NCBI RefSeq assembly: GCF_004339525.1
Contig: NZ_SMGE01000001.1
Span: forward strand, 4,092,001-4,156,000
DNA length: 64,000 bases
Source: Flavobacterium sp. 90
GTDB taxonomy: Bacteria > Bacteroidota > Bacteroidia > Flavobacteriales > Flavobacteriaceae
Direction: 5' to 3'
A program made the translations under genes and the position numbers. The notes below the pieces were generated by a model that saw only the letters and a list, made by a program, of their open reading frames with translations, was not told the DNA's origin and searched no databases. Below are positions 1 to 64,000 of this stretch, piece by piece; the first letter of the stretch is position 1; every line of letters begins with the position of its first letter.

Positions 1-112
1 TTGGTCGTGTGTTGCTTTTGATCTGTATAATAATTGATTGGTTAATGTGAAAAAAGTGTTTTTTTGTATAATCAAATTTTATTTTCGTTTCACAATTTTC
101 AAATCAGTATAA

Positions 113-1339
113 ATGAGCAGTAATCAAGAATGGAATCGCAGAAGTTTTTTAACAGCGATGAGTGGAGCAGGAGCAGCAATAATGTTAAGTCCGTTTTTAT
201 CATGGGCTGCAATTGATCGTGATCCGAGAATAGCTGAAATTGTTGCTAGAACTTTAGGGATTGATACTCATAATCATATTGATGTTCCGTTAATAAAATC
301 AGAACTTCCAGGACCAAAAGTTGATTTGGCAGGCGAATTAAAAAAATCTGGTTTGTCTGCCATTTGTATGACTTTTGCAGTTGATTATCAAAAGTTAGTG
401 AATCCAGGCGATGCTTATGAAAGATTTATAAACGGACTATCGGCAATGGATGAAATATTAAAAAGCAATAATATGAAACGTGCCTTAAATTTTGCAGATT
501 TGCAATTGGCACACAAAATTAAGCAGCCAATTGTAATACAATCTGTAGAAGGGGGACATTTTCTTGAAGGTAAAATCGAGCGTTTGCAAATTGCGTACGA
601 TCGGGGTTTGAGACATTTAGGTTTACTTCATGACAATGATGCGTCGGTACCTCTTGGTGATATTTTTACGAAGTCGCCGCAATGGGGCGGACTTACAACT
701 TTTGGTGCTGAAGTAATTAAGGAATGCGAAAGAATAGGTGTCTTGGTAGATTTGTCGCATTGTGATGATAATACGGTTAATGGAGCATTGAAAATTGCAA
801 AAAAACCGGTTTTGATTTCTCATACAGGTTTGAATAGCAGACTCGGTCAAAATGAGTTTATGTCTAAAATGATGAAACCCCGACTAATAAGTAAGGAACA
901 AGCTAGAATTGTAGCAGATAATGGTGGTGTAATTGGCGTTTGGACGCATCTCGCAGATTCACCTACAGAATTTGCTGATAATATTAAAGCAATGGTTGAT
1001 GTAGTTGGTGTTGACCATGTTTGTATAGGAACTGATACTAAACTAACACCGGCATATCGCTCCCCAAATGATCAGGGACAAAGACCGGAAAATGGTAAAA
1101 AAGAGGATGGAAAACAAGTTGGTTTTGAGAACAAACAAAATGGACAACCAAAAAAGGAAAATGATAAAAAAAATCAAAAAGGCCCTCAGGATACAAACCA
1201 TTCCTGGGAAGTTCAAAAAGATGGTTTTTATTATACCGTTGTTGAAGCTTTATTAAATGCTGGTTTTAAAGAAGAAGAAATTGCTAAAATTGGTGGTGGA
1301 AATTATTGCAGGATATTTGATGCGGCAACTAAAAAATAA
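113..1339 (+). CDS. Membrane dipeptidase-like amidohydrolase (peptidase M19), Tat-exported
   Basis: Predicted zinc dipeptidase of the renal dipeptidase family, 408 aa. The N-terminus carries a twin-arginine motif (NRRSFLT, residues 8-14) followed by a hydrophobic stretch, so it is probably exported folded to the periplasm. Family motifs appear in order: DTHNHID (51-57), QSVEGG (143-148), DLSH (213-216), SHTG (236-239) and GTD (306-308), giving likely metal ligands E146, H216, H237 and D308. The first motif reads HxH instead of the usual HxD of characterised dipeptidases. Residues about 317-361 are a Lys/Asn/Gln-rich low-complexity insert before the last helices. The exact substrate cannot be read from sequence. 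Confidence 0.85.
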   Translation: MSSNQEWNRRSFLTAMSGAGAAIMLSPFLSWAAIDRDPRIAEIVARTLGIDTHNHIDVPLIKSELPGPKVDLAGELKKSGLSAICMTFAVDYQKLVNPGDAYERFINGLSAMDEILKSNNMKRALNFADLQLAHKIKQPIVIQSVEGGHFLEGKIERLQIAYDRGLRHLGLLHDNDASVPLGDIFTKSPQWGGLTTFGAEVIKECERIGVLVDLSHCDDNTVNGALKIAKKPVLISHTGLNSRLGQNEFMSKMMKPRLISKEQARIVADNGGVIGVWTHLADSPTEFADNIKAMVDVVGVDHVCIGTDTKLTPAYRSPNDQGQRPENGKKEDGKQVGFENKQNGQPKKENDKKNQKGPQDTNHSWEVQKDGFYYTVVEALLNAGFKEEEIAKIGGGNYCRIFDAATKK

Positions 1340-1368
1340 TAATTCATTTAGCGATTAGCACTAAATAT

Positions 1369-1404
1369 AAAAAGCGAAATAAAATTTTTATTTCGCTTTT
1401 TCTT
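1369..1404. terminator. Bidirectional terminator between convergent genes
   Basis: A near-perfect A/T-flanked hairpin with arms AAAAAGCGAAATAAAA and TTTTATTTCGCTTTTT. It lies downstream of the dipeptidase gene and overlaps the last codons of the convergent DUF3291 gene, so the stop region of that gene is also half of the stem. It can serve both strands. Confidence 0.75.
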
Positions 1405-1861
1405 TACTTTCATTTGGTGCAGGAAACTTTGTTCTTAAATCAAAAACAAGTTCTGAAACTCCATTTTTCTGTAAATAATCCAGTTTCTCAACAGCTTCTT
1501 CAAGAGTCGGAATATGTCCTTTTGGAATCCACCACATAGCGGTATGAGCTTTTCCAAATTTCAGAAACCATTCCTTACGACGTTTTAAAAAATCACTGTG
1601 AAAGGTTTTGTACATATAATATTCGAGAGTTTCAATGTTCTCCCAAACCGAAACATTTACAATAATCTGTTCGTCATTATATGGATTCAGATTTGTTGCA
1701 TTATAACTATCATCTTTTAATCTCCAGACAAATCCATCACTATTTTCGGCTAAAGTATTGATGAGTTCTAAATTATCTGTGAATTCCTTCATGATTGGAT
1801 CGTTAATATCGACTCCTTTCATTTTGGCAATATTAATTTCGGCAAGATGATAATGACTCAT
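1388..1861 (-). CDS. DUF3291 family protein
   Basis: A 157-aa soluble protein with the features of DUF3291: an N-terminal HLAEINIAKMKG segment, a central FVWRLKDD followed by NVSVWENIETLEYYMYKTFH, and WWIPKGHIPTLEEAVEKLDYL near the C-terminus. This family has a ferredoxin-like fold related to antibiotic biosynthesis monooxygenases; its function is not known. No signal peptide. It is transcribed alone, towards the dipeptidase gene, and ends inside the shared terminator. The start at ATG 1861 gives the family's usual N-terminus. Confidence 0.75.
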   Translation of the reverse strand: MSHYHLAEINIAKMKGVDINDPIMKEFTDNLELINTLAENSDGFVWRLKDDSYNATNLNPYNDEQIIVNVSVWENIETLEYYMYKTFHSDFLKRRKEWFLKFGKAHTAMWWIPKGHIPTLEEAVEKLDYLQKNGVSELVFDLRTKFPAPNESKEKAK

Positions 1862-1984
1862 ATTGTTATGGTTTTAAATATGAGGCAAGTTAGTTTTTTT
1901 GAAGTGTTTTTTAAAGTATAATATTAACAATAACTTTTTTTAATGTGAAAATTAGTCGCATTTTGTTGACGTAATTAGAATGTA

Positions 1985-2157
1985 ATCCCTATGGGATAAA
2001 TTGTAAGCGTAATAGGTCTTTTTACCAATATTATGCTCCTAAAGGAGCTTTTAAATACGTATGTTTTGTTTTATATGGAATTTTTAGAATGTCCCATCGG
2101 GACAAAATATTGGTAGGAAAAAAATACACAAGCAAAAAAAAGTCCCGTTAGGGACTT
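1985..2157. repeat. Cluster of short palindromes (REP/MITE-like intergenic element)
   Basis: This 300-bp gap has no gene but four perfect short palindromes: TCCCTATGGGA (1986-1996), GCTCCTAAAGGAGC (2035-2048), TGTCCCATCGGGACA (2090-2104) and AAGTCCCGTTAGGGACTT (2140-2157). An outer inverted pair, ACCAATATT (2024-2032) and AATATTGGT (2106-2114), encloses the middle two. The arrangement looks like a repetitive intergenic element. The last hairpin lies just after the stop of the oxidoreductase gene at 2165 and could act as its terminator. Confidence 0.6.
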
Positions 2158-2164
2158 AATATCG

Positions 2165-3142
2165 TTAAATTATATCAACAACAATTTTCCCTACAGAAGA
2201 GCCGTCGCTTACAGCTTTATGCGCTTCGATAGCATTGTCTAAAGTGAAATTTCTAGGATCGATAATTGGTTTTAATTTTCCTTCTTCGATTAGTTTTGTA
2301 GTTTGTTTTAGGATATCACCATGATGTTTTCTTTTTTCGTTACCAATCATTGGATGAAGTACAAAAACGCCATGAATACTTGCAGAACGAAGTGAACTTG
2401 TTGCCAAAGTATGTGTTCCAAAAGCAGCGCAACTACTAATTTGACCATAATGACGAATTGCTTTTAATGAATTATCCAAAGATTGTCCGCCAAGAGTATC
2501 GTAAATAATGTCAAAACCGTTTCCGCCTGTGTATTGATTTACGTAATCTTCAACTGGAGTATTTTTATCAATTGGAGTTGCTCCAAATGATTTTACAAGA
2601 TCTGCTTTTTGTTCAGAAACAGTTGCATAAACTTCAGCTCCAAGATTTTTGGCAAGCTGAACCACCATATGACCAACGCCACCAGCGCCAGCGTGAACAA
2701 GAACTTTGTCGCCTTTTTGTACTCTGGCTCTGTCAATCAAACCTTCCCAAGCGGTAAGCAATACCAGCGGAACTCCGGCAGCTTCTTTCATGGTTAAGTT
2801 TTTTGGTTTTATGGCCAATAAATCAGCGTCGACAGCAGTATATTCGGCTAGAGTTCCTTGGAGTCCAAGAACTCCTCCGGCAAGTCCGTAAACTTCGTCT
2901 CCAACTTTAAATTCTGTAATGCCTTCGCCAATTGCTTCGATTACTCCGGCGAGATCTGTTCCTAAAACAGCAGGTAAAACGGGTGATGCATAAGGCGAAA
3001 GTCCAAGTCTGATTTTGTTATCGATTGGGTTTACGCCGCTTGCATGTATTTTGACTAAAACTTCTCCTTTTTTAGGAGTTGGTTTTTCGATTTCGGTGCT
3101 TACAAATTCAGATTCGTAAGTATTCGTTAATAATGCTCTCAT
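2165..3142 (-). CDS. Zinc-independent MDR oxidoreductase (quinone oxidoreductase type)
   Basis: A 325-aa NADP-dependent oxidoreductase of the medium-chain dehydrogenase/reductase superfamily, quinone oxidoreductase branch. The GroES-like N-terminal domain (GEVLVKIHASGVNPIDNK) is followed by the nucleotide-binding motif HAGAGGVGHMVVQLAK at about 150-165. The catalytic zinc cysteine and histidine set of true alcohol dehydrogenases is missing, as is normal for this branch. It is the last gene of a minus-strand operon with an aldo/keto reductase, an MdaB-like reductase and an ABM monooxygenase, so it probably reduces quinones or enones as part of electrophile defence. Substrate unknown. Confidence 0.85.
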   Translation of the reverse strand: MRALLTNTYESEFVSTEIEKPTPKKGEVLVKIHASGVNPIDNKIRLGLSPYASPVLPAVLGTDLAGVIEAIGEGITEFKVGDEVYGLAGGVLGLQGTLAEYTAVDADLLAIKPKNLTMKEAAGVPLVLLTAWEGLIDRARVQKGDKVLVHAGAGGVGHMVVQLAKNLGAEVYATVSEQKADLVKSFGATPIDKNTPVEDYVNQYTGGNGFDIIYDTLGGQSLDNSLKAIRHYGQISSCAAFGTHTLATSSLRSASIHGVFVLHPMIGNEKRKHHGDILKQTTKLIEEGKLKPIIDPRNFTLDNAIEAHKAVSDGSSVGKIVVDII

Positions 3143-3152
3143 TGTTTTTAGA

Positions 3153-3431
3153 TTACAAGATTTGTACTGTTTTATAAACCTGAATTGGTGCAGCCACTAA
3201 ATTTTCGCTTTTGCTAATAAAGTCAAGCAAATAAGGTTGATTATTATGGATGTCAAGACCTGGTTGATCTTGCCATTCTTCCCAAATAATAAAAACATTA
3301 TCACTATGGTGAAGGTCGTAACGAGCACAAGCAGCTTCTTTTCTGGTTTCGGTAACCAAATGATTTAACATGTTTTGAACTTGTTCTATATTTTCGGGTT
3401 TGCTTTTAAAAATTGCTGTAATTGAGATCAT
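3153..3431 (-). CDS. Putative quinol monooxygenase, ABM domain (YgiN-like)
   Basis: A 92-aa single-domain protein of the antibiotic biosynthesis monooxygenase type. The pattern fits the dimeric alpha/beta barrel: MISITAIFKSKP at the start, a helix with QVQNMLNHLVTETRKE, then ARYDLHHSDNVFIIWEEW, and a C-terminal AAPIQVYKTVQIL strand. Such proteins use quinols or similar aromatics without a bound cofactor. It lies 10 bp upstream of the MDR reductase and 2 bp after the MdaB-like gene, so the three are surely cotranscribed. The pairing of MdaB and YgiN homologues is known from E. coli quinone cycling and supports that role here. Confidence 0.8.
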   Translation of the reverse strand: MISITAIFKSKPENIEQVQNMLNHLVTETRKEAACARYDLHHSDNVFIIWEEWQDQPGLDIHNNQPYLLDFISKSENLVAAPIQVYKTVQIL

Positions 3432-3433
3432 AA

Positions 3434-4036
3434 TTATAGAGTTTTAAAGATTTGTTCCAAATGTTTGGTGTAGTTTTTCTTAAAGATATCAATATTTTCG
3501 GCAGTTGCGCCTTTTTCAACGTCATGAAAATGAAAACCTTTCAGTTTTTCCATTCCTACAAATTTATTCATTTTATGGAAACCAAACATAGCTCCATCAT
3601 CTACAGATGTTTCTTCGAAGAATTCTCCCGGAAGTGTGAATGCTGTTGCAGGCGCATTCCAACTTGTTGTTAACATATATTTGCGTCCGTGTAGCATTCC
3701 ACCGGTTCCGTAATTGATATCAGGATTTACTCTGCTTCTTCCGTCGCTTTTGTAAATTCCTTTTTGGTGTCCGGCAGTAAAAACGTCGTCGATATATTTT
3801 TTGAAAAGGTTTGGCAATTGAAACCACCAAACTGGTGTGTGATAAATTACTGCATCTGCCCAAACGAACTTTTCTACTTCTTGATCTAAGTCAAAATCTT
3901 GTTTAATGTCGGTTGTTTTGATTTCGTAATTTTTACTTTTCAAGTATTCGATTGTCCAACCGGTAACGGTTTCATTGAATTTTCCACCTGAATGTGCGAA
4001 ATTTTGACTTCCGTTGATGATAAATATTTTTTTCAT
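3434..4036 (-). CDS. NAD(P)H-dependent quinone oxidoreductase, MdaB-like flavodoxin fold
   Basis: A flavodoxin-fold quinone reductase of about 200 aa. The N-terminus KKIFIINGSQNFAHSGGKFN is the nucleotide and flavin binding loop, and WADAVIYHTPVWWFQLPNLFKKY and GRKYMLTTSWNAP are typical of the MdaB family. The open frame extends 39 codons further upstream, but that stretch is the reverse complement of the structured repeat at 4060-4151 and gives a non-native N-terminus. The ATG at 4036 starts the protein where the family starts. Second gene of the oxidoreductase operon; likely two-electron quinone reduction that avoids semiquinones. Confidence 0.85.
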   Translation of the reverse strand: MKKIFIINGSQNFAHSGGKFNETVTGWTIEYLKSKNYEIKTTDIKQDFDLDQEVEKFVWADAVIYHTPVWWFQLPNLFKKYIDDVFTAGHQKGIYKSDGRSRVNPDINYGTGGMLHGRKYMLTTSWNAPATAFTLPGEFFEETSVDDGAMFGFHKMNKFVGMEKLKGFHFHDVEKGATAENIDIFKKNYTKHLEQIFKTL

Positions 4037-4059
4037 TTTACTTTTTGTTCTAATGAATC

Positions 4060-4151
4060 TGGGTTGCGTGAGGGATAGTAGTGAAAATCCTTTTGTGCCG
4101 GGGTTCGGCACAAAAGATTGTAATGGATAGCCCGGCCCTTGGGACACGCCC
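4060..4151 (+). ncRNA. Structured repeat, candidate RNA element (copy 1 of 2)
   Basis: A foldable segment with an outer stem GCGTG (4066-4070) with CACGC (4145-4149) and a strong inner stem CTTTTGTGCCG (4090-4100) with CGGCACAAAAG (4106-4116). A second copy at 55391-55472 keeps the flanks GATAGnAGTGrAAATCC and GATTGnAAnGrATAGC while the hairpin changes in a compensated way. That pattern suggests an RNA structure. It resembles a recurring Flavobacterium intergenic element; Rfam Flavo-1 is one possible identity, not confirmed. It lies antisense within the oxidoreductase operon. Confidence 0.45.
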
Positions 4152-4184
4152 AAATTCTTATTATTTAAATTGTGAGATTTTTTA

Positions 4185-5171
4185 TTATTTTAATTTTGAA
4201 ATTGCCTCATTTATAAAATCTAATTCAGAAACAGATAAGTCAAAATCTAATGTTTTTGCGTTTGAAATAGCTTGTTCTGCGTTTCTTGCTCCGGCTAAAA
4301 CTATGGTAATTCCTTTCTGTAAAGTCGTCCAACGCAATACTAATTGTGAAATTGAAATGTGTTTTGCGTTAGCTAATGAACTTAATTCTTCGACCAAAGT
4401 TTTTACTTTTTGAAGATCAAACTGACCGAAATATCCGTTTCTGTGATCGTTGTCTTTTAGTTTACTGTCGGTAAAATATTTTCCGGTTAATAAACCTCTT
4501 TCCATTGGACTGTAAGCTATGATTCCGATGTTTTCTTCAATTGTAAGTGGAACTAAATCAGTTTGAATTGCCTGATTCAACATGCTGAAAGGTACTTGAT
4601 TTGAGGCTAATTGTATTGTTTTTTGAGCTTCTTTTATTTGGTCGACACTGTAATTACTAACTCCAGCTGCTCTGATTTTTCCTTGCTGAATCAAGGTTTC
4701 CAAAGCTTCCATTGTTTCGTGAATTGGAGTTGTAGCGTCTGGCCAGTGAATTTGTAATAAATCGATATAATCTGTTTGAAGACGTTTTAAGCTTTCTTCG
4801 ACTTCTTTGATAATATTGTTTTTTGATGCGTATTTATAGACCGGAATTTTTTTTCCGTTGTCTTCGGCATCAAAAAAGAATTCGCCTTTGCCTTGATTGC
4901 TTCCGTCCCAAACCAATCCAAATTTAGTTAATAGTTGAACTTTTGAACGGTCTTTTGATTTTAAAGCTTCTCCAATCATTTCTTCGCTTAATCCAAATCC
5001 GTAGAAAGGAGCGGTGTCGATTGTGGTTACGCCGTGATCGATTGATGCGTGAATGGAGTCGATTGAATCTTTCTTTTCGTTTCCGCCCCACATGTTTCCG
5101 CCAATAGCAAATGCGCCGTATGTAATAGTTGATAATTCAAGTTCAGTATTGCCTAATTTTCTATATTCCAT
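4185..5171 (-). CDS. Aldo/keto reductase
   Basis: A 328-aa NADPH-dependent aldo/keto reductase with the (beta/alpha)8 barrel. The catalytic tetrad can be read as Asp and Tyr in TIDTAPFYGFG, Lys in LLTKFG and His in LQIHWPD. The C-terminal SQLVLRWTTLQKGITIVLAGARN holds the cofactor-binding end. It reduces aldehydes or ketones in the cytoplasm. First gene of a minus-strand operon that continues with quinone-related reductases. It is divergent from an AraC-family regulator at 5290, which probably controls it. Confidence 0.88.
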   Translation of the reverse strand: MEYRKLGNTELELSTITYGAFAIGGNMWGGNEKKDSIDSIHASIDHGVTTIDTAPFYGFGLSEEMIGEALKSKDRSKVQLLTKFGLVWDGSNQGKGEFFFDAEDNGKKIPVYKYASKNNIIKEVEESLKRLQTDYIDLLQIHWPDATTPIHETMEALETLIQQGKIRAAGVSNYSVDQIKEAQKTIQLASNQVPFSMLNQAIQTDLVPLTIEENIGIIAYSPMERGLLTGKYFTDSKLKDNDHRNGYFGQFDLQKVKTLVEELSSLANAKHISISQLVLRWTTLQKGITIVLAGARNAEQAISNAKTLDFDLSVSELDFINEAISKLK

Positions 5172-5204
5172 AGTCTTATGTTTTATTGCTTAAAATTTGT
5201 TTGG

Positions 5205-5266
5205 CAAAATTATACCATTTTTAAGAGTGTTAAGTTGTATATATTTGTCTTTTTTATGTAAATTTG
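5205..5266. promoter_or_regulatory. Divergent promoter region, aldo/keto reductase versus AraC regulator
   Basis: The 118-bp space between the two divergent starts holds -7 boxes matching the Bacteroidota consensus TAnnTTTG. On the plus strand these are TATATTTG (5240-5247) and TAAATTTG (5259-5266), the latter with a TTG at 5235-5237, 21 bp upstream. On the minus strand there is TAATTTTG (5212-5205). The close, overlapping arrangement suits control of both units by the AraC protein. Start sites are inferred. Confidence 0.5.
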
Positions 5267-5289
5267 TAGCCGAATTAATAAAGTACATT

Positions 5290-6135
5290 ATGAAAAAAGA
5301 AAATTTATACGAGCCTTTTACGGTTTCTTTTGAAACGCTGGATGAATATCCGGATGTTGGAGATCGTCATAATTTCTTTGAATTGGTTTATATTTTAGAG
5401 GGAACGGGAAGACAATGTATCAACAAGAATATTTTTGAATATGATGCGGGACATTTGTTTTTATTGACGCCTGAGGATTGTCATAACTTTACGATTGAAA
5501 CCGAAACAAAGTTTTTCTTTTTGAGATTTAATGATATTTATTTGAAAAATTCAAGTTTGCAGAATGAGAATATTCAGCGTTTAGAATATATTCTGCAAAA
5601 TGCAAATCATCAGCCAGGTTGTATTTTGAAAAATGATGCCGATAAATGTCTGGTAAAAGTAATGGTTGAAGCAATTATTCGCGAGCATCAGGATAAAGAT
5701 GTTTATAATAAAGAATTGATTCAGCAATTGGTGAATACTTTGATTATTGTGGTTGCCCGAAATATTGCCAAGTATTTGCCGGAACAGGTAAATATTGGTT
5801 GTGAGGCTAAAGCAATGGATATTCTACAATATATTCAGAATAATATTTATTATCCGGAACGAATTAAAGCGGAATCGATTAGTGATTATTTTGGAATCTC
5901 AAATACTTATTTAGGACGTTATTTTAAGAAACACGCGAACGAAACGATGCAGCAATATATCAGCAATTATAAAACAAAATTGATCGAACATCGTTTGCAG
6001 TTTAGTGATAAACGTATAAACGAAATTGCGTATGAATTTGGTTTTACGGATGAAAGTCACTTTAATAAATTCTTTAAAAAACAGAGAGGGAATAGTCCGT
6101 CTGAGTTTAGAAAAGTGATTCGAATTAGCGCGTGA
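5290..6135 (+). CDS. AraC-family transcriptional regulator with cupin sensor
   Basis: About 281 aa. The N-terminal half is a cupin-like sensor (RHNFFELVYILEGTG, then YDAGHLFLLTPEDCHNF), and the C-terminal 100 residues are a double helix-turn-helix (ISDYFGISNTYLGRYFKKH and INEIAYEFGFTDESHFNKFFKKQRGNSPSEFR). An ATG 31 codons upstream at 5197 is in frame, but it lies inside the divergent promoter region and adds a non-homologous hydrophobic stretch, so 5290 is preferred. Its position facing the oxidoreductase operon suggests that it senses a small electrophile, quinone or aldehyde and activates that operon. Confidence 0.85.
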   Translation: MKKENLYEPFTVSFETLDEYPDVGDRHNFFELVYILEGTGRQCINKNIFEYDAGHLFLLTPEDCHNFTIETETKFFFLRFNDIYLKNSSLQNENIQRLEYILQNANHQPGCILKNDADKCLVKVMVEAIIREHQDKDVYNKELIQQLVNTLIIVVARNIAKYLPEQVNIGCEAKAMDILQYIQNNIYYPERIKAESISDYFGISNTYLGRYFKKHANETMQQYISNYKTKLIEHRLQFSDKRINEIAYEFGFTDESHFNKFFKKQRGNSPSEFRKVIRISA

Positions 6136-6136
6136 T

Positions 6137-6435
6137 ATTGGCACGCGGATGACAAGGATTTTGGCGGATTTTTTTTGCCACAAATTGCACAAATTTTCGC
6201 TAATTGTTTTTGCCACAGATTATTTGGATAAGAATGATTTTCTAATCTAGCGTTGATAATGGCACGCGGATGACGCGGATTTTGGCGGATTTATTTTTTT
6301 TCCACGAATTGATCGAATTTTTACGAATTATTTTTGCCGCAGATTTCACAGATTAACACAGATTTAAAAATCATTTTTAATCCTTTAATCTGTGGCAAAA
6401 AAGAATAAATAAATCTGTGCTAATCTGTGAAATTA
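6137..6435. repeat. Degenerate intergenic repeats and a large inverted repeat
   Basis: Gene-free stretch. Two copies of a GGCACGCGGATGAC...GGATTTTGGCGGATTT unit start near 6139 and 6260. They are followed by an inverted pair of about 23 bp with one mismatch, at 6343-6365 and 6411-6433, reading CACAGATTAACACAGATTT and its complement. The right arm overlaps the stop codon of the RES toxin gene. A related GCGGATGACGCGGATT stretch recurs at about 33730. No coding potential is seen. Confidence 0.55.
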
Positions 6436-6900
6436 GTGTTTGAATCGAGAATCAAAAATCATTTTTTTGGTGCTTAGAACTTTAATTCTTGAAGCATCTT
6501 CGTGATTTGGATTGATCAGATAATTAAATTCCTGAGGTACGATGCTACTTGGGACTTTTAGTATTGCAGTTTCGTTATAATATACAAAATCATCTCCAAT
6601 AGTTTGAGTTATTAAAGATGGTGGTTTTGAATTCCAGATGTCCGGTAAATCTTTTATGTTGACTTCCTGAATCAGGATATCGTCCGGAATTTCAATTTCT
6701 ACATAAAAACGATCAGAAGGTAAATCTTCGCTTAGATCTAAATGTACCGAAACCTCAAGTGTTGCCAAAGCTCTACTGTCAGCTGTGTACACTATTCTAG
6801 TATTAAGACTATTCCAGCGATAACCTTCGGTCATTGAAGCTCCAATTCCGGTTAGGGTAGTGGTGAGGTATTTTTCTCTTTCGATTCTAAATACTATCAT
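6433..6900 (-). CDS. RES-domain toxin (NAD+ phosphorylase type)
   Basis: A 155-aa RES-family protein with the family features MIVFRIEREKY at the start, a GYRWNSLNTRIVYTADSRALATLEVSVH core containing the conserved Arg, Tyr and Ser, and a C-terminal IVPQEFNYLINPNHEDASRI. RES toxins of type II systems deplete NAD+ by phosphorolysis. The start codon overlaps the stop of the upstream Xre-type antitoxin by one base, which implies translational coupling. Length is normal for the family and nothing suggests inactivation. Confidence 0.88.
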   Translation of the reverse strand: MIVFRIEREKYLTTTLTGIGASMTEGYRWNSLNTRIVYTADSRALATLEVSVHLDLSEDLPSDRFYVEIEIPDDILIQEVNIKDLPDIWNSKPPSLITQTIGDDFVYYNETAILKVPSSIVPQEFNYLINPNHEDASRIKVLSTKKMIFDSRFKH

Positions 6901-7400
6901 TACGCCAGATTTCCAAATTCTAATCTGTTAAGGCTAAATTTTACCTCGTTGATTCCCGTCATTGTATCGAGCATATTCTCAGGTGTGCTTCCGCCAATAG
7001 AAAGGTTAGGTTTTTTTAACCATCTTTGAAATTTTTCTTCTTCATGGTTAAAAACTTCCAAGCCGTAATCTATCAATTCATTTATTAGAATTACAAGTTC
7101 GCTATCTCGACTATCTAGTAGTAAATGTTCACTTTTTTTCTTGTTGTAAGTAGTTTGTGGAATACCTACAATAGCTAAAACTGATTTTACGGGATTGTTT
7201 AATCGTCGGCTAATTTCTTCAATTGAATCGTATGGAATACCAGATCTGATAACTCCCACGCGTTCCAATTTATTACTCCAACTGTATTCCTTTCCGCCAG
7301 AATAAAGTGTAGACTTTCTGATAGAGATGACTTTTCCAGACGCATTATCAATGCTTCTTTGAGTGTCAAAAGGTTTTGTTTTTGGTGCTAATTTTGCCAT
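6900..7400 (-). CDS. Antitoxin of RES/Xre system, MbcA/ParS/Xre toxin-binding domain
   Basis: A 166-aa antitoxin. The middle region (VGVIRSGIPYDSIEEISRRLNNPVKSVLAIVGIPQTTYNKKK) is the Xre-like DNA-binding part of these antitoxins. The C-terminal part, with EVFNHEEEKFQRWLKKPNLSIGGSTPENMLDTMTG, is the DUF2384 toxin-binding domain. It precedes the RES gene, as in known RES/Xre pairs. Half-sites immediately upstream of the start suggest autorepression by the toxin-antitoxin complex. Confidence 0.88.
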   Translation of the reverse strand: MAKLAPKTKPFDTQRSIDNASGKVISIRKSTLYSGGKEYSWSNKLERVGVIRSGIPYDSIEEISRRLNNPVKSVLAIVGIPQTTYNKKKSEHLLLDSRDSELVILINELIDYGLEVFNHEEEKFQRWLKKPNLSIGGSTPENMLDTMTGINEVKFSLNRLEFGNLA

Positions 7401-7402
7401 GA

Positions 7403-7430
7403 TACAACTGATTTGTTGTAAAAGTACAAC
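7403..7430 (-). promoter_or_regulatory. Operator-like half-sites upstream of the RES/Xre operon
   Basis: Three alternating hexamers lie directly before the antitoxin start: TACAAC (7403-7408), GTTGTA (7415-7420) and TACAAC (7425-7430). They give two overlapping inverted repeats with 6-bp and 4-bp spacers. Read on the minus strand, a TACTTTTA that is one base off the TAnnTTTG box sits between two half-sites. This is the expected place for autoregulatory binding. Confidence 0.5.
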
Positions 7431-7510
7431 AATTTTGCTGTTTGACTAAATAGTTTATTTAAAAATTAACAAAGCCAAGCGTAATATTTTTTTAAATCTT
7501 GGAAAAAGAA

Positions 7511-8272
7511 TTAAATAATCTTCTTGATTACGCGCAAATTATGGGTGTGTTTATTGAGTTCCGGATTGTAGATTCCCAAATGATCTAAACGGTCAATGCG
7601 TACTTTTCCACTTGCGTGAATGATGTAATTATTGTCCATTATAATACCTACGTGAATGATGTTTCCTTCGGCATTGTCAAAAAAGGCTAAATCTCCAGCT
7701 TCGCTTTCTTCGATAAAACTCAAAGGTTCGCCTTCAAGAGCTTGTTGTGAAGCATCGCGGTGTATTTTGTATCCGTTTAGTTTGTAAACCATTTGGGTTA
7801 AGCCCGAACAGTCAATTCCAAAAGGTGTTTTTCCACCCCAAAGATAAGGTGCGTTCAAATACATAAAAGCGGTATTGATTAAGGCACTTTTAGGTTTTGT
7901 ACCACTTGTTTTGGTGCCTTCGAAATCAAAGTTTGCAGTATTGATTTCGCTATTATTCAAAAATGATAAAGAGGCTCCAAGCGGAATTGGTAATAATAAA
8001 TTATCAGGCGCACTGATATAATCAATCAAATCTGCGTTAAGAATAATGGCGTCATTGCTTAATTGCTTATAATTTGCCTCTGAAATAATTTGATATTGTT
8101 TAGAATCTACCCAACCTTCGTAGTCGTCGAATTGTATTTTTATTCGGGCCCATTGATTTTGGCGTTCTAAAATCTCAATGTGTTCACCAAACAAAAGTTG
8201 TGTAACGATTTCACTTCTGTCGCTTGGCTCAGATCGAACGGGTACTATGGCTAGATTGCAAATTCCGAACAT
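7511..8272 (-). CDS. C40 (NlpC/P60) cell-wall peptidase with N-terminal SH3 domain
   Basis: A 253-aa protein with a bacterial SH3 domain at about 8-65 (VPVRSEPSDRSEIVTQLLFGEHIEILE, then WARIKIQFDDYEGWVD) and an NlpC/P60 catalytic domain at about 135-253. The catalytic Cys is in PFGIDCSGLTQMVY, the His in NIIHVGIIMD, and the third residue follows in NYIIHASGKVRID. Such enzymes cut peptide bonds in peptidoglycan stems. No clear signal peptide is present, so export or a cytoplasmic recycling role is unresolved. The gene stands alone, downstream of the thiolase terminator. Confidence 0.85.
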   Translation of the reverse strand: MFGICNLAIVPVRSEPSDRSEIVTQLLFGEHIEILERQNQWARIKIQFDDYEGWVDSKQYQIISEANYKQLSNDAIILNADLIDYISAPDNLLLPIPLGASLSFLNNSEINTANFDFEGTKTSGTKPKSALINTAFMYLNAPYLWGGKTPFGIDCSGLTQMVYKLNGYKIHRDASQQALEGEPLSFIEESEAGDLAFFDNAEGNIIHVGIIMDNNYIIHASGKVRIDRLDHLGIYNPELNKHTHNLRVIKKII

Positions 8273-8292
8273 TTAGGGTAATTTATTAGTTG

Positions 8293-8331
8293 AAAAAATT
8301 AGGAGTTATTTCATTTAAAAATAACTCCTAA
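8293..8331 (-). terminator. Rho-independent terminator of the thiolase gene
   Basis: Perfect 13-bp arms at 8299-8311 (TTAGGAGTTATTT) and 8319-8331. On the minus strand the stem is followed by a run of T residues (complement of 8293-8298), just after the thiolase stop. Confidence 0.8.
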
Positions 8332-8341
8332 GATATGTTGT

Positions 8342-9520
8342 TTAAGCTCTTTCGATAACAATTGCTGATGCTCCACCACCGCCATTGCAAATTGCAGCAG
8401 CTCCGGTTTTAGCATTGTTTTGTTCTAAAACATTAAGTAAAGTTACGATGATTCTCGCTCCTGAACATCCAAGAGGATGTCCTAATGAAACTGCACCACC
8501 ATTAACGTTTACTTTATCGTTATCAAGACCAAGAATTTTTGAATTGGCTAATCCAACAACTGCAAATGCTTCGTTGAATTCGAAATAATCAACATCGCCA
8601 ATTGCAATTCCTGCTTTATCTAAGGCTTTCGGTAATGCTTTTGCAGGACTCGTAGTAAACCATTTTGGTTCCTGAGCAGCATCTGCATAACCTTTTATGT
8701 AGGCTAGAGGTTTTAATCCTAATGCGTTTGCTTTTTCTTCAGACATTAAAACTAAAGCTGCAGCTCCGTCATTGATTGTTGAAGCGTTTGCGGCAGTAAC
8801 AGTTCCGTCTTTTGTGAAAACAGCACTTAAAGAAGGAATTTTATCCAATTTTACATTAGTGTATTCCTCATCTTTAGAAACAATAACTGGTTCGCCACGT
8901 CTTTGCGGAACTTCTACAGGAACAATTTCGTTCTCGAATTTTCCGGCATCCCAGGCTTTTGCACTTCTTTCATAAGATTGAATAGCAAAATTGTCTTGTT
9001 CTTCTCGGCTGATGTTGTATTCAGTTGCACATAAGTCAGCGCAAACTCCCATTGCGTTGTTATCGTAAGCATCTGTCAAGCCATCTTTTTGCATTCCGTC
9101 AAGCATTGTTGCAGGACCAAATTTGTTTCCGTTACGCATTTGTACGTAATGTGGAATCAAACTCATGTTTTCCATTCCTCCGGCAACTACAATCTCCGCA
9201 TCGCCACAAGCGATTGCCTGAGCAGCAAACATAACAGCTTTCATTCCAGAAGCACAAACTTTGTTTACTGTAGTTGCAGCAACTTCTTCAGAAAGTCCTG
9301 CGAAAAGTGCAGCCTGACGTGCTGGCGCTTGTCCAACTCCGGCTTGAACCACATTCCCCATGAATACTTCATCAACTAATTTTGGGTCAAGGTTAATTTT
9401 TTGTAGTGCTCCTTTTATAGCGGCAGCACCTAATTTTGGTGCGGGTACGGTAGATAAACCTCCCATGAAACTTCCGATAGGTGTTCTAACGGCAGAAACG
9501 ATAACAACTCTTTTGTTCAT
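8342..9520 (-). CDS. Acetyl-CoA C-acyltransferase (thiolase)
   Basis: A 392-aa thiolase of normal length. It carries all signature segments: the nucleophile Cys89 in VNKVCASGMKAV, GGMENMS, NEAFAV, His348 in GGAVSLGHPLGCSG, and Cys378 in CNGGGGAS. It catalyses reversible condensation or cleavage of acetoacetyl-CoA or longer beta-ketoacyl-CoA in the cytoplasm. The sequence is of the biosynthetic/acetoacetyl type, but chain-length preference cannot be fixed by eye. It is monocistronic, with a good promoter upstream and a terminator downstream. Confidence 0.92.
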   Translation of the reverse strand: MNKRVVIVSAVRTPIGSFMGGLSTVPAPKLGAAAIKGALQKINLDPKLVDEVFMGNVVQAGVGQAPARQAALFAGLSEEVAATTVNKVCASGMKAVMFAAQAIACGDAEIVVAGGMENMSLIPHYVQMRNGNKFGPATMLDGMQKDGLTDAYDNNAMGVCADLCATEYNISREEQDNFAIQSYERSAKAWDAGKFENEIVPVEVPQRRGEPVIVSKDEEYTNVKLDKIPSLSAVFTKDGTVTAANASTINDGAAALVLMSEEKANALGLKPLAYIKGYADAAQEPKWFTTSPAKALPKALDKAGIAIGDVDYFEFNEAFAVVGLANSKILGLDNDKVNVNGGAVSLGHPLGCSGARIIVTLLNVLEQNNAKTGAAAICNGGGGASAIVIERA

Positions 9521-9545
9521 TTTCTGTTAATATTAGTTAATCAAG

Positions 9546-9576
9546 CAAATTTACTCTTTATTTGAATAAATTCAAA
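9546..9576 (-). promoter_or_regulatory. Thiolase promoter, Bacteroidota -33/-7 type
   Basis: On the minus strand a TTTG (9576-9573) is followed by a 19-bp spacer and TAAATTTG (9553-9546), matching the TTTG-N19-TAnnTTTG promoter pattern of this phylum. The ATG is 25 bp further downstream. Confidence 0.65.
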
Positions 9577-9759
9577 TTTTGGGGCAATTCGATTGGATTT
9601 TAAATTTAATATCAAATTTTTGTTAATTCTATTTGTTTGATTGTTAAGCGGTTTAAAAAAAAGATTGAAAAAAGTGAAAAAAAAGCGCCGAAATAGTTGT
9701 GAGATATGGAATGTTGTCTTACATTTGCAACCGCAAAACAGAACACGTTTCTTGAGCTT

Positions 9760-9843
9760 GGAGAGGTGCCAGAGCGGTAATGGAGCAGATTGCTAATCTG
9801 TCGACGAGTAATCGTCGCCAGGGTTCGAGTCCCTGTCTCTCCG
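9760..9843 (+). tRNA. tRNA-Ser (GCU)
   Basis: Cloverleaf with acceptor GGAGAGG and TCTCTCC, anticodon stem CAGA/TCTG around loop TTGCTAA (anticodon GCT), a long class II variable arm and T loop GGGTTCGAGTCCC. Discriminator base is G, as usual for serine. CCA is not encoded. Confidence 0.93.
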
Positions 9844-9925
9844 CGGAATAATTTGCTTATTGGGTATTGAAGAAATTCGATTATCGTGTCCTGATTAAAA
9901 TTAGGAAAAGCACTGATAGAATTTT

Positions 9926-10000
9926 CGGGGTGTAGCGTAGCCCGGTTATCGCGCCTGCTTTGGGAGCAGGAGGCCGCAGGTTCGAATCCTGCCACCCCGA
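9926..10000 (+). tRNA. tRNA-Pro (UGG)
   Basis: Cloverleaf with acceptor CGGGGTG and CACCCCG, anticodon stem CCTGC/GCAGG around loop TTTGGGA (anticodon TGG), T arm CAGGTTCGAATCCTG and discriminator A. CCA is not encoded. Confidence 0.94.
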
Positions 10001-10032
10001 CTAAAACTTTGCCATAAAGTTTTAAAACAAAT

Positions 10033-10106
<74 letters not shown>

Positions 10107-10109
10107 CAT

Positions 10110-10140
10110 CAAAAGCCATTCAAACGAGTGGCTTTTTTGT
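10110..10140 (+). terminator. Terminator after tRNA-Arg copy A
   Basis: Hairpin AAAAGCCATTC/GAGTGGCTTTTTT with a short loop and T run. Near-identical hairpins with GCCACTC/GAGGGGC follow array copies D (10390-10419) and E (10517-10548). An unrelated terminator at 50574-50604 has the same core. Confidence 0.75.
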
Positions 10141-10152
10141 TTTATTAAAAAT

Positions 10153-10220
10153 GGACGCATAGCTCAGCTGGATAGAGCATCCCGATTTTGAATCGGGACG
10201 GTCAGAAAGTTAAGTTTTAA
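10153..10220 (+). pseudogene. Defective tRNA-Arg copy B: 5' half with replaced anticodon arm
   Basis: The acceptor 5' strand and D arm are identical to tRNA-Arg (GGACGCATAGCTCAG...), but the anticodon arm is the hairpin TCCCGATTTTGAATCGGGA, whose loop would read TTG (Gln). After it the T arm and 3' acceptor are absent and replaced by an A/T-rich tail. It cannot form a full cloverleaf. It is the first of two 80-bp direct repeats with copy C. Confidence 0.75.
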
Positions 10221-10232
10221 GTTTAAAAATAA

Positions 10233-10300
10233 GGACGCATAGCTCAGCTGGATAGAGCATCCCGATTTTGAATCGGGACGATCAGAAGGTTAAGTTTTAA
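10233..10300 (+). pseudogene. Defective tRNA-Arg copy C: 5' half with replaced anticodon arm
   Basis: A direct repeat of copy B at exactly 80-bp spacing with only a few substitutions (for example CGATCAGAAGG for CGGTCAGAAAG). It has the same tRNA-Arg 5' half, the same CCCGATTTTGAATCGGG arm and the same loss of the T arm and 3' acceptor. Recent tandem duplication is the simplest origin. Confidence 0.75.
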
Positions 10301-10312
10301 GTTTAAAAATAA

Positions 10313-10386
<74 letters not shown>

Positions 10387-10438
10387 CATAAAAAAGCCAC
10401 TCAAATCGAGGGGCTTTTTGTTTTATACAAAATGGTTT

Positions 10439-10513
10439 AAGTGGATAGCTCAGCTGGATAGAGCATCCCGATTTCAATCGGGACGGTCGAAGGTTCGAAT
10501 CCTTCTGCGTTCA
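10439..10513 (+). pseudogene. Defective tRNA-Arg copy E: altered acceptor and six-base anticodon loop
   Basis: D arm, T arm and 3' acceptor (TGCGTTCA) match tRNA-Arg exactly. The 5' acceptor strand has become AAGTGGA, which pairs poorly with the 3' strand. The anticodon arm is TCCCGATTTCAATCGGGA, leaving a six-base loop if five stem pairs form. It is followed by a copy of the terminator hairpin (10517-10548). Unlikely to be charged. Confidence 0.7.
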
Positions 10514-10566
10514 CATAAAAAAGCCACTCAAATCGAGGGGCTTTTTTGTTTTATACAAAATGGTTT

Positions 10567-10641
10567 AAGTGTATAGCTCAGCTGGATAGAGCATCCCGAT
10601 TTCAATCGGGACGGTCGAAGGTTCGAATCCTTCTGCGTTCA
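10567..10641 (+). pseudogene. Defective tRNA-Arg copy F
   Basis: A direct repeat of copy E at 128-bp spacing, with the same TCCCGATTTCAATCGGGA arm and intact T arm and 3' end. The 5' acceptor strand is AAGTGTA, with mostly wobble or mismatched pairs. It is the last unit of the array and lies 26 bp before the GIY-YIG gene. Confidence 0.7.
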
Positions 10642-10655
10642 CATAGAAAAACTAA

Positions 10656-10922
<267 letters not shown>

Positions 10923-11371
10923 TTCACATAAATAAAGCATCTCTATCTTTAATCAGGATTTTTTAAGATTCGAAAAATTCTATTTTATATTTAACCCCAT
11001 TGATTTTAAGGGGCATTTGTTTTGTTTTCTGCTTTTGTGTCAGTTACTCCACTTAGAATTTATTATAGTCCTATTTTTTATCAGGAATAACGGGTTTTAT
11101 TCTGATTGAACATGTTTTTTGCTCGATTGTGCTGTAAAAGTACCAAGATAAAAATAACGTAAATTATTTGTTAAGATAAGCTGTAAGATTTAGCTTTAAA
11201 ATTTTGAACATGCCACTAAACTATATATAATAATATTACGTATATTTTGGAAAGTTGTAGTATTCATTGATGAAAAATTGTCAAAATGACATTTCTGATA
11301 CTTTTTATTGAGATAGATTATAGAAGTCTTAGAAAATTAATAATATTGTAAAATCTAATAATTACTTTTAA
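10923..11371 (+). other. Gap before the ECF sigma gene
   Basis: 449 bp without a gene. It begins with a sequence like the tRNA-unit tail (TTCACATAAATAAAGC). A weak CCCC...GGGG hairpin followed by T-rich sequence lies at about 10994-11013. The right half must hold the sigma-gene promoter. TATATTTTGG near 11230 is one base off the TAnnTTTG spacing; no convincing box was found. Confidence 0.4.
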
Positions 11372-11968
11372 ATGGCTATAAATTCTAATCTTGACGAAAA
11401 TAAACTTTTGTTTGAATTGTCGCAGGGAAACGAAATAGCCTTCACAACTTTATACAATCGATATAAAAACGTTGTTTACTCATCTGCTTTGAAAATTACC
11501 AAATCCAAAACCCTTTCGGAAGAGGTGGTTCAGGATGTATTTATGAAAATTTGGCTTAAAAAAGAAGAACTTACAGATATAACAGATTTTGAAAGTTATC
11601 TTTTTATTTCGGGTAGAAACCAGATTTTCAATATGATTAAAAAAATAGCAAGAGAAGATACTTTTAAAAATGTTCTGAAACATACTGATTCGTCATTTAA
11701 TGCAACTGATTCTTTTTTAAAAGATGAACAGTATAATATACTTTTAAGCCAAATCTTACTCAAACTTCCGCCACAGCAACAAAAAATATATCAAATGGCT
11801 AAAGTTGAAGGGCTCAGCCATCAGAAAATTGCTGAAATACTTGATATATCGCCTTTAACTGTAAAGAAACATATGGCACAAGCCTTAAAACTAATTCGCG
11901 TGCAACTTGCGCGTCATATAAATCTTATTATAATAAGTTTTGGTTATTTTTTTACTCAAAATATATAA
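11372..11968 (+). CDS. ECF RNA polymerase sigma-70 factor (SusC-linked)
   Basis: A 198-aa ECF sigma factor with region 2 at about 25-90 (FTTLYNRYKNVVYSSALKI, then EEVVQDVFMKIW) and region 4 at about 125-180 (LPPQQQKIYQMAKVEGLSHQKIAEILDISPLTVKKHMAQAL). It directs RNA polymerase to specific promoters when released by its anti-sigma factor. The neighbours downstream are FecR and an STN-containing SusC, the standard trans-envelope signalling trio of Bacteroidota. It therefore probably controls the transporter operon at 13365. The 211-bp gap to fecR suggests a separate or weakly coupled transcript. Confidence 0.92.
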   Translation: MAINSNLDENKLLFELSQGNEIAFTTLYNRYKNVVYSSALKITKSKTLSEEVVQDVFMKIWLKKEELTDITDFESYLFISGRNQIFNMIKKIAREDTFKNVLKHTDSSFNATDSFLKDEQYNILLSQILLKLPPQQQKIYQMAKVEGLSHQKIAEILDISPLTVKKHMAQALKLIRVQLARHINLIIISFGYFFTQNI

Positions 11969-12179
11969 TTTAATTGTTTGTTTTTGAGTGGATTATCTTT
12001 TTGTTTAAAATAATTTTACTTTTTTTTAACTTTAGACTACTCCTTCCTGTCTTTTAAATTGTCTTTATAATATACGGGCTTCATAAACTCTAAGAAGAAA
12101 ACTATTTTTCAATTTTAGAAATATTGATATTAATTGCCTGAATACATAAAAACCTACTACAAATAGTAATTATAAAGAG

Positions 12180-13220
12180 ATGCAAAAAGAAGAATTCGAA
12201 AAATTATTTGGTCGTTATCTGCAAGGTAAACTTTCAGATCAAGAATTGGAACAATTCATGCAAATTGTAAAAACCGATCAATATGATGTTTTTATAAAAG
12301 ATGGAATTTATACTTCATTAAAAGAAAGTGAAGTTTCAGATTTTATGGATGAGAAACAGGGAGAAATTATTCTGAATAAAATCTTATCTCAATCTAAAGA
12401 CGAATCAAAACTAATAACTTTTTCTCCTGAAAGAAGAAATAGAAAAAAGATACTTCGTATTCTTTTTGCAGCGGCTAGTATTGCTCTATTTGCAGCTATT
12501 GGCAGTACTTTTCTTTTTAAATCAAATCCTGTAGTTCCTGCTCAGGTTGAACAACATGTTGTTGCGGAAGAAAATGCATTAATTGCTTTCAGCGGAAAAC
12601 AATTAATTCATTTACCTGACGGAAGTACTGTTCTTTTAAATGATAACAGTAGTCTGGAATATAACAAGAACTCTTTTGACGATAAAACGCGTGAAGTAAC
12701 ACTTACCGGAGAAGCTTATTTTGATATTCACCACAACGAAAAAAAGGCTTTTATAGTACATACCGGCAAGGTTCAGACTAAAGTTTTAGGTACGGCTTTT
12801 AATATTAATGCACGCAATTCGTCTGCTAATATTGAAGTTACGGTTACAAGAGGTAAAGTACAGGTTGGAGACACTGAGAAAATATATGGTGTAATTACTC
12901 CTAATCAACAGATTAAAGTTGACAAAAACACCTTGAGCTTTGAACAGAATAATGTAAGTGCTGCTGTAGTGACACAGTGGAAAAGCAATTACCTGATTCT
13001 GGATGATATCAATATGGAAGCAGCGGCAGCACTTATTGCTCAAAAATATAAGGTAAAAATTTCAATGAATGAAAATATTAAAAACTGCCGAATAACAGCG
13101 AGTTTCCTAAATGACGAAGATTTAGATCATATTCTAAAAGTAGTATGTAGTGTTATTGAAGTCAATTATAGCTACACTGATTCAGGATCCATTATTTTGG
13201 AAGGGAAAGGCTGTCAATAA
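12180..13220 (+). CDS. FecR-family anti-sigma factor
   Basis: A 346-aa inner-membrane regulator: a cytoplasmic anti-sigma part (residues 1-88), one transmembrane segment at about 91-113 (LRILFAAASIALFAAIGS), then the periplasmic FecR domain (HLPDGSTVLLNDNSSLEYN and EVTLTGEAYFDIHHNEKKAFIVHTGKVQTKVLGTAFNI split across 150-210) and a C-terminal DUF4974-type region. It should hold the sigma factor at 11372 until contacted by the STN domain of the SusC protein downstream. Normal length and no defect seen. Confidence 0.92.
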   Translation: MQKEEFEKLFGRYLQGKLSDQELEQFMQIVKTDQYDVFIKDGIYTSLKESEVSDFMDEKQGEIILNKILSQSKDESKLITFSPERRNRKKILRILFAAASIALFAAIGSTFLFKSNPVVPAQVEQHVVAEENALIAFSGKQLIHLPDGSTVLLNDNSSLEYNKNSFDDKTREVTLTGEAYFDIHHNEKKAFIVHTGKVQTKVLGTAFNINARNSSANIEVTVTRGKVQVGDTEKIYGVITPNQQIKVDKNTLSFEQNNVSAAVVTQWKSNYLILDDINMEAAAALIAQKYKVKISMNENIKNCRITASFLNDEDLDHILKVVCSVIEVNYSYTDSGSIILEGKGCQ

Positions 13221-13287
13221 AAACGAAGTCTGAAAAAATTAAATAAAAATTAATCTAAAAAAAAAAGCCTATAAGTACAAAAAAAAA

Positions 13288-13312
13288 CCATCTGGCTTCT
13301 GACCCCAGATGG
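13288..13312 (+). terminator. Hairpin between fecR and susC (terminator or attenuator)
   Basis: Arms CCATCTGG (13288-13295) and CCAGATGG (13305-13312) with a 9-base loop, preceded by a run of A and followed by CGAATATTT without a T run. It lies in the 144-bp leader between FecR and SusC. It may reduce readthrough or mark a processed leader; a classical terminator is not certain. Confidence 0.45.
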
Positions 13313-13364
13313 CGAATATTTCTAATAATTAAAATCGAACTAACCATTAAAAACATGCAAATTT

Positions 13365-16300
13365 ATGAAATTACGCTGTAAAACAACCATGTTTGACAGG
13401 GAAAAAAAATCATCTTTTTTCCGCTTGTCAAAAAAAACCATTATGATCATGCGCATCAGTTTATTCCACATTTTCTTATTGACCTGCGGCGCTCCGATGG
13501 TCTTTGCGACCGAAATGAGCAGTCAGAATTTAGAATCAATATCCGTTGATATAGAACTTCATAATCAGGATATTAAAACTTTATTTAAGACAATAGAAAA
13601 TAAAACAGGATTACTGTTTGCTTACCAACCTCAGATCATAAAAGATTTTCCGAAGGTTAACACTCCAAAAGGACGCAGAAGTGTGAGTGATATTTTAGAC
13701 ATTGTATTTCAGGGCAGTAATTTGGTCTACAAACAAGTAGACAAAAATGTCGTGATTTATAAAAAGGAAACCGTCAAAGCTGATGTGAATGTTTCGAAAA
13801 AAGAAAATCGGGAAGATGCAAATTACATGCTTGCAGGAAAAATTCTCGATGAAAAAGGTCAGCCGTTGCCAGGGGTAACTGTTATGCTTGTAGGAGGGAA
13901 CAAAAGTGGAATTTCTGATTTTGACGGTCAATTTTATATTGAACTACCTTCTGGTAAACACGTACTTAAAGTGTCTTATTTAGGATATAAAACGCAGCAG
14001 GTTACAGTTGAAAATCAAGTTTCGATTACTATTAATATGCAGCCCGATTTGGCCAAATTAGATGAAATCGTAGTTATTGGTTACGGAACAACAACCAGAA
14101 GGACTTCAACTGGATCTGTAGTTAAAATTACTGCCGAAGATATTGAAAAACAACCTGTAACTAATATTTTACAAACATTACAAGGAAGAACTCCCGGAGT
14201 TTTTGTAACGCAAACTTCTGGTTATGCAGGAAGTGATATGAATATTAGTATTCGAGGAAGAAACTTTATTGCAGGAAATAATTTACCTCTTTATATTGTT
14301 GACGGAGTGCCTTATATTGGTGATGATATCAAAGAACAAGTACAGGATCAAAATGTTATCAGAGGTGCTCAAAAATCGACTAGCCCTTTGAATATTATCA
14401 ATCCAAATGACATAGAAAGCATTGAAATCCTGAAAGATGCAGATGCAACAGCAATCTATGGTTCAAGAGGTGCCAATGGTGTGGTTCTTATTACTACTAA
14501 AAAAGGAAAAGCCGGAAAAACAGAGTTTACGATAACAACTAACTCAGGAGTTTCTGAAGTAGCACATATGGTAAAAACTTTGGGTACACCAGCTTACCTG
14601 AATATGCTTCAAACGGCTTTAGACAATAATGGAGATGTTGCTGATGTTGATAGTAATGGTATTGCTATTACAGATTGGGATCCAAAAGCTCAAACAAACT
14701 GGCAGAAAAAATTAATAGGCGGTACAGCTAATTTTAATAATTATTCGGCTTCTTTGAAAGGTGGAAATGAGACAACAAATTTTCTTTTAAGTGGTGCTTA
14801 TCATAAAGAAACTACGGTTGTTCCGGGAAATTTTAGCTATGATAAATTTTCGACTAACTTCAATATTAATCACAGTACTCTGGATAAAAAATTAAAAATT
14901 GGAGCTTCTGTAATTTTTGCGGCAGATAATAATAAACTACCATTTTTTGATATCACAACATATGCGGTAGGTACGGCTCCAAACCGTCCGTTATACAATG
15001 CAGATGGAAGTTATTATTGGTCACCGGATTACTTTAGCGATATAAATCCACTTGCTGCTTTAGATAAAAGAGTAGAGGATAAAGGAATAAACTTAATAAC
15101 AAGTTTAAGCCTTCAGTATGAAATTGCAAAAGGTTTTTCTTTTAAAACAGATTTAGGATACGGACGAGCTCAAATGCAAACGGAACAATTTATGCCGGCA
15201 TCTGCAACAAATCATGCTTATGCTGAAGCAAACGATATGAGTTTAAACTTTCAAAGATCTTATACTGTTTCGACTAATAATACTAATAATTTTACTATTG
15301 AGCCTCAACTTAATTATACAACAGAATTATGGAAAGGAAACTTAACAGCACTTGTTGGAGGTTCATGGCAAAATAGAAAATCAGAAATGCCTTCTTATGT
15401 GAGTTCAAATGGTTATAGTTCAGATAATTTAATTGGAAATCTGGGGACTGCAGAAAACATAACGGCTAATAACGGAAGTGTAGAATATAAATACATTTCT
15501 CTTTTTAGCAGACTTAACTATAATATTGCCAACAAATACATTCTGAATGTTAACTTTAGAAGAGATGGTTCATCACGTTTTGGAGCAAATAACCGTTTTG
15601 GGAATTTTGGATCTGTTGGTGGTGCGTGGGTATTTACACAGGAAAATTTCTTAAAAAATGCTGACTGGTTAAGTTTTGGAAAACTACGCTCTAGTTATGG
15701 AGAAATAGGAAGCGACGAAATTGGAGATTATCAATATGCTGAAACCTTTGATACCCGTAATTATGGTAATGGAAACGCTTCTATGGCTGCAGCCAGAATT
15801 GCAAACCCTAATATCAAATGGGGATTAACAAAGAAATTTGAAGTTGCACTTGATTTAAGTTTCCTAAACGACCGTATTTCTTTTACTACTGCGTATTATA
15901 AAAACACTTCGAGTAATCAATTGGTAAACTATACTCTTAGCGCTCAGGCAGGTTTTACAACTTATACGGCAAACTTACCAGCCAAAGTTGAAAACGAAGG
16001 ATGGGAGTTTACGCTTGAAACAACAAATATTCGTACTAAAAACTTAAACTGGTCGACGTCTTTCAATATTTCGACAAATTCAAATAAATTACAATCATTT
16101 CCAGGCATAGAGTTTACGAGTTATTACTCTCAATACGTTGTTGGAAAACCTTTAGGCGGAATGTATTTGTATAATTTTACAGGTGTAAACGCTAATGGTA
16201 TTGCTCAATTTGAAGATGTAAACGGAGATGGCAGAATCTCCAGAGGATTTGCTGAAACTGGTGTAGGAGACAGAAAATATTATGGTCCTAGTTATCCGCA

Positions 16301-16757
16301 ATATTACGGCGGTATCTCAAATACTATTAGTTATAAAGATTTTACACTTGACTTTTTGTTTCAATTCGTAAAACAAAATGGTAGTACTTTAATGTCTTCA
16401 ACCGGAGGACAGCCGGGTTATCCTTACTCAACTGCAAATTTTCAAGTGGATGAATATAATAACTATATAGCACAAGGAAATGTTTTAAGTTCAGGTTTCC
16501 AAAACAGTTTTTTTAATTATATAGGATCAAATGCTACAGTTGTAGATGCATCGTATATAAAACTTAAAAATGTAAGTGCTTCCTATCAAATTCCTTTAGA
16601 TGAGACAACTAAGAAGTTTTTGCAAAGCGTTCGTGTTTCAGTACAAGGACAAAACTTAGTGACTTTTACTAAATACAAAGGACTTGATCCTGAAACTCAA
16701 GGTTTGGCTTTGCCACCATTACGTACAATAACTTTTGGAACACAGTTTACATTTTAA
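13365..16757 (+). CDS. SusC/RagA TonB-dependent outer-membrane transporter with STN signalling domain
   Basis: An 1130-aa transporter. Parts in order: a long N-terminus with the signal segment at about 27-49, an STN domain at 60-132 (IELHNQDIKTLFKTIENKTGLLFAYQ), a carboxypeptidase-like regulatory domain at 156-225, a TonB box-like DEIVVIGYGT at 233-242, the plug, and a 22-strand barrel ending in TFGTQFTF. The STN domain is what contacts FecR, so the upstream sigma/anti-sigma pair senses substrate through this protein. It sits 11 bp before its SusD partner. The neighbours are an ABC exporter and an M16 protease instead of glycoside hydrolases, so a peptide-like ligand is more likely than a glycan. 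Confidence 0.92.
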   Translation: MKLRCKTTMFDREKKSSFFRLSKKTIMIMRISLFHIFLLTCGAPMVFATEMSSQNLESISVDIELHNQDIKTLFKTIENKTGLLFAYQPQIIKDFPKVNTPKGRRSVSDILDIVFQGSNLVYKQVDKNVVIYKKETVKADVNVSKKENREDANYMLAGKILDEKGQPLPGVTVMLVGGNKSGISDFDGQFYIELPSGKHVLKVSYLGYKTQQVTVENQVSITINMQPDLAKLDEIVVIGYGTTTRRTSTGSVVKITAEDIEKQPVTNILQTLQGRTPGVFVTQTSGYAGSDMNISIRGRNFIAGNNLPLYIVDGVPYIGDDIKEQVQDQNVIRGAQKSTSPLNIINPNDIESIEILKDADATAIYGSRGANGVVLITTKKGKAGKTEFTITTNSGVSEVAHMVKTLGTPAYLNMLQTALDNNGDVADVDSNGIAITDWDPKAQTNWQKKLIGGTANFNNYSASLKGGNETTNFLLSGAYHKETTVVPGNFSYDKFSTNFNINHSTLDKKLKIGASVIFAADNNKLPFFDITTYAVGTAPNRPLYNADGSYYWSPDYFSDINPLAALDKRVEDKGINLITSLSLQYEIAKGFSFKTDLGYGRAQMQTEQFMPASATNHAYAEANDMSLNFQRSYTVSTNNTNNFTIEPQLNYTTELWKGNLTALVGGSWQNRKSEMPSYVSSNGYSSDNLIGNLGTAENITANNGSVEYKYISLFSRLNYNIANKYILNVNFRRDGSSRFGANNRFGNFGSVGGAWVFTQENFLKNADWLSFGKLRSSYGEIGSDEIGDYQYAETFDTRNYGNGNASMAAARIANPNIKWGLTKKFEVALDLSFLNDRISFTTAYYKNTSSNQLVNYTLSAQAGFTTYTANLPAKVENEGWEFTLETTNIRTKNLNWSTSFNISTNSNKLQSFPGIEFTSYYSQYVVGKPLGGMYLYNFTGVNANGIAQFEDVNGDGRISRGFAETGVGDRKYYGPSYPQYYGGISNTISYKDFTLDFLFQFVKQNGSTLMSSTGGQPGYPYSTANFQVDEYNNYIAQGNVLSSGFQNSFFNYIGSNATVVDASYIKLKNVSASYQIPLDETTKKFLQSVRVSVQGQNLVTFTKYKGLDPETQGLALPPLRTITFGTQFTF

Positions 16758-16768
16758 ATCTAAAAAAC

Positions 16769-18139
16769 ATGAAAAATATTTCTACTAAATATATATCTAT
16801 ATTTTCGTTTTTTCTTTTATTAGGACTTACGAGCTGTGATAATGCTTTGGATGTTGATCTTCCAAGCAATCAATTGTCATCAGAAAGTGTGTACTCTACA
16901 GAGTCAACCGCTGAGGCTGCTGTAAACGGAATCTACCAAAGCATGGTTGCAGATTTTTATTATTACAGAGTTCACGCTGTTCTTGGGCAAACATCTGATG
17001 AATTAGTGCCTAGAACAGGTATTGCAAATGTTTTCAGCTCTAATGAAATCCCTGAGACTGACGGAACAATAAACACTAATTGGGGCGAATTGTATAAAAC
17101 AATCTATAATGCTAATAACGTTGTTGAAGGAGTTACTAAAAGCACTACACTTAATGCTGCTAAAAGCAAAAATTGGATTGCCGAAGCAAAATTTTTAAGA
17201 GCATATTCTTATTTCTACCTGACCAATCTTTGGGGTAATGTACCTTTGGTATTGACTACAAATGTAGATGTATCAGCATTGTTGCCACAATCCTCGCAAG
17301 AAACGGTTTATGCACAAATTGTACTGGACTTAACTGATGCTTCAAAAGATCTTCCAACAGATTACAAAAATTATAAAGGCGAAAGAATCAGAGCTACAAA
17401 ATGGGCTGCTGAAGCTTTATTGGCAAGAGTAAATCTTTATCAGGAAAAATGGACAGAGGCTGCTGCTCATGCAACTGCAGTAATCAACCAGTCAGGTTCT
17501 TACAAAATGATTACGGATCTTGAACATAATAACAGTCCGTTTATTTCCGACAATAATGAAGCTATTCTTCAAATACCATATTTTAATGTTGATTATACTT
17601 ATGAAGGATCTTCGGTATTTACAACCGGTGGTACTTTTTTACTAAGAAAAGGCAATGCACTTTTTGAAACTGGTGATGCCAGAAAAACAAATTGGACAAT
17701 CGATATTAAAGATAGAAATGGTGTGTTTTTAGGTATTGCGCCTTATAAATATCAAAACGGTTTTAATAGTTCTCCTATAGAACGTTCAACCGTATTAAGA
17801 TTAGCAGAACTTTATTTAATAAGAGCCGAAGCCAGAGTAAAATCAAATGATATTACCGGAGCTCAGCAAGATATAAACGTAATTAGAAACAGAGCTTTGT
17901 TGGGATCTACTACTTTAACAGATCCAAATCAATTGTTAGATTTAATTGCTCTGGAAAGACAACGTGAGTTTTTTGCAGAAAACGGACACCGTTGGCTGGA
18001 TCTTAAAAGAACCGGAAAACTAGATGAAACACTTTCTGTTTTACCGGGTAAAATCTGGAAAAGTACAGATAGTTTATATCCTATTCCAGAGCCGGCTATT
18101 CGCTCTAATCCCTTCTTAATCCAAAATTCAGGATACTAA
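16769..18139 (+). CDS. SusD/RagB outer-membrane lipoprotein
   Basis: A 456-aa SusD-family substrate-capture lipoprotein with a lipobox (LLGLTSC, Cys23). The residues after Cys, DNALDVD, are acidic, as in surface-exported lipoproteins of this phylum. The SusD TPR-rich core is visible (AEAKFLRAYSYFYLTNLWGNVPLVL), and so is the C-terminal motif LIALERQREFFAENGHRWLDLKRTG. It caps the SusC barrel encoded 11 bp upstream. A hairpin at 18153-18189 separates it from the ABC ATPase gene, so the downstream genes may be expressed at a lower level. Confidence 0.92.
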   Translation: MKNISTKYISIFSFFLLLGLTSCDNALDVDLPSNQLSSESVYSTESTAEAAVNGIYQSMVADFYYYRVHAVLGQTSDELVPRTGIANVFSSNEIPETDGTINTNWGELYKTIYNANNVVEGVTKSTTLNAAKSKNWIAEAKFLRAYSYFYLTNLWGNVPLVLTTNVDVSALLPQSSQETVYAQIVLDLTDASKDLPTDYKNYKGERIRATKWAAEALLARVNLYQEKWTEAAAHATAVINQSGSYKMITDLEHNNSPFISDNNEAILQIPYFNVDYTYEGSSVFTTGGTFLLRKGNALFETGDARKTNWTIDIKDRNGVFLGIAPYKYQNGFNSSPIERSTVLRLAELYLIRAEARVKSNDITGAQQDINVIRNRALLGSTTLTDPNQLLDLIALERQREFFAENGHRWLDLKRTGKLDETLSVLPGKIWKSTDSLYPIPEPAIRSNPFLIQNSGY

Positions 18140-18152
18140 TTATTAAAAGTAA

Positions 18153-18189
18153 CGCAAGAATGTGTTTTCAGTAAAAATACATTCTTGCG
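18153..18189 (+). terminator. Hairpin between susD and the ABC genes
   Basis: Perfect 11-bp arms CGCAAGAATGT (18153-18163) and ACATTCTTGCG (18179-18189), followed by ATTTT. It is likely a partial terminator or an mRNA-stabilising stem inside the operon; the ABC gene starts 16 bp later. Confidence 0.6.
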
Positions 18190-18204
18190 ATTTTAAAAAA
18201 CACT

Positions 18205-19152
18205 ATGGAAACAACAATTGTAAGAGTTGAGGACTTGTCACATCAATACAGTAAGGATTGGGCAATACAAAATATAAGTTTTGAAATCAAAGAAAACAGA
18301 ATTTTAGGTCTTTTAGGATCAAATGGAGCAGGAAAATCAACCACAATGAATATCCTTTGCGGTGTATTAAATCAAACCAAAGGAAATATTTTTATTGACG
18401 GAATTAATCTGAAAGAAAACCCTGTTGAAGCCAAAAAGCTAATTGGTTTTTTACCGCAAACACCACCTTTGCATTTGGATTTAACCGTAAACGAATATTT
18501 AATTCACTGCGCAGAATTACGTCATGTAAAAAAAGAAGATTTGCACAAAGCTGTTGAAAGAGCTAAAGAACAATGTGGAATTGCACATTTCAGCAATCGC
18601 CTTATTCGTAATCTTTCAGGCGGTTATCGTCAGCGTGTGGGAATTGCTCAGGCGATAATTCACGAACCAAAATTGGTAGTTTTAGATGAACCTACAAACG
18701 GATTAGATCCCAATCAGATTTTAGAAGTTAGAAATTTAATTAAGAAAATAGCTAAAGATAAAGCTGTGATTTTTTCTTCGCATATTCTTTCTGAAGTTCA
18801 GGCAACTTGTCAGGATATCAGAATGATCGAGAACGGACACATGGTTTTTTCTGATACACTTGACGCTTTCAACAATTATATTGAAGCCGACAAATTAACT
18901 GCAAGTTTTGAAAATCCGCCAAGTATTGAAGCATTAACTGATATTGCCGAAATTACAGCTGCTGTCTTTCTTTCTCCTAAAAAAGTTCAGATAACCTTTA
19001 CCGGAACACAGGAAATTGCCGAAAAAATTATTTCGCTAAGCGTATATAATAATTGGAAATTAAGAGAAATTCAATTTGAAAAAGTCTCTCTTGATGAAAT
19101 TTTTGCTCAGTTATCTAAAAAAGCACCTTCTAAAAACGCTATTCTTTCTTAA
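18205..19152 (+). CDS. ABC transporter ATP-binding protein (GldA/NosF-like)
   Basis: A 315-aa ATPase with Walker A GSNGAGKST (38-46), Q-loop FLPQTPP, signature NLSGGYRQR, Walker B LVVLDEPTNGLDP and the switch His in IFSSHILSE. The C-terminal 80 residues are an extension usual in exporters of the ABC-2 type. It resembles GldA and other ATPases that pair with GldF-like permeases. It should power the fused permease encoded 13 bp downstream. Confidence 0.9.
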   Translation: METTIVRVEDLSHQYSKDWAIQNISFEIKENRILGLLGSNGAGKSTTMNILCGVLNQTKGNIFIDGINLKENPVEAKKLIGFLPQTPPLHLDLTVNEYLIHCAELRHVKKEDLHKAVERAKEQCGIAHFSNRLIRNLSGGYRQRVGIAQAIIHEPKLVVLDEPTNGLDPNQILEVRNLIKKIAKDKAVIFSSHILSEVQATCQDIRMIENGHMVFSDTLDAFNNYIEADKLTASFENPPSIEALTDIAEITAAVFLSPKKVQITFTGTQEIAEKIISLSVYNNWKLREIQFEKVSLDEIFAQLSKKAPSKNAILS

Positions 19153-19165
19153 AACAAAAAAACAA

Positions 19166-21433
19166 ATGAAAACAATATATAGAATTGCTAAAACAGAACT
19201 CAACACGATGTTTTATTCGCCGGTTGCGTGGGTTGTTTTAGTTATATTTTCGATCCAGTCAAGCTGGAAATTCTTTGACTCTCTGGAACGCTTTGAGAAA
19301 TCTCAAAAAATGGGAGAAGGAATGAGTAATTTATCACAAATTATTTTTTCAGGTTTCAGTGGTTTATATACAGAAATGCAGAATTATTTATACTTATATG
19401 TTCCGCTTTTAACAATGGGATTAATAAGCCGTGAAATCAACAGCGGTTCTATCAAACTGTTGCTTTCATCTCCTATAAAAATAAAAGATATCGTATTAGG
19501 AAAATATCTTGCCATTGCAGCTTATTGTTTATTATTCGTTGCAATATTGGGATTACAAGTTGTGATTGCTTATTTCTCTATTGATCATTTAGATTTAAAA
19601 TTTGCCATTTCAGGATTAATAGGGTTGTATTTATTAGTATGTACCTATGCCGCAATCGGTCTGTTTATGTCTTGTCTGACTTCTTACCAAGTCGTTGCAG
19701 CCATAAGTACTTTGGTTGTTTTAGCAGGTTTAAATTTTATTGGAAAACTTTGGCAGGATATCGAATATGTAAAAGACATTACTTATTTCCTTTCGATTGC
19801 CGGACGTGCCAATGAAATGCTTGAAGGTCTTTTGATTAGTAAAGATGTATTATACTTTATTTTGGTAAGCGGTCTTTTTATCGGACTTAGTATTTACAAA
19901 TTACAAACTGGTAGAGATGCGCAATCCGTTTCTAAAAGAGCCATAAAATATACGGCTTTAATAAGTGTGGTTCTGGCACTTGGTTACATCACATCAAGAG
20001 CACCATTGACGATGTATTATGACATGACCAGAACAAAAGACAGAACGCTTACAGAGAATAGTTTAAATATTGTCAAAAAAATAGATGGTCCAATTAAGAT
20101 TACGACTTATGTAAACTTATTAGATATCAATTATTATATGGCTATGCCGTATTCTCAAAATCAGGATATTTCAAGTTTTGAAAACTACACCCGTTTTTTG
20201 CCCCAAACAGAAATGGAATATGTGTATTATTATGATACTTCGGGAAATGAAGCCTTGTATGCACAAAATCCCGGATTAAGCGATAAACAGCTTGCTGATA
20301 AATTGATCGAAACGCAGGATTTAAAGCTCAAAAAATTATATTCTCCTGAGGAAATTAAAAAAGTTATTGATTTAAAACCAGAACAAAACCGAGTTGTAAG
20401 AACCGTAGAATACAACGGAAAGAAGACATTTTTAAGAATGTATGATGATTTGTTCAAAGTTCCGAGCGAAAAAGAAATCTCAGCATCTTTGAAACGTTTA
20501 GTGGTTCCGAATCCAAAAATTGTTTTTGCAAGCGGAAACATGGAACGCAGCATTGACAAAAACGGAGACAAAAATTACAAAACAGGATTTAATGAAATCA
20601 CTTTTAGATATTCTCTAATCAATCAGGGATTTGATGTTTCAACAGTAGATATTAATGCGCAGGATATTCCGCAACAAGCTACTATTTTAATTATTGCCGA
20701 TCCAAAAACGGAATTAAGCCAAGGCGCAATTGACAGAATTTCTAAATATATAGACCAAGGAAAAAACTTAATGCTTTTGGCAGAACCGGAAACCAATTCG
20801 GCTTTAGCTGCAATTACGGATAAATTAGGTTTAAGTTTTACAAAACAAACATTAGTGCAGGAAAGCGAAACTAATTCTCCTGATTATCTCGTAACAGATT
20901 TTCTAAAAGATGCAAATCCTGGTATTATTAAATTTAGTAAAACCAGAAGCAATAATCCGATTCCGCTTTTAGGAAGCAGCGGAATTATAACTACCAAAGA
21001 TGCCGGATTTAAAGTAACGCCACTTTTAAAAACTAATAATCAGCCTGCTTGGGAATCTCAGAGCGGAATTACTTCATTTCCTCAAGATTTGAAAAAGCAA
21101 CCTTCTGTAAAAGGAGTTCCGCTTGTTGTGGCTTTAACGCGAAATGTAAATGGAAAATCTCAAAAAATAATTGTAGCCGGAGATGCTGATTTTATGGGCA
21201 ATGCCGAATTAAGCCGTGCCGGATCTGGAACATTTCAGTTTGTAACCGATCTTTTTAGCTGGTTTAGCAATTACGAATTCCCAATTGATACAACTCGTCC
21301 CGAAAATACCGATAAGAAAATAACCATAAATTCAAATCAGGTTTTCATCAATAAAATTGTATTCATCGGATTATTTCCATTATTGATCATATTAAGCGGC
21401 GCTTTTATACTTATTAGAAGAAACAGAAGATAA
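19166..21433 (+). CDS. ABC-2 permease fused to GldG-like periplasmic domain (GldF-GldG fusion type)
   Basis: About 755 aa. The N-terminal 270 residues are an ABC-2 permease with six membrane segments (for example VAWVVLVIFSIQSSW and LLVCTYAAIGLFMSCLTSY). A seventh (YTALISVVLALGYITS) leads into a large periplasmic region that starts with the GldG hallmark LTENSLNIVKKIDGPIKITTY. A final segment near the C-terminus (IVFIGLFPLLIILSGAFIL) ends in RRNRR. In the gliding machinery of Flavobacterium GldF and GldG are separate genes; here they are one chain. An in-frame ATG at 19076 lies inside the ATPase gene in another frame and is not credible; 19166 gives the standard MKTIYRIAKTEL permease start. 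Confidence 0.85.
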   Translation: MKTIYRIAKTELNTMFYSPVAWVVLVIFSIQSSWKFFDSLERFEKSQKMGEGMSNLSQIIFSGFSGLYTEMQNYLYLYVPLLTMGLISREINSGSIKLLLSSPIKIKDIVLGKYLAIAAYCLLFVAILGLQVVIAYFSIDHLDLKFAISGLIGLYLLVCTYAAIGLFMSCLTSYQVVAAISTLVVLAGLNFIGKLWQDIEYVKDITYFLSIAGRANEMLEGLLISKDVLYFILVSGLFIGLSIYKLQTGRDAQSVSKRAIKYTALISVVLALGYITSRAPLTMYYDMTRTKDRTLTENSLNIVKKIDGPIKITTYVNLLDINYYMAMPYSQNQDISSFENYTRFLPQTEMEYVYYYDTSGNEALYAQNPGLSDKQLADKLIETQDLKLKKLYSPEEIKKVIDLKPEQNRVVRTVEYNGKKTFLRMYDDLFKVPSEKEISASLKRLVVPNPKIVFASGNMERSIDKNGDKNYKTGFNEITFRYSLINQGFDVSTVDINAQDIPQQATILIIADPKTELSQGAIDRISKYIDQGKNLMLLAEPETNSALAAITDKLGLSFTKQTLVQESETNSPDYLVTDFLKDANPGIIKFSKTRSNNPIPLLGSSGIITTKDAGFKVTPLLKTNNQPAWESQSGITSFPQDLKKQPSVKGVPLVVALTRNVNGKSQKIIVAGDADFMGNAELSRAGSGTFQFVTDLFSWFSNYEFPIDTTRPENTDKKITINSNQVFINKIVFIGLFPLLIILSGAFILIRRNRR

Positions 21434-21444
21434 AAAATATCAAA

Positions 21445-24258
21445 ATGAATACTAAAAAAAATATCATCCTTGGAATTTTGTTTTTGTCTTTTAGCGGAGC
21501 ATTTGCTCAATTCAAAACCACAATTCCGCTGAATAAAAACGTTACAACCGGAAAATTAAAAAATGGTTTGACCTATTATATTCTGCATAATGAAGAGCCA
21601 AAAGACAGAGCGAGTTTTTATTTTATTCAAAACGTTGGCGCTATTTTAGAAGATGACAATCAAAACGGATTGGCACATTTTCTGGAACATATGGCTTTTA
21701 ACGGAACAGAACATTTTAAAGGAAAAGGAATCATTAAAATGCTGGAAAAAAACGGAGTAAGTTTTGGTAAAGATATCAACGCTTTTACCGCTCAGGACGA
21801 AACCGTTTATAACATTAGTACCGTTCCGGTTAACAACCAAAAACTAATTGATTCTACGCTTTGGGTGCTGCACGATTGGTCAGGTTCATTATCGTTAACA
21901 GATGCTGAAATTGATGCCGAAAGAGGCGTAATCAGAGAAGAATGGAGAACCAGAAGAACAAGTGATTTCCGTTTGAAACATCAAACAGATGCCGTTTTAT
22001 ACAAAGGTTCAAAATACAGTAAAAGAGACGTTATTGGAGATTTAGATATCATCAATAATTTTAAATATCAGGAATTACGCAATTACTATAAAAAATGGTA
22101 CAGACCAGATTTACAAGCTGTTATTATAGTTGGAGATATTGACGTAAAAGAGATGGAGCAAAAAGTAAAAACGATATTCTCCGGAATTCCGCTTATGAAA
22201 AAAGCTGCTGTCAGAACTTATGAAACAATACCGAAACACGATGAATTGTATTTTGGAACTGCCTCTGATAAAGAAGCTTCTTCAACCGTAATTACTTTGA
22301 GATATATTTTTGATGAACCATTGGTAAAAGACAGTTTGGTAATACGCAAAAATGTAATGAACTCTTTTTATACCAATATTTTAAACAATCGTTTTAAAGA
22401 ATTGATCTTAAAAAATCAAGGTTCAAGTTTGAATTTGAGCAGTTATTTTGGCGGAATTTCAAGATTAAGCAACAGTTATAATATTTCGGCTTCAGCCAAA
22501 AAAGGAAAATCTTTAGAAGCATTTGAAGAAGCTTATACTGAAGCAGAACGTTTGAACCGATTTGGTGCTGTACAAGCCGAATTAGACCGAACAAAAAAGC
22601 TTTTTATCAGTTCATACGATGATTTTATCAGCAACAAAGATAAAGTAGACAGTGATAGTTGGGCGGATAAATTGATTGATTATTTCTTAAAAGCAAAACC
22701 GTTTCTAACGGCGGAAGACGATTATAAGCAAATTGTAGGCATTATAAATAGTATTTCGCTTGACGAATTAAATGCGTATGCAAAAACGATTCAGAAGCCA
22801 ACAAATCAGGTTGTTTTAGTAACAGGTTCTGATGAAGATAAAAATAGTTTTCCTACCAAAGAAGCAGTTGTTAACGTAATGAAAAAGGTAGAAAGCAAAA
22901 CGTTGGAACCTTATGTTAAAAAGGTAAATAATGCACCTTTAGTAGCAAAAGAACTAAAACCTGCTGCGATTAAAAAAACATTTGAAGTAGCCGGAATCAA
23001 AGATGCAAAAGGATATATTTTAGAAAATGATGCTAAAATAATTGTATTGCCAACAACGTATTCTCAAGATCAGATTGTGTTTTCGGCATATTCAAAAGGT
23101 GGAAAATCATTGGTAAAAACAGAAGATTTATCCTCAGCAGAAATTGCAACTACAATTGCAAAATCATCTGGTTTAGGAAATTTTGATAACATTGGTTTAA
23201 AAGAAAAACTAACCGGAAAAGTTGCGCAGGCGAGTCCGTTTATTGGCGAAAATACACAAGGTTTTCAGGGAAGTTCTAATAAAGCCGATTTCGAAACAAT
23301 GCTTCAGTTGGTTTATCTTTCTTTTGAATCGCCTCGCTTTGATCCAAATATTTTCAATATTCTAAAAGAGCAATATAAAAACCGTTTAGAAACTATTAAA
23401 AAAGATAACGGAAGCGTTTTTAAAGACTCAGTTGATTTGGCAAATTCGAATCATAATCCAAGAACTTTTTTATTCAACGATAAATTTCTGGAAACAATCG
23501 ACCTGAAAAAAGCGGAGAATATCTACCGTGACCGAATTAAAAATGCAGCTGATTTTACATTTATTTTCGTTGGAAATATTCCGGATTCAGCATTAGAATT
23601 AATTCAGAAATACATCGGAAATATCAATTCTAATCCAGCTTTAAAAGAGAATTTCAAAGATCATAATATCGAACCTGCAAAAGGTAAAACAGTAGTTCAT
23701 TTCAAACGTCCGATGGAAGTTGTTAAATCGACGGTTTATCTTAGTTTGACTGGAAAAACAGAATACAGCAAAGAAAATGCATTGAGTATTTATATCATAG
23801 GCGAAATATTATCAAAGCGATTTTTGCAAACCATTCGTGAAGAAGAAGGCGGAAGTTATGGTGTAAATGTAGGAGGAAATCTGGAGCTAATTCCAAAACC
23901 TACTTTTGATCTTTCCCTGACTTTTGATTGTGATCCTGATAAACAAGAAAAATTAATGCAGATTGTCTGGAAAGAATTAAATGATTTAAAAACGAATCCA
24001 GTCAATGCAAATGATTTAGAAGATATTAAAAAAGCACTTTTAAAGAGCAGAGAAGAATCACTTAAAACCAATTCTTTTTGGAACAATACGATTTACAATA
24101 ACAGCTTAAATCAGATTCCGTTTTTGCAGGATGAAGAATATAAAAATTTAATTTCTAAAATTAATCAAAAAACTATTCAGCAGTTTAGTAAGCACGTCTT
24201 GGATAGTTCTAGTAGTGTCGAAGTTATTATGAGCCCTGAAAGCCAATCAGGGAAGTAA
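21445..24258 (+). CDS. Periplasmic M16 (insulinase/pitrilysin) zinc protease
   Basis: A 937-aa two-halved M16 protease with a signal peptide (LGILFLSFSGAFAQ). The inverted zinc motif HFLEH is at residues 78-82 and the third ligand is probably Glu159 in DAERGVIREEW. The C-terminal half (about 500-930) is the inactive partner with EEEGGSYGVNV. Such enzymes degrade short to medium peptides inside a closed chamber. The gene lies 11 bp after the fused permease and ends at a strong terminator. Its presence is the main argument that the SusCD pair upstream handles peptides. Confidence 0.9.
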   Translation: MNTKKNIILGILFLSFSGAFAQFKTTIPLNKNVTTGKLKNGLTYYILHNEEPKDRASFYFIQNVGAILEDDNQNGLAHFLEHMAFNGTEHFKGKGIIKMLEKNGVSFGKDINAFTAQDETVYNISTVPVNNQKLIDSTLWVLHDWSGSLSLTDAEIDAERGVIREEWRTRRTSDFRLKHQTDAVLYKGSKYSKRDVIGDLDIINNFKYQELRNYYKKWYRPDLQAVIIVGDIDVKEMEQKVKTIFSGIPLMKKAAVRTYETIPKHDELYFGTASDKEASSTVITLRYIFDEPLVKDSLVIRKNVMNSFYTNILNNRFKELILKNQGSSLNLSSYFGGISRLSNSYNISASAKKGKSLEAFEEAYTEAERLNRFGAVQAELDRTKKLFISSYDDFISNKDKVDSDSWADKLIDYFLKAKPFLTAEDDYKQIVGIINSISLDELNAYAKTIQKPTNQVVLVTGSDEDKNSFPTKEAVVNVMKKVESKTLEPYVKKVNNAPLVAKELKPAAIKKTFEVAGIKDAKGYILENDAKIIVLPTTYSQDQIVFSAYSKGGKSLVKTEDLSSAEIATTIAKSSGLGNFDNIGLKEKLTGKVAQASPFIGENTQGFQGSSNKADFETMLQLVYLSFESPRFDPNIFNILKEQYKNRLETIKKDNGSVFKDSVDLANSNHNPRTFLFNDKFLETIDLKKAENIYRDRIKNAADFTFIFVGNIPDSALELIQKYIGNINSNPALKENFKDHNIEPAKGKTVVHFKRPMEVVKSTVYLSLTGKTEYSKENALSIYIIGEILSKRFLQTIREEEGGSYGVNVGGNLELIPKPTFDLSLTFDCDPDKQEKLMQIVWKELNDLKTNPVNANDLEDIKKALLKSREESLKTNSFWNNTIYNNSLNQIPFLQDEEYKNLISKINQKTIQQFSKHVLDSSSSVEVIMSPESQSGK

Positions 24259-24296
24259 AATACTTTAGATTCATTTTTATTTTATTAGTCATTAAA

Positions 24297-24324
24297 GGTT
24301 GTCTTCCCCAAGGCAGCCTTTTTT
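24297..24324 (+). terminator. Terminator of the SusCD-ABC-M16 operon
   Basis: Stem GGTTGTCTT (24297-24305) with AAGGCAGCC (24310-24318), including two G-T pairs, a CCCC loop and a following TTTTTTG run. Confidence 0.8.
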
Positions 24325-24448
24325 GTTTTGTACCATTTAATTTTATAATAAAAAAAAACAAAAACTGACTGATTTTCAGTAAGAATACAGGCTTTTTTTA
24401 GACATTCTCCAGGAAAAGAAAATAATAGGTTTTGAAATTTTCGATGTT

Positions 24449-25195
24449 TTACCAGCTTCCTTTTAGACCTTCTTTCAAAGCATTGTTATATTTTTCTAAA
24501 TCAAAACTATACAAATCCGGAGCTTTATGTGCGCCACCTTTTCTTGATTCATCTAGTTTAACTAAAATATCATAACGCAATATCTTGCGATAAAAATTAC
24601 CACGATTGAGTTTTTTGCCCAAAATAGCTTCATACAATTTTTGAAGTTCCGGCATCGTAAATTTCTCCGGTAAAAGATTATAACCAATCGGGTGATTGTT
24701 TAATTGCTCGCGAACGGTAAGCAAAGCCTTGTCAAGAATGCTTCTGTGATCCATCATAAACGCAGGAAGATTATCCACAGATTGCCATTCGACATTAGTA
24801 GAATATTGGTCAATAACTAAATTTACTTTAGAATATTCTGCCAATGCATAATATCCAATTGAAACAAATCGCTGTTTGTTCCAGATGGTGTCATCATGTT
24901 GCTCAAAAGCACTTTCAGAACGTTTAAGATTTCCAAAAGTATAAAATTGCTGTAAGTAAATATTCTCTGTTCCGGTTCTGTCTTTTAAGATGCGAACTGC
25001 AGCATCATCAACGTTTTCTTCTTTTTTTACATAACCTCCCGGAAGCCCCCAAGAATCCAAATCCTTCATCTTTACCGTTAAAACATGAAGCGAGTTTTCT
25101 TTAAAGCTAAAAATGGCACAGTCGATAGAAAGAGTCGGTATATATTTTTTAAACGACTCTTCAGATTGTATTTCAAGTATCTTTTTTAATTCCAT
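24449..25195 (-). CDS. Nudix-winged-helix transcriptional regulator (NrtR/AraR-like)
   Basis: A 248-aa protein with an N-terminal Nudix domain (about 20-145) and a C-terminal winged helix (about 160-240, with LPEKFTMPELQKLYEAILGKKLNRGNFYRKIL). The Nudix box reads GGYVKKEENVDDAAV then RILKDRTG: the catalytic glutamates of REUxEExG are replaced by Ile, Asp and Arg. It is therefore likely a ligand sensor without hydrolase activity, as in the NrtR family that controls NAD or sugar metabolism in many bacteria. It is divergent from a TonB receptor and GH3 operon, which it probably controls through the palindrome at 25533. Confidence 0.85.
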   Translation of the reverse strand: MELKKILEIQSEESFKKYIPTLSIDCAIFSFKENSLHVLTVKMKDLDSWGLPGGYVKKEENVDDAAVRILKDRTGTENIYLQQFYTFGNLKRSESAFEQHDDTIWNKQRFVSIGYYALAEYSKVNLVIDQYSTNVEWQSVDNLPAFMMDHRSILDKALLTVREQLNNHPIGYNLLPEKFTMPELQKLYEAILGKKLNRGNFYRKILRYDILVKLDESRKGGAHKAPDLYSFDLEKYNNALKEGLKGSW

Positions 25196-25532
25196 TCGGC
25201 TATAATTAATTCCAAATTTAAGCTTTTTGAAAGTTAAAAGTCAAATCACTACAATTTTTTCTGACATTTTGTTTTTAGGCGAAAGAAAAAATTGAGTTTA
25301 TAAAAGGGATAAATTCCGAACCTCTTTTTTGTCCTCATTGTTTTAAGGTCATCCTGACTTTAACCACTGTTTTCAATACTTTACGCAAACGAGGTAGTTG
25401 TTTTTTTTCTGTTTTAGAACTATGCAATGATAATTCTTCTTTATTGTTTTTATGGAATTTAAAGGTTGATAATAATGCGATTATGAAAATTATTAAGGTA
25501 TTTATTTGTTGATATGAGAATTTGTTTTTAAT

Positions 25533-25553
25533 ATTGCTTCATAATGAAGCAAT
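25533..25553. promoter_or_regulatory. Perfect 21-bp palindrome, candidate operator of the Nudix-type regulator
   Basis: Arms ATTGCTTCAT and ATGAAGCAAT around a single central A, 34 bp before the TonB receptor start. NrtR-type regulators are known to bind palindromes of about this length. The rest of the 391-bp divergent gap (25196-25586) shows no gene and no clear TAnnTTTG box. Confidence 0.6.
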
Positions 25554-25586
25554 GAAACTAAACTTACTTAACTTAAATACCACATT

Positions 25587-27845
25587 ATGAAAAAAATGCT
25601 CATTTCAGCTATCTGTATGGCTGTTTTTCCAATTATGGAAACCTATTCTCAAGAGGATAAAAAGCAGCAAAAACAAACAGATTCAATTAAAAAAACAACC
25701 AAAATAGTAGAGACAGATACTAAAGAAGAAAAAAATAGAAACGTAATGCTTAATGCGGCAAATAATACCGGACCGCGTGATGTAAATATCGGATTACCTT
25801 CAACTGTTGGAGGAATTACTATTCAGGAAAATGATTTGCCGGTGGTATATTATTTCTGGCCAGAATTACCAAATCGTACCTGGAGACAAAGCAAAAGTTT
25901 AGGGCGTACAGGATTATTAAAAATTGGAGAAGCTGCAATTACAACCGGAGATTTAGGTTTTGCAGTAAACTCCTATACCAAACTTGGAACAGATAAATTG
26001 GAAGTTGTGGGTAATTTTTCAGGTTCAAGCTTCGGATGGATGAAAGGAGATTTGAATGTTTCTGGACCATTATCTAAAGGGTGGTCTTATACAATGGGAG
26101 CTTACGCCAATTTTGATCCCAATTCTTTCGATCTGAAATTTGCAAAGTATTCAGACCGAACTCAGATTTACAGAGCGGGATTAACCAAGAAATTCAATAA
26201 CGGAAAAGGACAAATTAGCTTTACATACAAATATGCAAACTCAGCTTCTTTGACCAATTATGCCGTTTTTAGATACAAAGAAGGCGGAAAAGTAGAAGAA
26301 TACAATGATTTTAGAATTGGTCGTGATTCGTATATCGTAAATGACGGAATCTTAAAATTCAAAGATATTTTGAGCGGCGAAACTAAATTTGCCGATATGG
26401 GCGGAAGCGACGCAGCAACAACTTCACACACATTTGATGTTTTAGGAAATTATGATTTGGCAAACGACTGGAAATTCAATTTCTCAACTCGTTTCAGAAC
26501 ATCAAAAGCATCACAATTAATTGCAATTCCGTTGAGTATTTTTCAGGGAACTGCAGCAGATAATTTCACTTACGAAGCTACAGGTCAGCCTTATGTAGGA
26601 AACGTAAACTCTATGTTGGGATTATACACAGACGGAACGCCAACAACAAGCGCATTATCTCGATTTGAAATCACAAAGAATGTAGAAAAACACAAATGGA
26701 GATTTGGTTTATTAGAGTATTATTACAATGTTGATCAATTTACTTCAAGCCGTTCTTTCTTTAACCAAACTGTAAGTGCAAATCCGGATAAATTGGTTCG
26801 TAATACTCCGGGCGGAACTTCAAATACAGATGCTGACGGATTTTACAATTACAATGTTGGAGGAGAATATCACAACGGTTTCGAGAATAAATTATCAGGT
26901 TATTTCTCTGATAACTGGACAGTTTCAGATCGTTTAACGCTGGCTTATGGTGTAAATTTAAGATACCACAAATTAAAAGGAGATTATTATCAGACGCCAA
27001 GAACTCCAAATTTAGTTTTTGATCCAAGTCAGAAAACGTATTTTGATAATAACTGGTTTCATTTAGGAGGTTCTATTAATGCCGTTTATAAAGTTACAAA
27101 AAGTGCCGGAATCCTTGCCGATTTCACTTACACAGAAAAAAATGGTCAGTTAGAAAGTTATTCCGGAGCAGTTGCGCCAAATTTAACAAAGACTAAAAGT
27201 CCTTTAGCAGCGTTTGGATTGTACTACAATCAGGAAAAATTTAGTATAGTTTCTCAGGCAACTTACTTAACGAGAAATAATTATCAAGCGAGATTAAATT
27301 TGGTGAATCCATCAAATGCAAGTCAATCAGAAGTTGCAACCGTTTTCTATGACATTCAGACTTTAGGCTGGACAACAGATATCGTGGCAACACCATTTAA
27401 AGGATTTAATCTTCATTACTTAATTACATTCCAGGATCCGGTTTATAAAAACTATGATTTCTCAGCTTTCGGAAATAATTATTCTTATAACGATAAAAAC
27501 GTATTGGAAATTTCTAAAGTTTTAATGGAAATCGATCCAAGTTATACTTACAAAGATTTCAAGGTTTGGGCGAGTTTCCGTTATTTCAGTAAACAATATG
27601 CAAACTTGACAAATGCTTTATTCTTCGCACCAAGATGGGAAACTTTTGGTGGAGTGAACTACAAAATCAACGATCATTTTGATATTGGTGTAACTGCTGT
27701 AAACTTCTTGAACCAAACTGGCGCAAAAGGAACAATCAACGGAGCAGAATTAATTACAGATGCTTCTGCTTATTACGACAAACTTTTGGTGGGATCTTAC
27801 ATTCGTCCATTTACTATAGAAGCGTCACTTAATTTCAGATTCTAA
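25587..27845 (+). CDS. TonB-dependent outer-membrane receptor (non-SusC type)
   Basis: A 752-aa receptor with a signal peptide, a Lys/Gln-rich linker at residues 22-52, a short plug region (NVMLNAANNTGPRDVNIGLP and VGGITIQENDLPVVYYFWP) and a barrel that ends in the typical aromatic strand FTIEASLNFRF. No carboxypeptidase-like or STN domain is present and no SusD partner follows. It sits 12 bp upstream of a GH3 gene and heads an operon with two GH3 enzymes and an esterase. Import of a small glycoside or oligosaccharide is inferred. Confidence 0.85.
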   Translation: MKKMLISAICMAVFPIMETYSQEDKKQQKQTDSIKKTTKIVETDTKEEKNRNVMLNAANNTGPRDVNIGLPSTVGGITIQENDLPVVYYFWPELPNRTWRQSKSLGRTGLLKIGEAAITTGDLGFAVNSYTKLGTDKLEVVGNFSGSSFGWMKGDLNVSGPLSKGWSYTMGAYANFDPNSFDLKFAKYSDRTQIYRAGLTKKFNNGKGQISFTYKYANSASLTNYAVFRYKEGGKVEEYNDFRIGRDSYIVNDGILKFKDILSGETKFADMGGSDAATTSHTFDVLGNYDLANDWKFNFSTRFRTSKASQLIAIPLSIFQGTAADNFTYEATGQPYVGNVNSMLGLYTDGTPTTSALSRFEITKNVEKHKWRFGLLEYYYNVDQFTSSRSFFNQTVSANPDKLVRNTPGGTSNTDADGFYNYNVGGEYHNGFENKLSGYFSDNWTVSDRLTLAYGVNLRYHKLKGDYYQTPRTPNLVFDPSQKTYFDNNWFHLGGSINAVYKVTKSAGILADFTYTEKNGQLESYSGAVAPNLTKTKSPLAAFGLYYNQEKFSIVSQATYLTRNNYQARLNLVNPSNASQSEVATVFYDIQTLGWTTDIVATPFKGFNLHYLITFQDPVYKNYDFSAFGNNYSYNDKNVLEISKVLMEIDPSYTYKDFKVWASFRYFSKQYANLTNALFFAPRWETFGGVNYKINDHFDIGVTAVNFLNQTGAKGTINGAELITDASAYYDKLLVGSYIRPFTIEASLNFRF

Positions 27846-27857
27846 ATTTTATTTCGC

Positions 27858-30170
27858 ATGAAAAAAATAATTATAACTGTTGGATTCGCTTTTTTTATAA
27901 GCGTTACGATGCAGGCGCAACAAGAAAATTTCACGATTGTAAAAAATAATAAAGGTGCAGATTTGGGATATTCTCCCGAATCTGGCATCAAAATTTTAAC
28001 CGTTAACGGAAAGAAATTTAAAGATTTAAACAAAAACGGAAAGCTTGATAAATACGAAGATTGGCGCCTTTCGGCAGATGAAAGAGCCAAAGATTTAGCT
28101 TCGCAAATGTCTGTAGAACAAATTGCAGGATTGATGTTATACAGTCGTCATCAAGCATTGCCGGCAGGAGTTTCTGGTTATAATGCAGGAACGTATAACG
28201 GTAAAATATTTCCGGAAAGTAATGCAAAAGCGTATGATTTAACAGATCAGCAAAAAGCATTTTTAAAAGAAGATAATCTTCGTCATGTATTAATTACAAA
28301 AGTACAAAGTCCGGAAGTTGCCGCTTTATGGAACAACCAAATGCAGGCTTTTGTAGAAGGAATTGGATTGGGAATTCCGAGTAATACGAGTACAGATCCG
28401 CGTCATACAGCAAATGTAACGTCTGAATTTAACGGTGGAGCAGGAGGAGAAATCTCAATGTGGCCCGATGGATTAGGAATGGCTTCGACTTTTGATCCAA
28501 AAATTGTAGAACAGTTTGGACAAATTGCGGCCAAAGAATATCGCGCCTTAGGAATCGCAACGGCTCTTTCGCCTCAAATCGATTTAGGTTCTGAGCCAAG
28601 ATGGTATAGAATTTCGATGACTTTTGGCGAAAGCCCGGCTTTAACCAGAGACATGGGAAGAGCTTATATTGATGGTTTTCAGACTTCATACGGAAAAGAT
28701 GAAATCAAAGATGGTTGGGGTTACAAAAGTGTAAATGCGATGGTAAAACACTGGCCAAGCGGTGGCGCAGAAGAAGGTGGACGTGACGGACATTGGGCTT
28801 ACGGAAAATTTGCGGTTTATCCCGGAAATAATCTGCAACAACATATTGATCCGTTTATCAATGGCGCTTTCAAATTGAAAGGAAAAACGAGTAAAGCATC
28901 GGCAGTAATGCCATATTACACGATCACTTTTGATCAGGATAAAAAATACAATGAAAACGTAGCAAACGGTTATAGTAAATATATTATTACCGATTTATTA
29001 AGAGATAAATACGGCTACGATGGCGTTGTTTGTACGGATTGGTTGGTAACCGGAGACGAAGGAAAAACGCCTAATTTATTCGCAGGAAAACCTTGGGGAG
29101 TTGAGAATCTTTCTATCAACGAAAGACATTACAAAGCGATTATTGCCGGAGTAGATCAATTTGGCGGAAATAATGATAAGAAACCGGTTTTGGCGGCTTA
29201 TGAAATGGGAATCAAGGAATTTGGAGAACCTTTTATGAGAGCACGTTTTGAGAGATCTGCTGTTCGATTATTAAAGAATATTTTTAGAGTTGGTCTTTTC
29301 GAAAATCCATATTTGAATGTGGAAGAAACAAAAGCAGTTGTTGGAAATCCTGAATTTATGAAAGCAGGTTATGATGCACAATTGAAATCGGTGGTATTAT
29401 TGAAAAACAAAGCAGCTATTTTGCCTGTAAAAGAAAGGAAAACAGTTTTTATTCCGAAGATTTATACGGCTTCAACCAAAGATTGGTGGGGAATTGCAAG
29501 TCAGCCAAAACTAGAATATCCTGTAAATCTGGAATTGGTAAAGAAATATTACAATGTTACCGAAGATCCTTCAAAAGCTGATTTTGCAATTGTTTTTGTA
29601 ACCAGTCCACAGAGTTTAGAAGGTGGTTATGATTTAAAAGACAGACAGAATGGAAGCAATGGTTATGTGCCAATTTCATTGCAATACGGAACTTATACAG
29701 CAACCGAAGCCAGAGCAAAAAGTATTGCTGCGGGAGATCAGGTTATTGATCCAACAATCAAAGACAGAACTTATAAAAATAAAACCGTTACTGTTGCCAA
29801 TACAATGGATTTGAGAACAATTCTCGATACAAAAGATATGATGAACGGAAAACCGGTTATTGTTTCGGTTACGGCTTCAAAACCTATGATTTTTAATGAA
29901 TTCGAAAATCAAGTCAACGGAATTGTATTGAATTTTGGAGTTTCGACACAAGCAGTTTTAGATATTATCTCAGGAAAAACAGAACCTTCAGGATTGCTTC
30001 CTGTTCAAATGCCGGCAAATATGGAAACGGTTGAAAAACAATTTGAAGACGTTCCTTACGATATGATTCCGCATAAAGACAGCGAAGGAAATGTTTATGA
30101 TTTTGCTTATGGGTTGAATTGGAAAGGTGTTATTAAAGACGCCAGAACGGAGACTTATAAGAAGCAGTAA
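27858..30170 (+). CDS. Glycoside hydrolase family 3 enzyme
   Basis: A 770-aa GH3 enzyme with a signal peptide (residues 1-20, cleavage near MQAQQ). An EF-hand-like calcium loop DLNKNGKLDKYED is at 56-68. The barrel holds the nucleophile Asp394 in GVVCTDW, and the second alpha/beta domain follows from about 470. It probably works in the periplasm as a beta-glucosidase or related exo-enzyme; the exact sugar cannot be read. The C-terminal fibronectin-like domain of many GH3 enzymes is missing. It is cotranscribed with the receptor upstream. Confidence 0.88.
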   Translation: MKKIIITVGFAFFISVTMQAQQENFTIVKNNKGADLGYSPESGIKILTVNGKKFKDLNKNGKLDKYEDWRLSADERAKDLASQMSVEQIAGLMLYSRHQALPAGVSGYNAGTYNGKIFPESNAKAYDLTDQQKAFLKEDNLRHVLITKVQSPEVAALWNNQMQAFVEGIGLGIPSNTSTDPRHTANVTSEFNGGAGGEISMWPDGLGMASTFDPKIVEQFGQIAAKEYRALGIATALSPQIDLGSEPRWYRISMTFGESPALTRDMGRAYIDGFQTSYGKDEIKDGWGYKSVNAMVKHWPSGGAEEGGRDGHWAYGKFAVYPGNNLQQHIDPFINGAFKLKGKTSKASAVMPYYTITFDQDKKYNENVANGYSKYIITDLLRDKYGYDGVVCTDWLVTGDEGKTPNLFAGKPWGVENLSINERHYKAIIAGVDQFGGNNDKKPVLAAYEMGIKEFGEPFMRARFERSAVRLLKNIFRVGLFENPYLNVEETKAVVGNPEFMKAGYDAQLKSVVLLKNKAAILPVKERKTVFIPKIYTASTKDWWGIASQPKLEYPVNLELVKKYYNVTEDPSKADFAIVFVTSPQSLEGGYDLKDRQNGSNGYVPISLQYGTYTATEARAKSIAAGDQVIDPTIKDRTYKNKTVTVANTMDLRTILDTKDMMNGKPVIVSVTASKPMIFNEFENQVNGIVLNFGVSTQAVLDIISGKTEPSGLLPVQMPANMETVEKQFEDVPYDMIPHKDSEGNVYDFAYGLNWKGVIKDARTETYKKQ

Positions 30171-30188
30171 TTTTTTGTACGATTCCCT

Positions 30189-30221
30189 AAACCTAACAGG
30201 TTTTTAAAACCTGTTAGGTTT
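30189..30221. repeat. CCTAACAGG palindrome, copy 1
   Basis: Perfect 16-bp arms (30189-30204 and 30206-30221) built on AAACCTAACAGGTTTT around a single T. The same core recurs at 33843-33869. It lies between the GH3 and esterase genes and may act as an intercistronic stem-loop. Confidence 0.75.
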
Positions 30222-30259
30222 GTTAAGACGCAAAGTAAACACGATAAAAAACAATTCAC

Positions 30260-31147
30260 ATGAAAAATAAAATCACCATACTATTTGCTTTTCTAATGCT
30301 TGCTGCAACAACTGCAAAAGCACAGGAAACTGTAAAACTATACGCGGGAAAAGTTCCGGGATCTGAAAACTGGACGCAGAAAGAAGCTCAAATGTATTCG
30401 GATCTTTTTAAAACCGAAGTCGTTTATAATATAACCGATCCATCTTTATTGGTTTACCAAGTTCCGAAAGGAGTAAAAAACACAGGAACTGCAATTGTAA
30501 TCGCTCCAGGCGGAGGTTTTCAGAGTTTATCAATCAACAGAGAAGGAAAGGAACTGGCTGAAATTTTAAGCAAAAAAGGAATCACCGCTTTTGTTTTGAA
30601 ATATCGCCTGAACAAAACCGAAACCAATGATCCGGCAAGAGAAATGATGGACAAATTGAAAGACAGAGCAGCTTTTGAAAAAAACTCTTTGGCAACTATC
30701 AAATTAGCAGCACAAGACGGAAAAAATGCTTTGAATTATGTTCGAACTAATGCTTCAAAATACGGAATCGATACAAAGAAAGTTGGAATTATAGGTTTTT
30801 CAGCAGGAAGTACGGTTGCAATGGAAACGGTTTTAGACAATAAATCAGAACAATTACCAGATTTTGTGGCTAATATTTACGGAGGTCCAAGACCGGAACT
30901 TTTGAGTGTTGCAACTCCGGAGAAAAAGATTCCAATGTTTGTTTGTGCAGCAAGTGATGACCAACTGAAATTAGCTCCAAGAAGTATTCAGATGTACAAT
31001 AAATGGTTGGAAGCAGGACAAAGCGTTGAGTTACATATGTACTCAAAAGGCGGACATGGTTTTGGAACAGGAAAACAAAATTTACCTGTCGATTCATGGG
31101 AAACTCGTTTTGAAGAATGGCTGACATTACAAGGTTTTCTAAACTAA
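30260..31147 (+). CDS. Secreted alpha/beta hydrolase, carbohydrate esterase-like
   Basis: A 295-aa secreted hydrolase with a signal peptide (LMLAATTAKAQ). The oxyanion-hole segment IAPGGGFQSLS, nucleophile Ser181 in GFSAGS, an acid residue in AASDDQL (233/234) and His266 in GGHGF form the triad. The family includes acetyl xylan esterases and similar polysaccharide deacetylases (BD-FAE-like enzymes). Its place between two GH3 genes suggests it removes acyl groups from an oligosaccharide before hydrolysis. Substrate not determined. Confidence 0.82.
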   Translation: MKNKITILFAFLMLAATTAKAQETVKLYAGKVPGSENWTQKEAQMYSDLFKTEVVYNITDPSLLVYQVPKGVKNTGTAIVIAPGGGFQSLSINREGKELAEILSKKGITAFVLKYRLNKTETNDPAREMMDKLKDRAAFEKNSLATIKLAAQDGKNALNYVRTNASKYGIDTKKVGIIGFSAGSTVAMETVLDNKSEQLPDFVANIYGGPRPELLSVATPEKKIPMFVCAASDDQLKLAPRSIQMYNKWLEAGQSVELHMYSKGGHGFGTGKQNLPVDSWETRFEEWLTLQGFLN

Positions 31148-31173
31148 ATTAAGGACTTTAAAACTATCTATAT

Positions 31174-33624
31174 ATGAAAAATAAACTTATAAAAACCGGA
31201 AAAATAACGCTTTTAACGGCGTTGGTGCTTTCTAATTTATCATGGAATACAGTTCCGAATGATGAAACGAATCCGCCGATTTTAACTGTTAAGGGATTTA
31301 AATTTGCTGATTTCAACAGAAACGGAAAACTTGATATTTGGGAAGATACTCGTCTTTCTGCCAATCAAAGAATTGATGCGATCATCAAAGAAATGACCAA
31401 TGCAGAAAAAGTAGAACTTCTTATTGGAACAGGAATGCCCGGAATTGAAGTTTTAACAGGTCCTGTTGGAGATTCTAAACAAGGTTTAGTTCCCGGAGCT
31501 GCGGGCGGAACCGCTGCTTTTGAACGTTTCGGGATTCCTGCAACCGTTGTAGCCGATGGTCCTGCTGGATTAAGAATTGCGCCAACGAGAGAAAATGATT
31601 CGAAAACATATTATGCAACAGCATTTCCGGTGGGAACGGCTTTGGCTTCAACGTGGAATAAAGCGCTTTTGGAAGAAGTTGGAAAAGCAATGGGAAATGA
31701 AGTAAAAGAATATGGTGTTGATGTTTTATTAGCGCCAGCTTTAAATATCCACAGAAATCCTTTGAACGGAAGAAACTTCGAATATTATTCTGAAGATCCG
31801 TTGATTTCAGGAAAAACCGCTGCTGCAATTGTAAACGGAATTCAGTCGCAAGGCGTTGGAACTTCGATTAAACATTTTGCGGTAAATAATGAAGAAACAA
31901 ATCGTTTAACGATCAATGCGCATGTTTCTGAAAGAGCGATCAGAGAATTGTACTTAAAAGGTTTTGAAATCACGGTTAAAGAATCTCAGCCTTGGACAGT
32001 TATGTCATCTTACAATAAACTGAATGGCGAATATACGTCTGACAGGAAAGATTTATTGACGGAGGTTTTGAGAAACGAATGGGGTTTTAAAGGAATCGTA
32101 ATGACGGATTGGTTTGGTGGATTTCCGGGTTTTGAATCCATTTCTAAAGGTTCAAATTCTGATGTTGTCAAGCAAATGATTGCCGGAAATGATCTTTTGA
32201 TGCCGGGAATTCCGGTTCAGAAAAAAGCATTATTAGAAGCTTTAAACTCAGGTAAATTATCTCAGGAAGTGGCAAATACAAATGCGAAAAGAATTTTAGA
32301 ATATATTTTTCGTACACCAACTTTTGCAAAATACAAATACAGCGACAAGCCAAATCTGACTAAAAATGCCGAAGTAACAAGAAATGCGGCTGCAGAAGGA
32401 ATGGTTTTACTAAAAAATACCAACAATGCTTTGCCTTTTGCTGACAAGCAAAAAGAAGTTTCAGTATTTGGAGTTACTTCTTATGCGTGGATTACAGGAG
32501 GAACCGGAAGCGGAAGTGTGAATAATAAACATACTGTTTCTCTTTTAGAAGGTTTAACAGCAGCAGGTTATAAATTAGACAAAGAATTGGTTGATTTGTA
32601 TAAACCTCATGCAGAAAAAGAAGTTGTAGCCGAAAAAGAACGAAGAAAAGCAAGAGGAATTTTGGCTTTGCCGGAGAGACTTCCAGAAATGAAAATGGAT
32701 GATGCTTTTCTGGCTAAAAAAGCGGCAAGTTCTGAAATTGCATTTGTGACTTTAGGAAGAAATTCAGGTGAAGGCGGAGACAGAGTTGTCAATAACGACT
32801 TTAATATGGCTGATGAAGAAATTGAAATGCTGGATAAGATTTCAAAAGCTTTTCATGCCAAAGGAAAGAAAGTTGTGGTTATTCTGAATATTGGCGGCGT
32901 TATCGAAACTGCTTCTTGGAAAGATAAAGTTGACGCTATTTTATTGGCATGGCAGCCAGGTCAGGAAGGCGGACATTCTGTTGCGGATGTTGTTTCCGGA
33001 AAAATAAATCCATCAGGAAAATTGACAATGACTTTCCCAACGAAATATTCAGATACGCCTTCGGCAAAAAACTTTCCGGGACTTCCTTTAGACAATCCAA
33101 AAGAGGTTACTTATGAAGAAGGTGTTTATGTTGGTTACCGATATTTTAATACATTCAATATAAAACCATCTTACGAATTTGGTTTTGGAAGTTCTTATAC
33201 CACATTTGATTACAGCAATGTAAAATTGAGTTCACCAACTTTCAAGGATAAATTGACGGTTTCTGTTACGGTAAAAAATACAGGAAAATTGGCTGGAAAA
33301 GAAGTGGTGCAAGTTTATCTTTCGGCTCCTGCAAAAACTATTGATAAACCTAAAGAAGAATTAAAAGCTTTTGCAAAAACAAAAGAATTAAAACCGGGAG
33401 AAAGCCAAACGTTGACTTTGACTTTATCGCCAAAAGATCTGGCTTCTTTCTTAGAAAACAAAAGTGCCTGGATTGCCGAAGCGGGAGAATATAAAGTGCT
33501 TGTTGGTGCCTCTTCTTTAGATATTAAACAGACAGCTTCTTTTAAAGTAGAAAAAGAAATTACAGTAGAAAAAGTAAAGAAATCTTTTGAATTAGATTCA
33601 AAATTCACAGAGCTTAAGCCCTAA
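31174..33624 (+). CDS. GH3 beta-glucosidase with C-terminal fibronectin III-like domain
   Basis: An 816-aa GH3 enzyme. After a signal peptide there is an EF-hand-like loop DFNRNGKLDIWED (46-58), then the barrel with KHF (233-235), nucleophile Asp312 in VMTDWFGG, a second domain with EGMVLLKN and GRNSGEGGD, and a fibronectin III-like domain at about 680-760 (VTVKNTGKLAGKEVVQVYLSAP). The architecture is that of typical beta-glucosidases. Last gene of the operon, followed by a strong terminator. It shares the calcium-loop N-terminus with the first GH3 enzyme, which suggests a common ancestor. Confidence 0.9.
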   Translation: MKNKLIKTGKITLLTALVLSNLSWNTVPNDETNPPILTVKGFKFADFNRNGKLDIWEDTRLSANQRIDAIIKEMTNAEKVELLIGTGMPGIEVLTGPVGDSKQGLVPGAAGGTAAFERFGIPATVVADGPAGLRIAPTRENDSKTYYATAFPVGTALASTWNKALLEEVGKAMGNEVKEYGVDVLLAPALNIHRNPLNGRNFEYYSEDPLISGKTAAAIVNGIQSQGVGTSIKHFAVNNEETNRLTINAHVSERAIRELYLKGFEITVKESQPWTVMSSYNKLNGEYTSDRKDLLTEVLRNEWGFKGIVMTDWFGGFPGFESISKGSNSDVVKQMIAGNDLLMPGIPVQKKALLEALNSGKLSQEVANTNAKRILEYIFRTPTFAKYKYSDKPNLTKNAEVTRNAAAEGMVLLKNTNNALPFADKQKEVSVFGVTSYAWITGGTGSGSVNNKHTVSLLEGLTAAGYKLDKELVDLYKPHAEKEVVAEKERRKARGILALPERLPEMKMDDAFLAKKAASSEIAFVTLGRNSGEGGDRVVNNDFNMADEEIEMLDKISKAFHAKGKKVVVILNIGGVIETASWKDKVDAILLAWQPGQEGGHSVADVVSGKINPSGKLTMTFPTKYSDTPSAKNFPGLPLDNPKEVTYEEGVYVGYRYFNTFNIKPSYEFGFGSSYTTFDYSNVKLSSPTFKDKLTVSVTVKNTGKLAGKEVVQVYLSAPAKTIDKPKEELKAFAKTKELKPGESQTLTLTLSPKDLASFLENKSAWIAEAGEYKVLVGASSLDIKQTASFKVEKEITVEKVKKSFELDSKFTELKP

Positions 33625-33644
33625 ATTTAGTTAGTTAATTGTTG

Positions 33645-33680
33645 AAAAAACCATCTCGATTTTTTTCGGGATGGTTTTTT
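33645..33680 (+). terminator. Terminator of the GH3 operon
   Basis: Arms AAAAAACCATCTCG (33645-33658) and CGGGATGGTTTTTT (33667-33680) with a T-rich loop, followed by more T residues. Could work on both strands. Confidence 0.85.
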
Positions 33681-33842
33681 TTATTTATAATGTGGCCTCG
33701 AAATTCTATAAATATTGGCGATAATATAGAACGCGGATGACGCGGATTCGCTTTGCGAAAACACGGATTAAAACGGATTTTATTAGTTCGATCTTGTCAA
33801 TTTCGATTTCTATGATAAAACCAAATATAATAGATTTTATAT

Positions 33843-33869
33843 CCTAACAGGTTTCCAAAACCTGTTAGG
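33843..33869. repeat. CCTAACAGG palindrome, copy 2
   Basis: Perfect 12-bp arms CCTAACAGGTTT (33843-33854) and AAACCTGTTAGG (33858-33869). Second copy of the hairpin at 30189. Between this and the terminator lies a GCGGATGACGCGGATT stretch (about 33730) related to the repeats at 6139 and 6260. Confidence 0.75.
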
Positions 33870-33920
33870 TATTATTTTATCCATAAAGTTTACAATCGTT
33901 CCAATAGATCAACGCACAGA

Positions 33921-34012
33921 TTTGTCATTGCGAGGAACGAAGCAACCACATTTGCAAAATCACCTATATGTATAATTGTTAGTGAGTTTGCTTCGTTCCT
34001 CGCAATGACAAA
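33921..34012. repeat. Long palindromic repeat with 25-bp arms
   Basis: Perfect 25-bp arms at 33921-33945 and 33988-34012, beginning TTTGTCATTGCGAGGAACG, with a 42-bp loop. It is related in layout and outer sequence (TTTGTCATT...AATGACAAA) to the palindromes at 50661-51808 and 55255-55360. It sits downstream of two convergent operons. There is no coding capacity. Confidence 0.8.
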
Positions 34013-34077
34013 ATTTCTGCTTCCGACGCTTCCAAACTATTTGTTAGAATTAATTATTTTCAACAGTTTTTTCTAAT

Positions 34078-37000
34078 TTACGAAATATCCCTTTTCTGAA
34101 TAATATTCAATTCCTTATTAAAAGAATTCCTGTATTTTTTGATATATTCTGAAGGTTTCATTCCGAATAATTTCACGAATTGCTGACGGAAATAACGCTG
34201 ATCTTCTATACCAACCTGAGGACCAACCTGTGCGATATTTATATTTTCGGTAAGCATAATTACCGCAGCTCTTCGAATTCTGATCGATCTGATGAATACA
34301 TTTACGGTTTGCCCTGAAATCGCTTTAATCTTTTTGTAAAGACTGGAATGGCTCATTCCCATTTCGGCAGAGAAACTCTTTAGGTTAAATTCGCTGTTTT
34401 CAAGATTGGCTTCGACGATTTCGATACATTTATCGAGGAATTCTTTATATTCAGTTGGAACTTTATTTACATTTTCGCGAAGCGTAATACTATCCAGAAA
34501 ATATTTACGCAATTGCCCTCTGTTTCGAAGAACAGAATCTACTCTTGCCAGAAGAATATCACTGTCAAAAGGTTTGGTCACATAATCATCTGCACCTTCT
34601 GTGATGCTTCGCAAATGAATATCGTTGCTCGTTGTAGCCGTTAAAAGTATTACCGGAATATGGCTTAAATCATCATTTTGCTTGATTTCTTTGCATAAAT
34701 CCAAACCGTTCATGCCTTCCATAGAAATGTCACTCAGAACAATATCCGGCATATGTTTTTCGACAAGTTTCAATCCTTCAATACCATTTGCCGCCGAATA
34801 AACAATGTAGTTTTTAGTAAAAAGCTGCACGAGATAATGGTTCATTTCAGGATTATCTTCAACGATTAGCAATACCTTTTTTGTACTGATTAATTCTTCC
34901 TGCAGCGTTTCCGGATGTGATGGCTGAACTCTTTTTTCGGATGTATTTTGAGGAGTTGCCGGCATTCCTTCAAGAAGTTCGCCCACAAGCGGAGACATAT
35001 GCGAATGATTCTCGTTTATGTTCATCTCTGCAAAATGGCTGTTTCCTTTTGGAAGTATAATAGTGAACGAAGTGCCTTTTCCAACTTTACTTTTGCACGT
35101 TATTTCGCCATGATGTTTAGTCACAAAATATTTAGCAACATAAAGTCCAATTCCAAAACCATTACTGGCTTTAGACTGAATTTGTTTGAATTTTTCAAAA
35201 ATAGTATCAAGATCATTTTCCGCGATTCCGCTTCCGGTATCTGAGATAATGATCGAAACATCGGCAATATTCTCAATTATTTCAATAGTTATTGATCCTT
35301 TATTAGGAGTAAATTTGAAAGCATTCGAAATTAAATTGAATAACGTAATCTCTATTTTTTCGTAATCGCCATATATTTCTGTCGGAGTTTCTTCTTCAAT
35401 AAATTGATAATTTAAGCTTTTTACAGACGCCATTTGTGTGAAGCTTTCGTAGATTTCGCGACAAAGCGAGTTTAGATTAATCTTCGAAATTTTGAGTTCG
35501 TCAAGATCCGTTTCAGCTTTTCTAAATAGTAATAATTGATCTGTAAGACTCAGTAATCGTTTGGCATTTTTATAGGCGAGATTGATATCAAGATCATCTT
35601 CAGAGCGGTTTTTTCGTTCAATGGCGCTTTTAAGTGGATTTATAATTAAAGATAAAGGAGTTCGCAATTCATGCGCCATATAAGTGAACATAGAAAACTG
35701 CTTTTCGGCATGTTCCTTGTCTTTTTTATGCTCCATTCGGGCAAGTTTTATCTCGTACCGAAGTCTTTCTTTGTTTTTATGATAATCGACATACGCATAA
35801 ATCGCACCGATTGCGGCAATGAGATAAAAAGTATATGCCCACCAAGTTCTGTACCAAGGCGGAAGTATTTTTACCGTTGCCAGCGTTACTTCATTAGTCC
35901 AATTTCCAAAAACATCGGTTGTTTTTACTTTAAAAACATAAGTTCCTTCTGTTAATCTTGAGTAATTTGCACGGTTATTCTTCGAAGTATAATTCCAGTT
36001 TTTATCCCAACCTTCGAGAAAGTAAGCGGTATTTATTTTTTCGGAATTCACATAATCAAGATAAACAAAATCAAAACTCAATGCTGATTTGTCATAAGGA
36101 AGTTCGGCAGCGCTTATCATTTCGAGTTTTTTCTCGGTTATATAAGGACTATCCAATTTTAAGGACTGATTGTTTACCAGCAAATCATTTAGTAAAAACT
36201 TGCCTGTATTGTTTTTGTCTTTTATGCTTTCCGGATGAAAAACATTGAAGCCGTTTATGCCTCCAAAAATAAATTCTCCGGTAGAAAGTTTCGCTCCGGC
36301 ATTCCAGCTAAATTGATTGCCCTGAAGTCCGTCTGTAACGCCAAAATTTCTAAAAGTATTATTCTTAGGATTCAATCTCGAGATTCCGTGATACGTACTC
36401 ATCCATAAATTCCCTTTTTTATCTTCCAGAAGGCGAAGTACAGTATTACTCGAAATTCCGTTTTGAGTGGTATATTTTTTAGAGGTACCCGTTTTTCTGT
36501 TGAATAAAAGCAAACCGCCTTCGACTGTACCAATCCAGAGATTTTTGTTTTGATCTTCGGTTATACATCTGATGTTATATTCAGAATGATAGTTTTTTAT
36601 TTTTTTGGTTTGTGGATTTATTTCAAAAAATGAATTGAAAGTTCCGCCCCAGATTTTGCCGTCTTTGGTTTCATAAAGACAAGTAACATCGCGCAAAGTA
36701 TTGCTGTAACAAATAAACTTGTTTTGCTTTCGATCAAATTGATATAATGCTCCGCCATTAGTAATGGCAAGCCACAACGTTTTTTTCGAATCTAAAAATA
36801 ATAACCACGATTCCTGTTCGGCTTTTTTAGTGTATTGATTATAAATCGAAAAATTCTGAATTGCTTTTGAATTTGGATCAATGCGACAAACTCCGCCTTT
36901 CCACATTGCAACCCAAATTGCATTATCAGAATCTCTGACAATACTGGTCACAAAGTTACTTTGAAGCTTTCTGTTCGAAGGCGATGTAGCAGAGTAGACG

Positions 37001-38148
37001 TCGTAGGTATTTTGTTTCCTGTTCCAATATCGCATTCCGGCGCCATCTGTACCAATCCAGACATTTTTCTTTTCGTCTTCACAAAAAGAAAGCATGAAGT
37101 TTGCTGCAGGATCTTCATCTTCTTTATTCGTTAGCGGATCTTTGCTTTTAAAGTGATTGAAATAAAGCGGTTTTTTCCCCATCATACTTACGCCTCCGCG
37201 AAGGGTTCCGAACCACATTTCTCCTGTTTTACTTTCGAATATATCATACAAAGATTTACTGTTGAGTAATGAAACAGGACCGCTCGCACGATATAACACA
37301 GGAGTAGATTGGTTTTTTGCAATTGTAAAAAGACCAGCTCCGTCAGTGGCAATCCAAAGTCTGTTTTCTTGCTGAAAAAAATCACGTACTACAGTTTTTT
37401 CCAGAAAGTAATTCTTAGAATAGGTATTCAAACTTTCATTATATAAATAAGCGCCTTCATCAGAACCAACCCACAATCCTTCATTTGTCAGTTTAATGCA
37501 ATTTGAGCCAGTAATTGTATTATTGAGAAGCGTTAGTTTATTTGATTTAATATCATATTTGCAAAGACCGGTTCCGGTTATAAAAACGTAGAATATTTGT
37601 TTTTTGGCATTATAAGATATTGATCTTGCAATATAACTTAATTTTCCGTTGAAGGGAATTGCCGTTCCAATTTTCTCGCCTTCTTTATAAACTACAATTG
37701 CTTCTTTAGTGGCAACAAGAATAATATGTAGAGAATGTACCGCAATTATTTCGTAAGCGGTAACGTTTAAAGGTTTGATTTTTTTATTCGTATCATAATA
37801 TTTCAATGGACTAAAAGAAGAGCGTTCTGCATTAAAAACTACGGGACCAGCAGTTGTACCAATCCACAAATTGTTTTCAAAATCACCTTCAATACAGCTT
37901 ATAGCATTTCCCTGAATAGAATTGGGATCCGTATGAACATGGCGGTAAATTTTAAAATCATTTCCATCATATCTATTAAGTCCGTCAAAAGTTCCAAACC
38001 ACATATAGCCATTCTGATCCTGATATATAGTTGCAACAGAATTATTAGAAAGTCCTGACGAAATATCAAGATGCTTTATTGGGTAATTCTGTCCAAATAC
38101 ATTTATAGAAAGAAAACTAATAATAAGGAAGAATTTTAGCTTATTCAT
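34078..38148 (-). CDS. Hybrid two-component system sensor-regulator (HTCS)
   Basis: A 1356-aa single-chain sensor and regulator. A signal peptide is followed by a periplasmic two-component propeller of repeated WFGT/WIGT blades (about 22-690) and a Y_Y_Y domain (about 700-762). Next come a membrane segment at 769-789, a HisKA domain with phospho-acceptor His826 (MAHELRTPLS), an ATPase domain (NLISNAFKF, DTGSG, GFGIGL), a receiver domain (1091-1218, Asp1140 in LSDISMEG, Lys1192) and an AraC-type helix-turn-helix (1245-1340). Such proteins bind breakdown oligosaccharides and activate nearby sus genes. It lies beside the galactan locus starting at 39965 and is its likely activator. Confidence 0.93.
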   Translation of the reverse strand: MNKLKFFLIISFLSINVFGQNYPIKHLDISSGLSNNSVATIYQDQNGYMWFGTFDGLNRYDGNDFKIYRHVHTDPNSIQGNAISCIEGDFENNLWIGTTAGPVVFNAERSSFSPLKYYDTNKKIKPLNVTAYEIIAVHSLHIILVATKEAIVVYKEGEKIGTAIPFNGKLSYIARSISYNAKKQIFYVFITGTGLCKYDIKSNKLTLLNNTITGSNCIKLTNEGLWVGSDEGAYLYNESLNTYSKNYFLEKTVVRDFFQQENRLWIATDGAGLFTIAKNQSTPVLYRASGPVSLLNSKSLYDIFESKTGEMWFGTLRGGVSMMGKKPLYFNHFKSKDPLTNKEDEDPAANFMLSFCEDEKKNVWIGTDGAGMRYWNRKQNTYDVYSATSPSNRKLQSNFVTSIVRDSDNAIWVAMWKGGVCRIDPNSKAIQNFSIYNQYTKKAEQESWLLFLDSKKTLWLAITNGGALYQFDRKQNKFICYSNTLRDVTCLYETKDGKIWGGTFNSFFEINPQTKKIKNYHSEYNIRCITEDQNKNLWIGTVEGGLLLFNRKTGTSKKYTTQNGISSNTVLRLLEDKKGNLWMSTYHGISRLNPKNNTFRNFGVTDGLQGNQFSWNAGAKLSTGEFIFGGINGFNVFHPESIKDKNNTGKFLLNDLLVNNQSLKLDSPYITEKKLEMISAAELPYDKSALSFDFVYLDYVNSEKINTAYFLEGWDKNWNYTSKNNRANYSRLTEGTYVFKVKTTDVFGNWTNEVTLATVKILPPWYRTWWAYTFYLIAAIGAIYAYVDYHKNKERLRYEIKLARMEHKKDKEHAEKQFSMFTYMAHELRTPLSLIINPLKSAIERKNRSEDDLDINLAYKNAKRLLSLTDQLLLFRKAETDLDELKISKINLNSLCREIYESFTQMASVKSLNYQFIEEETPTEIYGDYEKIEITLFNLISNAFKFTPNKGSITIEIIENIADVSIIISDTGSGIAENDLDTIFEKFKQIQSKASNGFGIGLYVAKYFVTKHHGEITCKSKVGKGTSFTIILPKGNSHFAEMNINENHSHMSPLVGELLEGMPATPQNTSEKRVQPSHPETLQEELISTKKVLLIVEDNPEMNHYLVQLFTKNYIVYSAANGIEGLKLVEKHMPDIVLSDISMEGMNGLDLCKEIKQNDDLSHIPVILLTATTSNDIHLRSITEGADDYVTKPFDSDILLARVDSVLRNRGQLRKYFLDSITLRENVNKVPTEYKEFLDKCIEIVEANLENSEFNLKSFSAEMGMSHSSLYKKIKAISGQTVNVFIRSIRIRRAAVIMLTENINIAQVGPQVGIEDQRYFRQQFVKLFGMKPSEYIKKYRNSFNKELNIIQKRDIS

Positions 38149-38285
38149 AGATTTTTTTTTAAAAGCTTATTGCTCTTTTGATATACGAAAAATAGAAGAA
38201 ATGCGATCTGAAAGCCGGATCAATTTTTTTAGGTGAATATTTTTGAAATTGTTTTAACGTTTTGAAAGGTGGAATTCCTAAATCC

Positions 38286-39248
38286 TTATTCTATAGCTAA
38301 TATTCTTTCGGCTTTATTATTCCAAAGTATTATATTTTGCTCCATACTTGATGTAATAATTTTATTTCCTTGTTTATTCCAGGAAACACCCCATAAATAG
38401 TCTTTAGAATTGCCTTCGGAGACAAGTTTGCCGTTGGTGTCCCAAATTCTCAACGCATCACTTGCAGTTGCTAATCTGCTTCCTTTTGAATTCCAGGTTA
38501 AGTTTCTATATTCTGCTTTACTTATATCAATTGATTTTAATAGTTTACCGTTTTCATCCCAGTATTGAAGCAGGGATTTGTCTTTTTCATCACCATAGTC
38601 TCCTGTAACAAAAAAAGTACCTGATTTGTGCCACGCAATACTCAACAACATCACTTCTTCTTGTCTATGTTTTATTGATTTTAGCAAATGTCCTTCAATG
38701 TCATAAAAACGTATTTTGTCTGTAACAGTAATAAGAATATTTTTTTGAGGATGCCAATCAATGGCCATTATGCCCTTGGTATTTTCATTATTGAATTTTT
38801 TAATTAATTCACCTTTTGTATTGTAAATTAATATTTGCCCGTCATTGTCTCCAACTGCTAAATATTCACCTGTATTGTTCCAGTCAATTCCTCTTGCTCC
38901 ATCTGGTGAAATTCCGTTTAATTCAATTTTTTCGTCCGTATCCAAATTAATAATACTCGATTTGTCGCCTGACATTTGTGTTGCTACAGCAATTATATTT
39001 TTTGAAGGATGCCACTTTATACGTGTAATAGTGTTCTTTATATGAAAAGACTTAAATGGTTTTAGATCCTTTTCATTATAAATTTTTAAAGTGTCTATAT
39101 TTCCGCCAATCGCTATGAATTTCCCATTCGGACTCCAATCCGTTGTCCAAAGAATTTCCTTTGTTATCGAATTTTGAGCAAATGTCTGATTGCATAAAAT
39201 AATAGTCAGAAAATTTATAATTGTCAGTATTTTAATTCGGTTCACCAT
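38286..39248 (-). CDS. Secreted WD40-repeat beta-propeller protein
   Basis: A 320-aa protein with a signal peptide (INFLTIILCNQTFAQ) and seven WD-type blades, each with a (D/A)W.P.G...A...D pattern, for example WTTDWSPNGKFIAIGGN, IKWHPSKNIIAVATQ and VSWNKQGNKIITSS. This is a closed seven-bladed propeller and probably a periplasmic or surface binding protein. It lies between the HTCS and the SusC gene, on the HTCS strand with a 137-bp gap. WD40 genes are not a standard part of sus-type loci, so its link to galactan use is uncertain. Confidence 0.8.
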   Translation of the reverse strand: MVNRIKILTIINFLTIILCNQTFAQNSITKEILWTTDWSPNGKFIAIGGNIDTLKIYNEKDLKPFKSFHIKNTITRIKWHPSKNIIAVATQMSGDKSSIINLDTDEKIELNGISPDGARGIDWNNTGEYLAVGDNDGQILIYNTKGELIKKFNNENTKGIMAIDWHPQKNILITVTDKIRFYDIEGHLLKSIKHRQEEVMLLSIAWHKSGTFFVTGDYGDEKDKSLLQYWDENGKLLKSIDISKAEYRNLTWNSKGSRLATASDALRIWDTNGKLVSEGNSKDYLWGVSWNKQGNKIITSSMEQNIILWNNKAERILAIE

Positions 39249-39964
39249 TTTGTACGTTTTCTTTTTAGGGTTGCCACAAACTGTATAGTTTGCGAAATTA
39301 ATTTATTTATTATATAATGTGTAAAAACAACATTTGTTTTTTAAGTTAATTACGGTTTGTTATTTCCACTTTTTTTTGAGATCAAGATTTTGAGTTTTTT
39401 TCAGATGAATATTTTGATAATATATTGATTAAAAATTACACTCTAAGTTAATTATTAATTATATTATTTTAAAGGTAAATTATTTGTTTTGTCATTTTTT
39501 TTTGAATGAAAAATTGCATAATATGTTTTTATAGCGTGTTGTATATGGGTTTTTACGAAAATGTCCCCTTTTATAAATGAATTTTTCCCTGTCATAAAAA
39601 CTTCTTGTATCCTTAATTTGCAAAGTGAGTTGACCAGCTACAACGTTTGAAAAATAATCTTTTGTTTTTTATTCCAAGTCAAGTCAACGAAAACAAACTA
39701 ACCAATTATCGTAACCAAAAAAAAATTAAACATGACTAACATTCCAATTAAAATTTACCCGGACAAGCTTTTTCTTATTCTGAAAAAAATAGAGTAAGCT
39801 TATTAAAAAAGGAGATTATAATTTTAAGAAACGATTTCTATTTAGAAACAATCATCCGAAAAATAGACTTTGTTTCTTCTAAAAAATTATAGATCCATTC
39901 AATCAATTTGTGACCAACACTCATTAATAAAAACTAACTTAAACAAAACCAATTTTTAAAAAGT
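39249..39964 (+). other. Long A/T-rich leader upstream of the galactan susC
   Basis: 716 bp between divergent genes. No credible gene: a 21-codon frame at 39732-39797 has no supporting features. TTAATTTG at 39613-39620 is one base from the TAnnTTTG box, but no matching -33 element was found. The HTCS binding site and the susC promoter must lie here. Confidence 0.4.
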
Positions 39965-42907
39965 ATGAAAAGAATTAAAACCAAATTTTTACTTTTATTA
40001 CTCTTACTTCCTTTTTGTGTTTTTGCTCAGAACACAATAAGCGGTATTGTCTTGGAAAAGTCCACCAAGCAGCCCATACCGGGAGCCAACATAAAAGTAT
40101 TAGGTACAAATATCAGTACCTCGACTGATTTTGATGGAAAATTTCAATTATCCGGAGTAAAAGCAGATAGCAAAATTGTATTTTCTTATACAGGTTATAC
40201 CAATCAGACTGTCGCAGTTGCCGGACAAAAAAACATTACGGTAAATCTTGAAGAAGATAATAACCAACTGAAAGAAGTAGTCGTTCAGGTAGGTTACGGA
40301 AGTGTGAAAAAGAAAGATGCTACGGGATCTGTAACAGCGCTTACTACGAAAGACTTTAACAAAGGAAACAATATTTCAACAGAAAACTTGCTTAACGGTA
40401 GAGTTGCCGGTTTGACTGTAAACTCAACTGGTGCGCCGGGTTCTAGTTCTCAAATTAGAATTCGTGGAGGAAGTTCACTTTTTGCAAGTAATGATCCGCT
40501 TATTGTAATTGACGGATTGCCTTTGGATAACAGTACAAATGTTGGAGCATCTTCGTTTATGGCATCGCTGAATCCTGCAACTGTTGAATCGATTACGGTT
40601 TTAAAAGATGCATCGGCTTCTGCAATTTACGGTTCTCGAGCTTCAAATGGTGTAATTATTATTACGACTAAAAAAGGTAGCAAAACATTATCTGTAGATT
40701 ATAATGTGCAATATGCTGCGGGATCATTGACTAAAACAGTTGATGTTTTTAGTGCAGACGAATTTAGAAGTGTTATTGCAGACAGAAGAAGTGATGATTT
40801 AAGCAAATTAGGAACTGCAAATACAGATTGGCAAAGAGCAATTTACAGAAACACCGGAACAATAGATCAAAGTTTAGCAGTTAGAGGAAGTTTATTTAAT
40901 ATCATTCCGACAAGTTTAACTTTAGGAAATACTGATCAGCAAGGTTTGCGTTTGACAAATGAGTTTAAAAGAAATACTGTTGGTTTAGTAATGAATCCAA
41001 CTTTCTTAGACAATCATTTAAAAATGAGACTTTCTGCGAATTATGCAAACGAAAAAAACAGATTTACAGATGGTGTTGAAGGAGCTGCGATTGGTTTTGA
41101 CCCAACGCAACCTATAAAAGTTGAAGGCGCGCCTTATGGAGGGTATTTTGAATATACTACAGGCGTTGATGCAAACGGAAATTATCCTTTGGTTTCAACT
41201 GCGGCAAGAAATCCAGTTTCGCAATTGTTGAATACAAATGACAGAGGAAAGAACGACAGATTTTTTGGAAATTTTGAAGTTGATTATAAATTTCACTTTT
41301 TCCCAGCTTTAAGAGCCGTTGTAAATGTTGGTTTTGATGAATCAAACGGAGAAAGAAGAAGATTGGTTGGTGCTGATGCAGGTTCTGCTCCATCAAACAA
41401 CAATATTCCGTATGGCACAAATGAATATACAGAAGCGATGAGAAGAAATAAGTTATTAGATACTTATTTAGTTTATAATAAAACGTTCAAATCATTGAAT
41501 TTTGAAATGACTGGTGGTTATTCATACCAAAAATTTCAAAGCTCAAAATTTGAAACCGGTAATATTTTAAATCCTGATTTACCATCGACATTTCCTGAAA
41601 CGACTTTAGATACAGATGTTGTTTTATTAGGATTCTTTGCGAGAACAAACTTAAACTTCAGAGATAAATATTTATTGACATTATCTTACAGACGAGATGG
41701 TTCTTCTAGATTTGAAGAAGCAAACCGTTGGGGAAATTTCCCTTCTGTAGCTTTTGCATGGAAAATGAAAGAAGATTTCTTTAAAGACAGTACCGTATTA
41801 TCTGACTTAAAATTAAGATTAAGTTATGGTATCACTGGACAACAGGATATTCCTGAACCAAACGGATACTTGCAGAAATACATGGTAGGTGGCGGAAATG
41901 CTGAATACTATTTTGGTACAAGTCCGGTTCCGGTTGCACTTCCTTCAAAAAGAACAAACAACTTGAAATGGGAAGAAACAAGTTCGTATAATGCAGGTCT
42001 TGATTTTGGTTTCTTAAACAATCGTTTATCTGCAGGACTTGATGTTTACTACAAAGAATCTAAAGATTTATTAGTAAACGCAGCAATTTCTGATGGAAGT
42101 AATTTCTCTAACCGTGTGTATCAAAACGTTGGTAGCTTTACTACAAAAGGTGTTGAGTTTACGATTAATGCAAATGCGATTAAAACATTGGATTTTAACT
42201 GGAATATGAATTTCAATATTTCAAAATTCGAAAGAAGAATCAAAAATCTGGTTAACGGAACTGATATCTTTTTGGGAGATAATATCGCAGGAACAGGAAC
42301 TCCGGGACAAATTTTCAGAGAAGGTTACACGCCATATTCTTTCTACGTTTACAAACAATTGTACAACAATGAAGGAAAACCAATCGATGGTGCTTTTGCA
42401 GATTTGAATGGTGATAATATCAAAAACGATTCAGACAAATACATTTATAATAATCCGGATCCGGATTTTACATTAGGATTTGCATCTAATATGAATTACA
42501 AAAAGTTTGACTTTTCATTCAATTTAAGAGCAAGTATTGGTAACAGAATTTTTAATGCTGTAGATGCGAGCAGAGCACAATATGATGCGATGGAAAATGG
42601 AGGTGTTTTAAGTAATATTCCAAGTCAGGTAACACAGACTAATTTTCAAACTACTTCAAATGTAGTATTATCAGATCTTTATATTGAGAATGCTTCTTTC
42701 TTAAAAATGGATAACATTACTTTAGGATATACGCTAAATAATTGGGTAAACAGCAAAGCTTCATTAAGAGTATCAACGGGAGTTCAGAACGTTTTTGTAC
42801 TTACAAAGTACACTGGTTTAGATCCTGAAATTACAAACAACGGTGTAGACAAAACAATTTATCCAAGACAACGATCAGTATTATTTGGTCTTAATCTTAA
42901 ATTTTAA
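39965..42907 (+). CDS. SusC-like TonB-dependent transporter of the galactan locus
   Basis: A 980-aa SusC transporter with a signal peptide (LLLLLLPFCVFAQ), a carboxypeptidase-like regulatory domain (about 25-95, ISGIVLEKSTKQPIPGANIKV), a TonB box region (LKEVVVQVGYGSVKKKDA), plug and barrel ending in RSVLFGLNLKF. There is no STN domain, which fits control by the HTCS and not by a sigma/FecR pair. It imports oligosaccharides released by surface enzymes. SusD follows 10 bp downstream. Confidence 0.93.
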   Translation: MKRIKTKFLLLLLLLPFCVFAQNTISGIVLEKSTKQPIPGANIKVLGTNISTSTDFDGKFQLSGVKADSKIVFSYTGYTNQTVAVAGQKNITVNLEEDNNQLKEVVVQVGYGSVKKKDATGSVTALTTKDFNKGNNISTENLLNGRVAGLTVNSTGAPGSSSQIRIRGGSSLFASNDPLIVIDGLPLDNSTNVGASSFMASLNPATVESITVLKDASASAIYGSRASNGVIIITTKKGSKTLSVDYNVQYAAGSLTKTVDVFSADEFRSVIADRRSDDLSKLGTANTDWQRAIYRNTGTIDQSLAVRGSLFNIIPTSLTLGNTDQQGLRLTNEFKRNTVGLVMNPTFLDNHLKMRLSANYANEKNRFTDGVEGAAIGFDPTQPIKVEGAPYGGYFEYTTGVDANGNYPLVSTAARNPVSQLLNTNDRGKNDRFFGNFEVDYKFHFFPALRAVVNVGFDESNGERRRLVGADAGSAPSNNNIPYGTNEYTEAMRRNKLLDTYLVYNKTFKSLNFEMTGGYSYQKFQSSKFETGNILNPDLPSTFPETTLDTDVVLLGFFARTNLNFRDKYLLTLSYRRDGSSRFEEANRWGNFPSVAFAWKMKEDFFKDSTVLSDLKLRLSYGITGQQDIPEPNGYLQKYMVGGGNAEYYFGTSPVPVALPSKRTNNLKWEETSSYNAGLDFGFLNNRLSAGLDVYYKESKDLLVNAAISDGSNFSNRVYQNVGSFTTKGVEFTINANAIKTLDFNWNMNFNISKFERRIKNLVNGTDIFLGDNIAGTGTPGQIFREGYTPYSFYVYKQLYNNEGKPIDGAFADLNGDNIKNDSDKYIYNNPDPDFTLGFASNMNYKKFDFSFNLRASIGNRIFNAVDASRAQYDAMENGGVLSNIPSQVTQTNFQTTSNVVLSDLYIENASFLKMDNITLGYTLNNWVNSKASLRVSTGVQNVFVLTKYTGLDPEITNNGVDKTIYPRQRSVLFGLNLKF

Positions 42908-42917
42908 TACAGCAATC

Positions 42918-44525
42918 ATGAAAAAATATATATTAATAACAATAGTAGCATTGACTGTCGTTTTTCAGTCGTGTACAGATGATTTAAACGTAGTTTCGAA
43001 AGATGACGACGTTCTTTCTTCTGATGTATTATTTTCTACACCTGACGGATACAAAAAAGCATTTGCCGGAGTGTACGGAAACTTGACTTTAACAGGAGTT
43101 ATTGGTCCTAATGATTCTTCGTTAGAAGGTGTAGATGCAGGAACAAGCCAGTTTACAAGATGTTTATTATACATGCAGGAATTAACTACAGACGAGTTAG
43201 TTTGGAGTTATGAAAATGATGGTGGAACAGCAGAATTGCAACGTAATATCTGGACAGCAGCAAATCCTGTTATTCTTGGAATGTTTAGTAGAACTATGGT
43301 TTCTGTTGCTTATGCAAATGAATTTTTGCGTCAAAGTACACCGGAAAAATTAAGTTCAAGAGGTATTACAAATGCTGCAACCCTTGCAGATATTGCACTT
43401 TACCGTAAAGAAGTTCGTGTTTTAAGAGCTTACGCTTATTATAACATGATGGATTTATTTGGAAAAGCGCCAATGTACACTGAAAATGATCCTTTAAACT
43501 TTACCGGACCTGAGTTTAACAGAAAACAATTATTTGATTTTATCGAAAAAGAATTAATTGCGGTTTTACCGGATTTAAAAGCAGCAAGAACAAATGAATA
43601 CGGAAGATTAGATCAATCTATGGCGCGTATGATTTTGGCTAAAATGTATTTAAATGCTCAGGTTTATATTCAGGCGGATCGTTTTAATGATTGTATTACA
43701 ATGTGTAACGAAATCATTGCTGGAGGTTATACTTTGAAACCAAAATATCTGGACAATTTTAAAGCAGATAACAATACTTCTGCTGAAATTATTTTCGGAA
43801 TTCAGTCTGATGGATCAGTTTCTCAAAACTGGGGAGCAACGACTGTTTTAACAAACGGACAAATTGGTGCGTGGGAAAATAATGGTGCTGATTTTGGAAT
43901 TGGCGGTTGGACAGGAGCGCTTAGAATTAGAAAAGAGTTTGCTCAGAAATTTGATGGTTCAAAATTCAGTCAAGACACAAGAAATACAATAGGAAAAGGA
44001 GTTGCAGGAGATCCTGGAAAACAAAGATCTATTGATATTGAAGATATTGGTGTAAAAACACAAGGTTATATTTTGTCTAAATTCTCGAATAAAACGTCAA
44101 CTGGAGTTAACGGAATCAGTTCGACTTATGCTGATACTGATTTTCCATTATTCAGATTGGCAGATGTTTATTTGATGTATGCAGAAGCAACTTTAAGAGG
44201 CGGAAACGGAACTTCGGCGAAAGCCTTAGAATATGTAAATGATTTAAGACAAAGAGCCAATAATAATTCGACTATTGGTAATATCACTTTAAGTGACTTA
44301 ACGCTTGATTTCTTAATTGATGAGAGAGCAAGAGAATTACACTGGGAAGCGCACAGAAGACAAGATTTAATTCGTTTTGGAAAATATACCGGAGGATCTT
44401 ACAATTGGGCGTGGAAAGGAAATTCTTCAAAAGGAATCGCTATTCCTGCTTATATGAGCGTTTTTCCTATTCCGGAAGGATCATTAGGAGCAAATAGAAA
44501 TTTAACTCAAAACACGGGTTACTAA
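42918..44525 (+). CDS. SusD-like lipoprotein of the galactan locus
   Basis: About 535 aa, with lipobox VVFQSC followed by TDDLNVVSKDDD, an acidic tail that fits surface export. The SusD core is visible (KEVRVLRAYAYYNMMDLFGKAPMY), and so is the C-terminal motif LDFLIDERARELHWEAHRRQDLIRFGKY. An in-frame ATG at 42885 lies inside the susC gene; the ATG at 42918 starts directly at the signal peptide and is preferred. It captures glycan at the surface with the SusC protein. Confidence 0.93.
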   Translation: MKKYILITIVALTVVFQSCTDDLNVVSKDDDVLSSDVLFSTPDGYKKAFAGVYGNLTLTGVIGPNDSSLEGVDAGTSQFTRCLLYMQELTTDELVWSYENDGGTAELQRNIWTAANPVILGMFSRTMVSVAYANEFLRQSTPEKLSSRGITNAATLADIALYRKEVRVLRAYAYYNMMDLFGKAPMYTENDPLNFTGPEFNRKQLFDFIEKELIAVLPDLKAARTNEYGRLDQSMARMILAKMYLNAQVYIQADRFNDCITMCNEIIAGGYTLKPKYLDNFKADNNTSAEIIFGIQSDGSVSQNWGATTVLTNGQIGAWENNGADFGIGGWTGALRIRKEFAQKFDGSKFSQDTRNTIGKGVAGDPGKQRSIDIEDIGVKTQGYILSKFSNKTSTGVNGISSTYADTDFPLFRLADVYLMYAEATLRGGNGTSAKALEYVNDLRQRANNNSTIGNITLSDLTLDFLIDERARELHWEAHRRQDLIRFGKYTGGSYNWAWKGNSSKGIAIPAYMSVFPIPEGSLGANRNLTQNTGY

Positions 44526-44555
44526 AACTTTTTTTAAACTTAAACGATACACAAA

Positions 44556-45623
44556 ATGAAACTTATATATAAACTATTTATAGCTGTTGTTTTACTTACA
44601 GGATTTTGGTCTTGTGAAAACGAAGAAAATTTAATGATTGTAGAGCCACAAGCGGCGGCTTTTACTTTGATAACTCCGGAAAGTGGTTCTTCTACAATTC
44701 TAAATAAAGACACACCAAACAATACTGCATTGACATTGACTTGGGAAAAAGTAAGTTACGGAAACCCAACAATTGTTACTTATACAGTACAATTTGCAGT
44801 AAGTAATACAGAGTTTGCAGCGCCGGTTGATATTACAACGACTACATCTACTCACGCCACTATTACAGTTGCAGAATTGAATGCAAAAGCACTAGAACTT
44901 GGACTTACAGCAAATGTTGAAGGAACAATCGATGTGAGAATTAAATCTACTGTTGGAACAACTTTATCAGAACCAAAAACTTCTACGCCAATCACCATTA
45001 ATTTAACTCCTTACAGAGGTGTTTTCCCTAGAGTTGATTTGTTTTTAGTAGGACCTGGAACTGCTGCAGGATGGAGCGTAACAAGCAACAATATGCCAAT
45101 CTTTAGAGATCCAAAAGAAAATGCAAAACAGTATTATACAGGATATTTTAACAAAGATGGTTTTAAATTAATCGAGCAAATTGGTTTCTGGGCTCCGGCT
45201 TACGGGACAAACGGAGCAAAAGTACAATACAGAGCAACAGAAAGCGATACTGATCCGGGAGTTTTCCCAACAGCAGCTGCAGGTTATTACAGTTTTGAAC
45301 TTAACCTTGAAGAGTTAACATACAAAATCACACCTTATACAGGACCATTGACAACGTATACAACAATTACTGTATCTGGATCTGTATTAACAGGCGATGA
45401 TGGGGGGTGGCAAATGGATGTTCCTATGGTTCAATCAACATTTGATGCTCATATCTGGAAAGTTACTCAAACTTTAAAAGCCGGAAAAATGAAATTTAAA
45501 GCAAACGGTGGATGGGATACAAGCTGGGGAGATAATGGTGGAGACATTATTGTTGAAGCTGGAAAATATGACATCTGGTTCAATGACTTAGACGGTCGTT
45601 ACATGTTCATCACAACTCCATAA
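44556..45623 (+). CDS. SusE-like surface glycan-binding lipoprotein
   Basis: A 355-aa lipoprotein with lipobox GFWSC followed by ENEEN, again acidic. It has an N-terminal SusE-type Ig-like domain (about 35-145, with TLTWEKVSYGNPTIVTYTVQF) and two SusE/F-type C-terminal domains with RVDLFLVGPGTAAGWS and QTLKAGKMKFKANGGWDTSWGDN. It binds glycan chains at the outer surface and helps the SusCD pair. It is followed by a terminator-like hairpin, so the enzyme genes beyond may be transcribed partly from another promoter. Confidence 0.88.
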   Translation: MKLIYKLFIAVVLLTGFWSCENEENLMIVEPQAAAFTLITPESGSSTILNKDTPNNTALTLTWEKVSYGNPTIVTYTVQFAVSNTEFAAPVDITTTTSTHATITVAELNAKALELGLTANVEGTIDVRIKSTVGTTLSEPKTSTPITINLTPYRGVFPRVDLFLVGPGTAAGWSVTSNNMPIFRDPKENAKQYYTGYFNKDGFKLIEQIGFWAPAYGTNGAKVQYRATESDTDPGVFPTAAAGYYSFELNLEELTYKITPYTGPLTTYTTITVSGSVLTGDDGGWQMDVPMVQSTFDAHIWKVTQTLKAGKMKFKANGGWDTSWGDNGGDIIVEAGKYDIWFNDLDGRYMFITTP

Positions 45624-45639
45624 TTGAATTAAAAAAATT

Positions 45640-45675
45640 AAAGAAGCCTCGATGCTATTATTTTGAGGCTTCTTT
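45640..45675 (+). terminator. Terminator-like hairpin after susE
   Basis: Arms AAAGAAGCCTC (45640-45650) and GAGGCTTCTTT (45665-45675), perfect 11 bp. It lies 17 bp after the susE stop and 174 bp before the first GH53 gene. Confidence 0.7.
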
Positions 45676-45848
45676 AAATTAAAGTTTTTTAAAATTCAAA
45701 ATTTCACCAGTTAAGTAATAAACATAATATAGTGTCGTAATTTAAAACGAGATAAAAATGTGCGTTGTTGATTTTGAGTTATTTTAATTGAGATCAATCC
45801 TTTCGACTTTACGACTTTTAAACTTTCGACTTACTTATAAATCTTATC

Positions 45849-46946
45849 ATGAAAAAATATATAAAAATTCTTGGGTTACTTGCCATAACTGCCATTCAGT
45901 TTTCGTGCTCAAGTAATGATTCAACAGACAAAGAAGCGGTAAATCCGCCAGATGCAACAGATACTTTTATCAGAGCATCAGATGTTTCTTTTCTTCCACA
46001 AATGGAATCTTTAGGAACTAAATTTTACAATAATGGCAAAGCCGAAGGAATGCTTACAACGCTTAAAAATGCAGGTTGTAATACAGTCCGAATTCGTTTG
46101 TGGAAAAAACCTGTAAACGGTCGTTCCGGTCTGGCCGAAGTAAAACAATTGGCACAACAAGCAAGACAAGCAGGATTGAGAGTTTGGCTTACTGTTCACT
46201 ATTCTGATGATTGGGCAGATCCGGGCGTTCAGACAACTCCGGAAGAATGGAAAAATCTAAATTTTGCTGATTTAAAAACAGCCGTTACAAATTATACTGC
46301 AACAATAATGTCAGAAATCAATCCTGATATTATACAAATTGGGAATGAAATCAATAGCGGATTATTGTGGCCACAAGGAAACTTAATCAGTAACGAACAA
46401 CAATGTCTTGCAATCTTAACAGCTGCAAGTGCAACAGTTCGCAGTAAATCACCAAACGCAAAAATAATGATTCATTATGCAGGTGTAAGTGCCGGAGGTA
46501 CAGATTGGTTTTTTAACAAAATGAAAAGTGTTGATTACGATTATATCGGATTATCGTATTATCCTGTTTGGCACGGTAAAGATTTAAACGAAGTAAAAAC
46601 TACCATTGATGCCTTAGGAAAAAAATTCAGTAAAAAAGTTTTTATCGCAGAAACTGCTTATCCTTTTACTTTATTGCACAACGATCAAACTAACAACATT
46701 GTAGGTTCAAGCGATCAGTTGGTTCCGGGATATCCTGCAACTCCTGCCGGACAAAGAACTTTTGTTACAGATATTAAAAACATCGTAAAAGCATCAGAAT
46801 TTGGACAAGGATTTGCGTATTGGGGTGGAGAATGGGTTGCTTTTAAAGGACCACAATCTCAAAGCGGTTCTACATTCGAAAATCAGGCTTTGTATAGTTT
46901 TGATAACAATGCTTTATCAGTAATGCAAGCTTTCAGTAAAGAATAA
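45849..46946 (+). CDS. GH53 arabinogalactan endo-beta-1,4-galactanase, lipoprotein 1
   Basis: A 365-aa GH53 enzyme that cuts internal beta-1,4 bonds of galactan. Catalytic acid/base Glu167 is in QIGNEINSG and nucleophile Glu268 in VFIAETAYP. RIRLWKKP and VHYSDDWADPG are family motifs. Lipobox FSC with Cys20 is followed by SSNDSTDKEA, a polar and partly acidic tail like the export signals of surface lipoproteins in this phylum. It probably acts outside the cell and makes oligosaccharides for SusCD import. The second GH53 gene follows after 3 bp. Confidence 0.92.
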   Translation: MKKYIKILGLLAITAIQFSCSSNDSTDKEAVNPPDATDTFIRASDVSFLPQMESLGTKFYNNGKAEGMLTTLKNAGCNTVRIRLWKKPVNGRSGLAEVKQLAQQARQAGLRVWLTVHYSDDWADPGVQTTPEEWKNLNFADLKTAVTNYTATIMSEINPDIIQIGNEINSGLLWPQGNLISNEQQCLAILTAASATVRSKSPNAKIMIHYAGVSAGGTDWFFNKMKSVDYDYIGLSYYPVWHGKDLNEVKTTIDALGKKFSKKVFIAETAYPFTLLHNDQTNNIVGSSDQLVPGYPATPAGQRTFVTDIKNIVKASEFGQGFAYWGGEWVAFKGPQSQSGSTFENQALYSFDNNALSVMQAFSKE

Positions 46947-46949
46947 AAC

Positions 46950-47981
46950 ATGAAAAAATCACTTAAAATTGCTTCTTTTTTAATGCTAATTGGTCTTGCT
47001 TTTACTTCGTGTAAACCAAAAATGATTAGCGAAAGAAACTCTTTTTCAAAAGGAGCAGATATAGGCTGGCTGCCACAAATGGAAGCAACAGGTTATAAAT
47101 TTTATGATGCAGACGGTTCTCAAAAGGACTGTCTGCAATTATTAAAAGATCGCGGAATAAATACCATTCGTTTGCGTGTTTGGGTAAATCCAAATGATGA
47201 TAAAGCAAGCGGACATTGCAGTCCCGAAGAAACGGTTGTAATGGCAGTTCGCGCTCAAAAAATGGGAATGCGTATTATGATCGACTTTCATTACAGCGAT
47301 TCGTGGGCAGATCCCGGAAAACAAAAAAAACCGGCAGCTTGGGAAAAACATTCTTTTCCTGAATTGTTGACAGATGTTTATCAACATACTTATGATGTTC
47401 TGAAAATGTTGAAAAAAGCCGGAGTAACACCGGAATGGGTTCAGGTTGGAAATGAAATCCCGGGTGGAATGCTTTGGCCGGAAGGAAGTACAGACAATTT
47501 TAAACAATTGGGACAATTACTTGATAAAGGATACGAAGCGACAAAAGCTATCGATCCAAAAATTAAAGTTATTGTTCATTTGGATGAAGGAAATAAAAGC
47601 GAAAAATTCAGATGGTTTTTTGATAAAGCAACTGAAAACAAAGTAAAATATGATGTAATTGGATTGTCTTATTACCCATATTGGATTAAGACGGATTATC
47701 AAAGCACCATTGTAGATTTAGAAAATAATCTAAAAGATATGGCTTCGCGTTACAATAAAGAAGTTATGGTTGTTGAAGTTGGTGGTGATTTTGAAGCAGT
47801 ACAAAATACCAAAGAAATGCTTGAAGCTACTATAAAAGCGGTAAAAAGCGTGCCTAATAATAAAGGTTTAGGCGTGATTTATTGGGAACCGCAAGGCGAA
47901 AAAGGCTGGAGTGGTTATCAGCTTAATGCCTGGCTTTCTGACGGAAAACCTTCGCCGGCATTGGATGCTTTCAAAAATTAA
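46950..47981 (+). CDS. GH53 endo-beta-1,4-galactanase, lipoprotein 2
   Basis: A 343-aa paralogue of the gene upstream, with acid/base Glu169 (QVGNEIPGG) and nucleophile Glu276 (MVVEVGGD). Lipobox LAFTSC with Cys21 is followed by KPKMISE, basic instead of acidic, so the surface-export signal seen in its neighbour is missing. It may stay at the periplasmic face and shorten imported chains. The two proteins are clearly homologous along their full length but well diverged, so this is not a recent duplication. Confidence 0.92.
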   Translation: MKKSLKIASFLMLIGLAFTSCKPKMISERNSFSKGADIGWLPQMEATGYKFYDADGSQKDCLQLLKDRGINTIRLRVWVNPNDDKASGHCSPEETVVMAVRAQKMGMRIMIDFHYSDSWADPGKQKKPAAWEKHSFPELLTDVYQHTYDVLKMLKKAGVTPEWVQVGNEIPGGMLWPEGSTDNFKQLGQLLDKGYEATKAIDPKIKVIVHLDEGNKSEKFRWFFDKATENKVKYDVIGLSYYPYWIKTDYQSTIVDLENNLKDMASRYNKEVMVVEVGGDFEAVQNTKEMLEATIKAVKSVPNNKGLGVIYWEPQGEKGWSGYQLNAWLSDGKPSPALDAFKN

Positions 47982-47998
47982 ATAAACAATTAAATTTT

Positions 47999-48050
47999 AC
48001 CATTAAGAAATTAAGTGATGTAAGCTTTATGGGCTTAATTTCTTAATGGT
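47999..48050 (+). terminator. Hairpin between GH53-2 and GH2
   Basis: Perfect 17-bp arms ACCATTAAGAAATTAAG (47999-48015) and the complement at 48034-48050, flanked by T and A runs. The GH2 gene starts 17 bp later, so it may attenuate or stabilise the transcript. Confidence 0.7.
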
Positions 48051-48067
48051 GAAAAATATAAAAGAAA

Positions 48068-50506
48068 ATGAAATTAATTTTTAAATCAGTATTATTCTTA
48101 TTTCTACTTGTTTTTTCATCTGGAAAAATAATGTCACAATCTACTACTGTTGTTTTAAAAGATAACTGGCGCTTTTCCAAAGAAGTAAAAGGAGATGCTT
48201 TTTCTGTAGATTTTGATGCTTCAAAATGGGAAAAAGTTAGTGTTCCTCACGATTGGGCGATTTATGGACCTTTTGATAAAAAATGGGACATTCAGACGGG
48301 TATCATTGAGCAGAACGGCGAAAAAGAAGCTACTGAAAAAACAGGACGTACCGGAGCACTTCCGCATATTGGAACAGGCTGGTATCGTAATACATTTACA
48401 CTTCCGGAATTTAAAAAAGGAAAAAAAGCACTTCTTGTTTTTGATGGCGCGATGAGCGAACCTCAGGTTTTTTTAAACGGAAAAAAGATAGGAAATTGGG
48501 GTTATGGATACAGCTATTTTTACATCGATATTACCAATGAACTTAAAGTAGGTTCAGAAAATATATTGGCAGTAAAATTGACCAATTTGCCATTTTCTTC
48601 AAGATGGTATCCTGGAGCAGGTCTTTATAGAAAAGTGAGTATTGTAGTAAAAGAGGAGGAAAGTTTCACGCAATGGGGAACTTCTATTACTACTCCTGAA
48701 ATGAAAGACGATAATGCTGTTGTAGATATTAAAGCTGAGGTTAATGGCAGTAATGCATCAATCGTTACTCAAATAAAAGATGCCGATAATAATGTCGTTA
48801 CAACACAAAAAGATTCAGAAATTAAGGATGGAAAATTCCATCAGATAATTTCAGTAGTAAAACCTCATTTGTGGAGTCCTGAAACGCCTTATTTATATAC
48901 TGCGACAACTAAATTATACGCAGCAGATGGAACTTTAAAAGACGAACAAAACATAAAATTTGGTATAAGATTTATCAAATACGAACCAAACAAAGGATTT
49001 AGCCTTAATGGTAAAGTGACCAAATTTAAAGGCGTTTGTCTTCATCATGATTTAGGACCTCTTGGCGCGGCGGTAAACAAAGCGGCACTTCGCAGACAAC
49101 TGACGATTCTTAAAGATTTAGGATGTAACGCGATTCGTAGTTCTCATAATATGCCTTCTTTTGAACAGCTTGAATTGGCTGACGAAATGGGATTTATGTT
49201 TCTGGCTGAAAGTTTTGATGAATGGGCAAAGCCAAAAGTTGAAAACGGATATCACCGCTTTTTTGAAGAATATGCAGAAAAAGACATCGTAAATTTAGTG
49301 AGAGCCACAAGAAATCATCCTTGTATTGTAATGTGGAGTTCAGGAAATGAAGTTCCGGATCAATGGGGAGCTGAAGGTGTAAAACGTGCCAGATGGCTAC
49401 AGGATATTTTTCACCGTGAAGATCCTACAAGACCCGTGACTGTTGGTATGGATCAGGTAAAAGCAACTATGGAATCTGGTTTTGGAGCTTTGCTCGATAT
49501 TCCCGGATTAAATTATAGAGTTCATCTTTATGAAGAAGCATATAAATCATTTCCCCAAGGATTTATATTAGGATCAGAAACAGCTTCAACGGTTAGTTCA
49601 AGAGGAATTTATAAATTTCCTGTAGTGCAGGCAAAGAATAAAGAATACGATGATTTTCAATCTTCTTCTTATGATCTTGAAGCTTGTAGCTGGTCAAATG
49701 TTCCTGACGAAGATTTTGTGCTTCAGGATGATAAACCGTGGGTTATTGGTGAATTTGTATGGACAGGTTTTGACTATTTAGGAGAACCAACGCCTTATGA
49801 CGAAAAATGGCCTTCAAGAAGTTCGTATTTTGGAATCTCTGATTTGGCGGGACTTCCTAAAGATCGTTTTTATCTGTACAGAAGCAGATGGAATAAGACC
49901 GATAAAACGCTTCATATTTTGCCACATTGGAACTGGAAAGGTAGAGAAGGCGAAATTACTCCGGTTTTCGTTTACACCAATTATGATAGCGCTGAGCTTT
50001 TTGTAAATGGAAAAAGTATGGGAATTCAGAAGAAAAATAATTCAAGTCCGCAGAACAGATATCGTTTAATGTGGAATGATGTTAAATATGAACCCGGAAC
50101 AGTAAAAGTGGTAGCATTTGATTCGAATGGAAAAATTGCAGCAGAAAGCGAAATAAAAACTGCCGGTGATCCTTATAAAATTGTACTAAATGCAGATCGG
50201 GAAACTATCAAAGCTGATGGTGACGATATCTCTTTTGTAACCGTTTCGGTAGTAGATAAAAACGGAATTCCATGTCCTACAGCAATTAATGAATTACAAT
50301 TTAAAGTAAAAGGAGCAGCAACTTACAGAGCTGCTTGTAATGGCGACGCGACATCATTGGAAATATTCCATCAAAATAAAATGAAGCTTTTCAGCGGTAA
50401 ACTGGTGGTTTTGGTTAAAGCGATCAAAACTCCGGGCGCAATCCAATTGGAAGTTACAGGAAAAGGACTTCAGAAAGGGAAGATAAATTTAAAATCTGAA
50501 CTTTAA
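48068..50506 (+). CDS. GH2 beta-galactosidase
   Basis: An 812-aa GH2 enzyme with a signal peptide (cleavage near KIMSQS, no lipobox), so probably periplasmic. Order of domains: sugar-binding jelly roll (about 30-195, with SVPHDWAIYGPF and GTGWYRNTF), Ig-like (200-300), TIM barrel (300-600) with acid/base Glu428 in SSGNEVPD and probable nucleophile Glu504 in LGSETAS, and further C-terminal Ig-like domains. It should release galactose from galacto-oligosaccharides made by the two GH53 enzymes. It is the last gene of the locus. Confidence 0.9.
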   Translation: MKLIFKSVLFLFLLVFSSGKIMSQSTTVVLKDNWRFSKEVKGDAFSVDFDASKWEKVSVPHDWAIYGPFDKKWDIQTGIIEQNGEKEATEKTGRTGALPHIGTGWYRNTFTLPEFKKGKKALLVFDGAMSEPQVFLNGKKIGNWGYGYSYFYIDITNELKVGSENILAVKLTNLPFSSRWYPGAGLYRKVSIVVKEEESFTQWGTSITTPEMKDDNAVVDIKAEVNGSNASIVTQIKDADNNVVTTQKDSEIKDGKFHQIISVVKPHLWSPETPYLYTATTKLYAADGTLKDEQNIKFGIRFIKYEPNKGFSLNGKVTKFKGVCLHHDLGPLGAAVNKAALRRQLTILKDLGCNAIRSSHNMPSFEQLELADEMGFMFLAESFDEWAKPKVENGYHRFFEEYAEKDIVNLVRATRNHPCIVMWSSGNEVPDQWGAEGVKRARWLQDIFHREDPTRPVTVGMDQVKATMESGFGALLDIPGLNYRVHLYEEAYKSFPQGFILGSETASTVSSRGIYKFPVVQAKNKEYDDFQSSSYDLEACSWSNVPDEDFVLQDDKPWVIGEFVWTGFDYLGEPTPYDEKWPSRSSYFGISDLAGLPKDRFYLYRSRWNKTDKTLHILPHWNWKGREGEITPVFVYTNYDSAELFVNGKSMGIQKKNNSSPQNRYRLMWNDVKYEPGTVKVVAFDSNGKIAAESEIKTAGDPYKIVLNADRETIKADGDDISFVTVSVVDKNGIPCPTAINELQFKVKGAATYRAACNGDATSLEIFHQNKMKLFSGKLVVLVKAIKTPGAIQLEVTGKGLQKGKINLKSEL

Positions 50507-50573
50507 TAATAACAAAATATCGCAATTACATTAAATTAGTTTGCTGGTATTGAGTCAAGTTAGTTACTTCGAA

Positions 50574-50604
50574 AAAAAGCCACTCAAATCGAGTGGCTTT
50601 TTGT
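50574..50604 (+). terminator. Terminator of the galactan locus
   Basis: Arms AAAAAGCCACTC and GAGTGGCTTTTT with a five-base loop, then TTTG. It has the same core as the terminators in the tRNA-Arg array. Confidence 0.85.
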
Positions 50605-50691
50605 ATTTAAGTTAAGCTTTTAAAAAAAATAATCTCGCAAAGGCGCAAATACGCAGAGATTTTGTCATTTCTGTAGATGTTAGATATTTCG

Positions 50692-50724
50692 GTAACAAAA
50701 TTTAACTTTAATAAATTTTGTTAC
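50692..50724 (+). promoter_or_regulatory. Stem-loop in the IS leader
   Basis: Perfect 12-bp arms GTAACAAAATTT (50692-50703) and AAATTTTGTTAC (50713-50724). The stem begins within the left terminal repeat and ends one base before the transposase ATG at 50726, covering where a ribosome would bind. It may block translation of readthrough transcripts from outside. Confidence 0.55.
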
Positions 50725-50725
50725 G

Positions 50726-51700
50726 ATGAGAAATAATAGTCAGGATTCCACTTTAGAGCGGAACTACTTAGAGAAGTATCGTTTTCTAATAAAAGAATAT
50801 GAACAGGTAAAAAATAAAACTCATCCTTTGTATAAAAAAGCAATGGATTTTTATGCAGCAAATAATACTTGCCGAAAGAGTTTTTTAAAGTATTATAATC
50901 GCTTTAAACAAAGTGGGAAATCTATTGATTTATTGCCCCAAAAAAGAGGTCCCAAATATAAAACAAGACGTCCTTTGCCTTTTATAGAGCAAAAAGTAAT
51001 TGCATTACGAGAAAAAGGAAACAACAAATATGAAATTGTTAGTATCTTAAGGCCCAAATTAGGGAAGCATACACCATCATATTCAGGAGTTTATAATATT
51101 TTAAAACGCAATAAAATAAATAGATTAACTCCGAAGATTAAAAAGAATCATCAAAAAATAATCAAGGAAAGAATGGGACAACTTGGTCATATTGATTGTC
51201 ATTATTTGAGCAAAAGTATAATTAAAGGGGAAAATAAAAATCGCTATTTAGTTTGTGTAATAGATGATTACAGTCGAATTGCCTGGGCTGAATTAGTTTC
51301 TGATATTACCAGTTTAACAGTTATGTTTGCGGCATTGAAATGTTTAAACATCCTAAGTGATCATTATGAAATAAAATTTGAAGAGATATTATCTGATAAT
51401 GGAGCTGAATTTGGACCTAAAACAAGCAAAGTGAAAAATAATCACCCTTTTGAGAGGATGTTAATGGAATTAGGTATTGTTCATAGGTACACAAAACCCT
51501 ACAGACCACAAACTAATGGTAAAGTTGAACGCTTTTGGAGAACTCTTGAAGATGATTTATTGAGAGACACAGATTTTGATTCTCATGAAGAATTAAAAGA
51601 AGAATTATTGCAATACTTATATTATTATAATCATGAAAGACCACATCAAGGTATTGATGGAAAAAAACCAATCGAAATGATAAATCCGTTACCGAAATAA
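50726..51700 (+). CDS. IS481-family-like DDE transposase
   Basis: A 324-aa transposase with N-terminal helix-turn-helix regions (about 30-130, TCRKSFLKYYNRFKQSGK and KVIALREKGNNKYEIVSIL) and an integrase core (about 145-300). The DDE triad can be read as Asp in GQLGHIDCHY, Asp in EILSDNGAEFG and Glu in QTNGKVERFWRT. The final YYYNHERPHQGIDGKKPIEM is typical of the family. The reading frame is complete, so the element may still be active. Confidence 0.92.
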   Translation: MRNNSQDSTLERNYLEKYRFLIKEYEQVKNKTHPLYKKAMDFYAANNTCRKSFLKYYNRFKQSGKSIDLLPQKRGPKYKTRRPLPFIEQKVIALREKGNNKYEIVSILRPKLGKHTPSYSGVYNILKRNKINRLTPKIKKNHQKIIKERMGQLGHIDCHYLSKSIIKGENKNRYLVCVIDDYSRIAWAELVSDITSLTVMFAALKCLNILSDHYEIKFEEILSDNGAEFGPKTSKVKNNHPFERMLMELGIVHRYTKPYRPQTNGKVERFWRTLEDDLLRDTDFDSHEELKEELLQYLYYYNHERPHQGIDGKKPIEMINPLPK

Positions 51701-51980
51701 GTAACCTTTACAATTTCGACGAAGGAGAAATCACACTAGGAACTCCGTAACTATTGTCGCCAATTTTTGTAGAATTACGTGTGTGATTTCTCCTTCGTCG
51801 AAATGACAATATTGTGTTTAAACTTTGCGTCTTAGCGTCTTAGCGAGAGATTTATTCGGCATAATTATCTAAAAAAATCTATGTTTCTATGTGCTAAATA
51901 TTTTTTCAATTACACCAAACAGATTAATTCTATACTAAAACGCTGAGGTTGTGATTAAATATGAAAAAAAACATTTCTTT

Positions 51981-52013
51981 TTTGTTTTTAAAATATACTT
52001 TTTAGTATATTTG
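51981..52013 (+). promoter_or_regulatory. TetR gene promoter with overlapping operator
   Basis: TTTG (51981-51984) and TATATTTG (52006-52013), spaced 21 bp, form a Bacteroidota-type promoter. A palindrome with arms AAATATACT (51991-51999) and AGTATATTT (52004-52012) covers the spacer and the -7 box. Similar sites recur at 52638 and 52663, before the next gene. Autorepression is likely. Confidence 0.65.
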
Positions 52014-52033
52014 CAGTCTAATTACAAAACATC

Positions 52034-52624
52034 ATGCTTACAAAAGCCGAAAAAACAAAACAATTTATATTAGAAACTGCAGTGCCGCTTTATAACGAAA
52101 AGGGTATTTCGGGAGTTAATATTGATGATGTTTTGGAGGCAACTAAGCTTACAAAAGGTTGTCTTTACGGACATTTTGAAAATAAAGAAGATTTGTCTGA
52201 ACAAGTGATTGACTTATCGCTTAAAATGGTTTCGGACAAAATCAGAGCGGCCGTTTATAGCGGAAAAACGATAAAAGGTAAAGTGTTTGCTTTTTTAGAT
52301 TTTTATAAAAATCCAATCGAAACTTTTATTTCAGGCGGATGTCCCATATTTAATACCGCTGTAGAAGCAGACGATAATTATCCGTATATAAAAGAAAAAG
52401 TTGCCAAAGTATTGAAAAATGGTCAACTGGAATTAACGGCATTACTTCAGGAAGGAATTAATACTGGTGAGTTTTCTACTAAACTTGATCCTGCAGTTTT
52501 TGCTTTTAAATTGGTAGCTTCTGTAGAAGGAGGAATCGTAATGTGCAGAGTTATGAATACAGCAAAACCAATGCAAGGTCTTGTGAAAAGTCTAAAAAAT
52601 GAATTAGAACAATATGTGATCTGA
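52034..52624 (+). CDS. TetR/AcrR-family transcriptional repressor
   Basis: A 196-aa regulator. The N-terminal helix-turn-helix spans about 8-55 (FILETAVPLYNEKGISGVNIDDVLEATKLTKGCLYGHFENKEDL). The C-terminal ligand domain includes a conserved FISGGCPIFNTAVEADD segment found in a TetR subgroup that senses electrophiles or similar small molecules. It precedes two SDR genes and an MDR reductase, and palindromes of one type lie upstream of both it and the SDR operon. It therefore probably represses itself and the three enzyme genes. Confidence 0.88.
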   Translation: MLTKAEKTKQFILETAVPLYNEKGISGVNIDDVLEATKLTKGCLYGHFENKEDLSEQVIDLSLKMVSDKIRAAVYSGKTIKGKVFAFLDFYKNPIETFISGGCPIFNTAVEADDNYPYIKEKVAKVLKNGQLELTALLQEGINTGEFSTKLDPAVFAFKLVASVEGGIVMCRVMNTAKPMQGLVKSLKNELEQYVI

Positions 52625-52637
52625 TTTTTTTTATTCT

Positions 52638-52684
52638 AAAATATACCAAAAAGTTTATTTTAAAATATACTAAAAAGTCTAAAA
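52638..52684 (+). promoter_or_regulatory. Repeated TetR operator-like sites before the SDR operon
   Basis: Two further copies of the AAATATAC-N-AGT pattern: AAATATACC-AAAA-AGTTTATTT (52638-52659, seven of nine arm positions paired) and a half-site AAATATACT at 52663-52671 followed by AAAAAGTCT. Both lie between the TetR stop and the SDR start at 52714. Confidence 0.55.
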
Positions 52685-52713
52685 CAGAAAATTTAAACTA
52701 TAAATATAAAATA

Positions 52714-53406
52714 ATGAAAACATCTGGAAATACAATATTCATAAGCGGCGGAAGTGCCGGAATAGGATTAGCAATAGCAAAAAAGCTAAATGCAGCAGGA
52801 AATAAAATAATCATAAACGGACGTAATACGGAGCGTCTTGACAATGCATTAAAACAATTGGATAATGCGGTTGCGATACAAGGCGATTTATCTTTAGAAT
52901 CAGATCGAATTCGTATTGCAAAACAATTAAAAGAAGATTATCCGGATGTGAATATCATCATTAATAATGCTGGTGCAGCTTTTAGTTATCTTTTAAATGA
53001 AACTTTAAATGCGCACGAAAAAGCAGCTATAGAAATGAATACAAACTATTTTAGCGTAATTCATTTTACGGAACTTTTATTGCCGCATCTTTTAGAAAAA
53101 GCAGAAGCTGCAATAGTAAACATTTCCTCTATCGCTGTTTTTGGAAGTCATAAATTATTACCGACTTATGGCGCTACAAAAGCCGCATTGCACAGTTATA
53201 CCGTTGCGTTGCGATATACGTATGAAGAAGAAAAAAATCTTCAGATTTATGAAGTTTATCCACCATTGGTAAATACAGAATTTTCGGCAGAAATTGGCGG
53301 TGCTAATGGAATTCCGCCAGAAGAAGTGGCTGATGAATTATTTATTGCTCTTGAAAAAACTCAGTTTGATGTTCCGGTAGGAGATTCAAAACAATTCTTT
53401 AAATAA
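52714..53406 (+). CDS. SDR-family oxidoreductase
   Basis: A 230-aa short-chain dehydrogenase/reductase. The cofactor motif is SGGSAGIGLA (11-20), the INNAG motif follows at about 90, Ser is in VNISSIA and the catalytic pair in YGATKAAL. The C-terminus is short for the family and lacks the last helix of the usual Rossmann fold; the class resembles DltE-like reductases. Cytoplasmic NAD(P)-dependent reduction of an unknown carbonyl compound. It lies under TetR-type operator sites and 6 bp before a second SDR gene. Confidence 0.85.
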   Translation: MKTSGNTIFISGGSAGIGLAIAKKLNAAGNKIIINGRNTERLDNALKQLDNAVAIQGDLSLESDRIRIAKQLKEDYPDVNIIINNAGAAFSYLLNETLNAHEKAAIEMNTNYFSVIHFTELLLPHLLEKAEAAIVNISSIAVFGSHKLLPTYGATKAALHSYTVALRYTYEEEKNLQIYEVYPPLVNTEFSAEIGGANGIPPEEVADELFIALEKTQFDVPVGDSKQFFK

Positions 53407-53412
53407 CGAGAT

Positions 53413-54180
53413 ATGAATATCAAAGGCAAAACGATATTGATTACCGGAGGCGCTTCCGGAATTGGACTGGAATCTGCAAGACAATTTTTATCCGAAGGTG
53501 CAAATGTTATTATTACAGGTAGAAATCAGGCAAAATTAGACGCTGCAAAAAAGACATTACCATTATTGACAATTATAAAAAGTGATGTTGAAAATCCGGA
53601 AGATGCTAAGGCACTTTTAGAGAAAGTAACTATTTTAGGTGGAATCGATATTTTGTACAATAATGCCGGAGTTGGAAGTCCGGCGCTTAATCTTGGAATC
53701 GCAAACGATCAAATCCTGAAAAATGCAGTTTATGAAATGAACATCAATTATTTTGGTGTGATAAGATTGAATAATCTTTTCATAAACATGCTGAAATCAC
53801 GAAATGAAGCTGCGATAATCAATACAACTTCGATTTTGAGTTTGGTTCCGGCGCTTGAAGAACCAACTTATGCAGCAACAAAAACGGCTTTGAGTTTTTA
53901 TACCAGAACGCTTAGAAAGAATTTAGAGATTTTGAATAGCAATGTAAAAGTATTCGAATTGCTTCCTCCGGTTGTCGCAACAGAAATGACAGCCAACAGA
54001 AGTGATAAGAAAATGACACCGGAACAATTGGTAAAAGCACTTATTTCGGGGCTTAAAAACGATCAATTTACAATTAGAGTAGGTGATGCAAAATTGCTTT
54101 ATATTGTGAGTAGATTTTTTCCAAAGTTAGCCTTCAATTTAGTGAATCCTAAGAAGATATACGCAAGCCTAAAACAATAA
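53413..54180 (+). CDS. SDR-family oxidoreductase
   Basis: A 255-aa SDR with cofactor motif TGGASGIGLE (11-20), YNNAGVG, Ser in NTTSILS and the YAATKTAL catalytic segment. It resembles the gene just upstream in length, layout and C-terminal QFTIRVGDAKLLY (compare QFDVPVGDSKQFF), so the two probably arose by duplication and may form related dimers. Substrate unknown. Middle gene of the TetR-controlled unit. Confidence 0.87.
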   Translation: MNIKGKTILITGGASGIGLESARQFLSEGANVIITGRNQAKLDAAKKTLPLLTIIKSDVENPEDAKALLEKVTILGGIDILYNNAGVGSPALNLGIANDQILKNAVYEMNINYFGVIRLNNLFINMLKSRNEAAIINTTSILSLVPALEEPTYAATKTALSFYTRTLRKNLEILNSNVKVFELLPPVVATEMTANRSDKKMTPEQLVKALISGLKNDQFTIRVGDAKLLYIVSRFFPKLAFNLVNPKKIYASLKQ

Positions 54181-54201
54181 TTTGAACTTTAATACTATAA
54201 A

Positions 54202-55203
54202 ATGAAAGCATTTATAATTAATAAATACAGCAAAAACGGAGCGTTGCAACTTGCAGATGTGCCTGTTCCTGAATTAAAAGACAACGATGTTTTAGTAGAT
54301 GTTTATGCAGCAGGAGTAAACCTTTTGGATTCTAAAATAAAGGCAGGAGAATTCAAACTTATTTTACCTTATAAACTTCCTTTAATTTTAGGACATGATG
54401 TAGCCGGAATTATTACAAAGGTTGGAAAAAACGTTAAGAATTTTAAAGTTGGTGATGAAGTTTATTCCCGTCCGTCAGATCATCGCATTGGTACATTTGC
54501 CGAAACGATTGCCATAAATGAAAAAGATGTTGCCCACAAACCAAAGAATCTTACTATGGAAGAAGCAGCTTCAATTCCGTTAGTGGCTTTGACCGCATGG
54601 CAGGTTTTGGTTGAAATAGCAAAAGTTAAACAAGGAAAAAAAGTATTTATTCAGGCAGGTTCCGGAGGAGTTGGAACAATTGCAATTCAACTTGCAAAAC
54701 ATTTAGGAGCTGAGGTTGCTACAACCGCAAGTGCCAAAAGTTTTGATTTCCTTGAAAAACTCGGAGCCGATGTTATTATTGATTATAAAAATAGTGATTT
54801 CGAAAGCCGATTAAGTAATTATGATGTTGTATTGAACAGTCAGGATCAAAAAACACTTGAAAAATCGTTGCGAATATTAAGATCAGGCGGAAAACTAATT
54901 TCGATTTCGGGACCGCCAACGCCAGATTTTGCTAAAGAAATTAAAGCGCCGTGGTTTGTAAAAATCATCCTTTCGCTGATAAGTTCAGGTATTCGTAAAA
55001 AAGCCTCTGCTAAAAATGTAGCTTATTCTTTTTTATTCATGAAAGCCGATGGCGAGCAATTAAGCAAAATCACGACGCTTATAGAAGCAGGAATAATTAA
55101 ACCGGTTTTAGATAAAGTTTTCTCTTTCGAAGCAACAAATGAAGCTTTATCTTATGTTGAAAGTGGTCGCGCCAAAGGTAAAGTTGTTATTAAATTAAAA
55201 TAA
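54202..55203 (+). CDS. NADP-dependent MDR oxidoreductase
   Basis: A 333-aa medium-chain reductase of the quinone oxidoreductase type, with the N-terminal DVLVDVYAAGVNLLDSKI, the substrate-side LILGHDVAGII and nucleotide motif IQAGSGGVGTIAIQLAK. Catalytic zinc ligands are absent. It is a paralogue of the reductase at 2165 (same superfamily branch, similar motifs). Last gene of the TetR-SDR-SDR unit, probably reducing quinones or unsaturated carbonyls. Confidence 0.87.
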   Translation: MKAFIINKYSKNGALQLADVPVPELKDNDVLVDVYAAGVNLLDSKIKAGEFKLILPYKLPLILGHDVAGIITKVGKNVKNFKVGDEVYSRPSDHRIGTFAETIAINEKDVAHKPKNLTMEEAASIPLVALTAWQVLVEIAKVKQGKKVFIQAGSGGVGTIAIQLAKHLGAEVATTASAKSFDFLEKLGADVIIDYKNSDFESRLSNYDVVLNSQDQKTLEKSLRILRSGGKLISISGPPTPDFAKEIKAPWFVKIILSLISSGIRKKASAKNVAYSFLFMKADGEQLSKITTLIEAGIIKPVLDKVFSFEATNEALSYVESGRAKGKVVIKLK

Positions 55204-55254
55204 AGAATGTGTTGAGGAAAAAGTGATAATAGTATAGCATTAAACCGCAAAGTT

Positions 55255-55360
55255 TTTGTCATTTCGACCGAAGGGAGAAATCACACGAGAAGCTCCGCAA
55301 TCAAAATCGCCAATCTTTGTTGAATCCCGCGTGTGATTTCTCCTCCGTCGAAATGACAAA
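55255..55360. repeat. Long palindromic repeat, intact copy
   Basis: Arms of about 31 bp with few mismatches: left begins TTTGTCATTTCGACCGAAGG at 55255, right ends at 55360 with TCGAAATGACAAA. The loop contains CGCCAATCTTTGTTGAATC. It matches the IS-interrupted copy at 50661-51808 and is related in its outer part to 33921-34012. It is downstream of the MDR gene and could terminate transcription. Confidence 0.8.
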
Positions 55361-55390
55361 CTAGGCGAAAATATTGTTATGAAAATAATT

Positions 55391-55472
55391 GCCCTAGCCC
55401 CGATAGAAGTGGAAATCCTTTTGTGGCGGTGTTCGCCATAAAAGATTGAAACGAATAGCGGGATTAGCTCCT
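55391..55472 (+). ncRNA. Structured repeat, candidate RNA element (copy 2 of 2)
   Basis: Second copy of the element at 4060-4151, with GATAGAAGTGGAAATCC, stem CTTTTGTGGCG (55418-55428) with CGCCATAAAAG (55434-55444), and GATTGAAACGAATAGCG. Compared with copy 1 (CTTTTGTGCCG with CGGCACAAAAG) the stem bases differ on both sides while pairing is kept, apart from one G-U. The outer stem is weaker here. Confidence 0.45.
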
Positions 55473-55514
55473 AAAAAAATGCACTTAACGCTTTAAACAA
55501 TATTTTTTTAGAAA

Positions 55515-55712
55515 ATTAATCACACACATCCAGTTTAAAATGAGCACCAAAATTACCGAGTAGTTATAAATGAAAACGCTGTAATTTTCATTCATTGTGG
55601 CCCTATAAAGTAATTTTAACGAAAATCAATTATGATTTAAATTCGGAATTGGAATTTAACTGATTTAAGCCAAAACCGAATGCTTGTTTTGAATTGGATG
55701 TGTGTGATTAAT
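55515..55712. mobile_element. MITE-like non-coding element
   Basis: A 198-bp A/T-rich segment bounded by perfect 18-bp inverted repeats ATTAATCACACACATCCA (55515-55532) and its complement (55695-55712). The similarity continues inward imperfectly for about 13 more bases (TTnAAAAnnAGC). The outermost ATTAAT is itself palindromic, so it may be a target duplication flanking an element of 186 bp. No gene inside. Confidence 0.6.
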
Positions 55713-55759
55713 AATTTTAATGAATAAAAGAACTAAAATCTCAAAGTCAGATTTCTCTA

Positions 55760-55860
55760 GTCGATACTCTATCATCTATAATCTTGCTTCTATATTCTTT
55801 CATCTATATTCTTTCATCTATAATCTATAATCTATAATCTTTCCTCTTTCCTCTATTCTT
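55760..55860. repeat. Pyrimidine-rich tandem repeat tract
   Basis: Imperfect tandem units of TTCTTTCATCTATA and CTATAAT, ending in TTTCCTCTTTCCTCTATTC. The tract reaches the stop codon of the M23 gene at 55853. Probably slippage-prone simple sequence. Confidence 0.6.
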
Positions 55861-56554
55861 TCTTAATTCTCTGCCCCGTAACTGGTTCTCCTCTTTCTTT
55901 AAAAATAGTATCGGCATAGTAGTTTAAGAATTGCATAGGAAGCCCAACGCCAGTCGAACTTGACGCTGTTGTTTGCAAATGATAATGAAGATGTGGTCCT
56001 GTAGAATTCCCACTGTTTCCAACCTGACCAACCATTTGACCTCTTACTACATTATCTCCTTCCTTTACGATTATTGAACCTTTTTTGAAGTGAACCATAC
56101 ACGAAAATTCTCCATTTAAATGATCGATAATAATATAGTTTCCCCAAGCTTGTTTACTGTTTAGAACTCCCGGAACATTGTCTTCGATGTTGTTTACAAC
56201 GGCAACGATTTTTCCGTCTCCTGGTGCATTTAAACGTTTTCCGAAACAATAATGATCTTCATTTTTGGTTCCGTCTCCCGAAAATCCTTTTCCATTGATT
56301 ACCTGAACAATATCCAGCGCATATCTTTGATGACGATGAGGTGCAAAATGATGGTTTTGTTCTAATGTTTTTCCTCCCGCAACGATATACCATTCACCGT
56401 CAAAAGGCAGTTCTAATGTGGTTTTTGTTTTGTAATTCAGGTAAATATCTTCGTCTAACTTGCCATCATCGCCAATTAATGTATCAGCGCAAGAGATCAA
56501 TAAAAGAATTAATGTAAAAGTAAAAGTGTAAGCTGTAGCTTTGATTAGTTTCAT
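55853..56554 (-). CDS. M23-family metallopeptidase lipoprotein
   Basis: A 233-aa lipoprotein (lipobox LLISC, Cys22) with a LytM/M23 domain at about 60-215. The zinc motifs are visible: HRHQRYALD and the C-terminal GPHLHYH, with QVGNSGNSTG before it. Such enzymes cleave peptide cross-links of peptidoglycan; the acidic stretch GDDGKLDED follows the lipid anchor. It follows a small barrel protein gene by 2 bp, so the two are cotranscribed. Confidence 0.88.
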   Translation of the reverse strand: MKLIKATAYTFTFTLILLLISCADTLIGDDGKLDEDIYLNYKTKTTLELPFDGEWYIVAGGKTLEQNHHFAPHRHQRYALDIVQVINGKGFSGDGTKNEDHYCFGKRLNAPGDGKIVAVVNNIEDNVPGVLNSKQAWGNYIIIDHLNGEFSCMVHFKKGSIIVKEGDNVVRGQMVGQVGNSGNSTGPHLHYHLQTTASSSTGVGLPMQFLNYYADTIFKERGEPVTGQRIKKE

Positions 56555-56556
56555 AA

Positions 56557-57285
56557 TTAAAATTTATAGTTAATACCAAGATTTAGTTGATGTTGCAATT
56601 CTCTGTAAGAACTTAATACTTGAAGTCGCGAATAATTGAAGTTATAGTTTGCTTTTACATCAAAATGATTAGAAAGTTTGTAGCCATATTCTAAATCCCA
56701 TACGACGCTTTGGTAAGTGTCCAGACTATATAACTTACCTTCGGCATTGGTAAGCCTTAATAACACAACAGGAAGCGTTAGTTTTGATGCTAAATATTGT
56801 CTATCATCTATTTGATAACTAAATCGGCCTTTGATACCAAATTCCTGATGAAAAGTAAAATAGTTCTCGTCATGAGTTGGAGAATAATCTCCGTTGAGAT
56901 AAGTAGAAGTATTAGTTTGCGATTGAAGACCTACATGTACAGCAAACTGATTTTTATTGTAAACCTGTTTGAGATACGAAAAACCGACACCAATTTTAGA
57001 ATAATCTGTGTTTAGGTTTGATAATACATCTGTTTTTAATTCGGCTTTGAGATAATCGAGTTTTACTTCAAATAGATTTTGTTTTTTGCTGGTTCGGGTA
57101 TAGCCTAATTTATAAACTAAACCTTCGTATTCATACATTCTTACCGGAGCAAATTCGAGATTTTTTAAGAAACCAAAATCATTTCCAACAGAAAATTCCA
57201 GTTGGTTCTTTTTTGGAGTTGTTTGTGATTGAACAGCTACTGCAGACAAAATCGCAGTAGTAAAAAGGATTCGATTTAATTTCAT
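56557..57285 (-). CDS. Small outer-membrane beta-barrel protein, unknown function
   Basis: About 242 aa with a signal peptide (ILFTTAILSAVAVQSQ). Amphipathic strands alternate with turns throughout (for example FEVKLDYLKAEL, KIGVGFSYLKQVY, LASKLTLPVVLLRL), and the last strand HQLNLGINYKF ends in Phe, the usual barrel-assembly signal. Function not recognised. An ATG two codons upstream (57291) is also possible; 57285 starts with MKLN before the hydrophobic core. It is cotranscribed with the M23 lipoprotein and lies 96 bp downstream of an AraC-type regulator gene on the same strand. Confidence 0.65.
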   Translation of the reverse strand: MKLNRILFTTAILSAVAVQSQTTPKKNQLEFSVGNDFGFLKNLEFAPVRMYEYEGLVYKLGYTRTSKKQNLFEVKLDYLKAELKTDVLSNLNTDYSKIGVGFSYLKQVYNKNQFAVHVGLQSQTNTSTYLNGDYSPTHDENYFTFHQEFGIKGRFSYQIDDRQYLASKLTLPVVLLRLTNAEGKLYSLDTYQSVVWDLEYGYKLSNHFDVKANYNFNYSRLQVLSSYRELQHQLNLGINYKF

Positions 57286-57381
57286 ATACAATTGAGATGA
57301 TTAAGTTGATTATCATGGTCAAAAGTATGGGAAGCTAAAACAGTCAAGGGTTCAATACCTTAAGACTAAACAAATCCGTAC

Positions 57382-58527
57382 TTATTTATGGGTATTCCGA
57401 TAGGTATTTGGCGTCATTCCGGTTGCTTTTTTGAAAGCGTTATGAAATGTAGTTTTCGAAGTAAAACCAGATTCCAGGCCAATTGCGAGAAGACTGTACT
57501 TTTCGTATTCAGAATCCAGAATCATTTTCTTTACCGCTTCGACACGATAATTGTTAATGTAGTTTGCAAAATTATCTCCTGTAATTGCATTTACAACTTG
57601 CGAAACATATCCAGCACTTATGCCTAATTGTTCTGCAACTTTTTCCCGGTTTAAAGTGTGGTCTCTATAAATTTGATGTACTTCAAAAAGTATTTCCAGC
57701 TTCTTGAAATGCGGATTTTCTTTTGTGAGTAATTCCAAATTGTTTATTTCACTTTCCTTTTTAAGGATAATATTTTCAGAAAAGTCTTCGGCGCAAGCGG
57801 GAATTTTTTTATTCAGCAAAGAAGCAATTCCTTCCTGATCACTCGCCAGTCTGTATTTAAAGATGCCGTAATAGGAGGTAAGATGAATTAAAAGTGTCGA
57901 AAACAGCGCCAGTAAAACCATACAATTTGAAACGTCATATTGAAAAGCGAAGTATACCAGAATAGCTAATAACCAGGAAACGGGTATTATAAAAGCTTGT
58001 ATCCAAAAAAAGGTGATCCATTTCTTTTCTTGTTTATCCTTCGAAAACTTGATGAATCGATACGTGTAAATCGCCATGAAAGGCAGGAATAAAAGAATAA
58101 TAAAAAAATCGAGGTCTTTTAAACTTTCTATGGCGCTTTTTACGGAAACAGGAATTTTGAAAATATGAGCAACAACATCACAATCGTAAAAAACATTTGT
58201 TACAGTCGAATAAATAAAAGGAATAAACAACAATCGATTTTTTTTGGAATTCCTTATTGGATGATTTACCTGATGTACGATAAAAAGAAAAATAAAAACG
58301 GGAAAAACAAACATCCATTCTATGTCATCAATAAAACGTAAAACGGGAAAAGGCTCATATAATTCTAATCTTTCGAGTACAAGATTGAGAATAAGCAGCG
58401 ATAATGTAAATATTGCATAAGACAAGTATTTATTTGCAATACTGTAAAATAATGGTGATTTTAAAATGATGAATCCCAGAACTATTCCCTGAAAAATTGC
58501 GATGCTAAGAAGTATATTAAAAATCAA
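57382..58527 (-). CDS. AraC-family regulator with membrane-spanning N-terminus
   Basis: A 381-aa protein. The first 230 residues contain about seven hydrophobic helices (for example ILLSIAIFQGIVLGFIIL, WMFVFPVFIFLFIVH and FIIPVSWLLAILVYFAF). The C-terminal 100 residues are an AraC helix-turn-helix (REKVAEQLGISAGYVSQVVNAI and LLAIGLESGFTSKTTFHNAFKKATGMTPNTYR). This membrane-bound design is common in Bacteroidota, with unknown ligands. Its position suggests control of the barrel-M23 pair downstream. Confidence 0.85.
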   Translation of the reverse strand: MIFNILLSIAIFQGIVLGFIILKSPLFYSIANKYLSYAIFTLSLLILNLVLERLELYEPFPVLRFIDDIEWMFVFPVFIFLFIVHQVNHPIRNSKKNRLLFIPFIYSTVTNVFYDCDVVAHIFKIPVSVKSAIESLKDLDFFIILLFLPFMAIYTYRFIKFSKDKQEKKWITFFWIQAFIIPVSWLLAILVYFAFQYDVSNCMVLLALFSTLLIHLTSYYGIFKYRLASDQEGIASLLNKKIPACAEDFSENIILKKESEINNLELLTKENPHFKKLEILFEVHQIYRDHTLNREKVAEQLGISAGYVSQVVNAITGDNFANYINNYRVEAVKKMILDSEYEKYSLLAIGLESGFTSKTTFHNAFKKATGMTPNTYRNTHK

Positions 58528-58872
58528 TATTTATGTGTATTGGTTAGAATTTAAAGACCCGATAAATGCAGTAATGTTTTATTATAAGCTTAATTTTTTG
58601 ACGAAAATATGTCTAAATTGTCTTACTTACTGTTAAATCGAACACAATAAAAACTAAAAGAAATACAAATAAATCTGTTTTGATTTTTATGTTAAAATAT
58701 TAGAAGGAGATTAATTTTATATAACAAAATTCACTCAGATCAAGTGGCTTTTTGTTTTTCATTTTTCTTGTATAACTTCAGATTAAGAAAAATTGAATTA
58801 TGTTTAAAAATTCCCAAAATGTATCTCCATTTTAAAAAGTTAATGTAATTTACACCAACTAAAATTATTGTT
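58528..58872. other. Gap with terminator remnant
   Basis: 345 A/T-rich bases between the AraC regulator and the 55-aa gene. TTCACTCAGATCAAGTGGC followed by TTTTTG (58730-58755) resembles the GCCACTC/GAGTGGC terminators elsewhere in the window but has lost most of its left arm. No other structure or gene seen. Confidence 0.4.
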
Positions 58873-59040
58873 ATGACACGACAAAGTATATATTTGATTA
58901 AACAAGTCCGTTCACAAGAAGAATACTATGAGTTTGTGAGAGCTAAAATAGATAAGGGAGAAAAAAGCGGTTTATCAAAAAAACAAACCAGAGAAGAAAT
59001 GTTAGCAGAATTTAAAAAAGACTTGCCTGATTTACAGTAA
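58873..59040 (+). CDS. Small hypothetical protein (55 aa)
   Basis: A 55-aa charged protein, MTRQSIYLIKQVRSQEEYY at the start and EKSGLSKKQTREEMLAEFKK near the end. It has no signal peptide and no cysteine. It reads like a helical, possibly ribbon-helix-helix type antitoxin-like peptide (the AKIDKGEKSGLS segment recalls the tails of ParD-type proteins), but no partner toxin is adjacent. The frame is clean and starts after a plausible spacer. It is convergent with the hotdog-fold gene at 59083. Not recognised with confidence. Confidence 0.5.
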   Translation: MTRQSIYLIKQVRSQEEYYEFVRAKIDKGEKSGLSKKQTREEMLAEFKKDLPDLQ

Positions 59041-59082
59041 AATTATTTTTTACAAGATTTATATTTGATGAAAATAATTGGT

Positions 59083-59484
59083 TTACAAAGTGTTATTCAT
59101 TTTAAAATGCTTCAAAATTTGTTTTGGCGCAGCAATAACTTCTCTCCGAATTGAATCAAACCATTCTACTTCTTTAGTAACTTCTGCGCAACATTCGTTT
59201 TTTGAATTGAAAAAACAGCTTTTAATACTGATTTTATCATCAATATAACAATGTTGAATCTGCACGAAAAAAGCTTCGGTAAACATTAGATTTTTGTGGG
59301 AGACTAATGCGTGATTTCCTTCTTGCAATCCCAGATGCAAAGCATTGAGTTTCTCTCTTGAAAATCCGTTAGAAAATAGAAAATGATATAATAATCGAAG
59401 TGTATAGGAGATGTAGGCACTATCTTCCATGACCATAAAATCATTTACATCTTCGCCGGAAACAACATAATTTTTGCAGATCAT
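59083..59484 (-). CDS. Hotdog-fold thioesterase-like protein
   Basis: A 133-aa protein with a layout typical of the 4HBT/hotdog fold: an N-terminal helix (MEDSAYISYTLRLLYHFLFSNGFSREKLNALHLG) followed by strands LMFTEAFFVQIQHCYIDD, KISIKSCFFNSKNECCAEVTKEVEWFD. Proteins of this type bind or hydrolyse acyl-CoA or acyl-ACP. The catalytic residue cannot be assigned by eye, and the helix order is that of acyl-ACP thioesterase-like members. It appears monocistronic. Confidence 0.55.
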   Translation of the reverse strand: MICKNYVVSGEDVNDFMVMEDSAYISYTLRLLYHFLFSNGFSREKLNALHLGLQEGNHALVSHKNLMFTEAFFVQIQHCYIDDKISIKSCFFNSKNECCAEVTKEVEWFDSIRREVIAAPKQILKHFKMNNTL

Positions 59485-59503
59485 TTTAAGTGTAGTTAAG
59501 ATT

Positions 59504-59540
59504 AAAAAAAAAGAGGTCAGTTTAGTATGAAACTGACCTC
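59504..59540 (-). terminator. Terminator of the YceI operon
   Basis: Perfect 11-bp arms GAGGTCAGTTT (plus-strand 59513-59523) and AAACTGACCTC (59530-59540), with a run of T on the minus strand (complement of 59504-59512). It serves the minus-strand operon that ends at 59647. Confidence 0.85.
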
Positions 59541-59646
59541 ATAACATTAGTCATGTTTGCTGATCTTCCAAAATCAAAATAAATAATTTAGCTAATATTT
59601 AGTGGGTAACATCTATTATCTAAACATTTTATTTTATTAAAGGCGA

Positions 59647-60201
59647 TCAATTGGTTAGTAGAAAGTTGTAACTGATTTTTATCTTATCAGCAATTTTTTT
59701 TCTGACAAGATTTGGTATTTCGATGTCATAATCTTCCGGTTTTACTTCAAATGAACCTACGGCAATTACTCCGTTGGCACCTTTTGAAATTTTTACGATT
59801 ACGTTAACAGGTTTTGTTTTTCCGTGAATCGTAAGATCTCCTTTTAAAGTAAAATTTTTAGCCGTGTTTGAAATTTTAGAAATATCAAAATCGTCTATTT
59901 TACCTTTCAAAGTTGCTTTTGAGAACTTTTCAGAATCCATATAATTTTCATTGAAATGTTCTTCCATTAAAGCAACCTTAAAACGAAAACCTTTTATAAG
60001 AACCAATGCCGCAAAATCTCCTGTCGATTGGTCTAAAACTGCAGATACACTTTTGTTTTCGGCAGCAACTTCTTCATTATTTGGCGTTGAAGCCTGAAAT
60101 TTTATACTTCCTGTTTTTGTGATCAGTTTTTGTGCAAATCCATCTGTATTCACAGCAATAATTAGCAGGAATGCAAATAAATTAAGAAACGATTTTTTCA
60201 T
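59647..60201 (-). CDS. YceI-family periplasmic protein
   Basis: A 184-aa protein with a signal peptide (LLIIAVNTDGFAQ) and a YceI lipocalin-like barrel: TGSIKFQASTPNNEEVAAENKSVSAVLD, EHFNENYMDSEKFSKATLKGKI, and LTIHGKTKPVNVIVKI. YceI proteins bind isoprenoids or other lipids, and members are often found with electron-transport genes. Last gene of a minus-strand operon with a monohaem cytochrome, a DUF5777 protein and an OB-fold protein. Confidence 0.88.
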   Translation of the reverse strand: MKKSFLNLFAFLLIIAVNTDGFAQKLITKTGSIKFQASTPNNEEVAAENKSVSAVLDQSTGDFAALVLIKGFRFKVALMEEHFNENYMDSEKFSKATLKGKIDDFDISKISNTAKNFTLKGDLTIHGKTKPVNVIVKISKGANGVIAVGSFEVKPEDYDIEIPNLVRKKIADKIKISYNFLLTN

Positions 60202-60206
60202 AATAA

Positions 60207-60611
60207 TTAATTTTCTTTTAATCCGTCAGTATTCCATTTTACAATTAAGTCAATATTGGTCTGAGACATTCTTCCGCCTTGAGGCATAAGTCCCTGTTGA
60301 CCATTTTGCAACTGAATTCGATTTAATAAACCAGCGTTTTGAACCGCCGTTTTAACTTGGTCATAAGTCGTTAAAGGCCTGAAAGAAGCCGATCCGCTAC
60401 TGGAGTGACAACCGGCACAACTTGCATCAATAATAGATTTTACATCTTTATTGTAAGTAAGTGCTGTGGGAGTTGTTGGATTAGTTGGATTAGTCGGATT
60501 TGTTGGAGGAGTTCCTGTATCTATTGGTTTCTCGATATCCTGGTAAGTATCAGAATCACTACAGCTTGCAAATGCTGCCAGTAAAATTGTAAGTGCTAAT
60601 GTTTTTTTCAT
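60207..60611 (-). CDS. Monohaem cytochrome c-like lipoprotein
   Basis: A 134-aa lipoprotein (lipobox FASC, Cys17) with one haem c motif CAGCH (65-69). A Met in GLMPQGGRM near the C-terminus is the probable second axial ligand. A linker of TNPT repeats (about 36-50) separates the lipid anchor from the cytochrome domain. It should be tethered to the outer or inner membrane, with the haem on the outside of the cytoplasm. Its operon partners suggest a short electron-transfer or sensing role. Confidence 0.85.
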   Translation of the reverse strand: MKKTLALTILLAAFASCSDSDTYQDIEKPIDTGTPPTNPTNPTNPTTPTALTYNKDVKSIIDASCAGCHSSSGSASFRPLTTYDQVKTAVQNAGLLNRIQLQNGQQGLMPQGGRMSQTNIDLIVKWNTDGLKEN

Positions 60612-60634
60612 GATTTTTTATTTGTTTGTAGTTA

Positions 60635-61477
60635 TTAAAATACTCGGTAGAGGTTAAAGCCGAAAAAGAAGTCTCCTTTGCCCCAATTTCCGGAAGCATT
60701 GGTAAGATATCCGCTCTCACTCATCGATTGAGAATTGGTAAAGATTAACTGAAATACGTGTCCGCCGGTTTCGACATCAAGACCTACAGAAAGTGGATTT
60801 TTGTAAAACTCAGGTTTATCAAAATTGTGCATGTATTCTAAATTCACAGACAATCTTTTGGTGATTTTATAACGTCCGCCTCCACCAAAAGAAAACTGAT
60901 TGTCTCTTTCGATATCAGGATTGTAAAGGTTTTTGTGTATAAATGAAGGCACTATTTCTAAGGATAGTTTTTGACCTATTTTTCTGGAAATCAGTAATTG
61001 TTGTACATAAGTCAAACGATCGTTAAATTCTAAACGTGGATATTGATCTTTTTCTAAAAACGTATTGATATCCGCAACGCTGTACCCAACAATATCAACC
61101 GGGAAATTAGCACTTTGTCTTGCCATTCGGTATTTTACTCCGGTTTCGTACATTTTGTTTAATGTATGTCTGGATAAACTAACAGACAACCAATCTGTAA
61201 CGCCGTAAATACCGCCCAATTTTGTGGTAGCATTGTCAAGACCAAAAAAGCTGTCAAAGCCATTTTTAACACTTCCAAAACGGTGAGAAACCACAAAATA
61301 GAACTCTTTTTTTGCAGCCATTTTTGTGGTCTGTAACGTTACGAGTTGTAAAGCTTTGAAAGTTGCGGTAGAATACGTGTCTTCTACCTGAGTAGAATCA
61401 AGGCTTTTTAATAAATCATCTTGCGAATAAGACATCGTGACTAGAAAAAGGCAGATTGTAACTAGAAATTTTTTCAT
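60635..61477 (-). CDS. DUF5777-family beta-barrel protein
   Basis: A 280-aa protein with a signal peptide (ICLFLVTMSYSQ) and many amphipathic strands (for example EFYFVVSHRFGSV, KLSLEIVPSFIHKNLYNP, GDFFFGFNLYRVF). The region from SHRFGSV to KMYETGVKYRMA is the DUF5777 signature. Probably an outer-membrane barrel; function unknown. It sits between the cytochrome gene and the OB-fold gene. Confidence 0.75.
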   Translation of the reverse strand: MKKFLVTICLFLVTMSYSQDDLLKSLDSTQVEDTYSTATFKALQLVTLQTTKMAAKKEFYFVVSHRFGSVKNGFDSFFGLDNATTKLGGIYGVTDWLSVSLSRHTLNKMYETGVKYRMARQSANFPVDIVGYSVADINTFLEKDQYPRLEFNDRLTYVQQLLISRKIGQKLSLEIVPSFIHKNLYNPDIERDNQFSFGGGGRYKITKRLSVNLEYMHNFDKPEFYKNPLSVGLDVETGGHVFQLIFTNSQSMSESGYLTNASGNWGKGDFFFGFNLYRVF

Positions 61478-61484
61478 AAATAGA

Positions 61485-61889
61485 TTAATTGGTTTGTTTA
61501 TTAATGGTGCATTGGTCTATTTTAACCTCTTGAAATAGTTCGTCGTAACCAATGCATTTGCCTTTTACCGTTACTTTATTATTTAAAAGTGCAGGTTTAA
61601 CTTTTTGAGTAAACAGACAAAAAACATTCATTTCAAGTATGATTTCAGAATCCTTTTGTTTGGTTACTTGGCCTGTTATTTCAATAGTTTTGTTGAGGTA
61701 CAATGCGTCTGCTTTTTTGGGATCAGCATCATAATCTTCAAGTAATTTTTTTGCCGATATGCTGAAATCCGGCATTTCTGATGCTATATTTCGGGCTTCT
61801 TTAAATATAAAGCCGTAATAAAAATAAATGCCCGCCGAAGTCACTATCAATAAGGCCGCAATTACAAATACTATTTTTTTTCTTTTCAT
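61485..61889 (-). CDS. OB-fold (tRNA_anti-like) membrane-anchored protein
   Basis: A 134-aa protein with an N-terminal membrane anchor (IVFVIAALLIVTSAGIYFYYG) and a C-terminal OB-fold of the tRNA_anti-like type (about 55-130, YLNKTIEITGQVTKQKDSEIILEMN then NNKVTVKGKCIGYDELFQEVKIDQC). Such domains are common in small periplasmic Bacteroidota proteins and probably do not bind nucleic acid here. First gene of the operon; a palindrome with TTGGTAG and CTACCAA arms lies 38 bp upstream of its start. Confidence 0.75.
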   Translation of the reverse strand: MKRKKIVFVIAALLIVTSAGIYFYYGFIFKEARNIASEMPDFSISAKKLLEDYDADPKKADALYLNKTIEITGQVTKQKDSEIILEMNVFCLFTQKVKPALLNNKVTVKGKCIGYDELFQEVKIDQCTINKQTN

Positions 61890-61926
61890 ATTTTTTCATT
61901 TGGTAATAGACAATAGTCTAACAGCC

Positions 61927-61948
61927 TTGGTAGAAATTACGCTACCAA
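61927..61948 (-). promoter_or_regulatory. Operator-like palindrome upstream of the redox operon
   Basis: TTGGTAG-N8-CTACCAA with perfect 7-bp arms (61927-61933 and 61942-61948), 38-59 bp before the OB-fold gene. A close relative, TTGTAG-N9-CTACCAA, is at 63229-63250. Confidence 0.55.
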
Positions 61949-62027
61949 AGAATTGTTATTTGTAATAAACTAAAAGAGGAAAACAAGATTCTTTAAAATC
62001 CTGTCACAATAGAATTTTGAGATTCAT

Positions 62028-62073
62028 AATATTTCAAATTAGCCCAAAAAATATTGGACTAATCTGAAATATT
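62028..62073 (-). terminator. Terminator-like hairpin after the COG4315 lipoprotein gene
   Basis: Long imperfect stem of about 19 bp with two mismatches, arms AATATTTCAAATTAGCCCA (62028-62046) and TGGACTAATCTGAAATATT (62055-62073). It lies 34 bp downstream of the minus-strand gene at 62107. Confidence 0.6.
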
Positions 62074-62106
62074 GCATAAAGGAATTAACTAAATTTCTTT
62101 GCTGCT

Positions 62107-63009
62107 TTATATCGCAAGTGGCGAATCTTTTACCGGAACTGGCCAAACAGCCGGAGCAGGAAAACTGATTCCTTTGTTTGAACCTCTTACGCTTGCGTCT
62201 TGTCCAAAATAGTACAAAGGCCAACCATTGTAAGCTATTTGAGATTTACCAAATACTGTAATTACACTAAATTTAGCTTTGTCAAGAACAGAAGGAACTA
62301 CAATTTTATCAGTTTCATATATTGGCCAAACTCCATTGTTTGAAAAGTCTGATTTTGTAAAATTGTTTTTCTTGAAATTATCATTTTTGAATGTATACAA
62401 AGTCAAACCTTTAGCATCTGTGAAATAAGTAGTTGCACCATCTCCAACTGTATAATCTGATTTGTAGTTTTTGCCGTCATGACCTACAAGCTGGCTTCTT
62501 ACAAGCATAATCGAATAATCTGGTTTTGCAATAAACCAAATACCGCCAACTCCGTCTCCTGTTGTTTGACCTGCAACTTCAGGTACGTTTTTACCAGCAT
62601 TTCCGTATCCATCACCTGCAGAAACCGGTGCGTAGTAATACAAAGGCCAACCTTTATATGTTACTTGTTTTTTGCCGGATGCATTAGTTACTGTACCAAA
62701 ATCTGCTAATGCTAATCCTGTACCTAATTTATCTGCCGTTAAATTATCTACGACAAAAGCTGGCCATAAAGCTTCACAACCGCCTGTGCACGAAACTTGT
62801 CCGTTTGCATCCGTTCCGAAAAAATATAGAGATCTACCGCTTTTATCTGTCAGATAAGAACCCAAAGTTGCACTTGTAGAAAGATTAACTTCTGTTTTTA
62901 AGACCGGAGGAGTAGGAGTGCTATTGTCATTGCTGTTATCACTACTACAAGCGAAAAATGTAGTTGCTACAAAAGCAGTCAAAACGAGTTTAATTTGTTT
63001 TAATTTCAT
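62107..63009 (-). CDS. COG4315-type secreted-repeat lipoprotein
   Basis: A 300-aa lipoprotein (lipobox TTFFAC, Cys21) with repeats of the lipoprotein_15 type: LTDKSGRSLYFFGTDANGQ then CEALWPAF and KGWPLYYYAP, and later FTDAKGLTLYTFKNDN, GVWPIYETD and NGWPLYYFGQD. The Asp/Gly-Leu-Tyr-Phe and WPLYYY elements define the family, whose biological role is unknown. It is probably in the outer membrane, facing either side. It lies next to the redox operon and possibly shares its regulator. Confidence 0.85.
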   Translation of the reverse strand: MKLKQIKLVLTAFVATTFFACSSDNSNDNSTPTPPVLKTEVNLSTSATLGSYLTDKSGRSLYFFGTDANGQVSCTGGCEALWPAFVVDNLTADKLGTGLALADFGTVTNASGKKQVTYKGWPLYYYAPVSAGDGYGNAGKNVPEVAGQTTGDGVGGIWFIAKPDYSIMLVRSQLVGHDGKNYKSDYTVGDGATTYFTDAKGLTLYTFKNDNFKKNNFTKSDFSNNGVWPIYETDKIVVPSVLDKAKFSVITVFGKSQIAYNGWPLYYFGQDASVRGSNKGISFPAPAVWPVPVKDSPLAI

Positions 63010-63320
63010 TGTCTTTTTGATTAGATTAATTTTATATAAAGGGGGAAAAAGTACTTTACAGAAATAGTAAAGTGTTTTATTGTTTGATTTGATATCATGA
63101 AGTCATACTTGTTTTTAAGAAGTATTTCGTTCCGTTATTTTAGACTATGAACTGTCATGAAAATAAAGTGTCAAATTTTTTATAGGCGTCATATTTACTA
63201 TTTGAAAGGATTCAATAGTAAAACAAGCTTGTAGTAATTTACCCTACCAAAAAAATGATATTTTATGAAAAAAAATAAAAATAAGAGAAAGAGTTTAGTA
63301 GAAACCTTGTAGAAATAGTA
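63010..63320. other. Gap with second CTACCAA palindrome and a hairpin
   Basis: 311 bp. A hairpin ACTTTAC (63053-63059) with GTAAAGT (63067-63073), followed on the minus strand by a T run, may terminate the TonB receptor gene. TTGTAG-N9-CTACCAA (63229-63250) resembles the site at 61927. No clear TAnnTTTG box and no gene were seen. Confidence 0.45.
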
Positions 63321-64000
63321 TTATAAAGAAACTCTAAAGCTCACGTTTGGAGTTCTTTGCAATGCGAATGTTTCAACTTCTTCGATAGAATTTGTTAGAG
63401 AACTAATTCTATAATATTCGCTGATTTCGTTTTTTCTGTTTAGGATATTCAGGATTGAGATTCCTAGTTTGTACTGAATTCCATTTGTAGTTTCCCACTT
63501 ATAAGTAGAAGAAATATTAACCTGCGAAAATATATGCAAATTCGTATTATTTGGTCTGTTGTAAATTAATATAGGATTCGCCTGATCAATTTGAGAAACA
63601 TCCGGAGAAGTTTTTGGTCTTCCTGAGGTCCATTTTGTCCCTAAGGCAATTTTAAAATTATTTCTTTCATAAATTCCTGCCCAGGAAACGCTGTGCATTA
63701 ACTCGAAGTTGTTTGGAAAAACAGGGGGTTCGAAATTCGGAAAATGATAATTATTATGATTATAAGTATAGCTTAACCATGTCAGAAAATGATTCATTCT
63801 TTTTTGAACAAGCATTTCTGCTCCCCAAATTTCATAATCGCCGGTTGTTCTGACAAATTCTAACTGATTTTGAAAGCCCTGACTCGAAGTTGTGATTCCG
63901 GTTACTTTTTTATAAAAGTTTTCGATATCAAGTAACCAGTCATTCTTTTTGTAGAATAAATTTAAAGACAATTGTCTGCTTCTTTGAATAGGAATTGTGG
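63321..64000 (-). CDS. TonB-dependent receptor, C-terminal part (runs off the window)
   Basis: At least 226 aa of a TonB-dependent receptor barrel; the frame stays open to the window edge, so the N-terminus, plug and signal peptide lie beyond 64000. It begins TIPIQRSRQLSLNLFYKKND, and barrel strands such as YEIWGAEMLVQKRMNHFLTWLSYTY and NFKIALGTKWTSGRPKTSPDV are typical. It ends in NVSFRVSL. The TTG at 63971 is not a start. Ligand unknown. The adjacent redox lipoprotein gene is on the same strand. Confidence 0.85.
   Translation of the reverse strand, partial: TIPIQRSRQLSLNLFYKKNDWLLDIENFYKKVTGITTSSQGFQNQLEFVRTTGDYEIWGAEMLVQKRMNHFLTWLSYTYNHNNYHFPNFEPPVFPNNFELMHSVSWAGIYERNNFKIALGTKWTSGRPKTSPDVSQIDQANPILIYNRPNNTNLHIFSQVNISSTYKWETTNGIQYKLGISILNILNRKNEISEYYRISSLTNSIEEVETFALQRTPNVSFRVSL

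Follow-up and report, generated by a model that had tools for sequence, protein, structure and literature searches.

That a bacterium can take in a whole protein as nutrition by way of a TonB-dependent transporter has been documented for ferredoxin in Pectobacterium, and related clusters occur across Proteobacteria (PMC6793856). The Fus system (FusA/FusC/FusD), involved in this ferredoxin uptake, and YddB-PqqL of E. coli are referred to as "protease-associated import systems"; both link a TonB-dependent transporter gene to a full-length periplasmic M16 protease, display a patchy distribution with sporadic protease association and, in the case of Fus, also include an inner-membrane transporter (PMC6793856). 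The cassette described here, which occupies positions 11372..24258 of the window (the whole stretch of 64,000 nucleotides from Flavobacterium sp. 90 that was analysed), resembles them in these respects, including the type of its protease. An initial annotation of this DNA had named no characterised system of such composition, thereby overlooking Fus and YddB-PqqL, which follow the same logic of a TonB-dependent transporter plus an M16 protease. The cassette differs from them in its SusC/SusD gate, its ABC-2 permease with a GIFT domain, its ECF/FecR control and its Bacteroidota host; FusD is of another kind than an ABC-2 permease carrying a GIFT domain.

The cassette comprises seven open reading frames, all on the + strand, and the following features:

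11372..11968, + strand, ECF sigma factor, Sig70_bacteroi1-like (TIGR02985 125.2 bits, just missing the cut-off of 126.4; Pfam Sigma70_r2 and r4_2 pass their cut-offs)
12036..12069, + strand, candidate promoter element in the ECF-FecR gap, box ACTACTCC-N17-GTCTTTATA
12180..13220, + strand, FecR anti-sigma/sensor (Pfam FecR 67.1 bits, FecR_C 43.1 bits)
13288..13312, + strand, imperfect inverted repeat CCATCTGG-N9-CCAGATGG, a candidate regulatory element some 75 nt ahead of the start of SusC
13365..16757, + strand, SusC/RagA TonB-dependent transporter with an N-terminal STN-like stretch (TIGR04056 742.7 bits)
16769..18139, + strand, SusD-like surface lipoprotein (SusD-like_3 105.6 bits, SusD_RagB 89 bits; lipobox-like N-terminus by eye)
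18153..18189, + strand, conserved RNA hairpin in the SusD-ABC gap (36 loci aligned)
18205..19152, + strand, ABC ATPase of a clade separate from GldA (Pfam, NCBIfam and identity comparison)
19166..21433, + strand, fusion of an ABC-2 permease with an IFT52-like domain (GIFT, ABC_transp_aux) on the periplasmic side and a C-terminal helix (ATG start taken; the ORF list gives a longer frame from a TTG at 19076)
21445..24258, + strand, full-length M16 metalloprotease of PqqL/FusC type (signal-peptide-like N-terminus by eye)
24294..24321, + strand, terminator-like hairpin of 12 pairs at the end of the unit

This layout bears out much of the initial annotation, which had read seven genes on one strand, gaps of 11, 65, 13 and 11 bp from SusC to M16, a terminator at the end and no glycoside hydrolase; Pfam detects none among the seven proteins. 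The families of all seven products are confirmed by Pfam and NCBIfam, with qualifications for the ABC pair and for the STN region. The transporter had been called an STN-SusC, and the SusC part of this assignment holds, whereas the STN part, at 23.1 bits, stays below the Pfam cut-off of 28.4; the other FecI/FecR/STN-type signalling parts, ECF and FecR, are present. Across the window and 37 further loci, the SusC-SusD gap measures 10-12 bp in all 38, and a terminator-like hairpin, scored with a custom pattern of this analysis, follows the 3' end of M16 in 35/38, against 0.75 expected in base-shuffled sequence. Gaps and terminator patterns suggest that the genes from SusC to M16 would be expressed as a single transcript. 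Their order (SusC-SusD-ABC-permease/GIFT-M16) is kept in 37/37 named Flavobacterium-group loci and in 12/12 congener loci, whose strains partly overlap the former set, and one genome of another family (G1131) carries the identical seven-gene order. The seven genes are one real conserved unit, as had been proposed, and the loss of order among relatives that was expected to speak against it did not appear.

Among the components, the M16 protease ties the cassette to the described import systems. Its best matches are 9ldy, PqqL and FusC, it shares with the latter two the full length and the HxxEH site together with a signal-peptide-like N-terminus recognised by eye, and residues H78, E81, H82 and E159 are invariant in both alignments (A2 and A5). 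The genetic linkage of a TonB-dependent transporter to M16, as in Fus and YddB-PqqL, is present in order in all 37 loci. Because the protease is of PqqL/FusC type, the cassette may by analogy work like these systems, yet it is not a member of them, since its gate belongs to SusC/RagA (742.7 bits) and not to the FusA/YddB family. In agreement with this assignment, the 11 PDB sequences matching SusC at E<=0.001 are labelled SusC, RagA, Omp121 or TonB-linked/TonB-dependent outer membrane protein, and none is FusA or YddB. The SusC/RagA signature and the adjoining SusD lipoprotein make this a SusC/SusD pair, an architecture shared with RagAB and other SusCD pairs; to our knowledge, M16 or ABC/GIFT genes do not occur in those loci. 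The nearest solved structure to SusC is 8aa4 (323 bits), which we take to be a glycan transporter; RagA, presumably a peptide transporter, follows with 240 bits. Taken by itself, the gate therefore gives no hint of peptides. The same genome also holds a SusC-SusD-thioredoxin-like-S9-M16 operon, similar in its SusCD pair and in a related M16 (48%); where the cassette has its ABC/GIFT pair, this operon carries genes for a thioredoxin-like protein and an S9 peptidase.

The preferred reading, to which we give an even chance, is that the cassette is a self-contained SusCD-based import-and-cleave system, in which a polypeptide would enter, be cut in the periplasm and have its products handled through the ABC complex. 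The TonB-energised SusC/SusD gate would take up the ligand, a peptide or small protein, the M16 protease would cut it in the periplasm, and an ABC complex of two ATPases and two permeases, each permease with a large periplasmic GIFT domain, would handle the ligand or its products. Bound ligand would signal through the N-terminal region of SusC to FecR and from there to the ECF sigma factor, switching the operon on. Peptide import followed by periplasmic cleavage had already been suggested in the initial annotation; both steps would fit a PqqL/FusC-type protease, with a peptide as the presumed substrate. If true, a SusCD version of this process would carry TonB-dependent protein import into one of the major phyla and offer a testable role for the GIFT-domain ABC complexes, of which little is understood.

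The initial annotation had taken the ABC genes for a GldFG-like exporter, an assignment that finds no support in that form, export being a presumed direction of transport. The cassette proteins do share domain kinds with GldA/GldF/GldG (ABC ATPase, ABC-2 permease, ABC_transp_aux). However, the pair falls below the curated equivalog cut-offs of GldA (284.7 against 402.6 bits) and GldF (83.4 against 288.5 bits), while the genome holds its own GldA, which passes with 502.7 bits, and a GldF-like gene, both separate from the cassette, where permease and GIFT domain are fused. Membership in GldA/GldF/GldG was rejected on these grounds. The window ATPase is 57-64% identical to eight cassette ATPases elsewhere and 35% to the GldA of its own genome. 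The fusion matches PF09822 (ABC_transp_aux) with 80.3 bits, and TIGR03521 (GldG) is absent among the matches listed for it; two relatives do match TIGR03521, but with scores well short of its cut-off. In structure models, the permease half matches the NosY fold and the periplasmic half the IFT52 fold; we know of no GIFT domain in NosY, and the partners of NosFY/NosDFY differ from those of the cassette. A possible though unlikely alternative is a mechanical role in the envelope for the ABC/GIFT complex, similar to that of NosDFY or perhaps GldAFG: it would work on the SusCD gate, or on some partner in the periplasm, and would not move a ligand, while M16 would be an optional protease for processing or quality control. 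Two points speak against this alternative: ABC-2 permeases are mostly exporters, and M16 recurs beside the ABC/permease pair on different branches of its tree.

Outside Flavobacterium, further genera and families carry SusCD together with the ABC/GIFT pair in divergent form, and half of these cases include M16. The protease was not seen in 6/12 permease-carrying genomes or records, its absence being undecidable for one of two G541 loci and one of two G820 loci, which stop at a contig edge. The order of the ABC/GIFT genes is shuffled in other families, and SusCD is still present in 10/12 of these genomes or records; it does not lie beside the ABC/GIFT genes in the two G820 loci, nor adjacent in L099. 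M16 was gained, lost or replaced several times next to these genes, which is also new in this analysis. A near-match search of the ABC-permease stretch against a plasmid collection gave no match. Divergent cassettes also carry DUF4843 and PKD_2 accessory proteins, which were considered as pointers to a known transporter and dropped, as the two from L100 had no meaningful PDB sequence match.

The histories of SusCD and of ABC-permease-M16 are incongruent (AU p 5.5e-119). The SusC barrel and SusD appear to be swapped as a block between species on a stable ABC-permease-M16 chassis; this behaviour as one exchangeable unit is new in this analysis. The sibling SusCD-thioredoxin-M16 loci served as a control, which is small and mixed in outcome: 5 loci were used out of 7 retrieved, and they gave identity correlations of 0.79 for SusD-M16 but only 0.41 for thioredoxin-M16 and 0.70 for SusD-thioredoxin. 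Since the gate genes appear to be swapped while the inner machinery stays, import and cleavage of varied peptides or small proteins is suggested, and ligands would then differ between lineages. Tentatively, and with the chances against it, this may amount to a class of Bacteroidota polypeptide importers with a plug-in gate, in which recombination places new SusC barrels and SusDs onto a chassis of GIFT-ABC and PqqL-like protease, so that one machine serves changing ligands and ABC/GIFT is a new inner-membrane partner of TonB-dependent import. Gate swaps on a more constant chassis also constitute natural experiments, in which the ligand can be sought by comparing strains whose inner genes are alike but whose SusCD types differ.

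Exchange of SusCD alleles is likewise a feature of receptors under attack, and a defence or detoxification role could draw on it: an antimicrobial peptide or bacteriocin would be caught by SusCD and destroyed by M16, whatever arrived at the inner membrane would be expelled by the ABC complex, and ECF/FecR would sense the threat. Lantibiotic-protection and drug-export ATPases are found below their cut-offs among the 25 NCBIfam matches listed for the ATPase, and the PmtCD exporter turns up at E 0.012 and 0.015 among the weak matches by fold. Nevertheless, such protection-ATPase matches are generic to ABC ATPases (187 families matched), Pfam reveals no separate immunity-type gene in the cassette, and SusD-assisted TonB uptake would be a costly answer to a toxin, which leaves this role improbable. 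An ordinary SusCD nutrient locus for glycan or peptide, with the ABC pair and the protease as neighbours by history only, would suit the several permease-carrying loci devoid of M16, the presumed glycan transporter nearest to SusC and the fact that SusCD with ECF/FecR is among the commonest gene arrangements of Bacteroidota, but it is very improbable given the order kept in every named locus, the persistence of SusCD where the ABC/GIFT order is shuffled, the M16 linkage on several branches and the lack of glycoside hydrolases among the seven proteins.

Regulation of the import-and-cleave system proposed here may involve three conserved cis elements, one of which is a covarying RNA hairpin. These elements are new here and, like the exchange of the SusCD block, had escaped the initial annotation. 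The box in the ECF-FecR gap is found in 51/52 loci with cognate ECF/FecR, with a spacing of 17 in 51/51, and its sole exact match in the genome is the window copy. The inverted repeat upstream of SusC is present in 52/54 loci (L046 coming from a separate search), and as an RNA fold it reaches a z of only -2.30. Both elements are missing from L101 and L138, the two loci with foreign ECF/FecR. The repeat was rejected as a genome-wide element: the pattern yielded one other match in the genome, with 3 mismatches, and missed the window copy, which has one extra base. The ECF-FecR gap, which spans 157-361 bp across 37 loci, was checked for a hidden small-peptide gene, but no short frame recurred among the five loci inspected, and an Rfam scan of 9500-25500 returned nothing except tRNAs at gathering score. 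A terminator-like pattern lies between SusD and ABC in 5/38 loci, so the hairpin located there could also end most transcripts; its probable role is to adjust how much SusCD is made relative to the inner machine. Across 36 loci, 98.4% of the cells of this hairpin are paired, 6 of its 11 pairs are changed on both sides, and its fold z is -5.56.

The cassette (window 11372..24258, + strand) comprises seven genes, and the open reading frames, intergenic gaps and terminator-like hairpin described in the initial annotation were all reproduced by ORF and hairpin listing. Pfam and NCBIfam identify an ECF sigma factor, a FecR protein, a SusD protein, an ABC ATPase and an M16 protease among its products, as well as a fusion of an ABC-2 permease to ABC_transp_aux (PF09822, hereafter GIFT). 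The transporter, previously read as an STN-SusC, is indeed SusC/RagA (742.7 bits, NCBIfam), its supposed STN domain scoring under the cut-off for that family. Read by eye, the SusD N-terminus is lipobox-like and that of M16 resembles a signal peptide without a lipobox. Among 150 genomes of the genus, the M16 protein finds a match at E<=1e-200 in 16 and a close orthologue (at least 67% identity) in 13, own genome counted; the order ECF-FecR-SusC-SusD-ABC-permease/GIFT-M16 recurs in 12/12 other genomes with a close orthologue, and the flanks vary among these congener loci. A permease/GIFT alignment scan of named genome contigs gave 39 loci, 37 of them close (by record name, 34 Flavobacterium, two 'Flavobacteriaceae bacterium' and one '[Flexibacter] sp.'); SusC-SusD-ABC-permease-M16 order and strand are kept in all 37 and homologous ECF and FecR genes lie upstream in 36, counts that are not additive with those of the 12-locus set, which shares several strains. 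An NtrR gene lies 3' of the cassette in the window and congener locus L039 and 5' of it in L045 and L047; the stretches examined around the other 9 of the 12 showed none. In the window (24449-30170), a NUDIX/NrtR-type regulator (- strand) faces a 752-aa ORF (25587-27845; no Pfam match) and a 770-aa ORF; this regulator and the 752-aa gene occupy the opposite side of the cassette in loci L045, L068 and L087.

Gap lengths in the window and the 37 loci (38 in all, gene starts picked by script) are 10-12 bp for SusC-SusD, 55-81 bp for SusD-ABC and -17 to 15 bp for ABC-permease, the permease-M16 gap being 2-14 bp in 28 loci, 109-114 in nine and 719 in one, probably L076, whose otherwise complete cassette has a broken M16 frame. 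Another locus, L046, is complete except for a broken SusC frame. Terminator-like patterns follow M16 in 35/38 loci, against 0.75 expected in base-shuffled sequence, occur in the SusD-ABC gap in 5/38, and were not found in the remaining cassette gaps of these loci.

Within this constant arrangement, SusC and SusD (the gate) have a history partly separate from ABC-permease-M16 (the chassis). Single linkage at 76% sorts SusD from 45 loci into groups of 21, 16, 4, 2, 1 and 1. Across 43 loci (L101 and L138 omitted), pairwise identities correlate at 0.85 between SusC and SusD, at 0.72-0.77 among the chassis proteins and at 0.30-0.44 between gate and chassis, FecR being intermediate (0.52-0.63 with the chassis). 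In quick trees, SusD type 1 groups as a single clade for SusCD (support 100) yet is scattered for the chassis (6 changes, 5 forced), where a single type 1 clade is rejected (AU p 5.5e-119); type 2 does not group as one clade, the SusCD tree included (2 changes). In nucleotide profiles of three hand-picked locus pairs (500-base steps), identity drops inside SusC and jumps at the SusD end from 0.68-0.71 to 0.85-0.88, the step with the SusC start being still 0.89-0.92 in two pairs and 0.78 in the third. Chassis steps of 0.74-0.77 in two pairs indicate that the chassis is a mosaic too, and a small control on sibling SusCD loci was mixed in outcome. Gate exchange suggests lineage-specific ligands, or a gate that evades attack by phages or bacteriocins.

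The + strand cassette contains three conserved elements:
12036..12069: element 1, box ACTACTCC-N17-GTCTTTATA in the ECF-FecR gap
13288..13312: element 2, imperfect inverted repeat about 75 nt upstream of SusC
18153..18189: element 3, hairpin between SusD and ABC

Element 1, whose search-script form stops after GTC plus two looser bases, matches the own genome exactly at a single site and occurs in 51/52 loci with cognate ECF/FecR (L085 being the exception), and element 2 in 52/54 (45 distinct sequences; L046 counted from a separate search). Neither was found in L101 and L138, the two loci with foreign ECF/FecR (FecR 29%). Element 3 is present in 36/36 aligned loci (window plus 35 of 37), L101 included, and visible in L138 and L046. 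Its pairing holds in 98.4% of cells vs 32-56% in slid versions; 32 cells changed on both sides vs 8.4 in shuffles, such counts being inflated by kinship of the sequences, and the window copy has a fold z of -5.56. Thus, on a comparison of only two foreign-regulator loci, the first two elements seem to go with the regulators and the third with the structural genes. We infer that the hairpin may set the SusCD level relative to the inner genes.

Protein families and gene order support a scheme in which a ligand would enter via SusCD and be cleaved by M16, with an inner-membrane ABC complex acting downstream of both and the whole controlled by ECF/FecR. A polypeptide is the proposed substrate because M16 is a protease. 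The gate itself offers no confirmation of a polypeptide, since the nearest solved SusC in a PDB sequence comparison, 8aa4, is a glycan transporter. Within limited literature coverage, the closest published kind found is the protease-associated import system, whose surveyed FusA homologues occur throughout Proteobacteria; 'Bacteroidetes' and 'Flavobacter' are absent from the main text of that survey (PMC6793856). The cassette would work in like manner; membership was rejected, and the two are kept apart, because the transporter belongs to a different family. For the Fus system, the hypothesis is that the iron-sulphur cluster, once released, is transported inward by FusD (PMC6793856). By analogy, a FusD-like role is possible for the cassette ABC complex. 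ABC-2 permeases are mostly exporters, which counts against such an inward role.

Outside the genus, partner genes recur in the same or in altered orders. Permease/GIFT alignment searches matched 6/299 genomes of the family (own, one congener, four other genera) and 11/395 of the phylum (six of the genus, five others), and a broader alignment 7/395 of the class (two of the genus, five others); the contig scan added two distant loci, L099 and L100. In the twelve non-Flavobacterium genomes or records (G260, G270, G290, G328, G448, G541, G793, G808, G820, G1131, L099, L100), SusCD shares a gene run with ABC/GIFT in ten (the exceptions being G820 and also L099, where it is not adjacent), and M16 does so in six (G260, G270, G290, G328, G808, G1131), SusD or M16 labels being Pfam-checked on representatives and a gene missing at the contig edges of L136 and L133 being uninformative. 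G1131, from another family, has the window's seven-gene order; four other genera of the family show SusC-SusD-DUF4843-PKD_2-permease-ABC-permease-M16 (accessory genes by Pfam on L126 and L100, remaining labels by similarity), and G808 has ECF-ABC-permease-FecR-SusC-SusD-M16. Order is shuffled but partners are retained, as expected from functional linkage.

In G541 (loci L135 = L148, and L136, the latter labelled by similarity), SusD and ABC are separated by a DUF4397-like protein (29.2 bits, under its cut-off of 30.6), and L135 also has two MutS-domain proteins downstream of the permease. G820 (L132, L133) carries ABC/GIFT genes without SusCD, adjoining in L133 an OMP_b-brl_3 protein and two S9 peptidases. 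A second Flavobacterium M16 (L009, L054; 48% identical in L009) follows SusC, SusD, thioredoxin-like and S9 peptidase genes.

Upstream of the cassette, past a tRNA-Ser/Pro/Arg cluster, window 10143-10642 contains a pair of truncated tRNA-Arg-like copies, a second tRNA-Arg that is intact (10313-10387) and two further tRNA-like copies with a palindromic anticodon arm, for which ARAGORN reports only a two-base anticodon and which Rfam still scores as tRNA. Directly after these copies lies an 84-aa GIY-YIG ORF (PF01541, 59.1 bits; 10668-10922).
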